Source: Dyella halodurans
GTDB taxonomy: Bacteria; Pseudomonadota; Gammaproteobacteria; Xanthomonadales; Rhodanobacteraceae
Assembly (NCBI RefSeq): GCF_026283925.1
Contig: NZ_JAPDPF010000002.1
Span: 620,001 to 684,000 of the forward strand
DNA length: 64,000 nt
Reading direction: 5' to 3'
The notes beneath the pieces are model-generated. The model did no database searches. It was not told the origin of the DNA and saw nothing but the letters and a program-made list of their open reading frames with translations. Of this stretch, positions 1 to 64,000 are shown piece after piece; within the stretch, counting starts at the first letter, position 1, and each line of letters begins with the position of its first letter. A program made the translations under genes and the position numbers.

Positions 1-3000
1 AGCGGTCCTTCGGATAGAGATCCTTGAGCACGACTTGGTTGAACGCCAGCGCGTTGTCCACGCTGTCGTGCCACCAGTTCAAGGTCAGGTAGGGCTGCAG
101 GCGCTGGCCGTCATCGGTCACCCAGTTGTGATACGTCCTCAGCCCCAAACGTGAGATCCAGCCGCTTCCGTCGCTACCGCTAACGTGCGTGCCGTTCACT
201 TCGTCCACGTCGTCCTGACCGTAGTTGACGTAGATGAGCTGCGCTTGCGGCTCCAGCATCCAGTCGCTTCCTTGCCGTATGCGCAAGGCATAGCCGGTCT
301 CGCCGGAAAGGTTCAGCGCATGGGAGTCGTAGCGAACATCGGGCAGCGTGTCGCCCTCCACCGTGTTTCGGAACCAGCCGTAGGTACCCCAGGTGTCGAC
401 GTACCAGCCGAGCTTGTCCTTGTCGTCCTGGTACCAGGTGCCGTAGGCGCCCACGCTCCAGCCGTGGATATCGCCTCTGGCACGCGCCGGGTCCCCGGCG
501 GAAACGGTGTCGCTGCGCGCGCTGCCGTAGCCGACCATGATGCCCAGATGCAGGCGGCCACTCTCGCCACCTACGTCCCAGCGCGTCAGGTCGCCACCTC
601 CCTGAATCAGCGTGCTGTCGGTGTCGACCGCGAAATTGCCATCGCGACTGGTCGAATCCGTCGTCCTGCCGACCACGCGCAGCCACGCCGAGTTCGATGG
701 GTCGCCGGGGCTGGCGCCCTGGGTTTCGATCCATAGGGGCTCGCCCGCACGGTCATGCAGGCTGTGCACAAACATCTCGCCGGCCTGGCGCTGATCCGCC
801 AGATAGGCGGCCACTTCTGGACGGTACAAAGGTACCTCCGGCCCCTGCGGAACCACGCCCGGCTCTTCGGTACCCACCTCGGGTTCGCCGGGGCCCTCCT
901 CGGGTTCCTGGGGACCCACCTCAGGGCCCTGGGGGACCACCTCCGGTTCTTCTGTACCTGGGTCCAGCGGCGGCACCACGGTCGAACGCCCTGAGCGTAG
1001 GTACCAGGCCTGGGCGTTGCCCGGATTGCGGCTGCCGCGAGCCAGCAGGTATTCGTACGGCCCTTCAACGACGCGCTGGCTCAGCGCGAACGCTTCGTCG
1101 TCGGTGCTGCCGCCGTTGAGCGTATCGACGACCAGGATGCCGTTGCCCAAGGTGGCCGCACCGGGGCCACCCGCACGAACGATGCGAAGATAGGTCTGCC
1201 CAGTTGCCGTGCCGCCATCGATGACCAGCCGATCCGAGGGCGAGTTATCGTCGCCCAGGTACGTGTTGAGGCTGATGGTGCCGCGCTGGCCGAGATAGCT
1301 GTTGGTCGTGAGCCGCGTGCCCGGCGAAGTGCCGCTGCCCATGTTGACCAAGCCCGCATTGCTGAGGCTCGCAACCGTCTGGTTGAAACCGTTGAGATTG
1401 AGCGTGCCGGCAGCCTGGACGGCGTAGCTGGCATTCGGACTGAAGGCGTTGGCGATACCGGCGGAAAGTACGCCGCCATAGATCGTGGTGGGGCCCGCAT
1501 AGTTGCTCGAAGCGCTCATCACGGTATTGCCGCTGTAGACATCCACGGCGCCCGTACCGGTAATCACTGGATCGAAGACGTAGTTACCGCTCATGTCCGT
1601 ATGATTGAACACGATCCGGCCGTCACCACTCCCAAAGACCAGCGTCGGCGGGTCCAGCGTGCCAGGCGGCGGAATCGGGGTTTGGCCAGCGGGCGCGCCG
1701 ATGTCCACCGTGCCTACGGAGCCGGCATTCTGCGCGATGGTGACCGCATCGGCGAGCACCTCGCCGCCATTCGCGACGATGAGCGTGCCGGCGCCAAACT
1801 GACCGATAGCGAGCGTCGTGCCGGCATTCAGTACCGAGCCGGCGCCGCTCACCGTGACAGCGCCGCTTCCCCCTTGCAGTGGCGTGGGACAGAACGCTGG
1901 CAGGCCAGAGCACTGGCCTCCGATGGAGGTGCCACCCGTACCGGTGACGGTAACGGTTCCTTGATTGGAGATCGTCAGCGCGCCATTGCCCTGTCCGCCC
2001 ACGATCAGGTTGTTGTTCTGAACCGTAAGGACCGCACCCGCACCGCCAACCTCTACTGAACTCGTGGCTGCATCGGCCCCAATAATCGTCCTGCCGCTGA
2101 TCGTCACGGCGCCATGTTGCTGGACCTGCAAATCCCCTGCACCACTGAAACCCACCACCAGCAGCGGCGAGGTCAGTGACCCGCCGTTCGACACCGCGAT
2201 CGTTCCGCCGGAGCCAGGATTGAAAGCGAGATACGTACCACTTCCACTCGTGGCCGTACCGCCATTGGTAATCGTCAAGACGTTACCGCTCGACCCGACA
2301 CCCACGCCAAGATAGCTTCCGGCAGAAACGCGACTGCCCGTGCCACTGACCAGCGCCGTAGCGGTAGCACCACCCCCGATTTGCAGCGTCCCTGTTGTGG
2401 TGGAGACGACACCGCCATTCGTGACACTCAGTTGTCCCGTACCGCCGTTCGCGACGACAAAAAAGCCCGCGTTCGTATACGTCGACCCTTGGCCATCGAC
2501 CGTGAGCACGCCGCTGCTGCCGCCGTTGTAACCGACATAACTCTGCGAAGCACTGAAGACGTGGCCGCCGTTGCTGACGTCAAGCTCGCCCGAGCCGTTG
2601 AAGCCGATGTAGTACTGCGACTGCGGGTTGTCGGTTGAAATACTCCCGCCGTTCACGGTGACCAAGCCGGTGCTATTGGGCGCAAAACCCGCAAAGAGAC
2701 CACTCAGCATGACACTCGCGCCGGTCGGCACGATGTATGTCCCGCCCAGAACACCGTTGACCGTCCCACTGTTGAACCCCGCCACGACGTTGCGCCACGT
2801 CGATGTCGTGCCAACGGCCGCGGTCTCGCTGACGTTACCGTCAATGTGAAGATCGGGAGGAACCTGAGCGAGGCTCGTCATCGGCGCCATGGTCGCGCAG
2901 CAGACCCATAACGCTGCCCCTGCGCCGAAGGGCTTCACGCGATGGGCGATAACACGACGTCGACCCAGTCGGCCCGATCGGTCCAGAGGATTGACGATGC

Positions 3001-3169
3001 GCCGCCTCACCTGTCGGCCTGAGCCTGGGAGAATGGAGGCGCCACCCCGGCCACAGCCATCGCCGCAAGATGGAACAGGCAGCGCAGGCTCGACAGCACG
3101 GCCGATCTGGGCAGCCATCGCTGCCCGGCCACGGGCGACAGGCGCGCCCTCATCGCTTTGCTTAGTCAT
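1..3169 (-). CDS. Autotransporter outer-membrane beta-barrel protein, 3' end outside window
   Basis: This frame stays open over 1056 codons from an ATG at 3169, preceded by a strong AAGGAGG ribosome site, and runs off the left edge, so the last part of the barrel is missing. Residues 1-70 are an unusually long, basic N-terminal extension. A hydrophobic signal segment follows at about 80-100, with likely cleavage after SLAQ (residue 102). Residues 110-600 are a passenger built from Gly/Asn/Ser/Thr-rich beta-helix turns, with recurring ITNGG, VSNGG and GSG motifs. Residues 650-730 resemble the pertactin-type autochaperone region, and a Pro-Glu-Val-rich repetitive linker lies at about 735-775. 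The translocator beta-barrel begins near residue 790 and alternates aromatic and polar residues. The family is type Va secretion: the barrel inserts in the outer membrane and exports the passenger. What the passenger binds is not evident. Confidence 0.9.
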   Translation of the reverse strand, partial: MTKQSDEGAPVARGRAAMAAQIGRAVEPALPVPSCGDGCGRGGASILPGSGRQVRRRIVNPLDRSGRLGRRRVIAHRVKPFGAGAALWVCCATMAPMTSLAQVPPDLHIDGNVSETAAVGTTSTWRNVVAGFNSGTVNGVLGGTYIVPTGASVMLSGLFAGFAPNSTGLVTVNGGSISTDNPQSQYYIGFNGSGELDVSNGGHVFSASQSYVGYNGGSSGVLTVDGQGSTYTNAGFFVVANGGTGQLSVTNGGVVSTTTGTLQIGGGATATALVSGTGSRVSAGSYLGVGVGSSGNVLTITNGGTATSGSGTYLAFNPGSGGTIAVSNGGSLTSPLLVVGFSGAGDLQVQQHGAVTISGRTIIGADAATSSVEVGGAGAVLTVQNNNLIVGGQGNGALTISNQGTVTVTGTGGTSIGGQCSGLPAFCPTPLQGGSGAVTVSGAGSVLNAGTTLAIGQFGAGTLIVANGGEVLADAVTIAQNAGSVGTVDIGAPAGQTPIPPPGTLDPPTLVFGSGDGRIVFNHTDMSGNYVFDPVITGTGAVDVYSGNTVMSASSNYAGPTTIYGGVLSAGIANAFSPNASYAVQAAGTLNLNGFNQTVASLSNAGLVNMGSGTSPGTRLTTNSYLGQRGTISLNTYLGDDNSPSDRLVIDGGTATGQTYLRIVRAGGPGAATLGNGILVVDTLNGGSTDDEAFALSQRVVEGPYEYLLARGSRNPGNAQAWYLRSGRSTVVPPLDPGTEEPEVVPQGPEVGPQEPEEGPGEPEVGTEEPGVVPQGPEVPLYRPEVAAYLADQRQAGEMFVHSLHDRAGEPLWIETQGASPGDPSNSAWLRVVGRTTDSTSRDGNFAVDTDSTLIQGGGDLTRWDVGGESGRLHLGIMVGYGSARSDTVSAGDPARARGDIHGWSVGAYGTWYQDDKDKLGWYVDTWGTYGWFRNTVEGDTLPDVRYDSHALNLSGETGYALRIRQGSDWMLEPQAQLIYVNYGQDDVDEVNGTHVSGSDGSGWISRLGLRTYHNWVTDDGQRLQPYLTLNWWHDSVDNALAFNQVVLKDLYPKDR

Positions 3170-3982
3170 ACGCCCTCCTTGCGTCCAACAGTTCAATGCC
3201 GCAAACATCCTCTCCCGCCCCGCTCCCACGGCGTGTCGGGCAGATTGCGGCCACAGTGAGTGCCTTCGAGACCAGCGCCGTAGCAAGCGAGGGGTCGGCG
3301 CGTGCAAGTAATCGGCATCGTTGGAGCGGGTGATTGTCACGGCCGGTGCCGCCGCGGGCATCAGGCCGGTAGGTTCTGCCATGAACATCACGCGGCGACT
3401 GCCAAACATGCCGCCGCGCGCGATCATGCGCCATCGCCCTGCCATGAAAATGTGAAAGCCCCTCGGCGCTCGAGTGAATCTTGAGGGATTTTGCACGGCC
3501 ATCCCTGCCACGCCATAGCGCCGGCATAGGCTTTGTCTGTGGTCAGCAGCAAGCCACCCAAGCGGCCCACCGATGCTCAACAGATCAGCGACGGCCACCG
3601 GCTAGACGCTTACCCCGTTTTTTGCATCGAAACCCGGCGAGGCGGACAAGCGCTACTTCATCGGGGTGAATCGGTCGTGGCAAGGGCGCATCGTGGCTCG
3701 CATGGATATGAACGTCTTTAAGACGTGTCCTATTGTCGCGCCCTTGCCACCGGGGCACACTCACAGCCCGTTTTGCGGAGTTTTCCTGCGGATCATGCGG
3801 TGAGCGTCGTCATGGCTGCCTGCCGCCTTGGCCGCTCTTCCTCCTAGCAACGACGGGACTCGACATCGCCGGTCGGCACAAGAATCCCTTCGATGTCGAG
3901 CAGATTGCAAACGTGTGCGAGTCGGACAGGAACGGTCGAAACATAGCAACACGCTCGCCCATGGCGAGCCAAGGAAGGCGCG
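3170..3982. other. Gene-free stretch with a possible decayed coding fragment
   Basis: I see no intact gene in these 0.8 kb. Two short plus-strand stretches read like protein but in different frames. About 3539-3640 contains SSKPPKRPTDAQQISDG. About 3648-3730 contains KRYFIGVNRSWQGRIVARMD. Together they could be a small gene broken by a frameshift. A hairpin lies inside: arms at 3679-3689 and 3738-3748 (GGCAAGGGCGC and its complement) enclose an inner dyad around 3711-3726. The autotransporter promoter should lie just right of 3169, but no clear -35/-10 pair was identified. Confidence 0.3.
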
Positions 3983-4186
3983 ATGATTGAAATCACCGAC
4001 CACACGGGTCGCAGACACTTTGTGGCCTTGGTCGCCATCAGCGATATTCGCGAAATCACAGATTCGACAACCGGCGACGGCATCCTTTCGCACGTGCGAC
4101 TCATGCATGGCCGCGTCATCCAATCGCGCGATGACGCCGCGGCATTGGCCATGGCGATCACTCACCTAAAAGGCCAGCATCTTTAA
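3983..4186 (+). CDS. Small conserved-looking hypothetical protein (67 aa)
   Basis: The ATG at 3983 is preceded by AAGGAAGG at good spacing, which supports it as a real gene. The 67-residue product starts MIEITDHTGR and alternates hydrophobic and polar residues (IEITD, FVALVAISDIREI, ILSHVRLMHGRVI, then an Ala-rich helix). That pattern suggests a small beta-sheet domain followed by one helix. The order of short strands around a loop ending in NGR/HGR is loosely like small FlbD-type proteins, but this is not a firm match. There is no signal peptide or membrane segment. It stands alone between gene-poor stretches, so context gives no clue to role. Confidence 0.55.
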   Translation: MIEITDHTGRRHFVALVAISDIREITDSTTGDGILSHVRLMHGRVIQSRDDAAALAMAITHLKGQHL

Positions 4187-4436
4187 GGGATGCCCGGATC
4201 TCTACGTCGCGCCACCAAGCCAGAAGATCGCAGTGCGATAGCGCTCGCGGCACCTTTAGCGCAAAGGCCCTTACGCGGCCACGCCGAGCCACGCCCCGCC
4301 TATCCAAGTGACTAAGGCTGCCATCGACAAGACGCCAGCTTGCCGATCGCTTCCGAGCGAGTTCAAGCGACATGCGCTCGCCCTCTTCGCCTGCACTGCA
4401 AGGGGCGGCCTCCACGCCGCCCCTCTCAGCAGTGTG

Positions 4437-4784
4437 TCACTCAAAGGCGGGATGGTCAGGCAAGGGCTGCGTCAACGCCTCGGCCTCCTCGCCCAGGAAA
4501 TACAACGCGGCAAACAGGCCTTCGGTGATGTCGCCCTGGAGCGGCCAATGCCCCGGCTCGGTCGATTGGCAGGTGGTCTGCAACTCACGAAACGCATCGC
4601 TGTTGGCGAGAATCCGCGAGACGGCGTGGATGCCAAGGCATATACCGCCAAGACGCGCCGCACGGCGTTGCTTGCCATTTTCTGCCAGGGTCAGCGTCCA
4701 GTAGGGACGGCCGAGTGGGTTGCTGGGGTGTGCGCCTGAGGGCTGGGAAGCCTGCGCGTTTTCCGTATGATCGGACTTATCCAT
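4437..4784 (-). CDS. Hypothetical protein (115 aa)
   Basis: The start at 4784 was chosen because AAGGAG lies a few bases upstream; a longer reading from 4838 has no such signal. Residues 1-30 are polar and probably disordered (MDKSDHTENAQASQPSG). From PYWTLTLAENG onward there is a compact, mainly helical region with GGICLGIHAVSRIL and a second helix, TEGLFAALYFLGEEAEAL. It ends in an acidic tail. No transmembrane segment or catalytic motif is visible, and I do not recognise the family. It is a single gene in the accessory region, facing away from the nuclease-like genes to its right. Confidence 0.6.
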   Translation of the reverse strand: MDKSDHTENAQASQPSGAHPSNPLGRPYWTLTLAENGKQRRAARLGGICLGIHAVSRILANSDAFRELQTTCQSTEPGHWPLQGDITEGLFAALYFLGEEAEALTQPLPDHPAFE

Positions 4785-5310
4785 TATCAACTCCTTGAAG
4801 TTGGTGGTGGCTAGCGGGTCGTGTGAGTTGTCGCTCACACGGCCCGCGCTACTTCATTGCCATGTTGTCGCTGGTGACCAAGCTTCGAACCAAAACCACC
4901 ACGACTGGGCGACGATCGCACACGACAACGGCCCTGTCCGTCAGGTAAATATCTGGAAACGGCCGAGGGGGATTCGGTTTGATGGGCCAGTGTCAGACAG
5001 GTAGACCAGTAAGCCTCAGTGGAAGATGGCGTGGGCAGGCGACGTCGTCCTCGGCCCTGAATCCCGACATGCCTCCGCTCCGCCCCCTTTGTACTTGGCC
5101 GTTGCGGCCGACAACCGAACCATGCGCTACTCCGCTGAGGCCTGGACCGATTTCCACAAATATCAGCGTCTGGCCGGCAAGCTCGACCTCAAGGCGTTCA
5201 CGGACCTACCAACATGAGATCGTGGATAAGGGTGAAGGCGAAGACGGCGAATAGCAGCAACAATCCTGTTGATCCAGCGCAAACAACCTAGGAATCGAGC
5301 CCGTCCCACC
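4785..5310. other. Gene-poor stretch with one doubtful small reading frame
   Basis: Only one candidate gene is visible: a 63-codon plus-strand frame at 5026-5217, ending in YSAEAWTDFHKYQRLAGKLD. It has fairly GC-rich third positions but no convincing ribosome site. It may be a remnant of a longer gene. The rest shows no RNA gene, repeat or clear promoter. Confidence 0.3.
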
Positions 5311-5823
5311 ATGACCGAAGCTACGCAGATGCAGGGAAAGTACAGCCCAGTGACGCTCCTGCCGGCACTGCGGTTATTTATCGACGCACGAAACAGAGCC
5401 AATGAAATAGGCTTTCCCGATAACGGAGGGGCTATTCACTCGGTTGAGCGAATCCTAGACATCCTGTGCCATCGAGTGAAGTATCCGTTTCTCAGGCACA
5501 TCAATAGCCTAAAAACCCATCCAGATGCAGAGTGCAGTGTTGGCGCTCAAATGGCCCGTCAGCGCGGCGAGAAAGTGCTAATCGAGCATGTCATGCCGCA
5601 GCGTGACTTTGCGAAAGCGGTCATCAAGCTCGTTGGCGACGGCGCGACTAATGAGAAAGTTGTCTCCTTCATTCAGGAGCATTACCGCCTGGTGCTACTC
5701 AGCCAGGAGGAGACCACGGCATTGAACCGACTGAACAGGTCGCGTATGACGCCGAATAGGCTTGCAGACGCCGGAATTGAGATCTTCCGCCCTGATCGCA
5801 CTCCATCACTGCCAGCCACTTGA
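5311..5823 (+). CDS. Hypothetical protein paired with a nuclease-like gene (170 aa)
   Basis: The ATG at 5311 is preferred over an upstream TTG at 5269; another ATG lies at 5329. The 170-residue soluble protein has no signal peptide. An N-terminal helical region (LLPALRLFIDARNRANEIG) is followed by a segment with EHVMPQRDFAKAVI, then EHYRLVLLSQEETTALNR and a C-terminal RMTPNRLADAGIEIF motif. I do not recognise a named family. It stops 14 bp before the next gene, which has its own GAGGAGG site, so the two are probably co-transcribed. Its base composition is more AT-rich than the housekeeping genes to the right, consistent with acquisition by transfer. A partner or regulatory role for the nuclease-like neighbour is inference. 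Confidence 0.6.
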   Translation: MTEATQMQGKYSPVTLLPALRLFIDARNRANEIGFPDNGGAIHSVERILDILCHRVKYPFLRHINSLKTHPDAECSVGAQMARQRGEKVLIEHVMPQRDFAKAVIKLVGDGATNEKVVSFIQEHYRLVLLSQEETTALNRLNRSRMTPNRLADAGIEIFRPDRTPSLPAT

Positions 5824-5837
5824 GAGGAGGTAGCCGC

Positions 5838-6341
5838 ATGACGCCGAGTAAGCACCAAGCTCTGACTGAAGGACTGGCACTCATATTCGACGGTATCAGT
5901 CGCCTACATTCTGCTTTTCCAAATCGCCACTTCACCATCGATGGTCGGTTGGTTGGTGACATTGGGGAGGTCATTGCGGAACTCGAATACGACATCAAGA
6001 TCCACGATGTTTCGCAACCCGATTACGATGGCACGACCTCCGATGGGCGCAGGGTTCAGATCAAGGCGACCTTCAAGAACAGTTTGACATTCAAGTCCAC
6101 TCCAGACTACTTCTTGGGGTTCAAGCTTCATGCAAACGGCACCTATGAAGAGATCTTCAACGGACCAGGCAAGCTCATTTACGACAGGTATCAGAAGCGC
6201 AAGGGGCTTGGCACTTCCTTGTTGTCGTTCCCGAACACTGTGCTCAGCGAGCTGGCGAAGACGGTTCCTCCAAGTGATCGAATCGAAAGGCGGCGGGACT
6301 TGTCTTGCGTAGCCGATTTCGCATCTCCCATATGGCCCTAA
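5838..6341 (+). CDS. DUF6998-like protein with PD-(D/E)XK-type nuclease motif
   Basis: The start at 5838 follows a GAGGAGG ribosome site. In the 167-residue product, a helix (QALTEGLALIFDGISRLH) leads into VGDIGEVIAELEYDIKIHD, then DGRRVQIKATFKN. A conserved Gly-Glu helix, an acidic residue and a Q-I-K strand in this order are typical of PD-(D/E)XK nuclease folds. The overall pattern matches what I recall of DUF6998. Catalysis has not been shown for this protein. Together with the gene 14 bp upstream it forms a likely two-gene unit. Its low-GC codon use and position beside a tRNA suggest a mobile or defence-related origin. Confidence 0.6.
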   Translation: MTPSKHQALTEGLALIFDGISRLHSAFPNRHFTIDGRLVGDIGEVIAELEYDIKIHDVSQPDYDGTTSDGRRVQIKATFKNSLTFKSTPDYFLGFKLHANGTYEEIFNGPGKLIYDRYQKRKGLGTSLLSFPNTVLSELAKTVPPSDRIERRRDLSCVADFASPIWP

Positions 6342-6381
6342 CGGTGCGTTGAAGGCCATTCCCACGGCGATTTGGGAAGCC

Positions 6382-6450
6382 AAGAAATGGGGTCAGGTTT
6401 ACTTCTATCGCCAGCATTCAATCCGAGAAGTGAACCTGACCCCGTTATCC
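6382..6450. repeat. Palindromic repeat copy 1 (GGGGTCAGGTT type)
   Basis: An inverted repeat: GGGGTCAGGTTTACTT on the left and AAGTGAACCTGACCCC on the right, around a spacer of about 20 bp. Near-identical copies occur at 7231-7299 and 8124-8190. It lies between the DUF6998-like gene and the next nuclease-like gene. Such elements resemble REP or small non-autonomous repeats; no transposase for them is visible here. Confidence 0.8.
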
Positions 6451-6494
6451 AACCCAAGTCGATCACATTTTCGCGGCGCCCCATTGTGAAGGAG

Positions 6495-7196
6495 CTAAGC
6501 AATATCAACGTAGTGCGTTGAGTTCTTTGGATAGAAGATGTCGCGCTTCACTTTTGACGTTATGTGCCAGACGTAGATCTGGTACTGATTCGCCTTACAG
6601 TCGACTGGAAACGGATCAGTTCTACGTGCGATGACCCGGTGAGGGAATGCCGTCGACTGATACTTTGCGAAGATCTTCTTCATCATCGCCACTCTATAAG
6701 CAGCTGTCGGCGACAGATTCACTTGGAATTTGTCGTTCGTTTTGGTGTGCAAAATCGGGTTGTGAGGCAATTTTGGGCCAGTGAATATTTTCTGCTTGAA
6801 GTAAGCGTCAAGGGAACGCCTCATTCCACCCAAAACGAAGAAACATTCGGCTCCTTCGGTATGGGCTATCAGTTCGAGACGAATTAAGTCCCACATGATG
6901 CTTTGGACGCTTGGCTTTGTTTGACCGATCCATTTTGATTCCACAGCAACACTCACCTTCGGATACGGCTCAAGAACTACAAAGTCAACCGAAGGTTTCG
7001 CGCCGGGACCAGTCGCAAGGGGTGCAAGGACTGGATGATGGTACTCAGCATTTACGCGGGCCCGTGTATGGGCTGAAAGAATCTGACCAATTGGCTCGGC
7101 CAGATACCTTTCGCTGAACAGGCCACTTCGGTGACATGCGTGTTGATACTGAAGCCAAGATCCCACGCCCTCAGAAAGTTTCCGAGCAAGCTCCAT
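6495..7196 (-). CDS. Predicted PD-(D/E)XK nuclease-like hypothetical protein (233 aa)
   Basis: I prefer the ATG at 7196 (MELARKLSEGVG) with an upstream GAGGG. A longer reading uses TTG at 7232, which lies inside the neighbouring repeat. The key feature is PSVDFVVLEPYPKVSVAVESKW: an Asp, about 13 residues, then Glu-x-Lys, the D...ExK signature of restriction-type nucleases. The downstream half is mixed alpha/beta with a basic C-terminus (HITSKVKRDIFYPKNS). There is no signal peptide or membrane segment. The gene is AT-rich and flanked on both sides by copies of the GGGGTCAGGTT palindrome, so it looks like an inserted cassette. The substrate is unknown. Confidence 0.6.
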   Translation of the reverse strand: MELARKLSEGVGSWLQYQHACHRSGLFSERYLAEPIGQILSAHTRARVNAEYHHPVLAPLATGPGAKPSVDFVVLEPYPKVSVAVESKWIGQTKPSVQSIMWDLIRLELIAHTEGAECFFVLGGMRRSLDAYFKQKIFTGPKLPHNPILHTKTNDKFQVNLSPTAAYRVAMMKKIFAKYQSTAFPHRVIARRTDPFPVDCKANQYQIYVWHITSKVKRDIFYPKNSTHYVDIA

Positions 7197-7230
7197 TAAC
7201 GCCAACCCTCTATATATAGACGCGAATTTC

Positions 7231-7299
7231 AAGAAATGGGGTCAGGTTTACGTCTATCGCTTGCCTTCAACCCGAGAAGTGAACCTGACCCCGTAATCC
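7231..7299. repeat. Palindromic repeat copy 2 (GGGGTCAGGTT type)
   Basis: Same structure and near-identical sequence as the copy at 6382-6450, in the same orientation: GGGGTCAGGTTTACGT, about 22 bp, then AAGTGAACCTGACCCC. It sits directly upstream of the nuclease-like gene on the left and before the HTH gene on the right. Confidence 0.8.
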
Positions 7300-7321
7300 A
7301 CTTGACCCAGCATCCACCACC

Positions 7322-7543
7322 ATGAAGGTGGCCGACGCCGGCCCGGCAGCGAATGAGCTGCCGACCGATCGCCTGTGGACCAGCGACGACTGCGCGATGT
7401 ATTTCCGCATCTCACGCTGGACGTTCGTCAACCGGCTGAGCAAGAAGCCGGGCTTCCCCAAGCCCCACATCGAAACCAGCCAGCGTATGCGCCGCTGGCT
7501 CCCGGAAGACATCAAGGACTACCGCTCCAAGCGTGGTCGCTAG
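7322..7543 (+). CDS. Excisionase/AlpA-like helix-turn-helix protein (73 aa)
   Basis: A 73-residue protein with LWTSDDCAMYFRISRWTFVN (a helix-turn-helix with recognition helix), a Pro-containing wing (KPGFPKPHI) and a closing RRWLPEDIKDYRSKRG helix. This is the winged-HTH layout of AlpA and excisionase proteins in the MerR superfamily. Such proteins usually regulate excision or transcription of mobile elements. No integrase is seen in the window. The gene follows a palindromic repeat and converges on the HEPN-like gene, whose stop is 6 bp away. Calling it a regulator of this island is inference. Confidence 0.65.
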   Translation: MKVADAGPAANELPTDRLWTSDDCAMYFRISRWTFVNRLSKKPGFPKPHIETSQRMRRWLPEDIKDYRSKRGR

Positions 7544-7549
7544 ATCCCT

Positions 7550-8161
7550 CTATCGACCGGCCGCACCTACGCTGGTGACGGCGCCCGCAAAGCAGGCAGC
7601 CGCGAGGGAAGTGAATAGCTCCAAGACCCTCTTCGGGGACTTGTCATTCAAATCAAGCTCGCGCTCGCCGTGCTTAGACACAGCACCTAGGTAATGGATA
7701 AACGGCAGCATGTCTTCATCCGTCAAGTGATAGTCCACACGATGACCGAGGCGATTGCGCAAAGTGTTCAAGTGCTTGATTGCCTGCACCGGGTTGAACG
7801 GCGGGCCTAACGACCATGTCGTTAGCAGGTTCACTCGCTGGCCGAAGGTTGGCTTGGCTGCATCCCAATCGAGGTCACCGTAGTGTGTTTTTAAGAAGAC
7901 ATCCATGTAGTGCTCGATAATCAGGTGGCACGACAGGAGGTATCCCATCAAGTCATAGTCAATGTCCTCAACCCTTATCCACGTCCGCTGACCATTCTCG
8001 ATAGGACCGAACATTGGCGGCAATCGGGTCGTAACGGCGATCTTGGCGTACTGGTGTTCGGCTTCTTCTTCGCTCATGACCGGCCCTGTGTTTTTGAATG
8101 GATCGGTAGCTGGCGCTTTGGGAAAAACGGGGTCAGGTTCACTTCCATCGTTAGCCTTCAA
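7550..8161 (-). CDS. HEPN-like hypothetical protein
   Basis: An all-helical protein with HLIIEHYMDVFLKTHYG and, later, HLNTLRNRLGH. The second contains R-x4-H, the pattern that defines HEPN nuclease-type domains. I infer a HEPN-like fold; RNase activity is not shown. The longest reading starts at 8161, inside a palindromic repeat, so its first 28 residues are repeat-derived. The ATG at 8077 (MSEEEAEHQYAK) is a reasonable alternative start. The C-terminal tail is Ala/Gly-rich. HEPN proteins are common in toxin-antitoxin and phage-defence modules, which fits the neighbouring nuclease-like genes, but no clear antitoxin is adjacent. Confidence 0.5.
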   Translation of the reverse strand: MKANDGSEPDPVFPKAPATDPFKNTGPVMSEEEAEHQYAKIAVTTRLPPMFGPIENGQRTWIRVEDIDYDLMGYLLSCHLIIEHYMDVFLKTHYGDLDWDAAKPTFGQRVNLLTTWSLGPPFNPVQAIKHLNTLRNRLGHRVDYHLTDEDMLPFIHYLGAVSKHGERELDLNDKSPKRVLELFTSLAAACFAGAVTSVGAAGR

Positions 8162-8215
8162 TCTGAGAAGTGAACCTGATCACCTTATCTATCTAACCTG
8201 ACCTCGTTATCTATC
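8124..8215. repeat. Palindromic repeat copy 3, diverged, with extra partial unit
   Basis: GGGGTCAGGTTCACTT and its inverted partner AAGTGAACCTGAT match the copies at 6382 and 7231, with a few changes in the right arm. A second partial arm (TAACCTGACCTCGTTATC) follows at about 8194-8212, suggesting a duplicated or decayed end. It overlaps the first codons of the longest reading of the HEPN-like gene. Confidence 0.7.
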
Positions 8216-8301
8216 TAATAATCAGCCAGTGCCGCATCCACTGCGCGTATACCAGCGGCAACAGCCCAACGACCTTTCCGCGACTCAGCATGCTCTAGAC
8301 G

Positions 8302-9606
8302 TTATTCGACGGTTGGCGTTGATGCCGACTCTGCTACCTGCTTAGCTCCGGCCTTTGTTCCACCAGCGAGCCGCTCAACGGCAAGATTAGCGAGGCCGAA
8401 GATCCTATCCTTAAGGTCAGGGGCAGCGTCGAGAGCCTTCCCAATCGCTGGCGACGCCAGCAACTCGCTCCATGGGCTGCCATGATTTGCCTGGTCCACG
8501 AGGCGGATTGGAGCTTCGTCCAGACGCTTGAGTGCCGACGCGAATAGCTCCGCCTGGAATTTTTCGTCCAAGCTGATCGCTTCCTTACGATATCCTTCAT
8601 ATGCCATGGCGACCGACGCCTTGAAGGCGTAATCCTCGGCGATCTTGAATCGCTGAGCGATCTGTTTGGTTGCGAGCCACGCGAACCAGATCGGCGCGCC
8701 AACACTGATGACAGCCAGTCCGAGGTGAACCCAAAGCAATTGCAGGTTGACGTTCGGCTTACTTAGAAACTCGGATATGACGTTGAAGCGGTGCGCGCCA
8801 ACGCCCGCACCGATACCTAGCGCAACCAACAGCAAAGCCACCCAGACGTAGAGCGAAATTTGCATCTCGAGCGCCTTCTTTGAAAACGACTGTGCTAGCC
8901 CCTTGGTGGTCGTGATTCGATAAGCCTCTTCGCACTTCGACACAATCTGTGCTGCCCGCCCTTCGTGTTCGGTGAGGGAGGCGACGACCTGTTCGACCTG
9001 GACGTTCTTCGCTAGGCTTTCATCGGCTAGCTTCTTGGCAAATTCTACGTTGCCGCGAACCTGTTCGCGCAGTTCGTTTACTTCCTCGATTGCTAGCGGC
9101 ATCTCATCCGCTGTGACGCGCGCGCGATCAATCAGCTCGACATGGCCTTTCAACGCGTCGAGGCTTGGCATCAAATTGTTGAGGGTCGCGTTGGCCGTTC
9201 GGACGCGACGCGCGAGCTCGACCGGAAGCTCGGTTCTGTCAAGTTTCTGCCAGCCAACTAACGGTTCAATAATGGTGCGCAAGCCGAAAATGGTCGCCAT
9301 CAAGGGAGCAATGGCGCCTTGCACATTTCCGTTGGCAATCATCGGCAGCGTGTTGACCTGGAACTGCTTGAGTTCGCTCGGAACCATCGAGATCCGTGCC
9401 AAGAGTGATGCGTCGATCTCCTGCGGATTTTTCTCGCGAAGCGCGTCGGCGAGTTGGGAGGGAATTGACGCAAGATCGGCCCTGCTCAACGCCGGGGCGA
9501 TCCAGCCGTAAGTAATCGACAAAGGGTTGTCGTTCGGGATACTAGAACGGATGGAGGACGCAAATTCGTCCAGCGCGCTGCAAAGCAGCTCGACTTCCTT
9601 GAGCAT
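8302..9606 (-). CDS. Two-TM membrane protein with coiled-coil region (434 aa)
   Basis: The 434-residue product has a long, mostly helical N-terminal part (1-245). Residues 165-235 are charged and heptad-like (EEVNELREQVRGNVEFAKKL), consistent with a coiled coil. Two membrane segments follow at about 251-271 and 290-313. The soluble C-terminal part begins IAEDYAFKASVAMAYEGY and ends in an Ala-rich tail. There is no signal peptide. I do not recognise a named family. Similar layouts (coiled coil, TM hairpin, helical tail) occur in membrane effectors and sensors of accessory islands, but no catalytic motif is visible. It is transcribed toward the nuclease-like genes, and lies between the repeat cluster and tRNA-Leu. 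Confidence 0.65.
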   Translation of the reverse strand: MLKEVELLCSALDEFASSIRSSIPNDNPLSITYGWIAPALSRADLASIPSQLADALREKNPQEIDASLLARISMVPSELKQFQVNTLPMIANGNVQGAIAPLMATIFGLRTIIEPLVGWQKLDRTELPVELARRVRTANATLNNLMPSLDALKGHVELIDRARVTADEMPLAIEEVNELREQVRGNVEFAKKLADESLAKNVQVEQVVASLTEHEGRAAQIVSKCEEAYRITTTKGLAQSFSKKALEMQISLYVWVALLLVALGIGAGVGAHRFNVISEFLSKPNVNLQLLWVHLGLAVISVGAPIWFAWLATKQIAQRFKIAEDYAFKASVAMAYEGYRKEAISLDEKFQAELFASALKRLDEAPIRLVDQANHGSPWSELLASPAIGKALDAAPDLKDRIFGLANLAVERLAGGTKAGAKQVAESASTPTVE

Positions 9607-9965
9607 TGGATGTCCCCTGTTGGAGGTCGGATGGTCTCACCAAGGCTGGACACGCGCAATCTGACGCTTGTTAGATCCACGGGCCAGTCGGGTTAAACCA
9701 CCCTGCCTTGGCCGCTCCCGGTCTTTGGCTGCTGATAGGCAGCAGTCAGCCTTCGTCTAACGAAGCGGGCCGATTTTCGACTCCCGAACTACTTCGCATC
9801 CAGGAAACTTGATGGGGTGCCTACTTGCCCCCCGACTCAAGGAGGGAAGCTGTACAGCGAGCTTTGGCACTGCACAGGAACCGCCTTGGCATGTATAGGC
9901 TAAGTACACCCAAAACCACACCAAAAAGCCCAAGACCCCGTATTGGTCGATGAGACGCATAGAAA
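9607..9965. other. Intergenic stretch between accessory region and tRNA-Leu
   Basis: No convincing gene. A 67-codon minus-strand frame (9757-9960) has a hydrophobic start (GVLGFLVWFWVYLAY) but no family match or ribosome site. I looked for a second copy of the tRNA-Leu 3' end, as expected at an island boundary, and did not find one between 3 and 9.9 kb. Confidence 0.4.
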
Positions 9966-9998
9966 CAAAAAAACCCGCAAAGTGCGGGTTTTTTGCGT
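9966..9998. terminator. Rho-independent terminator downstream of tRNA-Leu
   Basis: AAACCCGCA, a 3-bp loop, then TGCGGGTTT, with A-rich and T-rich flanks, forms a strong hairpin with a U-tract in both directions. It lies 36 bp past the tRNA 3' end and would end tpiA-secG-tRNA transcription. It could also work on transcripts arriving from the left. Confidence 0.85.
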
Positions 9999-10033
9999 TT
10001 CAGAAGATCTGCCGATACTTCCTGAAACTGTGT

Positions 10034-10118
10034 TGGTGCCCAAGGGGGGACTCGAACCCCCACGCCTTACGGCGCTACCACCTCAAGGTAGTGCGTCTAC
10101 CAATTCCGCCACCTGGGC
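10034..10118 (-). tRNA. tRNA-Leu (anticodon GAG)
   Basis: An 85-nt gene with an acceptor stem of GCCCAGG pairing with CCTTGGGC and an encoded CCA end (complement of 10034-10036). The anticodon stem-loop is CTACC-TTGAGGT-GGTAG, giving GAG. The long variable arm is typical of leucine tRNAs, and the T-arm contains GGTTCGAGTCC. It follows secG by 8 bp and is probably processed from the same transcript. Its 3' end faces the accessory region, the usual orientation for island insertion. Confidence 0.95.
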
Positions 10119-10125
10119 AGGTGTC

Positions 10126-10581
10126 TTACTGTGTTTTCTTTGCCGGTTCCGTCGCGGCGGGGACTTCACCTGCCGGCTTGGCCGGTGCGGTGGCTGCCGG
10201 GACTTCGCCCTGCGTGGCCGTCGGCTTGGTCGCCTGCGGGATTTCCGCGTTGACCGGAGCGGCGGGCTGCGCATTCTGCGTTGCAGCTGGCTTGTTGGCA
10301 ATACCCGACATCACACCGAGATCGCTACCGCTCGCTGCCTGCGAAGTGCCGTGGCGGCTGAGGTAAATACCCATGCCAAGGCTGAGCAGGAAGAACAGCG
10401 CCGCGAGCACGGCCGTCGCGCGGGTCATGAAGCTGGCCGAGCCACGTGCACCGAAAACGGTTGCCGAAGCACCGCCACCGAAGCCCGAGCCCGCATCCGC
10501 ACCGGCGCCGCGCTGAAGCAGAATCAGCACGATCATCGCCGCGGCGATCAGGATGTAAAAGACGCTGAAGATGACGAACAT
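10126..10581 (-). CDS. secG: Preprotein translocase subunit SecG
   Basis: SecG is the small auxiliary subunit of the SecYEG channel in the inner membrane. The first membrane segment is at residues 2-22 (FVIFSVFYILIAAAMIVLIL). It is followed by LLQRGAGADAGSGFGGGAS, the conserved Gln-Arg-Gly and Gly-rich loop of the family, and a second segment at about 52-72. The C-terminal tail, roughly 75 residues, is Ala/Pro/Thr-rich and makes the protein longer (151 aa) than the E. coli one (110 aa). Such tails are common in Xanthomonadales. It lies 24 bp downstream of tpiA and just upstream of tRNA-Leu, a conserved arrangement. Confidence 0.93.
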   Translation of the reverse strand: MFVIFSVFYILIAAAMIVLILLQRGAGADAGSGFGGGASATVFGARGSASFMTRATAVLAALFFLLSLGMGIYLSRHGTSQAASGSDLGVMSGIANKPAATQNAQPAAPVNAEIPQATKPTATQGEVPAATAPAKPAGEVPAATEPAKKTQ

Positions 10582-10605
10582 GTTTGTCTAAAGGGTCCGT
10601 TGCGC

Positions 10606-11355
10606 TTAGTGCGCCGCAGCGCAGATTCCCAGGAACTCGGCAGCTACTAGTGAGCAGCCTCCAATCAGTCCTCCATCCACGTCCGACTGCGCGAACAAGT
10701 CCGCTGCATTCGCCGCTTTGACGCTGCCGCCATAAAGCAGCCGAGTCAGACGGGCAATCATAGCATCTTCCTTTTGGAGTTGGCTACGGATGAACGCGTG
10801 AACCGCCTGCGCCTGCTCCGGCGAGGCCGTGAGGCCCGTGCCGATCGCCCAGACCGGCTCATAGGCAATGACCGCGGTATCGAAGCTGGCGATGCCATTG
10901 AGCTCGATCACGGCCTTGAGCTGGCGGGCGATCACCGCCTCGGTCAGGCCCTGTTCGCGCTCATCCAGCGTTTCACCGACGCAGAGAATCGGGGTGAGGC
11001 CGCCGGCGCGTGCGGCGGCGAACTTGCGCGCCACCAGGGCGTCGGTCTCGCCGTGGTACTGGCGCCGCTCCGAATGCCCGACCAGCACCCATTGCGCGCC
11101 CACGTCGGCCAGCATCGCGGCGGACACGTCGCCGGTATAGGCGCCCTGCCCCTCACGCTCGCTCACGTCCTGCGCACCGAAGCCCAGGCCGGAGCCGACA
11201 TGCTGGCTGGCCAGTTCGCCCAGATACGGGAACGGGGGAAACACCGCCACGTCGATGGAGGAAGGCAGTGCGGCAACGAGGTCGCCCACCAGGGCAGCGG
11301 CCATGCTGCGGCTTCCGTACATCTTCCAGTTGCCGGCGACGAGTTTCTTGCGCAT
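10606..11355 (-). CDS. tpiA: Triosephosphate isomerase
   Basis: TpiA interconverts dihydroxyacetone phosphate and glyceraldehyde 3-phosphate in glycolysis and gluconeogenesis, and so also supplies the glyceraldehyde phosphate used by the MEP isoprenoid route. The start at 11355 gives MRKKLVAGNWKM with the substrate-binding Asn9 and Lys11. His94 lies in VGHSERR, the catalytic Glu166 in YEPVWAIGTG (with the mobile loop), and the phosphate-binding YGGSV is near the C-terminus. The length of 249 aa is normal. An in-frame extension upstream to 11745 is not conserved and overlaps the divergent SDR gene. It heads the tpiA-secG-tRNA-Leu unit. Confidence 0.96.
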   Translation of the reverse strand: MRKKLVAGNWKMYGSRSMAAALVGDLVAALPSSIDVAVFPPFPYLGELASQHVGSGLGFGAQDVSEREGQGAYTGDVSAAMLADVGAQWVLVGHSERRQYHGETDALVARKFAAARAGGLTPILCVGETLDEREQGLTEAVIARQLKAVIELNGIASFDTAVIAYEPVWAIGTGLTASPEQAQAVHAFIRSQLQKEDAMIARLTRLLYGGSVKAANAADLFAQSDVDGGLIGGCSLVAAEFLGICAAAH

Positions 11356-11476
11356 GTCATGATTCCCCTGCGTACAAACGCGAAATCTTAGCGACGGACC
11401 ATGCCACTGGCAACGCAGGGCAGACAAGCCACTGCTCTGCCGAGAAAAATCGGCCAAACCACAACGAGACCACTTG

Positions 11477-12292
11477 ATGCCACCAGCCCGCCCGCTCACC
11501 TTGATCACCGGCGCCTCCGCCGGCATCGGCGCTGCCTTTGCCCGTGACCTCGCCGCCCGCGGCCACGATCTGGTGCTTACTGCCCGCCGCACCGACCGCC
11601 TGGAGGCGCTTGCCGAGGAATTACGGACCCAGCATCGTTGTGCCGTCACTGTACTCACGGCCGACCTGGCCGAGCCACGCGCCGTCGTCACGCTTTGCGA
11701 TGAACTGGTTGCACGTGGTCTTGCCGTGGACTGGCTAATCAACAACGCCGGCTATGGCGTGCCGGGCACGTTCGAGGCCGTGGATTGGCCGGTGCATGAG
11801 GCTTTTTTCCGGGTGCTGATGACGGCGCCGACCGAACTGGCCTGGCGGCTGCTGCCTGGCATGCGGCAGCGTGGCTATGGACGCATCATCAATGTGGCGT
11901 CGCTGGCGGGGCACGTGCCGGGCTCGGCCGGGCATACGCTGTATGCGGCGAGCAAGGCGTATCTGATCAAGTTTTCGCAATCGTTGGCGCTGGAGAATCG
12001 GCACCTTGGCGTGCAGGTGTGTGCGCTTTGCCCGGGCTTTACCTGGTCGGAGTTTCACGATGTCACCGGCACGCGTGCGCTGATGAACCAGCTGCCTGGG
12101 TTTATGTGGCAGACGGCTGAGGAAGTGGTGCGTGAGGGGTATGCGGCGGTTGAGCGTGGTGAGGCGGTGCATGTGACGGGGCGCGTGAATCGCTTTATCA
12201 AGGCGTTGATGAAGTTGCTGCCGGATCGGTTGACGTTGTGGTTGTCGGCGCGGGAATCGAAGAGGTATCGGGCGTTGGAGAATTTGCCGTGA
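11477..12292 (+). CDS. Short-chain dehydrogenase/reductase (SDR)
   Basis: The ATG at 11477 is chosen over an adjacent TTG. The protein of about 271 residues has the Rossmann signature TGASAGIG near the N-terminus, NNAGYG in the middle, and a catalytic Ser (INVASLAG) followed by YAASK. It is a classical cytosolic SDR using NAD(P)H. Residues NVASLAGHVPGSAG and ALCPGFTWSEFHD place it among the DltE/YqjQ-like oxidoreductases of broad function; the substrate cannot be told. The C-terminal helix (VNRFIKALMKLLPDRL) is amphipathic and could touch the membrane. It is divergent from tpiA (121 bp between starts) and converges on the 2OG oxygenase across a repeat block. Confidence 0.85.
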   Translation: MPPARPLTLITGASAGIGAAFARDLAARGHDLVLTARRTDRLEALAEELRTQHRCAVTVLTADLAEPRAVVTLCDELVARGLAVDWLINNAGYGVPGTFEAVDWPVHEAFFRVLMTAPTELAWRLLPGMRQRGYGRIINVASLAGHVPGSAGHTLYAASKAYLIKFSQSLALENRHLGVQVCALCPGFTWSEFHDVTGTRALMNQLPGFMWQTAEEVVREGYAAVERGEAVHVTGRVNRFIKALMKLLPDRLTLWLSARESKRYRALENLP

Positions 12293-12359
12293 GGCTCTCT
12301 TTGGATTGAGGCGCTGGCGCGGCTGGGAGGAAGAGCGCGGGGGTGGCGTTGATTTTTGG

Positions 12360-12605
12360 GCTTTGTCGCGAGCACCCGCCCCTCACCCCAACCCTCTCCC
12401 CGGAGGGGAGAGGGAGGTGCGGCGCGCGGCTCTTGGCTTTTACTTCCTCTCCCCTTTGGGGAGAGGATTGAGGTGAGGGGTGGGTGCTTGCGGAGGGGCT
12501 TCATCGAAGCTCGCTTTGAGGCGGCGTGGTCGCAAGGTTGGCCCCTCACCCCAGCCCTCTCTCCCACGGGGACTACCTTCGGGTCGCCCAGAGGGGAGAG
12601 GGAGC
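12360..12605. repeat. Cluster of GC-rich hairpin repeats between convergent genes
   Basis: Three copies of a CCCTCTCCCC...GGGGAGAGGG hairpin unit, each flanked by CCCCTCACCCCA or its complement, lie at about 12374-12415, 12445-12485 and 12541-12603. The middle copy is inverted relative to the outer two. The third carries an insert in its loop. The block fills the gap between the convergent SDR and 2OG-oxygenase genes, where it could end transcription. Related units recur at 18.9-19.7 kb. Confidence 0.8.
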
Positions 12606-12614
12606 AAATGCCGC

Positions 12615-13550
12615 CTAGATCAGCTTGATCTCGCGGAGGCGCTGCATCAGGTATTCGTGCGAAGTGATGCTGGTGTCGTAGCGGCTCGGGTTGTCGGCGG
12701 AGATGGTCTGCGGCAGCGGGTCGAGCACGACGTCCGGGTTCGGGTGCAGGAAGTACGGCACCGAATAGCGCGGCTTGCGGGCGTTGTCGTTTTGCGGGTT
12801 CACCACGCGGTGCGAGGTGGAGGGATACACGTGGTTGGTCAGGCGCTGCAGCATGTCGCCGATGTTCACCACGATCGCGTCGCCCTCGGTGGTGATCGGC
12901 AGCCACTCGCCGTCGCGGGTCAGCACTTCCAGGCCTTCCGCACTGGCGCCGACCAGCAGGGTGATGAAGTTGATGTCTTCATGCGCGCCCGCACGCACGT
13001 TCGGGATGTTCTCTTCGGTGATCGGCGGGTAGTGGATCGGGCGCAGGATGGAGTTGCCCTGGTCGGTCTTGTCCTCGAAGAAGTTCTCGGGCAGATCGAT
13101 ATGCAGGGCCAGCGCACGCAGCACGCGCGAGCCGAGCTGGTCCAGCGCCTCGAACAGGCCGTAGCCGTATGGCTGGAAGTCCGCGATTTCGGACGGCCAG
13201 ATATTCGGCGGCATCACCTCGGCAAACTTTGAATCACGCGGAATCTCGCGACCGATATGCCAAAACTCCTTCAGGTCGGCGTGCTTGCTGTCCTTGGCGG
13301 TTTCCACCTTGAACGGCGTATAGCCGCGCGCGCCACCCGTGCCGGGGACCCGATAGCTCAGCTTGGTTTCGGTCGGCAGCGCGAAGAAGCGCTGGAACGT
13401 GTCGTAAGCGCCGTCGATCAGTTCGCGCGGAATGCCGTGCCCGCTGATGCAGCAGAAACCGAATTCGCGATAGGCGGCGCCGAGTTCGGCGACAAATGCC
13501 GCGCGATCGGAGTCATAACGACGGATGTCGAGCGTCGGAACGTTCTTCAT
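12615..13550 (-). CDS. 2-oxoglutarate/Fe(II)-dependent oxygenase, isopenicillin N synthase family
   Basis: The start at 13550 gives MKNVPTLDIRRYDSD, the usual beginning of this family, and a 311-residue protein. The N-terminal domain (DIOX_N) contains GFCCISGHGIPRELI. The catalytic jelly roll has the iron triad in HEDINFITLL (H-x-D) and STSHRVVNP (distal His), and RYSVPYF carries the Arg-x-Ser that binds 2-oxoglutarate. It is a soluble oxygenase whose substrate is unknown; bacterial homologues are often just called 2OG-Fe(II) oxygenases. It lies downstream of glmM on the same strand, 91 bp away, and may be read from the folP-glmM transcript. Confidence 0.88.
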   Translation of the reverse strand: MKNVPTLDIRRYDSDRAAFVAELGAAYREFGFCCISGHGIPRELIDGAYDTFQRFFALPTETKLSYRVPGTGGARGYTPFKVETAKDSKHADLKEFWHIGREIPRDSKFAEVMPPNIWPSEIADFQPYGYGLFEALDQLGSRVLRALALHIDLPENFFEDKTDQGNSILRPIHYPPITEENIPNVRAGAHEDINFITLLVGASAEGLEVLTRDGEWLPITTEGDAIVVNIGDMLQRLTNHVYPSTSHRVVNPQNDNARKPRYSVPYFLHPNPDVVLDPLPQTISADNPSRYDTSITSHEYLMQRLREIKLI

Positions 13551-13641
13551 GGCTGGTCCAGGTTGTGCGTGCGGTCCACTTGATCCCGCCACCGCAGGGG
13601 CGGGGCACGTCGGGCCAATCCTTGGCGACCTGCTTACAGGC

Positions 13642-14994
13642 TCACGAACGTTCTGCGGCGGATTTTACGATATCGGCCAGCCAGCCTGCCATCTGCTGCA
13701 CCTCGGCCTCGTCGGCCGCTTCCACTGTGACACGCACTAGCGGCTCGGTACCCGAAGCGCGCAACACCACGCGCCCACGTCCCGCCAGCGCCCGTTCCGT
13801 CTCGGCCAGCGCCTCGCGCACGGCATCGCTGTGCAGCGCTTCGCGGGCGCCATCGGCGCGCACGTTGATCATCACCTGCGGCATCTTGTGCAGGCCCTGT
13901 CGGGCCTGGGTCAGATCCATGCCCTCATGCACCAGCACCTCAAGCACGGCCAGCGCGGACACGATGCCGTCGCCAGTAGTGGCGCGATCCAGGCACATTA
14001 CATGGCCGGAAGTTTCGCCGCCGAGGTTGCCGCCATGCTCCTTGAGCTGCTGCATCACGTAACGGTCGCCCACGTTGGCGCGGATCAGCTCGACGCCCAG
14101 CCCCTTCAACGCCAGCTGCAAGCCGTAGTTGCTCATCAGCGTGCCGACCACGGGCCCCTGCAGCAGCCCCTGCTTTTTCCAGCTGCACGCCAGCACGTAC
14201 AGGATGTCATCGCCATCGGAAAGCGTGCCGTGGCGATCGACCAGCTGCACGCGGTCGCCATCGCCGTCGAAGGCGATCCCGATATCCGCACCGTGCTCCG
14301 CCACCGCGCGCATCAGCGCCTGCGGATGGGTGGAACCGACATCGCGATTGATATTGAAGCCATCCGGCTTGTCGCCGATGGTGGTGATGTCGGCGCCAAG
14401 CTCCGAGAACACCTTGGGGGCGACCTGATAGGTGGCGCCGTTCGCGCAATCGAGCACGATCTTCATGCCGCGCAGGCTGAAGTCCTCGGCCACAGTGGTC
14501 TTGCAGAACTCGGCATAGCGCGTCACGGCGTCGCCGACGCGGATGGCCTTGCCCAGGCGTTCGGACGCTACCGTGGTGAACTCCAGCTCCAGCTCATGCT
14601 CGATCGCCATCTCGACTTCATCGGACAGCTTTTCGCCATTGGCCGAGAAGAACTTGATGCCGTTGTCGTGATGCGGGTTGTGCGAGGCGCTGATCACGAT
14701 GCCCGCATCCGCGCGCAGCGAACGCGTGAGGAAGGCCACGGCCGGCGTGGGCATCGGGCCGAGCAGGCCCACGTCGACACCTGCGGCGACCAGGCCCGCT
14801 TCCAGCGCCGACTCGAACATATAGCCGGACACCCGCGTGTCCTTGCCGATCAGCACCTTCGGCCGCGTCGGGCCACCGCGGGCCAGCACCACGCCGACGG
14901 CGCGACCCAGCTTCAGCATGAAATCCGCGCTGATCGGCCACTGGCCGACGAGTCCGCGAATACCGTCCGTTCCAAAATACTTGCGTTGCGTCAT
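13642..14994 (-). CDS. glmM: Phosphoglucosamine mutase
   Basis: GlmM converts glucosamine 6-phosphate to glucosamine 1-phosphate, the second step toward UDP-GlcNAc for peptidoglycan and LPS. The 450-residue protein starts [14 protein letters not shown]. The phosphorylated catalytic Ser104 lies in ISASHNP, the Mg-binding loop is DGDGDRVQL, the sugar-binding GGETSGH is present, and the C-terminal phosphate-binding loop is [11 protein letters not shown]. All expected elements are intact. It follows folP (58 bp gap), as in many gammaproteobacteria. UDP-GlcNAc is also the likely donor for the hopanoid glycosyltransferase HpnI in this window. Confidence 0.96.
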
Positions 14995-15052
14995 GGTTCA
15001 ACTCCGGGGCCGCGCGTGTCGAAAGCCGCGCAATGCCACTTGAATGCAGTGA

Positions 15053-15961
15053 TTACTCGTCGTCCGGCCAACGTGGCTGGGTGGGCTTGGTATCTCGGCG
15101 CTCGGGCGTATCGCCGGCCTGCACGGCATGCCATACGGCCAGCGCGTCCACGGTGGCGGCGACATCGTGCACACGCACGATGCGCGCCCCGCGTTGCACG
15201 GCAATCAGGGCGGCGGCGACCGAGCCGGCAGCGCGTTCCGCCGGCGCGGTCTTGCCGGTCATCGCGCCAATCATCGATTTGCGCGACAGGCCGACGTAGA
15301 CGCCACTGCCCAGGTTCGCGAAGCGTTCCAGCGCGCGCAGCAGTGCCAGATTGTGTTCCAGCGATTTGCCGAAGCCGAAACCGGGATCGACCATCACCTT
15401 GCGCCGATCGATGCCGGCCAGCTCGCAAGCGAACAGGCGATCGGTAAGAAAGCGATGCACTTCACCGACCACATCGTCATAGTGCGGCTCAGCCTGCATG
15501 CTGCGCGGCTCGCCCTGCATATGCATCAGGCACATCGGCACGCCGAGCGCGGCCACGGCATCGAGCGCACCTTCGCGCCGTAGCGCATACACATCGTTGA
15601 CCATGCCGGCGCCCGCCGCCACGGCGGCGCGCATCACTTCCGGCTTGGAGGTATCGATGGCCAGTGGCACCGTGGTGCGTGCAGCGAGCTGCTCCAGCAC
15701 GGGCACCACGCGGCTCAGCTCGTCCTCGATCGACACATCGTCGGCGCCCGGCCGCGTGGACTCGCCGCCGATGTCGAGCATGTCCGCGCCCTCCTCGACC
15801 ATACGCAGCCCATGCGCCACGGCCTGTTCCACGCTGGCATGGCTGCCGCCATCGGAGAACGAATCGGGCGTGACATTGAGGATGCCGACCACGCGCGGAC
15901 GGTCGAGCCGCAAAGGCCGGCCAGCGCAGTCGAGTACGGGGGCGAACAGATCAATCGACAT
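15053..15961 (-). CDS. folP: Dihydropteroate synthase
   Basis: FolP joins p-aminobenzoate to dihydropterin pyrophosphate in folate synthesis and is the sulfonamide target. The 302-residue TIM-barrel protein shows VGILNVTPDSFSDGG near residues 24-38 (pyrophosphate loop), DIGGESTRPGA (pterin loop), PLAIDTSKPEV, MVNDVYALR, and VMVDPGFGFGKSLEHN near the middle. SRKSMIGAMTG is the pABA-binding strand, and RVHDVAAT closes the barrel. The C-terminal tail (DTPERRDTKPTQPRWPDDE) is a little longer than in E. coli. It sits between orn (51 bp upstream) and glmM on the same strand. Confidence 0.96.
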   Translation of the reverse strand: MSIDLFAPVLDCAGRPLRLDRPRVVGILNVTPDSFSDGGSHASVEQAVAHGLRMVEEGADMLDIGGESTRPGADDVSIEDELSRVVPVLEQLAARTTVPLAIDTSKPEVMRAAVAAGAGMVNDVYALRREGALDAVAALGVPMCLMHMQGEPRSMQAEPHYDDVVGEVHRFLTDRLFACELAGIDRRKVMVDPGFGFGKSLEHNLALLRALERFANLGSGVYVGLSRKSMIGAMTGKTAPAERAAGSVAAALIAVQRGARIVRVHDVAATVDALAVWHAVQAGDTPERRDTKPTQPRWPDDE

Positions 15962-16012
15962 GGTTACTCCCCCATCCGGTAAGGCATGACACGCGACACG
16001 CAGCTTGAGCGC

Positions 16013-16573
16013 TCAGGACTCGCCGCCCAGCGGGCCCATGAACTGGCGGTAATAGCGCAGTTCGTCGATCGAATCGCGGATATCCGACAGCGCCGTATGC
16101 GCGGATTCCTTGGAAAAACCCTTGCCGATCGAAGGCGCCCAGCGCCGGGCCAGCTCCTTGAGCGTGGACACGTCGAGGTTGCGGTAATGGAAGAAACGCT
16201 CCAGACGCGGCATTTCGCGATGCAGGAAGCGACGGTCCTGGCAGATCGAGTTGCCGCACATGGGCGACTTGCCCTGGGGCACCCACACCTTGAGGAAATC
16301 GAGCGTGGCCTGCTCGGCGGCGGCATGGTCGTCGTCCGAGGCCACCACCTGGTCCCACAAGCCCGACTTGCGGTGCTGGTTGCGGTTCCACGCGTCCATG
16401 CCTTCCAGGCGCTCCAGCGGATGCCGGATCGCAAACACCGGCCCCTCGGCAAGGATGCGAAGGTCCCGGTCGGTGACGATGGTGGCGATCTCGAGGATGG
16501 AATCGGCATCCGTATCCAGCCCGGTCATCTCCAGATCGATCCAGATCAGATTTTCTTCGTTCGCTTGGCTCAT
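16013..16573 (-). CDS. orn: Oligoribonuclease
   Basis: Orn is the 3'-5' exoribonuclease that finishes RNA decay by degrading dinucleotides, including pGpG from cyclic-di-GMP turnover. The 186-residue protein has all DEDDh elements: [10 protein letters not shown] (D-x-E), [23 protein letters not shown] (Asp), and [14 protein letters not shown] (His and Asp). Length and motifs match the family, and it acts as a cytosolic dimer. It is transcribed ahead of folP and is divergent from sbcB, with 124 bp between starts holding both promoters. Confidence 0.96.
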
Positions 16574-16697
16574 GCGCCCTCCTGGACGCGCAGTCTAGCA
16601 GCAGGCGGCAAATAGCCGCCCCGACGCGGCCCCCGCCTACCGCCCGGGCCGTGCCGCGGGCGTGAAGCCCCCATCGACGGCATGCGATGATCGCGGC

Positions 16698-18146
16698 ATG
16701 CAGACCTTCTTCTGGCATGACTACGAAACCTTCGGCGCCGACACCTGGCGCGACCGCCCGGTGCAGTTCGCCGGCATCCGCACCAATATGGACCTGGAGA
16801 TCATCGGCGAGCCGGTGATGTTCTTCGGCAAGCCCCCGCGCGAGATGCCCCCGCACCCCGAGGCCTGCCTGATCACCGGCATCACGCCCCAGCAAGCCGA
16901 GCGCGAGGGCGTGATCGAGGCCGACTTCGCGGCGCGCGTGCACGAGCAGCTGGCCCAGCCGGGTACCTGTGGCGTGGGCTACAACTCACTGCGCTTCGAC
17001 GATGAGGTCAGCCGCCAGCTGTTCTACCGGAACTTCTACGAGCCGTACGGGCGCGAGTGGGAGAACGGCAACTCCCGCTGGGACCTGATCGACCTCGTGC
17101 GCATGTGCCAGGCCCTGCGGCCGGAAGGCATCGTGTGGCCGCAGCGCGACGATGGCACGCCGAGCTTCAAGCTGGAGCACCTGGCCACGGCCAATCACCT
17201 GCAGCAGGAACGCGCGCATGACGCGCTCTCGGACGTACACGCGCTGATCGGCCTGGCCCGGCTTATCCGCATACGCCAGCCGCGGCTATGGGACTGGTAT
17301 CTGAGCCTGCGCCGCAAGCAGCGCGCGTTCGAGCTGCTCGATGTGACCAGCATGACGCCGGTGGTGCACGTGTCCTCGCGCTACCCGTCCAGCCGGCACT
17401 GCCTGGCGGTGGTCGCGCCGCTCGCCGCCCACCCCAGCCGCCCGACCGAGATCATCGTCTACGACCTGGCCTCCGATCCGTCCGAGCTGCTGGCGCTGAA
17501 TGAAGAGGAGATCGCGGACCGCGTCTTCACCTCGCGCGCCGACCTTCCCGAAGGCGTGACGCGCATCCCCCTGCGTACCGTGCGGGCCAATCGCGCCCCG
17601 GCGCTGGCACCGCTGTCGGTGCTAAAAGGTGTCGACCTGGAGCGCCTGCAGATCGACCTGGAGCGTATCCAGGCCCATCGCGACATGCTGGCGGCGGCCG
17701 ACGGCCTCAAGGACAAGTTGCGCCGGGTCTTCCAACGCGCAGCCGAGCTGCCACCGCCGCAAGACCCTGAACTGGCGATCTATGGCGGCTTCCTGCCGGA
17801 CTCGGACAAGCGGCTACTGGCAGACGTGCGGGCCACGCCGCCGGAGCAATTGAGCGAACGCGCCTTCCCCTTCCGCGACCCGCGCTATCCCGAGCTGCTG
17901 TTCCGCTACCGCGCCCGCAACTGGCCCGAGACGCTCAGCGCCGACGAACAGGTGCGCTGGAACGAGTTCTGCCGCGAGCGGCTGTTCAAGCCCACGCCGC
18001 TGACCAACCTCACCTTGGACGACTACTTCGCCCGCATCGCCGAGCTGCGTGCCGACGCTGCCAACCAGGCGAAGCTGCCCCTGCTGGATCAACTGCAGCT
18101 CTGGGGCGAGATGCTGGCCACCGAGTTCGCCCCTCTTTCCGTCTGA
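16698..18146 (+). CDS. sbcB: Exodeoxyribonuclease I
   Basis: SbcB (ExoI) degrades single-stranded DNA 3' to 5' in mismatch repair and recombination. The start at 16698 gives MQTFFWHDYETFGADTWRDR, very close to the E. coli start region. The DEDDh catalytic residues lie in HDYETFG, NSLRFDDEVSRQLFYRNFYE, and AHDALSDVHALIGLA. NSRWDLIDLVRMC and ALRPEGIVWP are also conserved. The SH3-like and helical ExoI C-terminal domains follow, with LLFRYRARNWPETLS near the end. The 482-aa length is typical (E. coli 475). Stop and next start are 15 bp apart, so the DUF2461 gene may be co-transcribed. Confidence 0.96.
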   Translation: MQTFFWHDYETFGADTWRDRPVQFAGIRTNMDLEIIGEPVMFFGKPPREMPPHPEACLITGITPQQAEREGVIEADFAARVHEQLAQPGTCGVGYNSLRFDDEVSRQLFYRNFYEPYGREWENGNSRWDLIDLVRMCQALRPEGIVWPQRDDGTPSFKLEHLATANHLQQERAHDALSDVHALIGLARLIRIRQPRLWDWYLSLRRKQRAFELLDVTSMTPVVHVSSRYPSSRHCLAVVAPLAAHPSRPTEIIVYDLASDPSELLALNEEEIADRVFTSRADLPEGVTRIPLRTVRANRAPALAPLSVLKGVDLERLQIDLERIQAHRDMLAAADGLKDKLRRVFQRAAELPPPQDPELAIYGGFLPDSDKRLLADVRATPPEQLSERAFPFRDPRYPELLFRYRARNWPETLSADEQVRWNEFCRERLFKPTPLTNLTLDDYFARIAELRADAANQAKLPLLDQLQLWGEMLATEFAPLSV

Positions 18147-18161
18147 TAGCCGATCAAGCTT

Positions 18162-18848
18162 ATGCCGACTGCCTATTTCACCCCTGCCACCTTCCGTTTC
18201 CTGCGCTCGCTGGCGCGCAACAACAGCCGCGAGTGGTTCCAGGACCATAAGGACGATTACGAGCGCCACGTGCGCGAGCCGTTCCTGGCCTTGATCACCG
18301 ACCTGCAGGCGCCACTGGCCAAGATCAGCCCGCACTACCGGGCCGACCCGCGCAAGAACGGCGGCTCGCTGTTCCGCATCTACCGCGACACGCGCTTCTC
18401 CAACGACAAGCAGCCGTACAAGCCATGGCAAGGCTCGCGCTTCTTCCACGAGCGCCGCCACGAGATTCCCGCACCCTCCTTCTACATCCACATCCAGCCG
18501 GGCGATTGCTTTGCCGGCGGCGGCATGTGGCATCCGGAGTCCGACGCCCTCAAGCGCATCCGCGACTTCATGGCCGACAACCCCGAGGCGTGGAAGCGCG
18601 CCACGCGCAGCAAGTCGTTTCGCGATCACTTCACGTTCTGGGGCGAATCACTCACCCGCCCACCACGCGGCTTCGACCCGAACCACGAACTGATCGACGA
18701 CATCAAGCGCAGGGACTTCGCCTGCGGCGAGGGCTTTGATGAGGCCTTGGCCTGCTCGAAGGAATTGCTGCCCTGGGTTGTCGGGACCTTCCAGCGCGTG
18801 GCGCCGATGGTGGATTACTTGTGTGCGGCGCAGGAGTTGGAGTTTTAG
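18162..18848 (+). CDS. DUF2461 domain protein (TIGR02453 type)
   Basis: A 228-residue soluble protein with the family pattern: FLRSLARNNSREWFQDHKDDY near the N-terminus, DPRKNGGSLFRIYRDTRFSN, KQPYKPWQGSRFFH, then FYIHIQPGDCFAGGGMWHPE and a C-terminal RPPRGFDPNHELIDDIKRRD. These are hallmark motifs of DUF2461, a widespread family whose biochemical role I do not know. Many conserved Arg, Asp and aromatic residues suggest a ligand or nucleic-acid pocket. It is 15 bp downstream of sbcB and probably in the same transcript. Confidence 0.9.
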   Translation: MPTAYFTPATFRFLRSLARNNSREWFQDHKDDYERHVREPFLALITDLQAPLAKISPHYRADPRKNGGSLFRIYRDTRFSNDKQPYKPWQGSRFFHERRHEIPAPSFYIHIQPGDCFAGGGMWHPESDALKRIRDFMADNPEAWKRATRSKSFRDHFTFWGESLTRPPRGFDPNHELIDDIKRRDFACGEGFDEALACSKELLPWVVGTFQRVAPMVDYLCAAQELEF

Positions 18849-18885
18849 GCCATCGATTCGCCACTGGAGTCCGTAAGCGCTGCGC

Positions 18886-19705
18886 TGTGCTCCTTCTTCC
18901 CTTTGGGGAGAAGGTCGGGATGAGGGGTGGGTGCTCGCGGAAGCGCGACAACTGAGCGTGATGGCCAGCGTGCCGCTTACGACCGAAGGAAGTCCCTGTG
19001 GGACGCAGCGGGCGTTTCGACTGCCTTCCGGCGGCTTGTGCTCCTTCTCCCCTCCGGGGAGAAGGCTGGGATGAGGGGCGGGTGCTCGCGGTCACGCGAT
19101 GACCGAGCGATATCGCCAGGTTGCCGCTTACGCAGCGGGCGTTTCGACTGCCTGCCGGCAGCCGAGTCACTTTTCTTTGCTGGCCCAAAGAAAAGTAACC
19201 CAAAGAAATGGCCTTTAGAGCTGGTAGCACTCCGTTGGATAGAAGCGTTGGAAGGTCTGGGCGATCGGATCGTTTGCTACCCAAGGCCGCTACACAGCGG
19301 CTACACCGCAACGCGCCATAGCGGTGAGGACTTAAAGCAGGTCAGTCCTACGGTCGCAACGCCCGCGGCATCCCGACGCTCACCAGACCACGACACCACC
19401 CACGCTTTAAGCCCTCTGCGCTATGGCGCGTTGCGGTGTAGCCGCTGTGTGTCGGCCGTGGGCCGCCACCGATCTGGCTGGCCACACCCGTCAGGCTCGC
19501 ATCCAGCGTAATGCTATGAGCTCTTCAGGCCATTTTCTTTGGGTTACTTTTCTTTTGGGCCAGCAAAAGAAAAGTGACCCGGACCGCGGCAGCGGTTCGG
19601 AACGCCCGCTGCGTAAGCGGCACCCTGGCGACAACGCTCAGTTGTCGCGCTGTCGCAAGCCCCGCCCCTCATCCCAACCTTCTCCCCGGCAGGGAGAAGG
19701 AGCCG
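18886..19705. repeat. Composite nested inverted-repeat block
   Basis: This 0.8-kb gene-free block is built from repeats. A module of about 125 bp (GGGGAGAAGG hairpin, GGGATGAGGGG, then GCCGCTTACGCAGCGGGCGT) occurs directly at about 18886-19035 (with an insert) and 19040-19165, and inverted at about 19581-19700. Inside lie two inverted arms, 19166-19213 and 19528-19578, containing CTTTTCTTTGGGTTACTTTT-type sequence. Inside those, a perfect 32-bp inverted pair lies at about 19292-19323 and 19420-19451, containing GCGCGTTGCGGTGTAGCCGC. The whole centre can fold into one long hairpin. No reading frame in it looks real. Confidence 0.85.
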
Positions 19706-19725
19706 AAGCAGCGGCGCCAGTCGAC

Positions 19726-21051
19726 CTACCGCGCCAACTCCAGGTCCGCCGAAGGCGGCACCCGCATCAACCACACCGCCACCACTACGCTCACCACCGC
19801 CGTCATCGCCACATAGTGCGCTGGCGCCATCGGTCCCGCGCGCTCGGCAAGGTAGCCGATCAAGGTCGCCGTGCTGGCGCCAAACACGGCATAGGCCACG
19901 TTGTAGGCAAACGAAATGCCCGAGTAGCGGATCGGCGCGGGAAAGGCCGCCACCATGACCGTCGGGATCACGCCTACGGCACCGACAAGGAAGCCGGTGA
20001 GCGCATACAGCGAGAGAAAGTGCGTGCCGCCGGCCGCAAGATCCGCAAACAGCGCATACGTGGTGGCTACCAGTGCCAGCGACCCGACCAACAGCGCCCG
20101 CGCCGAGCCGATGCGGTCGACCAGCCAGCCATAGGCAAGACAGCCGATGCACAGGCCGAGTGCGGCCAGGCTATTGCCGAGGAACGCCGTATCGGCGGCG
20201 ATGCCGAACGACTTCTGCGCCAGGCTGGGCAACATCAGGATCAACACCAGGATCGCCGCGGTGAGCATCCAGGTCACCGCCATCGACAGCGCCACGGCAC
20301 CGCGATGGCCGGTGAGCACCTTGCGCAGCGGCAATTCGCGGCTCAGCGCCTTGCGTTCGCGCAACGCTGCAAATACGGGTGTTTCGCTAAGCCAGCGGCG
20401 CAGCCACACGGCCACAAAGCCGAACACGCCACCGAGCAGGAACGGCAAGCGCCAGCCCCAGCCCAGCACGTCGGCAGGCGACAGATGGTGATTGATCCAT
20501 GCCGCGGTGAGCGAGCCAATGAGGATGCCCACGGTCAGGCCCGAGGTGAGACAGGCGCAGGCGAAGCCCACGCGCCCGCGGGGTGCATGTTCGGCCACGA
20601 ACACCCAGGCGCCCGGCACCTCGCCACCAATCGCAATGCCCTGCACCACTCGCATCAGCAGCAACAGCAGCGGAGCCAGCACGCCGACCGACGCGTAGAC
20701 CGGCAGCAAGCCGATCGCCAGCGTCGGCAAGGCCATCAGGAACACGCTCAGCGTGAACATGCGCTTGCGGCCCTGGCGATCGCCAAAATGCGCCATCACG
20801 ATGCCGCCCAGCGGACGGGCCAGGTAGCCGGCGGCGAAGATGCCGTAGACCTGCAGCTGAGCCAGCCAGGGCGCGGTGTCATGCGGAAAGAACAGCTTGC
20901 TCAGTGGCAGCGCAAAGAACACGAACACCACGAAGTCGTAGAACTCCAGCGCGCCACCCAGCGACGCCAGTACCAGCGTCTTGATATCGCTGCCGCCCAG
21001 AGTGCGGTTAACGGCTGCGGGCGATGAGACGGGCGTGAAGACTTGCGACAT
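19726..21051 (-). CDS. MFS transporter, metabolite:H+ symporter family
   Basis: A 441-residue inner-membrane protein with about 12 hydrophobic segments. The N-terminal half has LASLGGALEFYDFVVFVFFA, FAAGYLARPLGGIVMAHFGDRQGRKRMF (the MFS loop 2-3 motif G-x-x-x-D-R-x-G-R-K) and RVVQGIAIGGEVPGAWVF. These are features of the MHS subfamily that includes ProP, ShiA and citrate or alpha-ketoglutarate permeases. The substrate cannot be predicted; an organic acid or compatible solute is likely. It is divergent from aqpZ. Its 3' end abuts the composite repeat block. Confidence 0.9.
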   Translation of the reverse strand: MSQVFTPVSSPAAVNRTLGGSDIKTLVLASLGGALEFYDFVVFVFFALPLSKLFFPHDTAPWLAQLQVYGIFAAGYLARPLGGIVMAHFGDRQGRKRMFTLSVFLMALPTLAIGLLPVYASVGVLAPLLLLLMRVVQGIAIGGEVPGAWVFVAEHAPRGRVGFACACLTSGLTVGILIGSLTAAWINHHLSPADVLGWGWRLPFLLGGVFGFVAVWLRRWLSETPVFAALRERKALSRELPLRKVLTGHRGAVALSMAVTWMLTAAILVLILMLPSLAQKSFGIAADTAFLGNSLAALGLCIGCLAYGWLVDRIGSARALLVGSLALVATTYALFADLAAGGTHFLSLYALTGFLVGAVGVIPTVMVAAFPAPIRYSGISFAYNVAYAVFGASTATLIGYLAERAGPMAPAHYVAMTAVVSVVVAVWLMRVPPSADLELAR

Positions 21052-21365
21052 CGGCGGTCCTGCAGGCTAGGTGAAGGCGACGCGAAACCATACACCAAGC
21101 ACAGGCCCCAACAAGGCCCCGCCCGATGAAATTTTTCGTGAATTCGGACGCCTGCCAGCGGCATTCATGACCCGGGGAGCAGCAGGCAGCCGCTTCACCC
21201 ATATGGCATCGCTAGGAACCTTCCTAGGCCGGATGTCATCGAGTTTTGCTAGCCTAGGCCCGCTCGGACCCATGTCCCTGCGCAGGCACCGAATCAGGAC
21301 CGCAATAGGAAGTCATGCAGGACGCGTTCGACGTTCCCTTTGAAACTCTGGCAAGGAGAGTCCTT
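21052..21365. other. Divergent promoter region between MFS gene and aqpZ
   Basis: About 310 bp with no gene, RNA or strong repeat seen. It should hold promoters for both genes. The AAGGAG site for aqpZ lies at about 21352-21357. I could not assign -35/-10 boxes with confidence. Confidence 0.4.
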
Positions 21366-22064
21366 ATGAGTATGGGCAAGCGTTTGGGGGCCGAGTTCTT
21401 CGGTACCTTCTGGTTGGTCTTTGGCGGCTGCGGCAGTGCGATCTTCGCTGCGGCCTTTCCCGAGCTGGGCATCGGCTTTGCCGGTGTCGCCCTCGCCTTC
21501 GGCTTCACCGTGGTGACCATGGCGTATGCCGTAGGCCACATCTCAGGCGGCCATTTCAATCCGGCCGTCACCCTGGGCCTGTGCGCTGGCGGCCGTTTTC
21601 CGGCCAAGGATGTAGTGCCTTACATCATCATCCAGGTGATCGGCGGTCTCGCCGCAGGTGCGGTGCTTTATACGATCGCCAGCGGCAAGGCTGGTTTTGA
21701 TGCCAGTGCAGGGTTCGCCTCCAACGGCTTCGGCGATCACTCGCCCGGCGGCTATTCGCTGCATGCATGCATGGTGGCGGAGTTCGTGCTCACCGCGTTC
21801 TTTCTTATCGTGATCCATGGCGCCACCGACAAGCGTGCGCCCGCCGGCTTTGGGCCGCTGGCCATCGGCCTGACGCTCACCTTGATCCATCTGATCTCGA
21901 TTCCCATCACCAATACGTCGGTGAATCCGGCACGCAGCACCGGCGTGGCGGTATTCCAGGGTAGCTGGGCGATCCAGCAGCTGTGGATGTTCTGGCTGAT
22001 TCCGCTGATTGGCGGCGCGGTGGGCGGGTTGATTTATCGGTATGTGCTGGAGACGCGGGACTAG
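21366..22064 (+). CDS. aqpZ: Aquaporin Z
   Basis: AqpZ is a water channel of the inner membrane. The start at 21366 follows AAGGAG and gives [20 protein letters not shown]. The 232-residue protein has six TM segments and both NPA half-helices: [13 protein letters not shown] in the first half and [14 protein letters not shown] in the second. The Arg after the second NPA is the selectivity-filter residue. SGGHFNPAV and NPARSTG place it with AqpZ rather than glycerol facilitators (GlpF has Asp after the second NPA). It is monocistronic, and a palindromic repeat follows it. Confidence 0.95.
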
Positions 22065-22078
22065 GCCGCGCCCCTTCC

Positions 22079-22112
22079 TATCCGTCATTCCCGCGTTCGC
22101 GGGGATGACGGG
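22079..22112. repeat. REP-like palindrome after aqpZ
   Basis: CGTCATTCCCGCG, a short loop, then CGGGGATGACGG forms a hairpin. It is one half of the same element family seen on both sides of fabV (30912-30997, 32356-32440). Its position between the convergent aqpZ and gloA2 genes would suit transcript 3'-end protection. Confidence 0.75.
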
Positions 22113-22161
22113 ACTGAAGTAGGTCACTCGGTCGGGCATCAGGGAAGCCACCGCCGCACAG

Positions 22162-22561
22162 CTACTGCTCGTACAATTCGATCGGCAGCCCGTCCGGGTC
22201 GGCAAAAAACGTGAAGCGCCGCCCGGTGTATTCGTCCACGCGGATCGGTTCGCAGGCCACGCCGCGGTCGTGCAAGGTGGCGACGACGGCGTCGATATCC
22301 GGCACGGCGAACGCCAGATGGCGCAGCCCTTGCGCCTCCGGTCGCGACGGACGCGGCGGTGGCTGCGGAAAGGAAAACAACTCCAGACTTACCCCGGGAC
22401 TCACTTCCAGGTCGAGCTTCCACGAATTGCGCGCCTCGCGATGCACCTCGCGGATGATGCGAAAGCCGAGCGTCTCGCTATAAAAGGCTTTCGAGCGCGC
22501 ATAGTCCGAGCAGATCAGCGCCACATGGTGGATGGCCGGCAACAACGGCGACGTCACGCGA

Positions 22562-22575
<14 letters not shown>
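22162..22575 (-). CDS. gloA2: VOC family protein (YaeR/GloA2-like)
   Basis: A 137-residue single-domain vicinal-oxygen-chelate protein. It closely follows E. coli YaeR: IHHVALICSDYARSKAFYSE near the start, EVHREARNSWKLDL, LELFSFPQPPPRPSRPEA, GLRHLAFAVPDID, and the C-terminal GRRFTFFADPDGLPIELYEQ. Metal ligands are His in IHHVA, Glu in LELF, His in GLRHL and Glu in IELYEQ. It is a glyoxalase I-like metalloenzyme with no proven substrate. Its start overlaps the end of epmA by 14 bp, so translation is probably coupled and it ends the ligA-epmA-gloA2 unit. Confidence 0.88.
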
Positions 22576-25929
<3,354 letters not shown>

Positions 25930-26020
25930 TTAACGAGTCGCGGCCCGTTTCTGCTTCATCGCCGGTCCGATATCCGGGCTTTCCACACGAATACACATGA
26001 TCGTCACGCCAATGGCGGGC

Positions 26021-26431
26021 CTAGCGATGCAGATCGCCGGCCGCCTCCGGCTGGTACGCGATCTCCAGCACGCGGAGCCGGCGCTGTTGGCCATCGGGCG
26101 TGGGCCAGTCAATCTGCTGACCTCGGGTCAAGCCAAGCAGGGCGCTGCCGATCGGCGCCAGGATGGACACGGTGCCGTCGGCCCGTACCGCGGAGGGGTA
26201 GACCAGACTCACCGTCAGCTCTTCGCCAATGCCTTCGTCCTTGAAGGTGACCACCGAGTTCATGGTCACCACGTCCGCCGGCACCGCCGTCGGTTCAACC
26301 ACGTCGGCCCGATCCAGTTCGCCGCGCAAGGCGTCGTACTGGGCGGCTTGCGCGGGCGGCATGCGCTCCAGCAGCGCTTCGATGCGCTCCAGGTCCAGGC
26401 GGGAAACAACGATGGATGGCTTGCTGCTCAT
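26021..26431 (-). CDS. rnk: Regulator of nucleoside diphosphate kinase
   Basis: The start at 26431 (MSSKPSIVVSRLDLERIEAL) follows an AGGAG ribosome site and gives 136 residues. The N-terminal helical part is short. The C-terminal GreA/GreB-type domain carries VTMNSVVTFKD, VSLVYPSAV and VSILAPIGSALLGL, the last two being typical GreA C-terminal strands. Rnk proteins bind RNA polymerase near the secondary channel, and in E. coli rnk affects nucleoside diphosphate kinase levels. It is a single gene between ligA and the divergent DHA2 transporter. Confidence 0.88.
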   Translation of the reverse strand: MSSKPSIVVSRLDLERIEALLERMPPAQAAQYDALRGELDRADVVEPTAVPADVVTMNSVVTFKDEGIGEELTVSLVYPSAVRADGTVSILAPIGSALLGLTRGQQIDWPTPDGQQRRLRVLEIAYQPEAAGDLHR

Positions 26432-26668
26432 GATGACTCCTGTCCGTTGGCGCAAACGGCGCCGGCGTGCCGGTGATCACAAAAGACGACGCGTCGGGAC
26501 GGAGCCGCCCCGACGCGCCTGGTCGATGTGATCGCTTGCGATCTTGATCTGTCCGCCGTGACGGCCATCGAAGCAGCCACAGCGAACTGGTTCTAAACTG
26601 AAACAGCCATGACTTTGGACGTGGCGTTGTGCAAAAGCAAGCCGCCGCAGCAGGTATCATAAGAGGCC

Positions 26669-28147
26669 ATGCCCGAGAACATCACCGCTACGGAGGCAGC
26701 CCTGCCCGTCTCGCCATCACCGGAAGACGCGGGACCGCAAACGACCACCGAACCCCTGTCATCGCGGGAACGGTATCGCGGCCTGATCTGGCTGGTGGCA
26801 GCCGCCTTCTTCATGCAGGCGTTGGACTCCACCATCGTCAACACGGCCGTACCCGCCATGGCCCAGGCGCTCAAGGTCACGCCGCTGGGCATGCGCACTG
26901 CGCTCACCAGCTATGTGCTGACCCTGGCCATCTTCATTCCGGCCAGCCCCTGGCTATGTGACCGTTTCGGCACGCGACGCATCTTTGCCGCGGCGATCGC
27001 CACCTTCACCATCGGCTCACTGCTCTGCGGCATTGCCCAGACCCTGCCGCAACTGGTGGCCGCGCGCGTGCTGCAAGGCCTGGGCGGCGCGGCGCTGATG
27101 CCGGTGGGGCGTTATGTCCTCGTGCGCAGCATCGACAAGCGCGACTTCGTGCGCTCGATGAGCACGGTGGCAACCGTGGGATTGCTGGGCTCGGTGCTCG
27201 GCCCCCTGCTCGGCGGCGCGCTGGCGCAGTACGCGACCTGGCGGCTGATCTTCCTGATCAACGTGCCGGTCGGCCTGATCGGCATGTGGATGAATCGACA
27301 AAGCATGCCGGACTACCGCGTCGACGACGTGCATCGCTTCGACTTCATGGGCTTCCTGCTGTTTGCCGCGGCATCCGCCATGTTGCTGACCGCCTCTGAA
27401 GTGGCCAGCGGTGGTGGCGGGCAATGGCTGTGGATTGCCACGTATGGCGTGCTGGCCATCGTCTTCGGCGCCATCTATGTATGGCATAGCCGCCGCACCG
27501 ACCATCCGGTGGCCGACCTCAGCTTGTTGCGCGTATGCAGCGTATGGGTATCGTTGGCTGGCAACCTGTTTACCCGCCTGGGCGTGTCGGGCATGTTCCT
27601 GTTGCTGGTGCTGTTCCTGCAGATTGGATGCGGCTGGTCGCCGCTGATGGCGGGCCTGATGATGGTGCCGCAGGCCATGGGCTCGATTGCGGCGAAGTGG
27701 TTTATCAATCGCCTGCTCAGTCGCGTCGGCTACCGCCGACTGCTATTCGCGAACACCCTGATGGTGGCGCTGCTGCTGGCATCGTTTGCCTTGCTCGGCA
27801 AAGGCTCGCCGATGTGGCTGATCGCATCGATGGTCTTCGTCTACGGTGGCTTCATGGGCATGCAGTACACCGCCATGAACACGCTGATCTACAACGACCT
27901 GGATGTGAAATACGCATCGATGGCCTCGTCCATGGCCTCCACCGCGCAGTACCTGTCGATGAGCTTCGGCATCGCACTGGCCTCGTTGCTGATGGAAGCG
28001 TTGCTGAAAGGCCACACACCCGAAGACTATATCCCGGCATTCCGCTGGACCGTGCTGCTACTCGGCGTGGTGACGGCCACTGCCAGCTGGGTATTCAGCC
28101 GCCTGCCTGCGGAACGTTCTTCGCGAGGGGCTCGCGCTGGCGAATAG
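26669..28147 (+). CDS. DHA2-family MFS multidrug efflux transporter
   Basis: A 492-residue inner-membrane protein with about 14 hydrophobic segments. FFMQALDSTIVNTAVPAMAQ is motif D1 of DHA2 drug:H+ antiporters. WLCDRFGTRRIFAAAIATFT is the loop 2-3 motif, and VARVLQGLGGAALMPVGRY and GLLGSVLGPLLGGALAQYATW (motif C, antiporter) follow. It resembles MdtD/EmrB-type exporters. No membrane-fusion (EmrA) or outer-membrane partner lies beside it, so it probably acts alone. The substrate is unknown. It is divergent from rnk, with a 237-bp spacer. Confidence 0.88.
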   Translation: MPENITATEAALPVSPSPEDAGPQTTTEPLSSRERYRGLIWLVAAAFFMQALDSTIVNTAVPAMAQALKVTPLGMRTALTSYVLTLAIFIPASPWLCDRFGTRRIFAAAIATFTIGSLLCGIAQTLPQLVAARVLQGLGGAALMPVGRYVLVRSIDKRDFVRSMSTVATVGLLGSVLGPLLGGALAQYATWRLIFLINVPVGLIGMWMNRQSMPDYRVDDVHRFDFMGFLLFAAASAMLLTASEVASGGGGQWLWIATYGVLAIVFGAIYVWHSRRTDHPVADLSLLRVCSVWVSLAGNLFTRLGVSGMFLLLVLFLQIGCGWSPLMAGLMMVPQAMGSIAAKWFINRLLSRVGYRRLLFANTLMVALLLASFALLGKGSPMWLIASMVFVYGGFMGMQYTAMNTLIYNDLDVKYASMASSMASTAQYLSMSFGIALASLLMEALLKGHTPEDYIPAFRWTVLLLGVVTATASWVFSRLPAERSSRGARAGE

Positions 28148-28209
28148 ACCGCGATGGCCGTCCAAGCATGTAGCATGCGAGGCATAGTCCAGCTGCCAAG
28201 TTCATCTGC

Positions 28210-29418
28210 ATGCACCACGCCGGCGACATTCTGCTTACGCTCTTCATCGTGTTCGTGGCTGCCCAGATCGGCAGCGAGATCGCGCAGCGACTGAAGCTCC
28301 CTGGCGTCGTCGGCGAGATTGCGGCGGGCTGCGTGGTCGGCCCCTCGGTGCTCGGCTGGATCGTGCCCGAGCAGATCGCAACAGGCACACCGCTCGACGT
28401 GCTGGCCGAAGTCGGCGTCGTCCTGCTGCTGTTCTCGGTGGGCCTGGAAACGCGCCTGGAGGATCTGAAGAAGGTCGGCAAGGTGGCCTTCCTGGTCGGC
28501 GTGCTGGGCGTCCTGGTGCCGTTTGGCATGGGCAGCCTGTGGGCGCATGGCAGCGGCTTCGACTGGAGTCGCTCGTTGTTCGTCGCCGCGGCGTTTGTCG
28601 CCACATCGGCGGGCATCACGGCTCGCGTGTTACAGGAACTGGGGGCACTGCAACGCGTCGAGAGCAAGGTGATCCTGGGCGCGGCAGTCATTGACGACAT
28701 CCTCGCCATGCTGCTGCTTGGCGTGGTGGTGTCCCTGCAGGGCGGCGAAGGCTTCGACCTGCTCCACCTGCTGACGGTGCTGGTTGGCGCGATCGGCTTC
28801 ATCGCGGTGATTGGCATCGGCGGCGCCCGCGTGATGCGCTGGAATTCCGCCTGGCTGGACAAGCCACGGAATCCGCAGTCGGCGCTGGCCATCGTGCTGG
28901 CGCTATGCCTGGGCCTGGCTTATGTCTCCACCCGTTTCGGTCTGGCCGCCATCATCGGCGCGTTTCTTGCCGGCATGATCGCGTCGGAGACACGCCAACA
29001 GCACACGCTGGAAAAGCAGACGCAGCCACTGCTCGCCCTGCTCACGCCATTCTTCTTCGTCGTCACCGGCAGCAAGATCGACCTGCACCTGCTGGCCAAT
29101 GTGGAAACCGAGATCATGTTGCTGGTGGTGACGTTGATCGCCATTGCCTCCAAGTTGATCGGCGGCTTTCTCGGCGCGCTATCGCTAGGCCGGCGCAGCG
29201 CCACCATCGTGGGTTTCGGCATGGTGCCGCGAGGCGAAGTGGGCGTGGTCATTGCCAGCCTCGGCTTGACCGCCGGCGTGTTCACCGACCGCATTTACGC
29301 GATCATCGTAGCCATGTCGCTGCTCACGGCGATGGTTACGCCGCCGGTGCTGGCGTGGCTGCTTCGACGCGGTGACGCCGCCAAGAAGCGCGTCGAGATA
29401 CCTGAGACGAAAGGCTGA
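28210..29418 (+). CDS. Cation:proton antiporter, CPA2 family
   Basis: A 402-residue membrane protein with 11-13 hydrophobic segments. LPGVVGEIAAGCVVGPSVLG and VGVVLLLFSVGLETRLEDL are the conserved first-half motifs of KefB/KefC-type CPA2 exchangers. FVATSAGITARVLQELGAL and VILGAAVIDDILAMLLLG contain the conserved Asp pair. GMVPRGEVGVVIASLGL marks the second half. There is no TrkA-N (RCK) regulatory domain after the membrane part, unlike KefB/C, so it is the short type of antiporter. It probably exchanges Na+ or K+ for H+. The stop is only 1 bp from the convergent phrB stop. Confidence 0.88.
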   Translation: MHHAGDILLTLFIVFVAAQIGSEIAQRLKLPGVVGEIAAGCVVGPSVLGWIVPEQIATGTPLDVLAEVGVVLLLFSVGLETRLEDLKKVGKVAFLVGVLGVLVPFGMGSLWAHGSGFDWSRSLFVAAAFVATSAGITARVLQELGALQRVESKVILGAAVIDDILAMLLLGVVVSLQGGEGFDLLHLLTVLVGAIGFIAVIGIGGARVMRWNSAWLDKPRNPQSALAIVLALCLGLAYVSTRFGLAAIIGAFLAGMIASETRQQHTLEKQTQPLLALLTPFFFVVTGSKIDLHLLANVETEIMLLVVTLIAIASKLIGGFLGALSLGRRSATIVGFGMVPRGEVGVVIASLGLTAGVFTDRIYAIIVAMSLLTAMVTPPVLAWLLRRGDAAKKRVEIPETKG

Positions 29419-29419
29419 G

Positions 29420-30838
29420 CTAGCCGCCGCGCATGCTGCGATAAGCGTCGAGTGCAGCGACGCGCGTGGCGCCCAGATCGACCATGGGCGCGGGGTAACC
29501 GCTGCGCTTGAGTAGCGCCGCGTCCTTCCACGGCTCGTGCAGCAGGGGTGGCGGCGCCGTGGCAAGCTCGGGCAGCCATCGGCGCAGATACTGCCCCTGA
29601 GGGTCGAACTTCTGCGCCTGGGTCACCGGATTGAACACACGAAAGTACGGCGCGGCATCGGCGCCACTTCCCGCCACCCACTGCCATCCCAGCGTGTTGT
29701 TGGCCAGGTCGGCGTCCACCAGGGTGTCCCAGAACCAACGGGCGCCGTGACGCCAATGCTGCCTGAGGTTCTTGCACAGGAAGCTGGCGACGATCATGCG
29801 CACGCGGTTGTGCATCCAGCCGGTATGCCAGAGTTCGCGCATACCGGCATCCACCAGCGGAATGCCGGTGCGACCGCGCTGCCAGCGCTCCAGCCATGCG
29901 TCATCCTGCGCTGCCCAATGGAAGCCGTCGAAGCGTGGATTGAAGTTCGCCGTGGGCGTGTCTGGAAAGTGGTAAAGCAGATGGTGTGCGAATTCGCGCC
30001 AGCCCAGTTCGCGCAGATAGGGCTCGATGTCCGGGCGACGCCGGGCATCCGTGGCCGCTACCCGATCCGCCAACTGGCGATGAATTTGCCGCGGCGAGAT
30101 TTCGCCGAAATGCAGATGCGGCGACAACCGCGAGGTGCCGTGGCGCGATGGCAAATCACGTGCCTGCGCATAGTCGGCGATGGCATCGTCGGCAAAGATC
30201 TCCAGCAGTTCCTGTGCGCCCTGCTCGCCCGGCCGCCACGCTTCACCCAGGCCACGGTCCCAGGGAATCCGTGGCAATAGCCCCAAGGCCTCCAACGGCG
30301 TGCCACCCGCCACTTCCATGCCACGCAAGCTTGATGGCACCGGCAAGGGCTGGGGGTTGCCCAACTCGGTGCGCAGGCTGCGCCAGAAAGGCGTAAATAC
30401 GCGATACGGCGCCTGCTGCTTCGTTTCGATCTGCCAGGGCTCGCACCAGAGCGCGGCATTGAAGCTTTGCGCTTGCACCCCGTGTTCGCGCAGGGCCGCC
30501 TTGATGTCACGGTCTCGTGCAATGGCGGCCGGCTCGTAAAGCCGATGCCAATACACCGCCGTGGCGCCGGTTTGCGCGAGCAGCTGCCGGAGCACGGCAA
30601 GGCTGTCGCCTTGTCTTATATGCAGCGACACGCCCCGCTCAGCCAGCTGCGCCTGCAAGGCGGCCAGCGAGTGATGCAGCCACCATTGGCTGGCGCCGCC
30701 GGGCCTCCAGTCGCCTTCTTCCTCCGGCGCATGGATATACAGCGGCAACACAAGATCATGCGCGGCACAGGCGGCGCTCAGCGCAGGATGGTCGGCGAGA
30801 CGCAGGTCGCGGCGGAACCAGACGATGGCAGTGGTCAT
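29420..30838 (-). CDS. phrB: Deoxyribodipyrimidine photo-lyase
   Basis: A class I CPD photolyase that repairs UV pyrimidine dimers with blue light. The N-terminal antenna domain starts TTAIVWFRRDLRLADHPAL. The C-terminal FAD domain has LSPHLHFGEISPRQI, LRELGWREFAHHLLYHFPD, TGIPLVDAGMRELWHTGWMH and NRVRMIVASFLCKNL. It continues with WRHGARWFWDTLVDADLA and NNTLGWQWVAGSGADAAPY, with the electron-transfer tryptophans and DxADLANN motif of photolyases. The 472-aa length matches E. coli PhrB. It is a single gene whose 3' end meets the CPA2 antiporter. Confidence 0.95.
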   Translation of the reverse strand: MTTAIVWFRRDLRLADHPALSAACAAHDLVLPLYIHAPEEEGDWRPGGASQWWLHHSLAALQAQLAERGVSLHIRQGDSLAVLRQLLAQTGATAVYWHRLYEPAAIARDRDIKAALREHGVQAQSFNAALWCEPWQIETKQQAPYRVFTPFWRSLRTELGNPQPLPVPSSLRGMEVAGGTPLEALGLLPRIPWDRGLGEAWRPGEQGAQELLEIFADDAIADYAQARDLPSRHGTSRLSPHLHFGEISPRQIHRQLADRVAATDARRRPDIEPYLRELGWREFAHHLLYHFPDTPTANFNPRFDGFHWAAQDDAWLERWQRGRTGIPLVDAGMRELWHTGWMHNRVRMIVASFLCKNLRQHWRHGARWFWDTLVDADLANNTLGWQWVAGSGADAAPYFRVFNPVTQAQKFDPQGQYLRRWLPELATAPPPLLHEPWKDAALLKRSGYPAPMVDLGATRVAALDAYRSMRGG

Positions 30839-30911
30839 GGGCGCAGCTTAGCTTTTGGGGCGCTGGACGTGCGGTCTATTGATCCTGCGAGGAGGATCAG
30901 AGCACCCTCAC

Positions 30912-30997
30912 CGTCATTCCCGCGAAAGCGGGAATCCAGTGCCTTTTGTCTCAAACGGGTCGAAAGCCGCTGGATTCCCGCTTTCGCGGGAATGACG
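30912..30997. repeat. REP-pair (BIME-like) element left of fabV
   Basis: CGTCATTCCCGCGAAAGCGG followed by GAATCCAGTG, about 30 bp of spacer, then CGCTGGATTCCCGCTTTCGC and GGGAATGACG: two facing copies of the same palindrome forming a larger hairpin. A near-identical element lies at 32356-32440 on the other side of fabV. Confidence 0.85.
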
Positions 30998-31029
30998 AGC
31001 TTTTTTGTGCGGATTCTCTCAAACGTCGA

Positions 31030-32235
31030 TCAAAGCTCGACGCAGTCGAAACGACGATCGGCGCTGACGTCTTCCTCGTAGTTCACGTCTGCGCGGCCGA
31101 AGCCGAACAGGCGCAGGAAGTCCTGCTTGTAGCCGGCGTAGTCGGTGAGCTGCGGGAGGTTCTCGGTGGTGACGGTGGGCCACATCGCCTTGCAGGCCTG
31201 CTGCACATCGTCACGCAGCTCCCAGTCGTCGAGACGCAGGCGACCTTCGTCGTCCGTGGTCGGCGCGTTGTGGTCCTTGCGATACAGGGACTCGCGGAAC
31301 AGGCGATTGATCTGCTCGATGGTGCCTTCGTGGAGGCCCTTTTCCTTCATGATGCGGAACACCATGGAGACGTACAGCGGAATCACCGGGATCGCCGCGC
31401 TCGCCTGGGTCACCACCGACTTCATCACGCCGACGTAGGCTTCGAGCCCTTCGGCGGCGTGGCGCTGCTTCAGCTGACGCGCGGTGTTGTCCAGGTGCTG
31501 CTTGGCCTGGCCCAGGGTGCCGTGCCAGTAGATCGGCCAGGTGATCTCGGTGCCCACGTAGCTATAGGCCACGGTCTTGGCTTGCTTGGCCAGCACGCCG
31601 GCCTCGCTCAACGCGTCGATCCACAGCTGCCAGTCCTCGCCACCCATGACGGTGACGGTGTCCTTGATTTCCTGCTCGGTGGCCGGCTCCACCGACACCT
31701 GCACCACGGTGTCCTTGTTGGTGTCGATCGAGGTGGCGGTAAACGTCTCGCCGATGGTCTTGAGCGAGGAGCGCACGACTTCACCGGTATCCGGCAGCTT
31801 GCGCACCGGCGAGGCCAGCGAGTAGACCACGAGGTCGATCGGGCCGCCCATCTCGTTCTTGATCAGTTCGATCGCGCGGGCGCGGGTCTCGTTGGAGAAC
31901 GCATCGCCGTTGATCGACTTGCTGTACAGGCCAGCCTGCTTGGCCAGCTTGTCGAACGCGGCGGAGTTGTACCAGCCGGCCGTGCCGGTCTTGGTCTCGC
32001 TGCTGGGCTTCTCGAAGAACACGCCGAGCGTGGCCGCGCCATAGCCAAAGGCTGCGGTGATGCGCGAGGCCAGGCCGTAGCCGGTGGAGGCACCAATCAC
32101 CAGCACGCGCTTGGGACCGTCGCCAAGGCTGCCTTGCGCCTTGGTGATGTCGATCTGTTCAAGCACATTGCGCTCGCATCCGACCGGATGAGCCGTAATG
32201 CAGATAAAGCCACGCACCTTGGGATTGATGATCAC
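31030..32235 (-). CDS. fabV: Enoyl-ACP reductase FabV (trans-2-enoyl reductase)
   Basis: FabV performs the last reduction in each fatty-acid elongation cycle, using NADH. The 401-residue protein starts [17 protein letters not shown], with the conserved GCERNV nearby. The Rossmann motif [16 protein letters not shown] follows, then VYSLASPVR. The catalytic Tyr-x8-Lys is in [11 protein letters not shown], one residue longer than in FabI. FabV enzymes are known for tolerance to triclosan. No fabI is seen here. The gene stands alone, flanked on both sides by matching REP-pair elements. Confidence 0.95.
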
Positions 32236-32355
32236 TCGCTAGCTCCTGGTAGCAAACCGCAAACCGGCATGATAACCCGGGCCCCGGGCCATGCGCTGCC
32301 GTAGGGATCCGGCTGCGAGGTGCCTGCCCCGCGAGGGAAGCCTCACGAAAGTCCT

Positions 32356-32440
32356 CGTCATTCCCGCGAAAGCGGGAATCCAGTGCCTTTGGCTTCGTGG
32401 GGCTGAAAGTCGCTGGATTCCCGCTTTCGCGGGAATGACG
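32356..32440. repeat. REP-pair (BIME-like) element right of fabV
   Basis: Two facing copies of the CATTCCCGCGAAAGCGGGAA palindrome with CAGTG/CGCTG extensions and a spacer of about 25 bp, nearly identical to 30912-30997. It lies between fabV and hpnB. The remainder of 32236-32489 shows no gene. Confidence 0.85.
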
Positions 32441-32489
32441 GGGGGAGGCTCGGCTTTCTTGAGGTTCCCAAGGGTGGCCTATGCAGACA

Positions 32490-33596
32490 TCAGGCGTTGT
32501 AGACCCGCCCCTTCCACTGCGACCGCACGCCACGCCAGTAACGGATGGCCGAACTCCAGGTCATGGCGAGATAGAGCGTCGCGCTGAGCGGCAGCAGCAG
32601 GGCCCACAGCGGGGACATCCGGTAGTAGCGGAGCATCGGCAGGTAGCTCGCGGTCATGGCCAGCCACGCGGTCAAGGCCAGGGGCCAGACCTGCGGCGCG
32701 GCGAGCAAGGCCAACGGCGCGCCATAGGCCAGGGCAAAGACGGCCGTCACCGCCAGCAACAGCAAGGTGGAATAGCCAAGCTGGGTGAACGCCGAACGGG
32801 CCACCATCTGATGGATCGACCCCAGGCTGCCGTAAGGGCGCAAGCTCACCACATCACGGCTCAGCCCTAGCCAGGTGCGATAGCCCGACTGTTTGACCTG
32901 GCGCGCCAGGGTGCAATCGTCGATCAAGGCATCACGCAGGCTGGCAAATGCACCGATACGCTGCAGCACCTCCGTATCCACCAGGATGCAGCCGCCTGCC
33001 GCCGCCGCAACCAGTCGACTCTTTGAATTGGACAACGCAAACGGATAGAGCAGCTTGAAGTAGTAGACGAAGACGGGCAGCAGCAGGCGATCCCAGAAAC
33101 TGGTTCGTCGCAGGTCGGCCATCAGCGACACCAACTGACGTTGTTCGCGGCGCTTGTGCGCCACCAGGGTGGCCAGCATGCCCGGCCGCAGCTGGATATC
33201 GGCGTCCAGCAGCAAGGTCAGCGGCGTGCGCACCTGCTTGCTGCCCTGCTCCAGGGCCCATAGCTTGCCGGCCCAGCCTTCCGGCAAAGGCTGGCCGCTG
33301 ATCACGCGGGTACCTGGAAAGGCAGCAGCGATGCTGGCGGTGGCGTCGGTGGACTGGTCGTCGACCACGATGACCTGGAGCCCCTTCCCCTGCGCTTGCA
33401 GACCCGCGAGGGTGACGCCAAGCACGTCGCCCTCGTTGCGCGCGGGAATCAGCACGGTGACGTCGCTGAAATCGAACGCCTGGCCCGCGGCCGGATCGGC
33501 CTCGAGATGCTCGCGCGTGCTCCAGGGCCGCCAGGGCACCAGCAGCAGACCCAGCCACATCAGGGCGGGCACTAGGGCACACGCAAGCATGAACAT
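32490..33596 (-). CDS. hpnB: Hopanoid biosynthesis glycosyltransferase HpnB
   Basis: A 368-residue membrane-anchored GT2-family protein. There is one N-terminal TM segment (ACALVPALMWLGLLLVPW), then the GT-A domain with VTVLIPARNEGDVLGVTL, VIVVDDQSTDATASI, LLLDADIQLRPGML (DxD-type) and DALIDDCTLARQVKQ, and three or so C-terminal TM segments. Homologues occur next to hpnA and hpnH in many hopanoid loci. The acceptor has not been firmly established; mutants elsewhere have little effect on major hopanoids. It follows hpnH by 5 bp on the same strand, so the two form one unit. Confidence 0.9.
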   Translation of the reverse strand: MFMLACALVPALMWLGLLLVPWRPWSTREHLEADPAAGQAFDFSDVTVLIPARNEGDVLGVTLAGLQAQGKGLQVIVVDDQSTDATASIAAAFPGTRVISGQPLPEGWAGKLWALEQGSKQVRTPLTLLLDADIQLRPGMLATLVAHKRREQRQLVSLMADLRRTSFWDRLLLPVFVYYFKLLYPFALSNSKSRLVAAAAGGCILVDTEVLQRIGAFASLRDALIDDCTLARQVKQSGYRTWLGLSRDVVSLRPYGSLGSIHQMVARSAFTQLGYSTLLLLAVTAVFALAYGAPLALLAAPQVWPLALTAWLAMTASYLPMLRYYRMSPLWALLLPLSATLYLAMTWSSAIRYWRGVRSQWKGRVYNA

Positions 33597-33601
33597 CGGC
33601 G

Positions 33602-34744
33602 TCAGTGGCCGGCATCCGCTCCGGTAGTGGCGCTACGGCGTTGAATGGCGCTGATCGGGATGTGCACCGCGGTGGCGTCGGCACGCTCGCCATACAACAC
33701 CGGCAGATCGGGAGCCATCGCTCCTTCGGTGCGCGGGCCAAACGTCGCCACGCGGGCAGCCTTCAGCGGATGCGCGAAGGTATCGTTCACCGCGCTGCCT
33801 TCGAAGCCGCAGTGCGCCATGCAGTTATCGCACTTGGGATTGATGCCGACGCCGTACTTGTCCCACTCGGTGTCTTCCATCAACTCCTTGTAGGTCTTGG
33901 CATAACCCTCGTCGACCAGCAGATAGCAGGGCTTTTGCCAACCGAAGATGTTGTAGGTGGGATTGGACCAGGGCGTGCACTGGTAGCTCTGGTTGCCGGC
34001 AATGAAGTCGAGGAACATCGACGACTGGTTGAATACCCACTTGCTCTTGCGTTCCTTGCCGAGCCTGAAGATGTCGCGGAACAGCTGCTTGCTTTCGGTA
34101 CGCCCCAGGAACACGTCCTGGCGCGGTGCATGCTGGTAGCTGTAGCCGGGTGACACGGTGATGCCTTCGATGCCGAGCGACATCGCGAAATCGAAGAAGT
34201 CCGCGATCTCTTCCGACGGCTCGCTATTGAACAGCGTGCAATTGATGGTCACGCGGAACCCGCGCGACAAGGCGAGCTTGATCGCGGTCACCGCCTTGTC
34301 GAATACACCATCCATGCATACCGAGGCGTCGTGGCGCTTCTCCAGGCCGTCGAGATGAATTGACCAGGTGAAATACGGCGAAGGCGTGTATTCGTCGATG
34401 TGCTTCGGCAACAGGATCGCGTTGGTGCACAGATAAACGAACTTCTCGCGGGCGATGATGCCCTGGACGATCTGCGGCAGCTCCTTGTGAATCAGCGGCT
34501 CGCCTCCGGGAATGGAAACGACCGGTGCATCGCACTCGTCCACGGCGCTCAAGGCGTCCTCGACGCTCATGCGTTTCTGCAGGATGTCTTTCGGATGATC
34601 GATCTTGCCGCAACCGGCGCAGGCCAGATTGCACTGGAACAATGGCTCCAACATCATCGCCAGCGGATAGCGCGACTGGCCGCTGAGTTTCTTGCCGACG
34701 ATGTAGCTGGCGATCTTGACCTGCTGAATAAGAGGAATGCCCAA
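33602..34744 (-). CDS. hpnH: Adenosyl-hopene transferase HpnH (radical SAM)
   Basis: HpnH attaches a 5'-deoxyadenosyl group to diploptene, giving adenosylhopane, the first step of side-chain extension. I place the start at a TTG (34744), because GAGGAG lies just upstream and the protein then begins MGIPLIQQVKIASYIVG like its family. The [4Fe-4S]-binding CNLACAGCGK gives Cys38, Cys42 and Cys45. PVVSIPGGEPLIHKEL is the GGE motif, and a SPASM-like Cys cluster (CDNCMAHCGF) lies near the C-terminus. The length of 380 aa is normal. It leads a two-gene unit with hpnB. It needs reduced flavodoxin or ferredoxin, so the fpr gene in this locus is of interest. Confidence 0.93.
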   Translation of the reverse strand: MGIPLIQQVKIASYIVGKKLSGQSRYPLAMMLEPLFQCNLACAGCGKIDHPKDILQKRMSVEDALSAVDECDAPVVSIPGGEPLIHKELPQIVQGIIAREKFVYLCTNAILLPKHIDEYTPSPYFTWSIHLDGLEKRHDASVCMDGVFDKAVTAIKLALSRGFRVTINCTLFNSEPSEEIADFFDFAMSLGIEGITVSPGYSYQHAPRQDVFLGRTESKQLFRDIFRLGKERKSKWVFNQSSMFLDFIAGNQSYQCTPWSNPTYNIFGWQKPCYLLVDEGYAKTYKELMEDTEWDKYGVGINPKCDNCMAHCGFEGSAVNDTFAHPLKAARVATFGPRTEGAMAPDLPVLYGERADATAVHIPISAIQRRSATTGADAGH

Positions 34745-34868
34745 CGGAATCTCCTCGTAGCGTATCGACCGACCTCTCCGACACTTCGCCATAGCCATGG
34801 CGGAAAACAAGTGCCGGAGCCGTCATGCGTAGGTATTGAGTATATCCATCCAATTAACCGTGCTGCCC

Positions 34869-35525
34869 TCAGGACGGAAGCAGTGCGGGTGGCGCCATGG
34901 CGTGAGGATACTCCCTACGCAGGCGTTCCCATTCAATCTTGAACCAGGGCGTAAAGGACTGCGGCTGCGCCGCGATTTCCTCGTCCAGCGCCGCTGGCGA
35001 CACATAGCGCAATCCGGAAATCTCGTTCACGTTGGCGACAGGCAAGGCATCGCTATGGCCCACATAAACCCAGCACAACTCATGCTCGGCGCCTTCGGCA
35101 TCGAACTGCGCCTGATACTGGAACTTGAACTGGAAGGCCAGCTCGCACTGCATACCGAGCTCCTCGGCGAGTCGCCGATGAATCGCCGTCTCCATGGCCT
35201 CGCCACGACGCGGATGACTGCAGCAGGTGTTAGACCAGAAGCCTGGCCATAAGCGTTTGCCGGGAGCGCGCTGCTGCAGCAGCAACTCACCCTGGGGATT
35301 GAAGATGAACAGTGAGAAAGCCCGATGCAGGATGCCCTGCCCGCTGTGCGCGGCAGCCTTGTCGAGGAATCCCATCTCCTGGTCGCGCTCGTCGACCAGC
35401 ACCAGCGGCTCGTCATGAAAGGACACGACACTGCTCGACGACTGTCCTTGGTAGTAATCCAACTCTCGGTTAGTCAAGGTCGAACCTCTCTCACCCAGCG
35501 GACGGAACTCGGTTTTGGTCTTCAC
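34869..35525 (-). CDS. idi: Isopentenyl-diphosphate delta-isomerase, type I
   Basis: Idi interconverts IPP and DMAPP. The 218-residue protein belongs to the Nudix superfamily. It has LVLVDERDQEMGFLDK, RAFSLFIFNPQGELLLQQRA, WPGFWSNTCCSHPRRGE (catalytic Cys and metal-binding His), RRLAEELGM (Nudix helix) and EHELCWVYVG with the catalytic Glu. The C-terminal FTPWFKIEWERL is conserved. Type I enzymes are dispensable in MEP-pathway bacteria, so its place 124 bp upstream of hpnH suggests it boosts precursor supply for hopanoids. The N-terminal 30 residues, rich in Ser and Gln, are not conserved. Confidence 0.93.
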   Translation of the reverse strand: MKTKTEFRPLGERGSTLTNRELDYYQGQSSSSVVSFHDEPLVLVDERDQEMGFLDKAAAHSGQGILHRAFSLFIFNPQGELLLQQRAPGKRLWPGFWSNTCCSHPRRGEAMETAIHRRLAEELGMQCELAFQFKFQYQAQFDAEGAEHELCWVYVGHSDALPVANVNEISGLRYVSPAALDEEIAAQPQSFTPWFKIEWERLRREYPHAMAPPALLPS

Positions 35526-35674
35526 GTCGGCATCACATATACGCTAGCCAGGAAGACAGCCCGTCAAGGGCGCGGGGTCAGGCTAACAAATGATGGCATT
35601 GAATGAGTAGCCCTCGTCCTCCGTGAGTCGACGGCCTCGCGATTTGCCCGCCTGGACATCCCGGAGGATTTTCC

Positions 35675-36259
35675 CTAAGGCGGCCCAGGACCATTCACGC
35701 GGGTCCACACCGTATTGCCGCCTAGCAGGCTGACGCCGATATAGCCGCGCAGGCTCAGCTTGTCTGCGCTGAGCAAGCGGATCTGGCAGTGGTAAACCTT
35801 GCCGTTGTTGGAGTTGTAGACGCGCCCGTCCACCCACATACGACGATCGGGGTCATAACGCAGGCCCCATAGCAGACGCAGCCCCGTCAACGGTCGCGAA
35901 CGCAACGCCGGGTCGGGATTATTGCGGTCCGTGACGGTTTTCCCCTTGAGCTCAGGGCCGTCCTCCGGGCCGTACTTGTCGTGCAGCTGCCAGGCAATAT
36001 GCCCTTCGTATTGATCGCCAACCTGCTCGATCTGGATCACCGCGTCGCGGCTCTCAACCAGCCAGTAGCCCACGATGGTCGGTGCCGGCCTCGCTTGCTG
36101 CGGGCCTTCGCCAGCGCTGGCGGCAAACGCACTGCACAGCAGCAGCCCGAACAGACCTGGCACGAGGCATCCAAGCCACCGGCCCAGCGCAGCTTGCCTG
36201 CGCCGCGTCACAGTCGCGGGATGATGGCCAGCGCGAATTTGCGTTTTTGCCTGACTCAT
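35675..36259 (-). CDS. DUF2147 family exported protein
   Basis: A 194-residue protein with a long signal peptide: a basic start (ATVTRRRQAALGRW), a hydrophobic core (LGCLVPGLFGLLLCSAFA) and cleavage near SAFAASAGEG. The mature part has the DUF2147 pattern: IVGYWLVESRDAVIQIEQ, YEGHIAWQLHD, DRNNPDPALRSRPLTGLRLLW, WVDGRVYNSNNGKVYHC and LRGYIGVSLLGGNTVWTRV, a calycin-like beta barrel. Function is unknown; in some bacteria members are induced by envelope or metal stress. It lies between idi and hpnI and is divergent from hpnI with 47 bp between starts, so it shares a promoter region with a hopanoid gene. Confidence 0.85.
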   Translation of the reverse strand: MSQAKTQIRAGHHPATVTRRRQAALGRWLGCLVPGLFGLLLCSAFAASAGEGPQQARPAPTIVGYWLVESRDAVIQIEQVGDQYEGHIAWQLHDKYGPEDGPELKGKTVTDRNNPDPALRSRPLTGLRLLWGLRYDPDRRMWVDGRVYNSNNGKVYHCQIRLLSADKLSLRGYIGVSLLGGNTVWTRVNGPGPP

Positions 36260-36306
36260 GGGGTAACTTTAGGAACAACCGTGGAAGGCGCCAAACCATC
36301 GCGACC

Positions 36307-37464
36307 ATGCCGACCCTGCCTGTTACCGACATGCTTCTACTCTGGATCGGCACCGGCCTCAATCTGGCGGCCGCGGCTTATGCCTGCGTGAGCCTGTGGG
36401 CGTGGTTTCGCTGCCGCCACGCGCAGGCTGGGCGACCGGCAGGCCGGGCCATCCACCCGGTCAGCGTGTTCAAACCCCTGCATGGCGCCGAGCCGCGTCT
36501 CTACGAAAACCTGCGCAGTTTCTGCCTGCAGGACCACGCCAACTATCAATTGCTGTTAGGCGTACGCGAAGCGGATGATCCGGCCATCGCGGTGGTGGAA
36601 CGACTGATCGCGGAATTCCCCGCGCTGCCCATCCGGCTGGTGGTCGACCCACGCATCCATGGGGCCAACCTCAAAGTCAGCAACCTGATCAATCTTCGGC
36701 CTCACGCGCAACACGACTGGCTGGTGCTGGCCGACAGCGACATCAGCGTGTCCGTGGATTATCTGTCGCGGGTGACGGCACCGCTGGCCGATGCGGACGT
36801 GGGCATCGTCACCTGCCTCTACCATGGCGTCGCCGAAGGCGGCTTCTGGTCCCGACTGGGTTGCCTGTTTATCGATGACTGGTTTGCACCGTCGGCACGG
36901 CTCGCGCATGCCTTCGGCTCCACCCGCTTCGCCTTCGGCTCCACCATTGCCTTGCGCCGCGAGACCCTGGACGCCATCGGCGGCTTCGAGATTTTATGCG
37001 ACACCCTCGCGGACGACTTCTGGCTTGGCGAGCTGAGCCGCCGCGCGGGGCTGCGTACGGTGCTGTCCGACCTGGTGGTGGGTACCGAGGTCAGTGAGAC
37101 GAGCTTTCACGCGCTGTGGACACATGAGCTGCGTTGGTTGCGCACGATCCGTGCGATCGCTCCGGCCGGCTTCGCCATGACCTTCGTATGCTTCACCTGG
37201 CCCGTGCTGGTGCTCGGCCTGGTGCTGGCGCCTACCCCGCCCAATGCCTTGCTGGCGCTGCTGGGCGGCGGCGCCAGGGTGGTGCGCTATGTGGCGCAAC
37301 GGCGTGGCACGGCCCGAACCTCGCCTTGGCACGACCTCGGGTTGACCCCATACCGTGACCTGCTGTTACTGTTCGAGTGGGCGATGGCACTCACCCGCTG
37401 GCGGGTCGAGTGGCGCGGACGCGTATTGCATGCTCGCAAGCATGCGCCCACGCGGTATTCTTGA
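36307..37464 (+). CDS. hpnI: Hopanoid glycosyltransferase HpnI
   Basis: HpnI transfers N-acetylglucosamine to bacteriohopanetetrol, starting the glucosamine head group. The start at 36307 (MPTLPVTDMLLLWIG) is taken; the frame is open further upstream but not conserved. The 385-residue protein has an N-terminal TM, then a GT2 domain of the ceramide-glucosyltransferase type (GT21): HPVSVFKPLHGAEPRLYENL, YQLLLGVREADDPAI, LVLADSDISVSVDYL (D-x-D), FGSTIALRRETLDAIGGFE and HELRWLRTIRAI (the QxxRW-like motif). C-terminal TM segments follow. It begins the hpnI-J-K-L unit. Confidence 0.92.
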   Translation: MPTLPVTDMLLLWIGTGLNLAAAAYACVSLWAWFRCRHAQAGRPAGRAIHPVSVFKPLHGAEPRLYENLRSFCLQDHANYQLLLGVREADDPAIAVVERLIAEFPALPIRLVVDPRIHGANLKVSNLINLRPHAQHDWLVLADSDISVSVDYLSRVTAPLADADVGIVTCLYHGVAEGGFWSRLGCLFIDDWFAPSARLAHAFGSTRFAFGSTIALRRETLDAIGGFEILCDTLADDFWLGELSRRAGLRTVLSDLVVGTEVSETSFHALWTHELRWLRTIRAIAPAGFAMTFVCFTWPVLVLGLVLAPTPPNALLALLGGGARVVRYVAQRRGTARTSPWHDLGLTPYRDLLLLFEWAMALTRWRVEWRGRVLHARKHAPTRYS

Positions 37465-37536
37465 AAGCGATTGCGATAGTGCGACTAACAACTCATTGCG
37501 GATCTAGACTGAACTGCTGCAGGAGCTTGGTAATCC

Positions 37537-38964
37537 ATGAAGACGCTATTTCTGCAAGCCCCGTCCTTTGACGGTTTTGATGGTGGTGCGGGCTCCCGTT
37601 ACCAGTGCAGGCGCGAGGTCAAGAGTTTCTGGTACCCCACCTGGCTGGTCCAGCCGGCTGCGCTGGTGCCTGACTCGCGCGTCATCGATGCTCCGGTGGA
37701 AGAGCTATCGGTGGAGGCGACGCTGGACATCGCCGCCGACTACCCGCTGGTGATCATCCACACCAGCACGCCGTCCTTCCCCACCGACGCGAAATTTGCC
37801 GAACTGCTCAAGGCCCGCCGGCCTGACATCGTGATTGGCCTGATCGGCGCCAAGGTGGCGGTTGACCCCGTCGGGTCGCTACAGGCGACAACAGCCATCG
37901 ACTTCGTGGCGCGCGAGGAATTCGACTACACCTGCAAGGAAGTCGCCGAGGGGCTTCCCTTCAGCGACATCAACGGCATCAGCTACCGGCTGGCCGACGG
38001 CAGCATCCAGCACAATCCGGCGCGCGCGACCATCGAGAACATGGACGACCTGCCCTTCGTGGCACCGATCTACAAGCGCGACCTGAAGATCGAAGGTTAC
38101 TTCATCGGTTACCTCAAGCACCCTTACGTTTCGATCTACACCGGTCGCGGCTGCCGCTCGAAATGCACGTTCTGCCTGTGGCCGCAGACCGTCGGCGGGC
38201 ATCGCTACCGCGTACGCTCGGTCGCCAACGTGCTCGCCGAAACGCAGTGGATCAAGGACAACATGCCCGAAGTCCGCGAGCTGATGTTCGACGACGATAC
38301 GTTTACCGACAGCGCCAACATGGAACGCGTGCACGAGATTGCCCGCGGGCTGCATGCACAAGGTTGGACCTGGAGCTGCAATGCCAAGGCCAACGTGCCC
38401 TATGAGTCGCTGAAGATCATGCGGGAAAACGGTTTGCGCGTGCTGCTGGTGGGCTACGAGTCGGGCGACGACCAGATCCTGCACAACATCAAGAAGGGCC
38501 TGCGCACCGATATCGCGCGCACGTTCGCGGAAAACTGCCGCAAGCTCGGCATTCGCGTGCACGGCACCTTCATCCTCGGCCTGCCGGGCGAAACCAAGGA
38601 AACCATCGCCAAGACCATCGAGTACGCCAAGGAGATCAACCCGTTCACCATCCAGGTGTCGCTGGCCGCGCCGTATCCCGGCACGACCATGTACAAACAG
38701 GCGATCGAGAACGGTTGGCTTGAGGCGAACAAGGCCATCAACCTGGTCGACGACAAGGGCGTGCAGATTGCGCAAATCAGCTATCCGCACTTGTCGACGG
38801 AAGAGATCTTCCACGGCGTGGAGACGTTCTATCGCAGCTTCTACTTCCGACCTTCGAAGATCTGGGAGATCGTCAAGGAGATGGCGGGCAGCTGGGAGAT
38901 GACCAAGCGACGATTGCGCGAAGGCGTGGAGTTCTTCCGTTTCCTGCATGCGCACGAGGCTTGA
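37537..38964 (+). CDS. hpnJ: Hopanoid radical SAM protein HpnJ (cyclitol ether synthase)
   Basis: HpnJ converts bacteriohopanetetrol glucosamine to the cyclitol ether by ring contraction. The 475-residue protein has an N-terminal cobalamin-binding-type domain (1-130) with TLFLQAPSFDGFDGG and LVIIHTSTPSFPTDAKFAEL. The radical SAM domain follows, with Cys206, Cys210 and Cys213 in GCRSKCTFC followed by LWPQTVGG. Later motifs are MFDDDTFTDSANMERV, VGYESGDDQILHNIKKG and GTFILGLPGETKET. The B12-binding His motif is not obvious, so the N-domain may be structural. It starts 72 bp after hpnI and ends overlapping the longest reading of hpnK, so co-transcription is very likely. Confidence 0.92.
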   Translation: MKTLFLQAPSFDGFDGGAGSRYQCRREVKSFWYPTWLVQPAALVPDSRVIDAPVEELSVEATLDIAADYPLVIIHTSTPSFPTDAKFAELLKARRPDIVIGLIGAKVAVDPVGSLQATTAIDFVAREEFDYTCKEVAEGLPFSDINGISYRLADGSIQHNPARATIENMDDLPFVAPIYKRDLKIEGYFIGYLKHPYVSIYTGRGCRSKCTFCLWPQTVGGHRYRVRSVANVLAETQWIKDNMPEVRELMFDDDTFTDSANMERVHEIARGLHAQGWTWSCNAKANVPYESLKIMRENGLRVLLVGYESGDDQILHNIKKGLRTDIARTFAENCRKLGIRVHGTFILGLPGETKETIAKTIEYAKEINPFTIQVSLAAPYPGTTMYKQAIENGWLEANKAINLVDDKGVQIAQISYPHLSTEEIFHGVETFYRSFYFRPSKIWEIVKEMAGSWEMTKRRLREGVEFFRFLHAHEA

Positions 38965-39817
38965 GCGGGCAGCTCTCGCTGCAGCCATGAATGCCGCGCT
39001 GGCACCGACTCGACCGCGTCTGATCGTGACGGCCGATGATTTCGGCCTGCACGAAGCGGTGAACGAGGCGGTGGAGCGCGGCTACCGTGAGGGCGTACTG
39101 CGCGCCGCTAGCCTGATGGTGACGGCGCCCGCCGTGGCAGACGCGGTGGCCCGCGCGCGCAATTCGCCTGGCCTCGCCGTGGGTTTGCATCTGGTGTTGG
39201 CGGACGGCCAGGCGGCCTTGCCGCCAACGCAGATCCCGGACCTGGTCGATGCCCAGGGTCGTTTCGGCAGCGCCATGGCGCGCGACGGCGTTCGTTTCTT
39301 CTTCCTGCCGCGCGTGCGACGTCAACTGGCGGCCGAGATTCGAGCCCAGTTCGAGGCCTTCGCCGCGACTGGCCTGAGCCTCGACCACGTCAATGCGCAC
39401 AAGCATTTCCATCTGCACCCCACCGTGCTCTCGCTGCTGCTTTCCATCGGCCGCGATTACGGCCTGCGCGCGGTGCGCTTGCCGGCAGAGCCAGGCATGG
39501 GGCCATGGCTGCAACCCTGGCTGGCCCTGATGCGCCGACGCCTGCGTCGGGCCGGCGTGCTCTGCAATGACCATGTGTTCGGCATCCGCCACAGCGGCGG
39601 CATGGACGAGAGCGCGCTGCTGGAGGTGCTTGGACACTTGCCGGAGGGTCTGTCGGAGCTCTATCTGCACCCCGCCGTGCACGGCCAACTGACGTCAAGC
39701 ATGGCCGACTACCGTCACGCGGATGAGTTGGCCGCACTATTATCCCCACGTGTGCAACGGGCCATCGCGGAACGTTGTTTGTTGTGTCATGGCTTTGGGG
39801 ATCCGGCGGCTGCATGA
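38948..39817 (+). CDS. hpnK: Hopanoid deacetylase HpnK (YdjC/ChbG-like)
   Basis: HpnK removes the acetyl group from N-acetylglucosaminyl bacteriohopanetetrol, giving BHT glucosamine. The 289-residue protein has the YdjC-fold metal site: RLIVTADDFGLHEAVNEA (Asp-Asp), VGLHLVLADGQ (His) and LDHVNAHKHFHLHPTVL (His-rich). The C-terminal half has SELYLHPAVHGQL. Start is uncertain: the ATG at 38948 overlaps the end of hpnJ by 17 bp, while an ATG at 38987 would begin MNAALAPTRPRLIV, closer to homologues. Neither has a strong ribosome site, which suggests coupling to hpnJ. It overlaps hpnL by 4 bp. Confidence 0.9.
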   Translation: MRTRLERAALAAAMNAALAPTRPRLIVTADDFGLHEAVNEAVERGYREGVLRAASLMVTAPAVADAVARARNSPGLAVGLHLVLADGQAALPPTQIPDLVDAQGRFGSAMARDGVRFFFLPRVRRQLAAEIRAQFEAFAATGLSLDHVNAHKHFHLHPTVLSLLLSIGRDYGLRAVRLPAEPGMGPWLQPWLALMRRRLRRAGVLCNDHVFGIRHSGGMDESALLEVLGHLPEGLSELYLHPAVHGQLTSSMADYRHADELAALLSPRVQRAIAERCLLCHGFGDPAAA

Positions 39818-40848
39818 AATATCTCGTTTATCTCGCCGGCCTGCTCGGCCTCGCTGCTGCCATCGTATTGGTCGTGCACCAGGACTGGGGCGCCATTCGC
39901 AATGCGTTCGACCACGCGGGCTGGGCGCTGCTCTGGCTGTTGCCGTTCCACGCCGTGCCGCTGCTGGTGGACGTGATGGGCTGGCGCGCCCTGCTGGCAC
40001 CACGCGATCCGCAACGACGTGCTGGCGTGCCCTTCCTGTTCTGGGTGGGCGGCGTCCGCGAGGCCTGCAATCGCCTGCTGCCGGTGGCGAATATCGGCGG
40101 CGAGATCGTCGGCATCCGGCTGGTCAAATGGCGCGGCCTAGGTGGCGCGGTGGTGGCCGCGAGCGTGGTGATCGAAGTGCTGCTGACCCTGGTCAGCCAG
40201 TACATCTTCGCGGCGCTGGGCATCCTCATGCTGATTGGCTTGACCAGGCATATCGGCACCCTGAATTCGGTCGTTGGCGGCCTGGTCGCCAGCCTGCCCT
40301 TGCCCATCGTGCTGATTTACCTGCTGCGTCATGGCCAGCTGTTTTCGCGCCTGGAAGCGTTCGTGGAAAAGACCATGGGCGGCCCCTCACGCTTTACCGA
40401 ACTGCTCGACGGCGCGCGCCTCGACGAGGAAATCCGCGCGTATTACCGCGAGCCGCTGCGCCTCGCCGTGGCCTGCACGTGGCAGCTCGCCGGCTTCATC
40501 CTGGGCAGCTTCGAGACCTGGTTCGCCCTGCTCCTGCTCGGCTATCCGATCACCGTATGGGATGCCGTCGCGATCGAGGCGGTGACGCAGTCGCTGCGCC
40601 ATATCATCTTCTTCGTACCGGCGGGCCTGGGCATCCAGGAAGGCGGCCTGGTCCTGTTCGGCAACATCATCGGCCTGCCGGCCGACGCTGCGATCGCATT
40701 GTCGCTGGTCAAGCGTGCGCGCGAAGTCGGCTTCGGCTTGCCCATGCTGATTTCGTGGCAATGGGCCGAAGCCCGCCGCCTGCGCCTCGGTTGGCGCGCG
40801 CGCAGCGCCACCGCACTCCCGGATGCGCAAAACAGCAAGCCTTCATAA
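39814..40848 (+). CDS. hpnL: HpnL membrane protein (UPF0104 family)
   Basis: A 344-residue integral membrane protein with about 7-8 hydrophobic segments. It carries the lysylphosphatidylglycerol synthetase-like/UPF0104 pattern: EACNRLLPVANIGGEIVGIRLV, VVIEVLLTLVSQYIFAALG, HIIFFVPAGLGIQEGGLVLFG and a C-terminal SLVKRAREVGFGLP. PAGLGIQEGG is the signature loop. HpnL homologues sit in many hopanoid loci, but the biochemical role is not established; flipping or handling of a lipid intermediate is an inference. The ATG overlaps the hpnK stop (ATGA). The ferritin-like gene starts 14 bp after its stop. Confidence 0.9.
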   Translation: MKYLVYLAGLLGLAAAIVLVVHQDWGAIRNAFDHAGWALLWLLPFHAVPLLVDVMGWRALLAPRDPQRRAGVPFLFWVGGVREACNRLLPVANIGGEIVGIRLVKWRGLGGAVVAASVVIEVLLTLVSQYIFAALGILMLIGLTRHIGTLNSVVGGLVASLPLPIVLIYLLRHGQLFSRLEAFVEKTMGGPSRFTELLDGARLDEEIRAYYREPLRLAVACTWQLAGFILGSFETWFALLLLGYPITVWDAVAIEAVTQSLRHIIFFVPAGLGIQEGGLVLFGNIIGLPADAAIALSLVKRAREVGFGLPMLISWQWAEARRLRLGWRARSATALPDAQNSKPS

Positions 40849-40862
40849 CCATGAGGTGACCG

Positions 40863-41756
40863 ATGTCCAACGACGCTACCGTCGCTGCCGCCGACCATGC
40901 CATGCGGCATTGGCTGGGCACCGAACCCGGTCGCATCAAGATCGGCTCGGATGCGCACAAGCGGCTGTTCTGCCGCATGTTGCTGGACACGCACAATCCG
41001 TACAAACCGGCCGTGATCGATTGGCCCAGCTTGAGCCCGGATGCGCTGCAGCGCATCACCTCACTGCCGATCTGGGACATCGCCGTGCAGACCGAGGGCC
41101 GCGCCACCCTGCGCGTCGAAACCTATACCAACACCGTCGACGATCCGCTGCTGCGCGAAGCGCTGATCATGGATGGCGGTGAAGAAGCTCGGCACAAGGT
41201 CGTGCTGAGCAAGATGGTCGAGGCCTATGGCATCGCGCTGGCACCGGAACCCGAGTACGAGGTACCCAAGGACCCCGAATGGGGCTGGCTGGTCACCGGC
41301 TATAGCGAATGCATCGACAGCTTCTTTGCCTTTGGCCTGTTCGAGTCGGCCAAGCGCACCGGCTACTTCCCGGTGGAACTGGTGGAGACGTTCGAACCGG
41401 TGATCCAGGAAGAGGCCCGCCACATCCTGTTCTTCGCCAACTGGGTGGCCTGGTATCGGCACCAGCTGCCGTGGTGGCGGCGCCTGCCGTTCGAGCTGAA
41501 GGTGATGCGGGTATGGATCTTCCTGATCTGGGAGCGCATCGGCATCGCCAAGGGCCTGGACAGTGCTGGCGAGATGCAGGATGCCAATTTCACCCTGACT
41601 GGCCACCAGCAGATCGGGCTGGACCTGAAGCTGGGCGAGATGATCGACATGTGCCTGAGCCAGGACAAGTACCGCATGGACGGCTACGACGAACGCCTGC
41701 TGCGCCCCACCTTCGTGCCGCGTATGGCCCGCCTGGCGCGTCGCTTCGTACGCTAG
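40863..41756 (+). CDS. Ferritin-like diiron-site protein in hopanoid operon
   Basis: A 297-residue soluble-looking helical protein, 14 bp after hpnL and preceded by GAGGTGA. Two Glu-x-x-His motifs are visible: EEARH at 107-111 and EEARH at 183-187. Each sits in a helix (ALIMDGGEEARHKVVLSKM and VETFEPVIQEEARHILFF). Further carboxylates lie at Glu79 (WDIAVQTEGRATLR) and in GYSECIDSFFAFGLFE. This is the layout of ferritin-like diiron carboxylate proteins. The C-terminal third has an amphipathic stretch (RRLPFELKVMRVWIFLIW) that could contact membrane. I know of similar proteins near hopanoid genes but no proven function. An oxygenase or desaturase acting on a hopanoid is a plausible inference. 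Confidence 0.75.
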   Translation: MSNDATVAAADHAMRHWLGTEPGRIKIGSDAHKRLFCRMLLDTHNPYKPAVIDWPSLSPDALQRITSLPIWDIAVQTEGRATLRVETYTNTVDDPLLREALIMDGGEEARHKVVLSKMVEAYGIALAPEPEYEVPKDPEWGWLVTGYSECIDSFFAFGLFESAKRTGYFPVELVETFEPVIQEEARHILFFANWVAWYRHQLPWWRRLPFELKVMRVWIFLIWERIGIAKGLDSAGEMQDANFTLTGHQQIGLDLKLGEMIDMCLSQDKYRMDGYDERLLRPTFVPRMARLARRFVR

Positions 41757-41760
41757 GCAC

Positions 41761-42738
41761 TCAGTGATGCAGGCTGAACCAGGCCACGGCGTCCTCCAGG
41801 GCGAGCCGGACCGGGCCTGCCGCATAACCGAGTTCGCGCTCGGCCTTGGCGCTGGAGAAGAACATGCGCTTGCGGGACATGCGCACTTCCTCGACCGTGG
41901 CGATGGGCTGGGTGCCGCTCACCCTCGCCCATGCCTCCGCCACATACGCCACCGGCATTACCGCGGCGTGCGGCAGCCGCCAGCGCGGTGGCTCGCGCCC
42001 GACGATGTCCGCAATCTCGGTCAACAGTTCGCGCAGGCTGAGGTTGCTGCCACCCAGGATGTAGCGCTCTCCCACCACGCCATGCTGGAAAGCCAGCCAA
42101 TGACCGTCCGCTACGTCGTCCACGTGGACCACGTTGAGGCCGGTGTCGACATAGGCGGGCAAGCGGCCGGCGACGGCGTCGCGCACGACCCGCCCGGTGG
42201 GCGTGGGCTTGATGTCGCGAGGGCCAACCGGCGTCGACGGATTCACGATCACCACTGGCAGCCCAGCTGCCGCATAGGTCCTGACCATGGCCTCGGCAAG
42301 GAACTTGGAGCGCTTGTAGTGGCCCACCATATCGTCGAGCGATACCGGCGTGCCTTCGTCACCGGAGCTGCCGTCCCGAGGAATGCCCAAGGTCGCCACG
42401 CTGCTCGTGTAGACGATACGCGACACACCTGCCTGCCTGGCCGCCTCGAGCAAGGCCCGCGTGCCATCGACATTGGTTCGATAGAGCTCATCCGGTTGCG
42501 GAGCCCACAGCCGGTAGTCGGCCGCCACGTGGAACACCGCGTCGCAGCCTTTGCACGCGCTGGCGAGCGACGTCGCATCGGTGAGATCGCCTTCGACCAC
42601 CTCGACGTCGAGCCCTTGCAGATTGCGACGATCCGAGCCGGCACGCGCCAGCACGCGGACGCTGTGGTTCTCACGCAGCAGGCGGCGGGCAACCGCCGAG
42701 CCGACGAAGCCGGTCGCTCCGGTGACCAAGGTCTTCAT
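41761..42738 (-). CDS. hpnA: Hopanoid-associated sugar epimerase HpnA
   Basis: A 325-residue extended SDR of the NAD-dependent epimerase/dehydratase family. It starts at 42738 with MKTLVTGATGFVGSAVARRL (GxxGxxG). DLTDATSL follows, then FHVAADYRLWAPQPDELY, YTSSVATLGI, VGHYKRSKFLAEAMV with the YxxxK catalytic pair, and NPSTPVGPRDIKPTPTGR. The last motif is characteristic of HpnA. The substrate is not established; a role in side-chain or head-group sugar handling is assumed from clustering. It is on the opposite strand between the ferritin-like gene (stops 4 bp apart, convergent) and the divergent squalene synthase gene. Confidence 0.9.
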   Translation of the reverse strand: MKTLVTGATGFVGSAVARRLLRENHSVRVLARAGSDRRNLQGLDVEVVEGDLTDATSLASACKGCDAVFHVAADYRLWAPQPDELYRTNVDGTRALLEAARQAGVSRIVYTSSVATLGIPRDGSSGDEGTPVSLDDMVGHYKRSKFLAEAMVRTYAAAGLPVVIVNPSTPVGPRDIKPTPTGRVVRDAVAGRLPAYVDTGLNVVHVDDVADGHWLAFQHGVVGERYILGGSNLSLRELLTEIADIVGREPPRWRLPHAAVMPVAYVAEAWARVSGTQPIATVEEVRMSRKRMFFSSAKAERELGYAAGPVRLALEDAVAWFSLHH

Positions 42739-43054
42739 GGTGGTGTCGCCACCAGGCTGCGCCTGCGCATCGCCAGCATGAACCCTGGGTACATAAGGCT
42801 GGTGATCCATGACCACGGGGGAAGGTATGCGCGCATTATGGATGAACCACGCGCCGTTGGCGCAAACGCAGCGACGCACCCCGGCGCCGGCTTCCTTTCC
42901 CCTGCCTTTCATGGGCAGGAGCAGGCCTCCGGCGCAGCCTCGACACTTCAAAGACATTCCGTTTGGTCAGATGGCTGCGTCCTTCAAGATCGGGGTGCTA
43001 ACATGCCTGCGTCGTACGTTTTTCTGTATGTGAATACATAAGGAAAGCCGAGGC
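42739..43054. promoter_or_regulatory. Divergent control region of hpnA and the squalene synthase-shc operon
   Basis: A 316-bp spacer without a convincing gene. It must hold promoters for hpnA and for the squalene synthase-shc-hpnG-hpnN unit. A small dyad, TGTAT-GTGA-ATACA, lies at 43025-43038, just before the AAGGAAAG ribosome site. It could be an operator, but the evidence is only its symmetry. Confidence 0.35.
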
Positions 43055-44221
43055 ATGTCAATGTTTGAATCAAAGCACGTCGCTGCGATCGCACCAGCCA
43101 ACGCTAGTGCTTATCAGGAAGCCATACTTCCGCGCGTATCCAGGACGTTCGCATTGACCATACCGCAGCTGCCGCCTGCACTTCGCGAGGTGGTTGCCAA
43201 CGCCTATCTGTTGTGCCGCATTGCCGACACCATTGAGGACGAACCGACGCTCTCGGTGGACCAGAAAGGTGTCTACGAAAGCGCCTTTGTTGACGCCGTC
43301 ATCGGCCGCATCGATGCACAACGCTTCGCAGCCGAACTGGCGCCGAAGTTGTCCGAGGCAACCTCTGCAAGTGAGCGTGAGCTGTTGTCCCGACTCCCGC
43401 TCGTGCTGGAGGTCACGCAGACCTTCAATCCGACCCAGCACACGGCCATCGTCGACTGCCTGAAAACCATGTCGCAAGGCATGCACGACTTTCAGTGCGT
43501 GGTTGGCCTGCAAGGCCTGGCCACGCTGCGTGACCTGGACCGCTATTGCTACTGCGTGGCCGGCGTCGTGGGGGAAATGCTGACGAAGCTGCTGATCAAC
43601 TTCGAGCCGGAGCTGGCGCCGCAATCGAAAACCCTGATGCGCCTGGCGGTGTCATTTGGCCAAGGCCTGCAGATGACCAATATCCTCAAGGACCAGTGGG
43701 AGGATCGCAGCCACGGCGTGTGCTGGTTGCCGCAGGATGTCTTCTCCCGCCACGGCGCGCGCCTGCACGATCTGCGTCCCGGTTATCAGGACGCCAACTA
43801 CGCCAAGGCCATGATCGAACTGATAGGGGTGGCGCACTCGCATCTCTGTCGTGCGGTGGACTACACGCTTATCGTGCCAGCCAGGCACGCCGGCTTCCGC
43901 CGCTTCTGCTTGTGGAGCATCGGCCTGGCCGTACTGACCCTGCGCAATCTGCAGGACCGGCTCGATTTCTCCTGCGGCACGCAGGTCAAGGTCTCCCGCG
44001 CGGCCGTCGCCCAGACCATGGGCCTGACCCGACTCACCGACAAATACGATACCGGCGTGCGCTGGTTGTTCACGACCGCCGCGCGCAAGCTGCCGCTGAC
44101 GCCGCTGTCGCCCGAGTGGGACGAGCCCCAGGGTCCCCCGCACACATGGCCCAGGCGCAGGGCCTCGTATTTGAATGGCATTCCCTCCCGGCACGATGCC
44201 AAGAACGCACGATCACTATGA
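43055..44221 (+). CDS. Squalene synthase (farnesyl-diphosphate farnesyltransferase type)
   Basis: Condenses two farnesyl diphosphates to squalene, the substrate of the cyclase encoded next. The 388-residue protein begins with SRTFALTIPQLPPALREVV and YLLCRIADTIEDEP; the first Asp-rich motif is DTIED at 58-62. The second is DQWED at 213-217, after QGLQMTNILK. YCYCVAGVVGEMLTKLL is the family signature between them. These features resemble the one-enzyme squalene synthase of eukaryotes and Methylococcus more than the shorter HpnC/HpnD pair. No hpnC, hpnD or hpnE is in the window. The C-terminus is a hydrophilic tail, not a membrane anchor. Its stop overlaps the shc start by 4 bp. Confidence 0.85.
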   Translation: MSMFESKHVAAIAPANASAYQEAILPRVSRTFALTIPQLPPALREVVANAYLLCRIADTIEDEPTLSVDQKGVYESAFVDAVIGRIDAQRFAAELAPKLSEATSASERELLSRLPLVLEVTQTFNPTQHTAIVDCLKTMSQGMHDFQCVVGLQGLATLRDLDRYCYCVAGVVGEMLTKLLINFEPELAPQSKTLMRLAVSFGQGLQMTNILKDQWEDRSHGVCWLPQDVFSRHGARLHDLRPGYQDANYAKAMIELIGVAHSHLCRAVDYTLIVPARHAGFRRFCLWSIGLAVLTLRNLQDRLDFSCGTQVKVSRAAVAQTMGLTRLTDKYDTGVRWLFTTAARKLPLTPLSPEWDEPQGPPHTWPRRRASYLNGIPSRHDAKNARSL

Positions 44222-46224
44222 CGGAGACTTCAGCTCCTGTTGACGATGCGGCCCGCCCGGCCCATCGCGATGAAGAGCCTGAGACCACCCGAATCGATCA
44301 GGCCATCGAGCGCGCGCGCAAGGCCTTGCTTGCACGGCAGCGGCCTGACGGGCACTGGTGCTTCGAGTTCGAAACCGACTGCACCATCTCGGCCGAATAC
44401 ATCCTGATGATGCACTTCCTCGATGACATCGACGAGGTGTTGCAGGAAAAACTCGCGCGTTACATCCGGCTCAAGCAGCGCCTGGATACGCACGGCGGCT
44501 GGCCGCTCTACCAGGACGGCGCCATCGACCTGTCCTGCACGGTCAAGTCCTACTACGCTCTGAAGGCCGCCGGAGACCCCGCCGAGGCGCCGCATATGCA
44601 GCGCGCCCGCGACGCCATCCTGCAACGGGGTGGCGCTGCCCGGAGCAATGTGTTCACGCGCATCCTGCTGGCAATGTTCGAACAGGTGCCCTGGCGCGCG
44701 GCGCCGTATGTGCCGGTGGAGATCATGTTGTTTCCGCGCTGGGCACCGTTTCATCTGGACAAGGTTTCGTATTGGGCGCGCGCCACCATGGTGCCGCTGT
44801 TCATTCTTTGCTCGCTCAAGGCCCGGGCCAAGAATCCGCGCCGTGTCGGCGTGCCCGAGCTGTTCGTCACGCCGCCGCAACAGGAACGGCACTATTTCGC
44901 CGTCGGCGGCTTCGCCAGCCGGTGCTTTCTCGTGCTGGACAAGCTCGGGCGCGCGTGTGATCCGTTGGTCCCCAGGGCATTGCGGCAAAAAGCGGTAAAG
45001 AAGGCCGAACAGTGGTTTCTGGCGCGACTCAACGGCGAGGACGGCGTGGGCGCCATCTTCCCGCCGATGGTCAATACGCTGGAGGCGCTGGACCTGCTCG
45101 GTTACGCGAAGGACCATCCCGCGCGCGCCACCTGCCTCAAGTCCTTGCAGAAGCTGATCGTGCAGAGCGCCGATGGCACGGCGTATTGCCAACCCTGCGT
45201 TTCGCCCGTGTGGGACACCGGCTGGGCCGCCATGGCCTTGCTGCGCGCCTCGGGTGACGCGGCCACGCAAGCCGCGGTGACACGTGCGCTGGACTGGATG
45301 GCGCCGTTGCAGGAGCTGGAAGTGAAAGGCGACTGGGCGGCACAGGCGCCCGACCTGCCGCCCGGCGGCTGGGCATTCCAGTACGCGAATGCCTACTTTC
45401 CCGACCTGGACGACACCGCGCTGGTCGCCGGCCTGCTCCACGTGGCTGTGCTGGGTACGCCGCAGGAAGGCATGTACCGCGCGCGCATCGAGCGCGCTGC
45501 CGACTGGCTGGTCGGTATGCAGTCCGACAATGGCGGCTTCGCCGCCTTCGATCGCAACAACACGCACTACCACATCAACCAGATTCCGTTCGCCGACCAT
45601 GGCGCCATGCTCGATCCGCCCACCGAGGATGTGTCCGGTCGCGTCCTCGCCTGCCTGGGTGTACTGCGGCGCCCGCAGGATCGTGTCGCCATCGCGCGCT
45701 GCGTCGCCTACCTGAAAACCGCCCAGCAGCCTGACGGTTCCTACTGGGGGCGCTGGGGCACCAACTATATTTACGGCACCTGGTCGGTGCTGGCCGGACT
45801 GGCCCTGGTGGGCGAGGACCTCAGTCAGCCGTGGATCCGCAAATCCATCGACTGGCTGGTCGCCAGGCAGCACGCCGATGGCGGCTGGGGCGAGACCAAT
45901 GACAGTTATTTCGATCCTGCGCTACGCGGCAGCAACGGCGGCATCAGCACGGCGCACAGCACGGCCTGGGCCCTGCTGGGCCTGCTCGCGGTCGGCGAGC
46001 ACCGCTCCGAGGCGGTTCGCCGGGGCATTCAATGGCTGCTCGACGACCAGCAAGCCAGCGATGAGCGCGAAGCAGGGTTGTGGTATCACAGCAGCTATAA
46101 CGCGCCGGGTTTTCCGCGCGTCTTCTTCCTCAAGTACCACGGCTATACCGCCTACTTTCCGCTATGGGCCTTGACCCGCTATCGGCGCCTGATGCAATCG
46201 ACACCCTCGCCGGGGACGCAGTGA
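44218..46224 (+). CDS. shc: Squalene-hopene cyclase
   Basis: Shc (HpnF) cyclises squalene to hopene and hopanol, a monotopic membrane enzyme on the inner membrane. The start at 44218 forms ATGA with the upstream stop; the frame is open further back but antiparallel in sense to conserved sequence. The 668-residue protein has the catalytic DLDD at 396-399 (DxDD) in YFPDLDDTALV. Many QW-type repeats are present (QRPDGHWCFEFE, QQPDGSYWGRWG, QHADGGWGETNDSY). The substrate-channel region is HLDKVSYWARATMVPL, and CVSPVWDTGWAAMALL precedes the active site. All key features are intact. It is followed immediately by hpnG. Confidence 0.97.
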   Translation: MTETSAPVDDAARPAHRDEEPETTRIDQAIERARKALLARQRPDGHWCFEFETDCTISAEYILMMHFLDDIDEVLQEKLARYIRLKQRLDTHGGWPLYQDGAIDLSCTVKSYYALKAAGDPAEAPHMQRARDAILQRGGAARSNVFTRILLAMFEQVPWRAAPYVPVEIMLFPRWAPFHLDKVSYWARATMVPLFILCSLKARAKNPRRVGVPELFVTPPQQERHYFAVGGFASRCFLVLDKLGRACDPLVPRALRQKAVKKAEQWFLARLNGEDGVGAIFPPMVNTLEALDLLGYAKDHPARATCLKSLQKLIVQSADGTAYCQPCVSPVWDTGWAAMALLRASGDAATQAAVTRALDWMAPLQELEVKGDWAAQAPDLPPGGWAFQYANAYFPDLDDTALVAGLLHVAVLGTPQEGMYRARIERAADWLVGMQSDNGGFAAFDRNNTHYHINQIPFADHGAMLDPPTEDVSGRVLACLGVLRRPQDRVAIARCVAYLKTAQQPDGSYWGRWGTNYIYGTWSVLAGLALVGEDLSQPWIRKSIDWLVARQHADGGWGETNDSYFDPALRGSNGGISTAHSTAWALLGLLAVGEHRSEAVRRGIQWLLDDQQASDEREAGLWYHSSYNAPGFPRVFFLKYHGYTAYFPLWALTRYRRLMQSTPSPGTQ

Positions 46225-46958
46225 ACCCTCACTCCGTGGGCATCGTGACGGCGCTTGCGACCGAGGCGCAGGCACTTACTCGCCAGCGCTTGCACCCGCA
46301 AAGGCTGACCCCCGTCGGGAAGGACGCCAGGCTGTGGCTGAGTGGCATGGGCCAGGAGGCGGCACGACAGGGGGCGCTGGCCTTGATCGACGCAGGCGCC
46401 ACCGCCCTGGTCGTGTTCGGCGTCGCGGGCGCACTGACGCCAGGCTTGCGCAGCGGCACGCTGCTTTGTCCGCAGCGCATCTTCGACGAGCGGGGGCGCG
46501 ACTATACGCCGACGCCGTCGTGGCGCGCGGCGCTCAGCCAACGCCTTGAGGCAGCCGGACTGGCCTTGACGATGGAAGGAAGCCTGCTGAGCCTGCCGGC
46601 GCCCTTGTGGAGCGCCGCGCAGAAGACCGCCATGCGCGACCGCCACCTGGCCGTCGCCGTGGATATGGAGAGCGCCGCCGTCGCGGCAATTGCGAGTGAA
46701 CGGCAGCTGCCTTTTCTGGTGTTGCGCGCCATCGTCGACGAAAGCGATGACGAGATCCCGCTGGCGTTGCAGGCCGGCATCGACGAGTGGGGACGCGCGC
46801 GCCCATTGAGCATGCTCCTGGTGATGGCGCGCCATCCTGGACTGCTGAAACGCTTGCCCGGCCTCGCCAGTCGCATGGGCAAGGCCACCCGCGCCCTGCA
46901 GGCTGCCGTGGTCGCGGCAGGTACGGACCTGGCGCGCGAAGCGCAGGGCCCCTGCTAA
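46221..46958 (+). CDS. hpnG: Adenosylhopane nucleosidase/phosphorylase HpnG
   Basis: HpnG removes adenine from adenosylhopane, yielding the ribosyl-type hopane that becomes bacteriohopanetetrol. The start is placed at GTG 46221, which overlaps the shc stop (GTGA). An ATG at 46164 inside shc is possible but would add unconserved residues. The 245-residue protein belongs to the purine nucleoside phosphorylase/MTA nucleosidase fold: VGIVTALATEAQALTRQ, LSGMGQEAARQGALAL, LVVFGVAGALTPGLRSG, VDMESAAVAAIASERQLP (the MExxA motif) and FLVLRAIVDESDDE. It acts after HpnH. Confidence 0.92.
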   Translation: MNPHSVGIVTALATEAQALTRQRLHPQRLTPVGKDARLWLSGMGQEAARQGALALIDAGATALVVFGVAGALTPGLRSGTLLCPQRIFDERGRDYTPTPSWRAALSQRLEAAGLALTMEGSLLSLPAPLWSAAQKTAMRDRHLAVAVDMESAAVAAIASERQLPFLVLRAIVDESDDEIPLALQAGIDEWGRARPLSMLLVMARHPGLLKRLPGLASRMGKATRALQAAVVAAGTDLAREAQGPC

Positions 46959-47037
46959 CCTTGACACATCGTTTTCGGAAGTCAGGCCTGGCCTTGACGT
47001 ACGGCCGGTCGAATCCAAGCTAAGGAGATACGACGGC

Positions 47038-49665
47038 GTGTTCAGAGCACTGCACAAAGGTCTGGTCTGGCTGGTCGACCAAAGCGGTCGCCATCACTAC
47101 ATCGTGTTGCTGCTGGCGGCGCTGCTGGCGGCGCTGAGCCTGATGGCCGCGTCCCATCATCTGAGCATCGATACGAATTCCGACCACCTGTTTTCCGAGC
47201 AGTTGCCCTGGCGCCAGCGTAGCGAAGCCTTTGCCCGGCAGTTTCCCCAGTTCAGCGATACGCTGACCGTCGTCGTCCGCGCGCCAACGGCCGAGGAAGC
47301 ACGCATTACCGCCAAGGCGCTGAATGAGAAGCTGGCGGCGGACCCCAGCCACTTCCGCTCGTCCACCACGCCTGGCATCAGTCCCTTCTTCGATCGCCAA
47401 GGCCTCGTGCTGCTGCCGCCGAAGGATTTGTCGGACACGATCAGCAGCATGCTGCAAGCGCAGCCACTGCTCGGCCCGCTGGCGACTGACGCGTCGGCAC
47501 GCGGCCTGTTCAAGGGCATCGACCTGATGGTCGAAGGCGTCCGCCACGGCATGACCGACGATCTATCGTCGTATGACGCTGCACTCGGCAATGTGGCGGA
47601 TGCCATGGAAGCGGCCCTGGCCGGGCATGCGTCGCCGCTGTCCTGGCAAGCCTTGCTGACGCCGAATCTGGTGGGCAGCCACGGTGGCCAGGAGTTTGTG
47701 CTGGTGCATCCGGTGATGGATTTCCGTGCCCTGGAGCCTGGGCGTGCGGCTACCGAAGCGATGCTGAGGCTTGCCGCCGAGTTGCCCGCCGTCAAGGCGG
47801 GACGCGCGAAGATCAACTACACCGGCTCGGTGCCGCTGGCCGACGAAGAATTCTCCTCGCTCACCGATCGGGCCGGACCCATCGCCATTGGCAGCAGCCT
47901 GCTGCTGATCTTCTGGCTGGTGCTGGCGCTGGGCACCTGGCGACTGATCGTGCCGGTGGTGATCACCCTGGTGGTCGGACTCATCTATACGCTGGGTTTC
48001 GCCGCGCTCGCCGTCGGCCGCCTGAACCTGGTTTCGGTGGCGTTTGCCGTGCTGTTCATTGGCCTGGCCGTCGACTTCGGCATCCAGTTTGGCGTACGTC
48101 TGCATGCCCGCCAGTACAGCGACCGTACGTTTGACGATTCGCTGCACGAAACGGCGCATCGTGTGGTGAGTCAGGTCGGCCTGGCGGCGCTGGCGACCGC
48201 CTGTGGTTTCCTGGCGTTTTCACCCACGGATTTCACCGGCGTGGCCGAATTGGGCACCATCGCCGGCGTTGGCATGCTGCTGGCCCTGCTGTGCACGATT
48301 ACCGTGTTGCCGGCCCTGCTGCGCCTGCTGAGCAAGGGTTCGCCCCACGCGGAAGTGGCCTTGCCGGGCGGTGCCGCCGCGGATGGCTGGCTGGAGCGCC
48401 AACGCAAGCCGGTGCTGGTGGTGTTCGCCTTGCTGGGCTTGGCCGGCCTGTGGGGCGCGATCACCATTCCATTCGATGCCAATCCCTTGCATACGAAAAA
48501 CGCGAACAGCGAAGCCATGCGCACGCTGACCTCGTTGATGGACGATCCCAACACCAATCCGTTCACCATGGACGTGCTGGTGAAGGACCTCGCCACCGCA
48601 CAACAACTGAGCGAGCGCCTGGGCAAACTGCCCGAGGTGGCACAGGTCGTTTCGGGTGTCGATTTCGTACCCGCCGACCAGGCGGACAAGCTCGACCAGA
48701 TCGCGCAAGCCTCGGACTTGATGTATGCGGTGCTGAACCCCGGTGAAAAGGTGGCGCCGCCCAGCTATGCCGAAATGCGCGAGACGGCCAAGGACACCAG
48801 CGAGGGTATTGCCAGCGTGGCCGACAAGCTCGCGCCCAACTCGCCCTTGCGGCGCATTGGCAAGGCCCTGGGTCGACTGGCGCAGGGGACGGACGAACAG
48901 ATGGCCACCGCCAACCAGTCCTTGACGCAATTCCTGCCGTACACGCTTAACCAGTTGGCCGACTCGTTGTCGGCCCAGAAGATCACCATGCAGAGCCTGC
49001 CCGCGGATCTCAAACGCGACTGGTTCACGCCGGACGGCCAGGTACGCATCCAGGTCACGCCGACGGCCAAGGCGCAGAACACGGCCGGCTTGCGTCGCTT
49101 CGTGAAAGTCGTGCAGGACGTGGCACCGGAAGCTGCTGGTTCGGCCGTCGACACGATCAAGGCCGCGGACACGATACTCGACGCCTTCCGCGAAGCCGCT
49201 GTCTACGCCACGCTCGCCATCGGCGTCGTGTTGATGTTGGTGCTGCAGCGCTTCCGCGATGCCGGCCTGGTGCTGGCCACGTTGCTGATGTCCGCGCTGC
49301 TCACCGCCTTGCTGGCGCGGCTGCTGGGCATTTCGATCAATTTCGCCAACATCATCGCCCTGCCCTTGCTGCTTGGCGTTGGCGTGTCCTTCAATGTGTA
49401 TTTCGTGATGAACTGGCGCCACGGCATGCACCATTTCCTCGGTTCGCCGACGGCGCGCGCGATCCTGTTCTCGGCGCTTACCACCGGCACCGCGTTCGGC
49501 AGCCTGGCCATTTCCCGCCACCCGGGGACCGCCAGCATGGGCCTGGTCTTGTTGCTGAGCCTGCTCGCCGTGCTGCTGTCGACCTTCGCCTTCCTTCCCG
49601 CCGTGCTGTATTCGATCCGACCAGCCGATTCGACCAAGACAAGCGCGCACTCGCGCCCTGCCTAA
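47038..49665 (+). CDS. hpnN: Hopanoid transporter HpnN (RND superfamily)
   Basis: HpnN moves hopanoids from the inner to the outer membrane. A GTG start at 47038 follows TAAGGAGA. The 875-residue protein has the HpnN/MmpL layout: one N-terminal TM (HYIVLLLAALLAALSLMA), a large periplasmic loop, then TM clusters at about 280-440 (with AVDFGIQFGVRLHARQYSD). A second periplasmic domain is followed by a C-terminal TM cluster from about 720 on, with GLVLATLLMSALLTALLARL and LPLLLGVGVSFNVYFVMNWR. The Asp in AVDFGIQFGV suits proton coupling. It lies 79 bp after hpnG and probably ends the core hopanoid unit, with copC 30 bp after its stop. Confidence 0.93.
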   Translation: MFRALHKGLVWLVDQSGRHHYIVLLLAALLAALSLMAASHHLSIDTNSDHLFSEQLPWRQRSEAFARQFPQFSDTLTVVVRAPTAEEARITAKALNEKLAADPSHFRSSTTPGISPFFDRQGLVLLPPKDLSDTISSMLQAQPLLGPLATDASARGLFKGIDLMVEGVRHGMTDDLSSYDAALGNVADAMEAALAGHASPLSWQALLTPNLVGSHGGQEFVLVHPVMDFRALEPGRAATEAMLRLAAELPAVKAGRAKINYTGSVPLADEEFSSLTDRAGPIAIGSSLLLIFWLVLALGTWRLIVPVVITLVVGLIYTLGFAALAVGRLNLVSVAFAVLFIGLAVDFGIQFGVRLHARQYSDRTFDDSLHETAHRVVSQVGLAALATACGFLAFSPTDFTGVAELGTIAGVGMLLALLCTITVLPALLRLLSKGSPHAEVALPGGAAADGWLERQRKPVLVVFALLGLAGLWGAITIPFDANPLHTKNANSEAMRTLTSLMDDPNTNPFTMDVLVKDLATAQQLSERLGKLPEVAQVVSGVDFVPADQADKLDQIAQASDLMYAVLNPGEKVAPPSYAEMRETAKDTSEGIASVADKLAPNSPLRRIGKALGRLAQGTDEQMATANQSLTQFLPYTLNQLADSLSAQKITMQSLPADLKRDWFTPDGQVRIQVTPTAKAQNTAGLRRFVKVVQDVAPEAAGSAVDTIKAADTILDAFREAAVYATLAIGVVLMLVLQRFRDAGLVLATLLMSALLTALLARLLGISINFANIIALPLLLGVGVSFNVYFVMNWRHGMHHFLGSPTARAILFSALTTGTAFGSLAISRHPGTASMGLVLLLSLLAVLLSTFAFLPAVLYSIRPADSTKTSAHSRPA

Positions 49666-49695
49666 CGCCTCGCCACTTCAACCTGGAGTCTGCAT

Positions 49696-50067
49696 ATGGG
49701 TTATCAGCGCCGATTCGCGATCGTCGTCCTCACTCTCGCCGGCATGTTCATGAGCATCAGTGCGAGCGCGCACGCGATTCTTGTCGACAGCACGCCCAAG
49801 GCCAATGGCAGCATGGCGGCGGGCCACGCTGCACTGGTGCTCAAGTACAACAGCAAGATCGACCAGGGACGATCCCGCCTGGTCCTGGTCGGACCCGATC
49901 ACAAGGAAACGCCGCTTGCCATCTCGGCCAGCGCGGACCGGCCCAACGAGCTCGACAGCAGCGCGGAACTGAGTCCGGGTGCCTATGTGATCCACTGGCA
50001 GGCGCTGGCCCTGGATGGGCATATCACCCGCGGCGACCTGCCTTTCACGGTGAGCGCCAAGCCGTAA
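49696..50067 (+). CDS. copC: CopC-domain periplasmic copper-binding protein
   Basis: A 123-residue exported protein: signal peptide with FAIVVLTLAGMFMSISASA and cleavage before HAILVDSTPKANG. The mature N-terminal His, and the Asp-Gly-His near the C-terminus (LALDGHITRGDLPF), match the Cu(II) site of CopC proteins. The Cu(I) Met-rich loop is absent, so this is the Cu(II)-only type. It binds periplasmic copper. It lies 30 bp after hpnN and 49 bp before copD, so it may be transcribed with the hopanoid genes. Confidence 0.88.
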   Translation: MGYQRRFAIVVLTLAGMFMSISASAHAILVDSTPKANGSMAAGHAALVLKYNSKIDQGRSRLVLVGPDHKETPLAISASADRPNELDSSAELSPGAYVIHWQALALDGHITRGDLPFTVSAKP

Positions 50068-50116
50068 GCCTGCACGTCCCCGTGTTGCAACCTCCTGCTG
50101 TATCCACCGATCATCC

Positions 50117-51784
50117 GTGGGTGATTCCGTGACCCTGCTCGTCGATCTTTTCGGCTATCTCAGCGTGATCCTGCACAGCATGGTCATCGTGGCCCAGTCC
50201 ATGACCCTGGGTGGCCTGCTGTTCCTGGTCTTCCTGCTGCATCCACTGGCCCGCACGTTGACGAAGGGCGACGAGCTGCAGCAGCGCGTGGTGCGCCTGA
50301 CGCGCTTCAGCGCCTTGGGCCTGGTCGTTGCCGAGCTTGCTGCCACGGCCTTGCAGGTCTCCGTGCTGGTGACGACGGTCGATCTGCCGCTATCGAATGT
50401 GCTGCAGGCAGCGTTCGCGGTGTCGGGCGGGCTGAAGATGCTCAGCGCCGCACTCATCTTCCTGTGCCTGGGCGAGCGCACGCTGGCCGGGCGCCGCTCC
50501 CGCCTGTTGCTGCTGTTGTTCGGCGTCGTTGAGCTGGCCGCGGCCACGGTCACCACCCATGCCTATGCACGGCTTAGCGACAACCTGCTGCTGCTCTTTG
50601 TGGAAGGCCTGCATCAATTCGGCGCCGCCGTCTGGATCGGCGCCATTCCCAGCTTCGTTCTCGTCTTGCATCATCTGGAGGACGCCGAAAGCCTGCGCCT
50701 GGTCGGCACGCGCTTTTCCCGCATGTCGATGCTTGGCGTTACCTGCATCCTGCTGTCCGGCGCGCTGATGTGCGTGTTCTACATCGGCGACCTGCAGGGG
50801 TTTTATGGCACGGCCTACGGCGTCATGGTGGGCGCCAAGATCGCCATGTTCCTCGCCTTGCTGGGGCTGGGCTTTGGCAACTTCCGCGTCACCGAGCGCC
50901 TGCGCAAGGGGCAACCGGCGCAGGTGCTGCGCATGCGCCGCTTCGCCGAAGTGGAAATCGGCATCGGCTTCACCATCTTCTTTGCGGCCGCATCGCTGAC
51001 CTCCGTGCCACCCGCCATCGATCTCACCACGGATCGCGTGAGCCTGCACGAAATCGCCGAACGCAACGCACCCGCATGGCCCCGCTTCAGTTCACCGGAC
51101 CACGACCAGCTGGCGGTCTCGCAATTGCAGGCGCAACTCGATCGCGACGCTGCGCGCGAACACCAGGTGGCGGCATCGGCCACGCTGCCGGGCTCGGGCA
51201 TCGCGCCGCCACGCAATGCGCAGGACATGGCGTGGTCGGAATACAACCACCATTGGGCCGGCATGTTCGTCCTGCTGATCGGCCTGCTGGCCCTGCTCAA
51301 TCGCGCCGGCGTCGGATGGGCCAAACACTGGCCCCTGCTTTTCCTGGCCATGGCGGTGTTCCTGTTGCTGCGCTCCGACCCGGAGGTATGGCCGCTGGGC
51401 CAGGAGGGTTGGTGGGCGGCGTGGCGCGACGTGGAGGTCGCCCAGCATCGCTTCTTCGTGCTGCTGATCGTGCTGTTCGGCTACTTCGAGTGGTCGGTGC
51501 GCACGGGGCGCCTGCGCAACGAACGCGCTGCCCTGGTGTTTCCGTTGCTGGTGGCCGTCGGTGGCGCGATGCTGCTCACCCACAATCATCAGATCTCCAA
51601 CGTCAAGGACCAGATGCTGATCGAGCTGACGCATACGCCGCTCGCGTTGAGCGGCGTGGCAGCAGGCTGGGCACGCTGGCTGGAATTGCGCCTGCCGGGA
51701 CGCGGCGGTCGCATCGCCGGCATCGTGTGGCCGCTCTGCTTCATGCTGATCGGCGTCATCCTGCTGTGGTATCGGGAAGCCTGA
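50117..51784 (+). CDS. copD: CopD-family copper membrane protein, extended
   Basis: A 555-residue membrane protein with about 13-14 hydrophobic segments. The N-terminal half (1-300) is CopD-like: HSMVIVAQSMTLGGLLFL, FVEGLHQFGAAVWIGAIPS and GVMVGAKIAMFLALLGLGF, with His/Met residues that suit copper binding. The C-terminal half has further TM segments after a soluble stretch of about 70 residues, and a His-rich HNHQISN. This makes it longer than usual CopD (about 300 aa). The start is uncertain (GTG at 50117, weak ribosome site). With copC it probably imports or handles copper for a periplasmic or membrane enzyme. Confidence 0.82.
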   Translation: MGDSVTLLVDLFGYLSVILHSMVIVAQSMTLGGLLFLVFLLHPLARTLTKGDELQQRVVRLTRFSALGLVVAELAATALQVSVLVTTVDLPLSNVLQAAFAVSGGLKMLSAALIFLCLGERTLAGRRSRLLLLLFGVVELAAATVTTHAYARLSDNLLLLFVEGLHQFGAAVWIGAIPSFVLVLHHLEDAESLRLVGTRFSRMSMLGVTCILLSGALMCVFYIGDLQGFYGTAYGVMVGAKIAMFLALLGLGFGNFRVTERLRKGQPAQVLRMRRFAEVEIGIGFTIFFAAASLTSVPPAIDLTTDRVSLHEIAERNAPAWPRFSSPDHDQLAVSQLQAQLDRDAAREHQVAASATLPGSGIAPPRNAQDMAWSEYNHHWAGMFVLLIGLLALLNRAGVGWAKHWPLLFLAMAVFLLLRSDPEVWPLGQEGWWAAWRDVEVAQHRFFVLLIVLFGYFEWSVRTGRLRNERAALVFPLLVAVGGAMLLTHNHQISNVKDQMLIELTHTPLALSGVAAGWARWLELRLPGRGGRIAGIVWPLCFMLIGVILLWYREA

Positions 51785-51835
51785 GTCGAACCCCACAGGT
51801 TCGACTTGGTACGAGCGCTTCGCCAACAGGCAAGG

Positions 51836-52774
51836 TCAATGCACGCGATGGACCACCATGTCGACCAGCGCATCCAGATGCGCGGCCGCTGCACCAAGCG
51901 GCGCCAGCGCAGCGTGGGCGCGCTCACCGAGTTGCCGTGCAAGCTCACGTGATTCTTCCAGGCCCAGCAGCGAAACGTAGGTGGGCTTGTGGTCCTGCGC
52001 ATCCTTGCCCGGCGTCTTGCCGAGCGTGGCCGCGTCCATGGTGACGTCGAGAATATCGTCCACCACCTGGAATGCCAGGCCGACCGAGCGCTGGTATTCG
52101 TCCAGTGCCGCCAGCATGTCGGAGGTGAGCGGCTCGGGTCCACAGTGGGCGCCCATGAAAACCGCTGCGCGCAACAACGCGCCCGTCTTCATCCGGTGCA
52201 TGCGTTCGAGTTGATCGCGCGGCAGGATGCTGCCGACGCTGGCCAGGTCGATGGCCTGCCCACCCACGAGCCCGAGCGAACTGCTTGCCTTCGCCAATTC
52301 CTGCATCAGGGCCACCCGCTGCGTGGCTGACGCGGGCGCGTCAGCGATCACCGCGAAGGCCTGCGCCTGCAAGGCGTCGCCCACCAGGATGGCCATGGCT
52401 TCGCCATAGCGCACATGCACGGTGGGCTGGCCACGACGCAGCAGATCGTTGTCCATGGCTGGTAGATCGTCGTGCACCAGCGAATAGGCATGGATCATTT
52501 CGATCGCACTGGCGGCAGCATCGAGGAGTGACGGCGCGGCGCCCACCAGTTCGCCGGCCGCGTGGCAAAGCAAGGCACGCACGCGCTTGCCGCCGCCCAG
52601 GGTGGCGTAGCGCATCGCGTCATGCAGGGTCTCGGGTGGACTTTCGGCCGACGGCAAATAAGCCGCCAGCGCGACTTCAGTGCGCTGGACGATGCTTTTC
52701 ACCCAGCTTTCGATTGGCTCGGCACCCAGGACTGGAGCAGACGACTCGGGCCAGAGCTGTATAGCTTCACTCAC
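51836..52774 (-). CDS. ispA: Farnesyl diphosphate synthase (polyprenyl synthetase)
   Basis: IspA joins IPP with DMAPP and then with GPP to form FPP, the direct substrate of squalene synthase. The 312-residue protein has the first Asp-rich motif SLVHDDLPAMDNDLLRRG (DDxxxxD, bacterial type) and the second FQVVDDILDVT. GGGKRVRALL, GQAIDLASVG and HRMKTGALLRAAV are also conserved. The N-terminal 30 residues are poorly conserved. It is transcribed away from copD (convergent) and is followed upstream by dxr on the same strand, with 12 bp between, so dxr and ispA form one unit for precursor supply. Confidence 0.94.
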   Translation of the reverse strand: MSEAIQLWPESSAPVLGAEPIESWVKSIVQRTEVALAAYLPSAESPPETLHDAMRYATLGGGKRVRALLCHAAGELVGAAPSLLDAAASAIEMIHAYSLVHDDLPAMDNDLLRRGQPTVHVRYGEAMAILVGDALQAQAFAVIADAPASATQRVALMQELAKASSSLGLVGGQAIDLASVGSILPRDQLERMHRMKTGALLRAAVFMGAHCGPEPLTSDMLAALDEYQRSVGLAFQVVDDILDVTMDAATLGKTPGKDAQDHKPTYVSLLGLEESRELARQLGERAHAALAPLGAAAAHLDALVDMVVHRVH

Positions 52775-52786
52775 TGAAATCTCCCA

Positions 52787-54016
52787 CTAGTGAACGGCAA
52801 CCCGCTGCGCCCCAAAGGCAGGCAGGTGGCGGATGATTTGTTGGGCCATGGCACGTGCCGCGGCGTCGGCTGCAAAAATGTCTTCGAGTTGATGGTGCGC
52901 GGCAAGGGGCGGCAAGCGGTGCAGTGCCTCCTCCACGACCTGGGCGATCGCGGTGAAGCGAATCTGCCCCTGCAAAAAAGCTTCCACTGCGATCTCGTTC
53001 GCTGCGTTGAGCGTCACGCTGGCGGCGCATCCATCGCGCAGCACCTCCAGCCCCAGGCGAAGACAGGGGAAGCGCGACAGATCCGGCGCGGCAAAGCTCA
53101 GGTTGGCCATGCGGGTCAGGTCCAGCGGCGCCACGCCGGAGTCGATGCGCTCCGGATAAGCCAGGGCATGCGCGATCGGCGTGCGCATATCGGGGTTGCC
53201 GAGTTGGGCAAGCACGGATTGGTCGGCGTAAGCCACCATCGAATGAATCACGCTCTGCGGGTGGATCACGACTTCGATGCGCTCGGCTGGCATGTTGAAC
53301 AGCCAGTGCGCCTCGATCGTCTCCAGCGCCTTGTTCATCATGGTGGCCGAATCGACCGAGATCTTGCGACCCATGACCCAGTTCGGATGGGCGCAGGCCT
53401 GATCGGGCGTGACCTCATCGAGGCTATCCAGGGCACGGGTGAGGAACGGCCCGCCCGAGGCGGTGAGGATCAGGCGCTCGACACCAGCGCCGGACTTCAG
53501 GCAGGTTCCCAGGCACTGGAAGATCGCGTTGTGCTCGCTGTCCAGCGGCAACAAGGTGGCGCCGTGCTCGACCACCGTGCGCATGAACAGCGCGCCCGAC
53601 ATCACCAGGGCCTCCTTGTTCGCCAGCAGGATCTTCTTGCCCGCACGGGCCGCGGCCAGCGAGGAAGGCAGGCCGGCGGCGCCGACGATGGCCGCCACCA
53701 CGGTATCGCACTCTTGCGAACTGGCGACGGCGCACAGCGCGTCCGCGCCATAAGTCACTTCAGTATCCAGGTGCGCTGCCCGCAACTTCTGTTCGAGCCG
53801 GGCGGCATCCGCTGCCTCGCCAACAACCACCAGGGCCGGTCGAAAGGCCAGGCACTGATCGTAAAGCCGGTCGATGCTGCGATGAGCCGTCAGGGCGGTC
53901 ACCGTGAAGCGATCAGGATGGCGTGCGACCACATCCAGCGTACTGCCACCGATCGAACCCGTGGAGCCAAGGATGGCGAGACGCTGTGTTCCATGCGATA
54001 CGGTTGGGCTACTCAT
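52787..54016 (-). CDS. dxr: 1-deoxy-D-xylulose 5-phosphate reductoisomerase
   Basis: Dxr makes MEP from DXP, the first committed step of the MEP route. The start at 54016 follows GGAGGT and gives [20 protein letters not shown]. The 409-residue protein has the NADPH motif [39 protein letters not shown] (metal-binding), [10 protein letters not shown], and [20 protein letters not shown]. The fosmidomycin-binding region and metal ligands are intact. In Xanthomonadales a dxr is usually found in the uppS-cdsA-rseP-bamA cluster, so this may be a second copy dedicated to hopanoids. It is 49 bp from fpr upstream, on the same strand. Confidence 0.94.
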
Positions 54017-54065
54017 GACGCGACCTCCAGATGGCACGCACGTCGAGAAAGTCGTCAGTTTCGTT

Positions 54066-54842
54066 TCACTTTTCGACGAAAGCGCGCTCGATCACATAGT
54101 CGCCAGGCTCGCGGGTGCGAGGTGATGCCTGGAACCCGCGACCATCGAGCAGTGCGCAGGAATCGTCCAGCATGGCCTGGCTGCCACACAGCATCACCCT
54201 ATCGGTCTGCGGGTTCAACGGGGGCAAGCCGGCGAACTGGCTCATGCTGCCTTCGACGATGGCATCCGTCAGTCGTCCGCGATGGCGGAACGGTTCGCGC
54301 GTCACGCTGGGGTAGTAGACCAGCTTGTCCCGCACCAGCTCTCCCAGGTATTCGTGCCTGGGCAGCGTTTGCTCCAGGTATTCGGCGAACACGAGATCGC
54401 TGATCCTGCGCACGCCATGCGCGAGCACGATCTTGTCGAAGCGGGCGTAGGTTTCCGGGTCGCGCACGATGCTGAGAAACGGCGCCAGGCCGGTGCCCGT
54501 ACCGAGCAGGTAGAGATGCTTGCCTGGCTTGAGGTCGTTCAGCACCAAGGTGCCCGTAGGCTTGCGGCTGACCATCACCGGATCGCCCGGGCGCAAGCCT
54601 TGCAGACGTGACGTCAGCGGGCCATTGGGCACCTTGATGCTGACGAACTCCAGGTGCTCTTCGTAATTCGCGCTGGCGATCGAGTAGGCGCGCAACAGCG
54701 GTCGCCCCTCAACCTCCAGGCCAATCATCACGAAATGGCCGCTGTCGAAGCGGAAGCCTGGATCACGCGTGGTGCGGAAGCTGAAAAGGTTGTCGTTCCA
54801 GTGGTGTACGTCGATCACGTATTCCGTCGCCAATGCCACCAT
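54066..54842 (-). CDS. fpr: Ferredoxin/flavodoxin--NADP reductase
   Basis: Fpr moves electrons between NADPH and ferredoxin or flavodoxin. The start at 54842 ([20 protein letters not shown]) gives 258 residues. The FAD domain has GHFVMIGL and [16 protein letters not shown] (R-x-Y-S), and the NADP domain has [17 protein letters not shown] and [16 protein letters not shown]. The C-terminal VIERAFVEK is the typical aromatic-bearing tail of this subclass. It leads the fpr-dxr-ispA strand unit. Reduced flavodoxin or ferredoxin is needed by radical SAM enzymes (HpnH, HpnJ) and by IspG/IspH of the MEP route, which would explain its place; this is inference. Confidence 0.92.
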
Positions 54843-55107
54843 ACCAGCCACCGCCCCAGTGATTGAGAGTGAGGAATCTTTGCGACCTTCCGACCGAGCA
54901 AGCTGGCAGACACCGGATCTCGTCGGTCCTGTCCAGGTTCACCGGCCACCTGCGCCCACGTCGGTCATCGTCTTAGTGCCAGTTTCGACAAACATAAGTC
55001 AATGAGAAGTGCAGCTGGCCTCCTGGGACGCGGCCAGCCGAACAGCAGCAAGCCCGACTCCGTTTCGAGTCGCACGCCGCGAGCCCGACATGGCCACCTT
55101 AGTCCCA

Positions 55108-55365
55108 TCAGCTACCGAGCAGGGGGCGCAATTGCTCCAGCTCCGCGCGCAATCGAGCGACCTGGGCGTTCGCCTCATCGCGCTCACGCAGCACTTGCTC
55201 GTAGATGACCGTGGGCACCGACTGCACGGCCTGCAATTTGCGCTTCGCGCGGTAACGCCGCGCCCGCTCCGCCGCACTCAACGCATCCGCTTTTCGCGGC
55301 CGACCGCGGCGGCGCTTGAAGATCAGGGGCATCGCAATCGTCCCGGGATCGAAAGGGTCAACCAT
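55108..55365 (-). CDS. Small basic AT-hook-like coiled-coil protein (85 aa)
   Basis: The start at 55365 follows GAGGAGGAG and gives MVDPFDPGTIAMPLIF. Next comes a strongly basic stretch, KRRRGRPRKADALSAAERAR, in which GRPRK is the AT-hook core. The following RYRAKRKLQAVQ continues the basic region. The rest (YEQVLRERDEANAQVARLRAE) is heptad-like and probably a coiled coil. The whole resembles a tiny bZIP-like DNA-binding protein. I do not recognise a named family. It stands between fpr and the LpxO-like gene. Confidence 0.65.
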   Translation of the reverse strand: MVDPFDPGTIAMPLIFKRRRGRPRKADALSAAERARRYRAKRKLQAVQSVPTVIYEQVLRERDEANAQVARLRAELEQLRPLLGS

Positions 55366-55635
55366 GGCCACTCCTCCTCGTTTTGGCGGGCATATTTTAT
55401 GTGACGTCACTTAAATAATCAAGCAAAAACCTGTTATTTCGCAACAACTAAGCGAAACATGTTCGAGCGATAGCAAGGACTTGGGCACGACGTGGCGACC
55501 ACCGGCGTGGCCGCCAGGCGTTCACGCAACAAGGAGACGCCAACGGCTACCGTCACCCAAAAAGCGCCGCACCACGACGAACGCGTCGTCCGGGTGCCGC
55601 CCCAATCCCCATCGGGCAACGAGGAAGAACCGAAC

Positions 55636-56319
55636 ATGGACTCGCTGTATGAGTGGTCGTCGCGAGCGATTCGCCGTGTCTACGACGCTCGCATCAAGAC
55701 ACCGCCCGTACTGGACGTCGACACCTGTTTTCCCGATGGCAGGCGCTTCGTGGCGGCATGGCCGCAGATTCGCCAGGAAGCACTGGCCATTCTCGAAGGC
55801 GCCCAGGCGATACCGCGATTCCACGAGATCATGCCCGCGCAGGCGGAGATCTCGGCGGCTGACGGCAGGGATTGGCGCATGTTTCTGCTGAAAGTCTACG
55901 GCCAGGCGATCGAGGCCCATATGGAAGCCTGCCCGATGCTGGCGCAACTCGTGTCGTCATCGCCCGACGTGCTCTCGGCCACCCTCTCCTTCCTGGCCCC
56001 GCACAAGCACATTCCGCGTCATTGCGGACCCTTCCGCGGCATCCTGCGCTTTCAGCTCAACCTGGAGGCACCCGTCGACGCGTGGGGACGGCCAAGCAGC
56101 GTGCTCTGGCTCGCCGGCCACGAACACCGGCTCGGCAATGGCGAATGCCTGCTATGGGACGACACTTATCCGCACGAAGTATGGAATCACAGTGAACAGA
56201 CGCGCATCGCCTTGCTGCTGGACGTGCGCCGCCCCGATATGCCGCTGAGACTGCGCCTGTTGTCGCGCGCCGTTACGACCGGTGTTGGCATGGTGGCGCG
56301 CTGGCGAGGCTTTGCCTGA
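55636..56319 (+). CDS. Aspartyl/asparaginyl beta-hydroxylase-type dioxygenase (LpxO-like)
   Basis: The start at 55636 follows GAGGAA and gives MDSLYEWSSRAIRRVYD. The 227-residue protein has the PF05118 pattern. DVDTCFPDGRRFVAAWPQIR is followed by FLAPHKHIPRHCGPFRGILRF, with iron-ligand His, and then by LLWDDTYPHEVWNHSEQTRI, with the second His, Asp and 2OG-binding Arg. LpxO hydroxylates lipid A acyl chains, and related enzymes hydroxylate other lipids or peptides. The start lacks a strong TM anchor, so LpxO function is not certain. It converges on dps across a hairpin repeat. Confidence 0.82.
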   Translation: MDSLYEWSSRAIRRVYDARIKTPPVLDVDTCFPDGRRFVAAWPQIRQEALAILEGAQAIPRFHEIMPAQAEISAADGRDWRMFLLKVYGQAIEAHMEACPMLAQLVSSSPDVLSATLSFLAPHKHIPRHCGPFRGILRFQLNLEAPVDAWGRPSSVLWLAGHEHRLGNGECLLWDDTYPHEVWNHSEQTRIALLLDVRRPDMPLRLRLLSRAVTTGVGMVARWRGFA

Positions 56320-56338
56320 TCGCCAACACCCGCCAGTG

Positions 56339-56423
56339 TAGGAGCGCACCCAGTGCGCGCCCCAACTTGCCGTAATCCCGCATCGTCGCTTCGTAGGTTT
56401 TTCGCGCACTGGGTGCGCTCCTA
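56339..56423. repeat. Long perfect hairpin between convergent genes
   Basis: Two 21-bp arms, TAGGAGCGCACCCAGTGCGC(G) and its complement, are separated by 43 bp. The structure lies between the convergent LpxO-like and dps genes and could act as a bidirectional 3'-end element. The CGCACCCAGTGCG core is itself palindromic. Confidence 0.85.
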
Positions 56424-56472
56424 CAAGGCCCGGCCTTCTCCCTGGCGGGGAGAAGGCGCAGAAGCGCAGCGA

Positions 56473-56991
56473 CTAAGCGCGACGCCCCGTCTCGAACAGG
56501 AACCATACGCGGCGTTCGGCTTCGTCGATCCAGTTTTCAAGCAGGCTGGCCGTGGCCACATCGCCATAGCCGTCGCATAGTTGATGGGTGGCGCGCATAT
56601 AGGCCGCGAGCTGGATATTGTCCTGGCGCAGCTCGGCCAGCATGTCATCGGGCGTGACGAAGTCGGCGTCGTTGTCCAACAGGCGCTGCGTGCGTGATGC
56701 CTGTCCGACCGAACGCAGGGTCGTGCCGCCCAATTTGCGCACCCGCTCCGCAATGGGATCGAGCGTGGCGTAGATCTGATCCGACTGCTCGTCCAGCAGC
56801 AGGTGATAGTCGCGGAAATACGGGCCCGACATGTGCCAGTGGAAGTTCTTGGTCTTGATGTACAGCGCCAGCACATCCGCCAGCAAGGTGTTGAGTTCGG
56901 CGGAAATATCGCGCGTGGCGTCTTCGCCCAGCGCGGATGGCGTGGCGAGCGCAGCCTTGCGGCGGGTCTTGGCCTTGCTTGTATCGTTCAT
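56473..56991 (-). CDS. dps: Dps-family DNA-protection/mini-ferritin protein
   Basis: The start at 56991 follows GGAGG and gives [19 protein letters not shown], a basic N-terminus typical of DNA-binding Dps. The 172-residue four-helix protein has KNFHWHMSGPYFRDYHLLLDE with the ferroxidase His, His and Asp/Glu pattern. QSDQIYATLDPIAERVRKLGG and TASLLENWIDEAERRVWFL follow. Dps oxidises Fe(II) with H2O2, stores iron as a 12-mer and protects DNA in stationary phase. It is a single gene; OxyR or sigma-S control is usual for the family, but no site was identified here. Confidence 0.93.
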   Translation of the reverse strand: MNDTSKAKTRRKAALATPSALGEDATRDISAELNTLLADVLALYIKTKNFHWHMSGPYFRDYHLLLDEQSDQIYATLDPIAERVRKLGGTTLRSVGQASRTQRLLDNDADFVTPDDMLAELRQDNIQLAAYMRATHQLCDGYGDVATASLLENWIDEAERRVWFLFETGRRA

Positions 56992-57036
56992 GACTTGCCT
57001 CCGGGGTACCACATGGTGGGGGGAACACGATTCGAC

Positions 57037-57729
57037 TCACGTCGGCGCAACGGGCAGCGCTGCGTCCTGATGCCTGAGATAAGCGCCTAGCGCCAGCAGG
57101 GCTGGCACCACGAAGCACCACATGCCGACCAACGCATAGAGCAACGCCCCTGCGGCGCAGCCCACCGCGAAAGCCAGCACCGCGGCCAACATGCGCGCCA
57201 GCCGCGTTTGGACGGCTGATTGTTGTTCCGCGGGAATGCCATGAATGCGATCGGCGATATCCAGCATGATTTGCGTGGTTGTGCCCGTCATCAGCGTCGA
57301 AGGTGGTGCGCCGGCCAGATGGACCCGATGCAAGCCATTCTGGATCGCCATCGCGGCCACCAGGGTCATGCCGGTGAGCGTGCCCGACCAGCTGTCGCCG
57401 GCGCCAAAGGGACCAAAACGCAAGGCCATGAGCGCCGCGGCAACTAGCAGGATCAGCTTGATCAGCAGCATGGTCCGCAGCACCGCTGTCCCCCGCGCGA
57501 CCAGGCGATAGCTAAGCAGGCGCGCAAGCATGATCACCACGCAGAACACCGGCAGCGCCAGCAGCTTGGCGATGATTCCCGACGTCCCCATCACCAGCGC
57601 AGCACCAATGGTGACGAAGTTTCCGGTGACGTGCGCGGTAAACAGGCCATGCAAGGCCAGGAAGCCGGCGGTGTCCACGTAGCCTGCGTTCAAGCTGAGT
57701 ATTGTCGGCAGAATGGGCTTGTCAGCCAT
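57037..57729 (-). CDS. DUF1275 (YoaK-type) membrane protein
   Basis: A 230-residue membrane protein with six to seven TM segments. It shows the family motifs LSLNAGYVDTAGFLALHGLFTAHVTGNFV near the N-terminus and MTLVAAMAIQNGLHRVHLAG, then LMTGTTTQIMLDIADRI. These match DUF1275 (YoaK), whose role is unknown but which is often described as a possible transporter. The start is uncertain: the ATG at 57729 was chosen, with an in-frame extension to 57780 lacking support. It is downstream of the porin gene on the same strand, with a 52-bp gap, and may belong to the same operon. Confidence 0.88.
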   Translation of the reverse strand: MADKPILPTILSLNAGYVDTAGFLALHGLFTAHVTGNFVTIGAALVMGTSGIIAKLLALPVFCVVIMLARLLSYRLVARGTAVLRTMLLIKLILLVAAALMALRFGPFGAGDSWSGTLTGMTLVAAMAIQNGLHRVHLAGAPPSTLMTGTTTQIMLDIADRIHGIPAEQQSAVQTRLARMLAAVLAFAVGCAAGALLYALVGMWCFVVPALLALGAYLRHQDAALPVAPT

Positions 57730-57781
57730 GATGTCTACGCGCTCCAGCGGTAGGTAAGTCGATCCGAGGTCATGTCGCACT

Positions 57782-59278
57782 TCACCACATGTACTTCAGT
57801 TCGACGCCGAGATAGTCGCCGTCACGTCCGCCGACCTGACGGATGGCGCGACCGACATCGAAGTGCACAGCTTCCACTGCGCCGGTGAAGTTCGCGTTGA
57901 AACTGTAATCCGCACGCAGCTGGCCATAGGCGCCGGTCCAGTGCCCACCTTCCCCGGCCGTTCCTGGCAGCGGAATATTCGGCTGCAGGTAGATTGCATC
58001 GCTGGTGACCTGGCGCCACTGAAAGCCGACGCCACCAGTCAACGTCAAACCCACGATGGGTTTGATGGTCAGCGCCGGCTTCACGTGCACCAGGTTCGTA
58101 TAGCCGGTAAAGCCCGCCAGGGTGAAGTAATAGCCATTGGGGAACAGCGGATTGAAGGTGCCAAGGGTGTTGTCCTTGGGGTGACGATCACCCGAGGCCG
58201 CGTCGAACTGAATGCCCAACCTCGGATGCCATGACGGCCGCTCCCAGGTAAAGCCGACGCGCGCACCGGTGCCCCAGGCATCGATGTCCTTCGAGCCGAC
58301 ATGCCCACGTTGCTCCATGCCTTCCAGGTCCCAGTCCAGCCCAAGCGCCGAACCTGCAAAGCGCATGTCATACACGTCGCGGCGCTCGTCGCCGGCGGCG
58401 TCGAGATACCTGACGTTGTCCCTGCTGTAGAGCGAGTAATAGGCGGACAGTTCGTTATGCCCCCACACCAGGCGCTCCACGCGCAAGGTATTGAAACGGA
58501 AGCGGTGATTGGACACATCGTCGAAGGGGTGCTCGTCCCTGTATTGCACGGGCTGGCTCATGAAACCGATAAAGCGCCACTTGCCGGTTTCCCAGTCCGC
58601 CCAGATGGCGTCGAACGACTGCCGCACATTGGGTCCGTCACGCAGCGATACGAAGCGCTGCAAATCGAAGGCAAAATCCTGCCGACCTATGCGCGCCTTG
58701 AAGGTGCCGGCCGCGAAACGCCTCGTATAGGCCACGAAGGCCAGCCTCAGGTCCCAGGGATTGCGATCGGCCCCGCCAATGACGTTCTTGTTCACGGTGC
58801 GGGCGTCTTCGATCTGCACGAAGCCTTGCCAATGTTCGTCGAGACGTAAATCGGCATGCACTTGCAGGCGCTGCAACAGATAGGTGTTGTTGGCGCTCCC
58901 GCCCACACCGAAGTTGGGCGCATCCAGCATTTCAACGCGTTCGCGCAGATTGGCGCCCAGCGAAAGGTAAGCCTTGGGGTCATCCGCGCTCAGCGACAGG
59001 TACTTGAGCGCATCGCCCCAGTCCGTGCGCAAGGACGGATCCGCCAGTGGCGACCAATCCTCCTGCCATCGGTTGCTGCTCAGCTTTGGGCGCGTCGCGG
59101 CATCCTGTGTCGGCGTGTCCTGGGTCGATTCGTTGCTGGCGTCTTGCGCCCATGCCTGGCCCGGGCACAGCAAGACGCTTCCCACCAGCGAAAGCCAGGC
59201 CGCACTCCACCCCAGGCGATGACCGGAGCCGTCGATCCGCTCCCGCACGCGATGGCACGACGCCCCCCGCTCCCCCAT
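57782..59278 (-). CDS. Alginate-export family outer-membrane porin
   Basis: The start at 59278 gives a signal peptide (HRLGWSAAWLSLVGSVLLC, cleavage near AWAQDAS), 498 residues in all. The mature part is a beta barrel with many aromatic, amphipathic strands: YLSLGANLRERVEMLDAPNFG, LLQRLQVHADLRLDEHWQ, FVQIEDARTVNKN and LELKYMW-type end (GVELKYMW, terminal aromatic). AGTFKARIGRQDFAFDLQRFVSLRDGPNVRQSF is the characteristic conserved stretch. It matches AlgE-like 'alginate export' barrels (PF13372), which form wide anion channels. In this setting it may import an anionic aromatic or sugar acid. It starts 4 bp after the VOC gene stop. Confidence 0.85.
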   Translation of the reverse strand: MGERGASCHRVRERIDGSGHRLGWSAAWLSLVGSVLLCPGQAWAQDASNESTQDTPTQDAATRPKLSSNRWQEDWSPLADPSLRTDWGDALKYLSLSADDPKAYLSLGANLRERVEMLDAPNFGVGGSANNTYLLQRLQVHADLRLDEHWQGFVQIEDARTVNKNVIGGADRNPWDLRLAFVAYTRRFAAGTFKARIGRQDFAFDLQRFVSLRDGPNVRQSFDAIWADWETGKWRFIGFMSQPVQYRDEHPFDDVSNHRFRFNTLRVERLVWGHNELSAYYSLYSRDNVRYLDAAGDERRDVYDMRFAGSALGLDWDLEGMEQRGHVGSKDIDAWGTGARVGFTWERPSWHPRLGIQFDAASGDRHPKDNTLGTFNPLFPNGYYFTLAGFTGYTNLVHVKPALTIKPIVGLTLTGGVGFQWRQVTSDAIYLQPNIPLPGTAGEGGHWTGAYGQLRADYSFNANFTGAVEAVHFDVGRAIRQVGGRDGDYLGVELKYMW

Positions 59279-59282
59279 GGCG

Positions 59283-60209
59283 TTATGGGCCAGCGTTGGC
59301 GTGGATCTCCGCCACGTAGCCGCCCGGGAATTGCACGACGACGGACTCGCGTCCTTCGCTGGTGAACGGCTCGACCAACACCTGTGCGCCATTCGCCTTG
59401 GCCTTGGCCAAGGTATCGGACAGCTTGGCCACTTCGTAGCCGGTCACCTCACGCCCGTAGGGGTACGGCAGATGTCCATCGGTGACGTGGACGGTCATCT
59501 TGCCGAAGGTCGACTCGATGCGGACGCGCCGATACGTGTCGTTCGGTCGGCCGATCTCCACGCCCGGCGCCTTCGCCTCGTCGGAAACCACCTTGCCGTG
59601 CGAGAACTTCACGAAGCCTTTGACCAGCGCATCGGCACGATCGGGCGATACATACACCCGATTCTCGGGAATGCTCTGGAACGGTGCATAGGACGGCGCC
59701 GTGGTGTGCCAATACAGCTGCATGTTGAGGCCACCCGGCCATTGGATGACGGCGTCGCGGCCGATCGGATCGGGGAACGGCGACACCATCACATCGGCGC
59801 CCGCAGCCCGTGCCGAGCGAATGGCCGTGTCCATGTCGGTGACCAGGTAGCCCGTGCGCTCGTCGCCGAACGGGAACGGGATCGGCGTCTTGAAGCCGAA
59901 CAGCGACACCGTGCCCACCGGCGTCTGCAACAACTGCGAGGTAGTGCTGCTCGGCGTCGGAGTTACGGTAGCCACCACCTGCTTCGTGCTCTGGCCACCG
60001 AACGTGCCAATGAAGCTGCTGACAAAACGATCGACGTCGGCAGGTGCCACATAGACGTGGGTGGTGTCGTATTGCGAGCCGACCGCGACCATGGGGGCGC
60101 CGACTTGCGTCGACTCCTTTGCCTGCACCGCGTCCATGGCGGTGAGTGAGACAAGGCCGAACAACCCCAGGCCAAAAACGGCGGCCACTGCCTTTGACGA
60201 AATGCGCAT
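59283..60209 (-). CDS. Exported protein with two glyoxalase/VOC-like domains
   Basis: A 308-residue protein starting with a signal peptide (SKAVAAVFGLGLFGLVSLTA, cleavage near AVQAKEST). The first VOC-like domain is at about 45-170 (YDTTHVYVAPADVDRFVSSF, GYLVTDMDTAIRSARAAGA). The second is at about 185-305 (ENRVYVSPDRADALVKGFVK, GYEVAKLSDTLAKAKANGA, VQFPGGYVAEIHANAG). Each has a Glu/His near its C-terminal strand. Exported VOC proteins are uncommon, so periplasmic action on a small molecule is likely. The start region is followed 4 bp later by the porin gene, which suggests coupled expression. Confidence 0.8.
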   Translation of the reverse strand: MRISSKAVAAVFGLGLFGLVSLTAMDAVQAKESTQVGAPMVAVGSQYDTTHVYVAPADVDRFVSSFIGTFGGQSTKQVVATVTPTPSSTTSQLLQTPVGTVSLFGFKTPIPFPFGDERTGYLVTDMDTAIRSARAAGADVMVSPFPDPIGRDAVIQWPGGLNMQLYWHTTAPSYAPFQSIPENRVYVSPDRADALVKGFVKFSHGKVVSDEAKAPGVEIGRPNDTYRRVRIESTFGKMTVHVTDGHLPYPYGREVTGYEVAKLSDTLAKAKANGAQVLVEPFTSEGRESVVVQFPGGYVAEIHANAGP

Positions 60210-60278
60210 GGGTGACTCCCTGAAAACGTGCTTAGAGTGAATGACAAGACGATCGTGGAATGGACCCGAACCGCGACG

Positions 60279-60734
60279 CTATTCCGAGCCCAGCCGGACG
60301 GCCGCCACGCGGCTGCGCAGGTCGTACCAGGCCACCAGCAGGAAACCACCGACCAGCCCCAGGTGTTCGAAGAACGCGTTGGTCAACATGAAGCGCTCGG
60401 GCATCGGCGCATCCCAGAAGCGATTCGCCAGAAAGGTCGCCATCAAGGTAAACCCAGCCAGCAGGATGGCGCCCAGCCAACGGTAGTAGCCCAGCAGGAT
60501 CAGCAGCGACGCGCCCAGTTCCAGCACGATGGTCGCCAGCGTGATGGGACCCGCCGGCGCCAGGCCGAAGTGCGCGGTCTCGGCCGTGGCGGCGCCGAGG
60601 TCCATCGCCTTCTGGATGCCGCCCTGGAGATAAGCCGCGCACAGTCCAAGCAGTGCCAGCCAATGCACGGGCCGTGTCGCGAACACCGACGCCAGTCGTG
60701 CCATACCGCCCGATCGAGCATGAATCGTGTTCAC
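60279..60734 (-). CDS. DoxX-family membrane protein
   Basis: A GTG start at 60734 fits GGGAG a few bases upstream. The 151-residue protein has four TM segments: PVHWLALLGLCAAYLQGGI, ITLATIVLELGASLLILLGY, WLGAILLAGFTLMATFLANR and FFEHLGLVGGFLLVAWYD. It has the DoxX pattern with Gly-rich helices and an Asn/Phe-rich loop (MLTNAFFEHLG). DoxX-like proteins act in thiosulfate or redox-related membrane steps, often with unclear role. It lies between the amidohydrolase and the VOC gene on the same strand. Confidence 0.82.
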   Translation of the reverse strand: MNTIHARSGGMARLASVFATRPVHWLALLGLCAAYLQGGIQKAMDLGAATAETAHFGLAPAGPITLATIVLELGASLLILLGYYRWLGAILLAGFTLMATFLANRFWDAPMPERFMLTNAFFEHLGLVGGFLLVAWYDLRSRVAAVRLGSE

Positions 60735-60786
60735 CGTCTGCTCTCCCAGCTCAGGATGTGAGCGATGGCGCCGCAGTGGCGCCGCC

Positions 60787-62670
60787 TCATACCGCCCAGC
60801 ACGAACAACCCAGCGCACCCCAGAACGATTTCAGGTCCGACGCCGGCATCTGCTTTGACCAGGCGCTGGCATGGTCGTGACCATGAACACCGCAGTCATG
60901 GCGACAAGCGCAACTCGCCTGCACTGCAGCCTGCTGGGCCGGGCCACGTTGCTGTGCCCACGCGCCATAGCCGCCATAGGCTCGCACTGGTGACCATTCT
61001 GGCATCGCTGCCGGCACCTTGACATCGTCCAGCGAGGAAAACTCGCCGCTGCCATAGACCACGCGACCACCCACGATCGTCAGCAGCGAGGTGGTGTCGG
61101 CGATATCGTCCTCGGGGCAACTGAAGTAATCGCGATCCGGCACGATCAGATCGGCCAGCTGTCCTACCTGGATGCGACCCTTCTTGCCTTCCTCGTTGGA
61201 GAACCAGGTAACGTTCTCAGTCCACATGCGTAGCGCCGTTTCACGATCAATGCAATTGCGGCGCGGATACAGCCCCAGGCCACCGACGGTCTTGCCGGTG
61301 GTCAGCCAGGCCAGCGACACCCATGGGTTATACGAGGCGACGCGCGTGGCATCGGTACCGGCCGAGGTCTTGACGCCCTTCTCCAGGATGCGCGCCACCG
61401 GTGGCGTAGCCTGCGCCGCCGCGGGGCCATAGCGCTCCACGAAATACTCGCCCTGGTAAGCCATGCGATGCTGCACGGCGATGCCGCCGCCCAGCGCCGC
61501 GATGCGATCGATCGAACGCTCCGATATCGTCTCGGCGTGATCGAAGAACCAGTTTAGCCCTTGCAGCGGAATGTCCCTGTTCACCTTTTCGAACACGTCC
61601 AGCGCACGGCTGATGGTTTCGTCGTAGGTCGCGTGCATGCGCCACGGCCAGCGGTTCTCGGCCAGAATACGCACAACCTCTTCCAGCTCGCCCTCCATCT
61701 GCGCGGGCATGTCCGGACGCGGCTGGCGGAAGTCCTCGAAATCGGCGGCCGAAAACACCAGCATCTCGCCGGCGCCGTTGTGGCGGAAATAATCGTCGCC
61801 CTGCTTGTATTTCGACGTGCGCGTCCAGTTCAGAAAGTCGTCCTTTTCCTGCTTTGGCTTTTGCGTAAACAGGTTGTAGGCCAGCCTGATGGTGAGCTCA
61901 CCGTCGGCCGCCAGCTTCTCGATGACCGCGTAATCATCGGGATAATTCTGGAAACCGCCGCCCGCATCGATCGCACCGGTCACGCCCAGGCGATTCAGGT
62001 CGCGCATGAAATGACGCGTGGAATTGAGCTGGTAATCGAACGGCAGCTTGGGACCCTTGGCCAACGTGGCGTAGAGGATCGCAGCGTTCGGCTTGGCCAG
62101 CAGCAGACCGGTTGGATTACCCGCACCATCGAGGACGATCTCGCCACCCGGTGGCGCCGGCGTGTCCCTGGTATAGCCCACCACGCGCAGTGCCGCCGCG
62201 TTGAGGATGGCGCGGTCGTACAGATGCAGCAGGAAAACCGGTGTTTCCGGCGCGACCGCATTCAGTTCCTCGATGGTCGGCAGGCGCTTTTCGGCGAACT
62301 GATGCTCGGAGAAACCACCCACCACGCGCACCCATTGCGGCGATGGCGTGATGGCGACTTGCCGCTTGAGCATGGCCATGGCGTCGGCGAGCGAGCGGGC
62401 GCCGTCCCAGCGCAGCTCCATATTGAAGTTCAAGCCACCACGAATGATGTGAAGGTGGTTGTCGATCAGGCCGGGCAAGGCACGGCGCCCTTTCAAATCG
62501 ACGATGCGCGTGTGCGGCCCGGCCAGCGGCATGATTTCCGACGCAGCACCCACCGCGACGAACTTCCCATCCGCGATGGCAACCGCGTCGACCTCGGGAC
62601 GCGAGCGGTCCAGCGTGGTGAAACGCCCGCCATGGAGGATGAGGTCTGCCTTGGTCGACTGGGCGTTCAT
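60787..62670 (-). CDS. Amidohydrolase, YtcJ-like, with Cys/His-rich tail
   Basis: A 627-residue metal-dependent amidohydrolase. It starts MNAQSTKADLILHGGRFTTL and has ALPGLIDNHLHIIRGG with the first metal ligands His72 and His74. MHATYDETI and GLNWFFDHAET follow in the barrel, then TSAGTDATRVASYNPW and GRIQVGQLADLIVPDRDYF at the end of the composite beta-sandwich. Most YtcJ enzymes end near residue 560. Here a 45-residue tail is rich in Cys and His (CACRHDCGVHGHDH and GALGCSCWAV), which suggests extra metal binding. There is no signal peptide, so it is cytosolic. The substrate is unknown. It overlaps XapX by 4 bp. Confidence 0.85.
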   Translation of the reverse strand: MNAQSTKADLILHGGRFTTLDRSRPEVDAVAIADGKFVAVGAASEIMPLAGPHTRIVDLKGRRALPGLIDNHLHIIRGGLNFNMELRWDGARSLADAMAMLKRQVAITPSPQWVRVVGGFSEHQFAEKRLPTIEELNAVAPETPVFLLHLYDRAILNAAALRVVGYTRDTPAPPGGEIVLDGAGNPTGLLLAKPNAAILYATLAKGPKLPFDYQLNSTRHFMRDLNRLGVTGAIDAGGGFQNYPDDYAVIEKLAADGELTIRLAYNLFTQKPKQEKDDFLNWTRTSKYKQGDDYFRHNGAGEMLVFSAADFEDFRQPRPDMPAQMEGELEEVVRILAENRWPWRMHATYDETISRALDVFEKVNRDIPLQGLNWFFDHAETISERSIDRIAALGGGIAVQHRMAYQGEYFVERYGPAAAQATPPVARILEKGVKTSAGTDATRVASYNPWVSLAWLTTGKTVGGLGLYPRRNCIDRETALRMWTENVTWFSNEEGKKGRIQVGQLADLIVPDRDYFSCPEDDIADTTSLLTIVGGRVVYGSGEFSSLDDVKVPAAMPEWSPVRAYGGYGAWAQQRGPAQQAAVQASCACRHDCGVHGHDHASAWSKQMPASDLKSFWGALGCSCWAV

Positions 62671-62945
62671 CGTTGGACCCTCGTGTTTTCAGCCACATTC
62701 GAGACGGGCCGGGCCTTCGGCAGTTCGCCAAAGACATGCGGCTTGACCTGTTCGCGAATCCAGTTGGTCGCGGCAATTTCGCGGTGCCACAGGTTTTTCA
62801 ACAAAGGGGGAACCTGCTCACCGATGAGAATGCCGAGCAACCCGACCAACGCAATCACCGGTGGCGCCGGCGACCGCACATTCACAAGGCTATAAATGAC
62901 GCCGACCAGCAAACCGGCGGCAAGAGATAGCAAATAAGGTTTCAT
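62667..62945 (-). CDS. XapX domain membrane protein
   Basis: The start at 62945 gives 92 residues. Two TM segments are seen: PYLLSLAAGLLVGVIYSLVNV and PVIALVGLLGILIGEQVPPL, followed by a soluble tail. The motif GLLVGVIYSLVNVRSPAPPVIALVGLLGI is the XapX signature (Gly-rich, VRSPAPP). Function is unknown; XapX genes often lie next to amidohydrolases or hydrolases, as here. The stop overlaps the amidohydrolase start by 4 bp, so translation is coupled. Confidence 0.85.
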   Translation of the reverse strand: MKPYLLSLAAGLLVGVIYSLVNVRSPAPPVIALVGLLGILIGEQVPPLLKNLWHREIAATNWIREQVKPHVFGELPKARPVSNVAENTRVQR

Positions 62946-63002
62946 CGGTATGCCCTGCGAGTCGATTCCTGCTTGCGGTCGGCAACCGCAAGCGCGGTGC
63001 AC

Positions 63003-63656
63003 TTAGCCTTCGTGCGCGCCGAACATGCTCTTGGCGTAGATGATGCCAAGTCCATAAGAGCCACCGAAGCGTTTGGCGATGCCGGTCGTGCTGTCGTAGC
63101 TATCGACGCGGGCCCAGTCTCTCTGCAGTTCCAGCAGGTACTGCACCGCGGTCATCGGTCGGACACCGGCCTGGATCATGCGTTCCATCGCGCGGTTGTG
63201 CGCCTCGGCCGAGACGTCACCGCAGGCGTCCGAGATGACATACACCTCGAAGCCCTGCTCCAACGCCGACAGCGCCGGGCCGACGATGCACACCGAGGTC
63301 CACAAGCCGGCGAGCACGAGACGAGTCTTGCCGATCTCGTTGACGCGCTTGATCACGGCCGCGTCCTCCCAGGTATTCATAGACGTGCGGTCGAGCAAGG
63401 CCTGCCCCGGGAAAGGATCAGTCACCTCGCTGAACATGGGGCCGGAGAAGCTCTTCTCGGCCACGGTGGTGAGGATGGTTGGCACGTTGAAGCTGGCCGC
63501 CGCGTGCGACACCAGCGCGGCATTGTTGCGCAGCGTGATGGCATCGATGGAATGCGTCGCGAAGGACATCTGCGACTGGAAGTCGATCATGATCAGCGCA
63601 TGATCCTTGGGTGTGATCAATTGCTTACCGGGCGTTGGGGTTGCGGTAATCGCCAT
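63003..63656 (-). CDS. Isochorismatase-type cysteine hydrolase (YcaC-like)
   Basis: The start at 63656 follows AGGAGA and gives 217 residues. It has the isochorismatase-like fold: HALIMIDFQSQMSF with the catalytic Asp, PTILTTVAEKSF with the Lys, and LVLAGLWTSVCIVGPAL with the nucleophilic Cys. YVISDACGDVSAEAHNRAME is conserved. It resembles the octameric YcaC group of hydrolases with unknown substrates. It is 57 bp upstream of XapX and downstream of the alpha/beta hydrolase, all on the minus strand. Confidence 0.9.
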   Translation of the reverse strand: MAITATPTPGKQLITPKDHALIMIDFQSQMSFATHSIDAITLRNNAALVSHAAASFNVPTILTTVAEKSFSGPMFSEVTDPFPGQALLDRTSMNTWEDAAVIKRVNEIGKTRLVLAGLWTSVCIVGPALSALEQGFEVYVISDACGDVSAEAHNRAMERMIQAGVRPMTAVQYLLELQRDWARVDSYDSTTGIAKRFGGSYGLGIIYAKSMFGAHEG

Positions 63657-63725
63657 GCGTGTTCTCCTGGGCAGTGCAGCGTCGATGGATCGGCCACGCA
63701 ACCCGCGGCCGATCCGTTGGCGTCA

Positions 63726-64000
63726 TCAAGAACGAATGAAGGTCAGCAGATCTTGGTTGACCTGGTCCTGATGGGTAGCAGTGAGACCATGCGGTGCACC
63801 CGGATAGACCTTGAGCGTCGCGTGCTTCACGATCTTGGCTGAAAGCCTGCCCGCGTCATCAATCGGTACGATTTGATCATCATCGCCGTGAATGACGAGT
63901 GTGGGCACCTCGACCTTCTTGAGATCGGACGTGTAGTCCACCTCGGAGAACTGCTTGATGCATTCGTACTGGCCCTTCAGGCCACCGATCATGCCCTGCA
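63726..64000 (-). CDS. Alpha/beta hydrolase, 5' part outside window
   Basis: Only the C-terminal 90 residues or so are present; the start lies beyond the right edge. The visible part has [20 protein letters not shown] with the catalytic Asp of the triad, then [20 protein letters not shown] with the catalytic His. The spacing and GAPHGL motif match non-heme chloroperoxidase/esterase-type alpha/beta hydrolases. It would be the first gene seen of the right-hand minus-strand run, 69 bp before the isochorismatase-type gene. Confidence 0.88.

Follow-up and report, generated by a model that had tools for sequence, protein, structure and literature searches.

The gene that closes the hpnI-J-K-L run of the window (the whole 64,000-nucleotide stretch of Dyella halodurans DNA analysed here) encodes a protein that we call FERR1, and members of the FERR1 family form part of the hopanoid pathway in many Pseudomonadota. 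Alignments and predicted structures mark them as probable diiron enzymes of a family that is new and carries no name. Hopanoids are membrane lipids that resemble sterols. The genes for bacteriohopanepentols and hexols and for ring unsaturation are called unknown in passages of a November 2025 survey, which also report that no pentol gene candidate was found in the surroundings of hpn clusters (PMC12583986). We consider FERR1 a good candidate for the missing hydroxyl-adding step of hopanoid synthesis. Its specific assignment as the O2-dependent hydroxylase that makes the C-31 hydroxyl of bacteriohopanepentols is tentative, and we regard it as nearly an even bet.

The first-pass annotation of this stretch had placed the gene directly after hpnL and had described two E-x-x-H motifs at residues 108-111 and 184-187 together with extra carboxylates. 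All of these were found again: the hpnL stop and the FERR1 start are separated by 14 bases with a GAGG ahead of the ATG, both motifs read E-A-R-H, and E78 and E149 are the additional carboxylates that complete an E / ExxH / E / ExxH set. The hpnI, hpnJ, hpnK and hpnL products each score above their NCBIfam cut-offs, and FERR1 is the last gene of the run (Table 1). From the residues at which the models begin to match, the true start of hpnK may lie further downstream than listed, and the listed ORF start of hpnA is probably too far upstream. The squalene synthase encoded at 43055-44221 has as its top match the one-enzyme type TIGR01559 (117.6 bits, under the cut-off of 286.75), which outscores HpnC and HpnD. 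Elsewhere in the window, SRFRGNDE- and WIPAFAGMT-like peptides recur in listed ORFs of both strands at about 30946-31081 and 32159-32533; we take such translations to be a common mark of REP-like elements, small palindromic repeats dispersed through a genome.

Table 1 The FERR1 gene and hopanoid features around it in the window.
Feature	Position	Strand	Remarks
hpnH (adenosylhopene transferase)	33602..34810	-	TIGR03470; co-occurrence marker in the genome surveys
hpnI	36307..37464	+	TIGR03472; opens the hpnI-J-K-L-FERR1 run; start placed at the observed ATG
hpnJ	37537..38964	+	TIGR03471
hpnK	38948..39817	+	TIGR03473; model match from residue 24
hpnL	39775..40848	+	TIGR03476, 320 bits; immediately 5' of FERR1; start as in the ORF list
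Ribosome-binding-like GAGG	40853..40856	+	6 bases 5' of the FERR1 ATG; read directly
FERR1 (ferritin-like diiron protein, subject of this work)	40863..41756	+	297 aa; predicted ligands E78, E108/H111, E149, E184/H187
hpnA	41761..42957	-	TIGR03466; convergent with FERR1; model match from residue 74
Squalene-hopene cyclase	44218..46224	+	TIGR01507
hpnN (transporter)	47038..49665	+	TIGR03480

The six candidate ligands do not vary across 22 aligned sequences (the window protein and 21 relatives of 66-90% identity). Because all six are also identical in 46 out of 46 aligned sequences, the window protein included and identities going down to 30%, the ligand pattern seen in these alignments is beyond chance. 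When 132 sequences were extracted, some genes being counted twice via overlapping loci, each ligand was kept in at least 125 of the 126 orthologues and in 6 out of 6 paralogues. The AlphaFold models are essentially all-helical, with mean pLDDT of 84.8 and 88.8, and a structure prediction of the metal site, proposed earlier as a check, puts all six predicted ligands on four predicted helices (71-89, 95-121, 138-166 and 171-201). In alignment and model FERR1 therefore carries the E / ExxH / E / ExxH arrangement on a helical bundle that marks the ferritin-like superfamily, and sequence and model both uphold the ferritin-like diiron architecture first proposed for this helical protein. A transmembrane segment is unlikely because the top 19-residue Kyte-Doolittle mean is only 1.13.

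We compared the distribution of FERR1 with that of HpnH, scored over its cut-off, in 397 Pseudomonadota genomes with a completeness of 90% or more. HpnH was present in 49 of these genomes and FERR1 or its paralogue in 15, all of which were HpnH-positive, and none of the 348 HpnH-negative genomes carried FERR1 (Fisher p = 3e-15, a value that ignores relatedness, the 15 positives being spread over nine families). In the window's own family, 16 out of 36 relatives have HpnH; exactly these 16 carry FERR1, which is absent from all 20 HpnH-negative members. In a further family, f68, which is probably Acetobacteraceae and shares five genomes with the 397-genome sample, 79 out of 150 genomes carry FERR1, 131 carry HpnH and 77 carry both (Fisher 1e-4); the two FERR1-positive genomes in which HpnH was not detected at E 1e-100 are G805 (93% complete, 380 contigs) and G830 (99% complete, 350 contigs). 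Six of the first sample's 15 positives (G261, G265, G068, G191, G372 and G432) lack HpnJ at E 1e-130. This rules out a dependence of FERR1 on HpnJ, and the cyclitol ether is therefore not an obligatory substrate.

A search for relatives found at least 584, the best 80 of which are the named loci discussed here. Among these best 80 of at least 584, 32 loci have one or more further genes of a 13-protein hopanoid query set in the examined flank, and 48 are orphans without any other gene of the set there. The search for HpnH in 50 of these named genomes (the 48 with orphan loci, plus Azomonas and Azotobacter, again from the best 80 of at least 584) was positive in 50 out of 50. The first-pass annotation had held that homologues found mainly outside hopanoid loci would speak against a hopanoid role. 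Taken literally this is the case, for 48 of the best 80 out of at least 584, but it does not break the link with hopanoids because 48 out of 48 orphan-locus genomes carry HpnH. In all, FERR1 is restricted to HpnH genomes in the Pseudomonadota samples (15/15; 16/16 with 0/20; 50/50; 77/79), and the proposed tie to hopanoids is borne out more strongly than the operon alone could tell. These samples cover Pseudomonadota only. FERR1 matches were also found on plasmids, in 13 records that are all from Burkholderiales (12 without a listed gene beneath the match and one unannotated). One FERR1 gene lies with hpn genes on a MAG contig labelled Mycobacteriaceae (L086) and clusters (SH-aLRT 81) with MAGs assigned to Burkholderiales and Rhodospirillales; its label is possibly a binning or naming error.

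The surroundings of FERR1 vary between lineages. Gene names in the relatives' loci were given by similarity to the genes of the window, where hpnB, hpnG and the isomerase of the query set presumably have the identities that we assign to them. Among the best 80 of at least 584 relatives, FERR1 comes after hpnL in the loci of Dyella, Rhodanobacter, Azomonas, Azotobacter and Nevskia, with the complete hpnI-J-K-L-FERR1 order in those of Dyella, Azotobacter and Nevskia, adjoins hpnB or the squalene-hopene cyclase gene in Cupriavidus and some MAGs, and is an orphan in the examined Burkholderia, Paraburkholderia, Pandoraea and Rhodoblastus loci. The order hpnK-FERR1-hpnL occurs in one genome of family f63 (G244, locus L107), and FERR1 adjoins hpnA in G191 and G295. 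By eye, no partner gene common to seven orphan loci was recognised in their ORF listings. The FERR1 proteins of G025 (L122) and G035 (L121), which belong to other genera of the window's family, cluster with the f68 type and not with Dyella, a placement that suggests horizontal transfer; no hpn gene of the query set lies inside 19 kb around FERR1 in G025. A 1.9-Mb genome has two FERR1 copies 13.5 kb apart that score 384.7 bits each (L185, G807:C1:1001000-1020500), perhaps a recent duplication.

If FERR1 works on side-chained hopanoids as a ferritin-like, non-haem diiron oxygenase, it would bind two Fe(II) through E78, E108, H111, E149, E184 and H187 for reaction with O2. The diiron centre, in a peroxo or high-valent state, would then take a hydrogen from C-31, the CH2 beside the polyol, and the OH would rebound, converting bacteriohopanetetrol (BHT), the cyclitol ether or a precursor to the pentol series with electrons from a separate reductase. 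We infer the metal content, substrate, site and reaction, as well as the catalysis of a hopanoid modification, and which modification is argued from distribution. The C-31 assignment is supported by the six-ligand site in 46 out of 46 sequences, the resemblance of the predicted fold to R2-type oxidases, a weak profile match to a MiaE-like hydroxylase, the link with HpnH, the operon position and the presence of FERR1 in pentol producers. According to passages of published work, Azotobacter vinelandii makes pentols and B. cepacia strains are likely to do so, and a pentol cyclitol ether is annotated in B. cenocepacia K56-2 (PMC8560942). In Frateuria aurantia, C31-hydroxylated hopanoids are said to rise with temperature (passages of PMC4339782 and PMC8537080, quoting Joyeux 2004). 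On the gene side, FERR1 lies inside the hpn cluster of Azotobacter beijerinckii and of one genus mate, is present in Burkholderia cenocepacia NCTC13227 (L062), and gives one match in G025, taken as F. aurantia.

The tabulated part of the November 2025 survey gives pentol and unsaturation data for 54 strains (PMC12583986, Table 3), in which pentols occur in 6 out of 8 Sphingomonadales producers and in 9 out of 10 Acetobacteraceae. The family to compare with the former is f63, which contains 31 HpnH-positive genomes out of 298. In its genus g279, hpnH and hpnJ are 105-108 kb apart in three genomes and on two contigs in the fourth, a spacing that fits the Zymomonas locus tags ZMO0874 and ZMO0973 given in a passage of PMC3495753; g279 is therefore probably Zymomonas and f63 probably Sphingomonadaceae. 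FERR1 is present in 12 of the 31 HpnH-positive f63 genomes, which is only compatible with pentols in 6/8 Sphingomonadales (p 0.11), and is absent from all four HpnH-positive g279 genomes. Families f56 and f66 of the 397-genome sample, which we suspect to be Hyphomicrobiales, have 18 HpnH-positive genomes (7 + 11) and FERR1 in none of them. In Table 3, the only pentol among Hyphomicrobiales is that of Enterovirga (1%), and unsaturation is limited to Afipia broomeae (43%) and Enterovirga (1%); outside that order, Sphingomonas mali, Nitrospirillum amazonense and Rhodopila show pentols or hexols but no unsaturation. It follows that the absence of FERR1 from f56 and f66, if these are Hyphomicrobiales, fits a pentol function and a desaturase function alike.

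Several observations weaken the C-31 assignment. The named Rhodoblastus loci L030, L045 and L072 carry FERR1, Rhodoblastus sp. 17X3 being one of the carriers, yet the Hyphomicrobiales of Table 3 make essentially no pentol, and the passages concerned describe the carbamoyl hopanoids known from Rhodoblastus acidophila only as BHT derivatives (PMC12583986). These loci are an unexplained exception. FERR1 is also absent from two out of four Azotobacter genomes (searched for FERR1 only), and G805 and G830 carry it without HpnH. Finally, aminotetrols are on record for Desulfovibrio, in the part of the literature covered, and suggest an O2-independent C-31 route elsewhere. Given inferred lineage identities and weak statistics, we lean to the view that pentol occurrence fits the spread of FERR1 somewhat better than ring unsaturation does.

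The main rival, which we consider unlikely, casts FERR1 as the missing enzyme of hopanoid ring desaturation, at delta-6 and perhaps at delta-11. Its diiron site would then take two hydrogens from the ring system, much as soluble acyl-ACP desaturases treat fatty acids, and the Foldseek matches of FERR1 include stearoyl-ACP desaturase 1afr (E 9.5e-3, TM 0.37/0.33). The genes for unsaturated bacteriohopanepolyols are among those called unknown in the survey passages, unsaturation at 3-82% is tabulated for 8 out of 10 Acetobacteraceae strains (PMC12583986, Table 3), f68, probably this family, has FERR1 in 77 out of 131 HpnH-positive genomes, and B. cenocepacia, a FERR1 carrier, has an annotated unsaturated cyclitol ether, putatively delta-6, in the passages of PMC8560942. 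Acetobacteraceae and B. cenocepacia are however uninformative as to the reaction because both make pentols and unsaturated hopanoids. The Sphingomonadales speak rather against a desaturase, since unsaturation is tabulated for one of the eight producers, at 1%, as opposed to FERR1 in 12/31 of the f63 genomes (a borderline p 0.04 for unsaturation above 1%, 0/8; a non-significant p 0.23 when the 1% species is counted, 1/8). Moreover, unsaturation was not found in the literature passages on Azotobacter or Frateuria, and the place of FERR1 in the operon, next to hpnI-K with their side-chain functions, points rather to a side-chain step.

Such a step could also be another oxidation of side-chained hopanoids, for instance of BHT to a 32-oxo intermediate, or a change not yet in lipid inventories, to which we likewise assign a low probability. 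The co-occurrence with HpnH would be equally expected for any side-chain reaction, the HpnJ-less positives show that the cyclitol ether need not be the substrate, and a two-step 32-oxo route to pentols is discussed in the passages of the survey (PMC12583986). No lipid with such a change was however found to track FERR1, and the 32-oxo compound described there was reported from Zymomonas whereas g279, the probable Zymomonas, lacks FERR1. We regard as quite improbable that FERR1 is a non-oxygenase, an iron- or peroxide-handling ferritin- or rubrerythrin-like protein that would shield the radical-SAM enzymes HpnH and HpnJ or the membrane. With 46 relatives, the sole Pfam families matching at E 0.01 (an E-value limit, not the curated cut-offs) were Rubrerythrin in six (best 6e-6), Ferritin_2 in three (best 1.5e-4) and AurF in one, neither Rubrerythrin nor Ferritin_2 being matched by the window protein, and the HpnH-less G830 is rated nearly complete. 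General protection, on the other hand, would not predict a gene confined to hopanoid genomes and missing from every HpnH-negative genome of the first sample, and in fold the model comes closest to R2-type oxidases.

FERR1 has a paralogue, FERR2, which is 30-34% identical to it, keeps the six ligands and reaches about 190-222 bits against the A1 profile. FERR2 forms a separate clade (SH-aLRT 100) of 9 out of 110 rows, thinned from 154, in a tree built by a quick method without bootstrap and with long-branch warnings (L100, L101 and L102 among others), the FERR1 and FERR2 labels having been assigned by score beforehand. In f68, FERR2 occurs in 21 genomes, all 21 of which also have FERR1; the two genes are 27-257 bases apart in 19 of them and on separate contigs in G781 and G855. 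At 2 out of 11 scanned loci both diiron motifs lie within one open frame, of 1404 residues in G346 (L106, G346:C1:385000-404000) and of 645 residues in G791 (L173, G791:C1:2320000-2334000), apparently natural two-domain FERR1-FERR2 fusions; the linker of L106 is rich in basic residues. In the hpn cluster of G191, FERR1 stands by hpnA and FERR2 by hpnN. FERR2 may perform a second step. Rather doubtfully, we propose an aerobic pair of side-chain hydroxylases, neighbours or fused, in which FERR1 would act on C-31 to give the pentol and FERR2 then on C-30 to give the hexol. G432 has FERR2 without FERR1, which argues against a strict order of the two.

Bacteriohopanepolyols are widely used geological biomarkers. 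If FERR1 makes pentols, penta-functionalised hopanoids of this route would signal molecular oxygen. If the FERR1/FERR2 pair is real, it would supply the first genes behind hopanoids with five and six functional groups, and related chemistry would be relevant to the aminotetrol and aminopentol biomarkers of methanotrophs. An oxygenase-type family in hpn clusters and hopanoid genomes makes the questions of the pentol and unsaturation genes testable in cultivable strains.

Searches of open-access literature (titles and abstract openings) returned no report of a FERR1-type protein in hopanoid synthesis. The window protein matches no Pfam model over its cut-off and no NCBIfam family at E 0.01, hence no Hpn model over cut-off, and no Hpn model is among the NCBIfam matches of the 46 family members at E 0.1. 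PHROGs gave no match, and even the best matches in a viral structure library were weak, most of them R2 and proteins resembling rubrerythrin or ferritin. PDB sequence searches with the single protein and with the A1 profile gave nothing useful. Among solved structures, the top Foldseek matches were R2-like ligand-binding oxidases (R2lox) and class Ib ribonucleotide reductase R2, with best E-values of 1.2e-3 and 5.0e-3, none below 0.001, at probability 1.00. On the strength of this combination of probability and E-values, we regard the fold class of the FERR1 model as clear, whereas no close structural relative stands out.

Histidine-box 'sterol desaturases', proposed for hopanoid unsaturation in passages of PMC6460317 and PMC12583986, resemble FERR1 in a proposed hopanoid modification via a non-haem iron site, but differ in being integral membrane, histidine-rich proteins with another type of ligand, a distinction drawn from published descriptions and not from sequences. 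The p-aminobenzoate N-oxygenase AurF (PF11583) aligns with the second ExxH region of FERR1 and is matched by 13 out of 22 members at E 1 or better (best 7e-4), whereas the window protein reaches 13.2 bits, its best Pfam score, under the curated cut-off of 29.6. R2lox and class Ib R2 have an all-helical diiron carboxylate fold that the FERR1 model resembles (probability mostly 0.99-1.00, TM roughly 0.4-0.57; for R2lox 1.00 and 0.43-0.57, with E 5e-3 or worse), but are only 10-18% identical to it and give no sequence-profile match, and FERR1 lies in a hopanoid operon. Hallmarks of R2lox are a Tyr-Val ether cross-link and a Mn/Fe site. MiaE is a diiron hydroxylase that acts on an isoprenoid group. 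The MiaE-like tRNA hydroxylase 5ux1, of 237 aa, has another genomic context, and no MiaE model is among the Pfam matches of the 46 relatives; it is nonetheless the best PDB match of the wider A2 profile, a weak one at E 0.017, and aligns with FERR1 with both metal half-sites in register.
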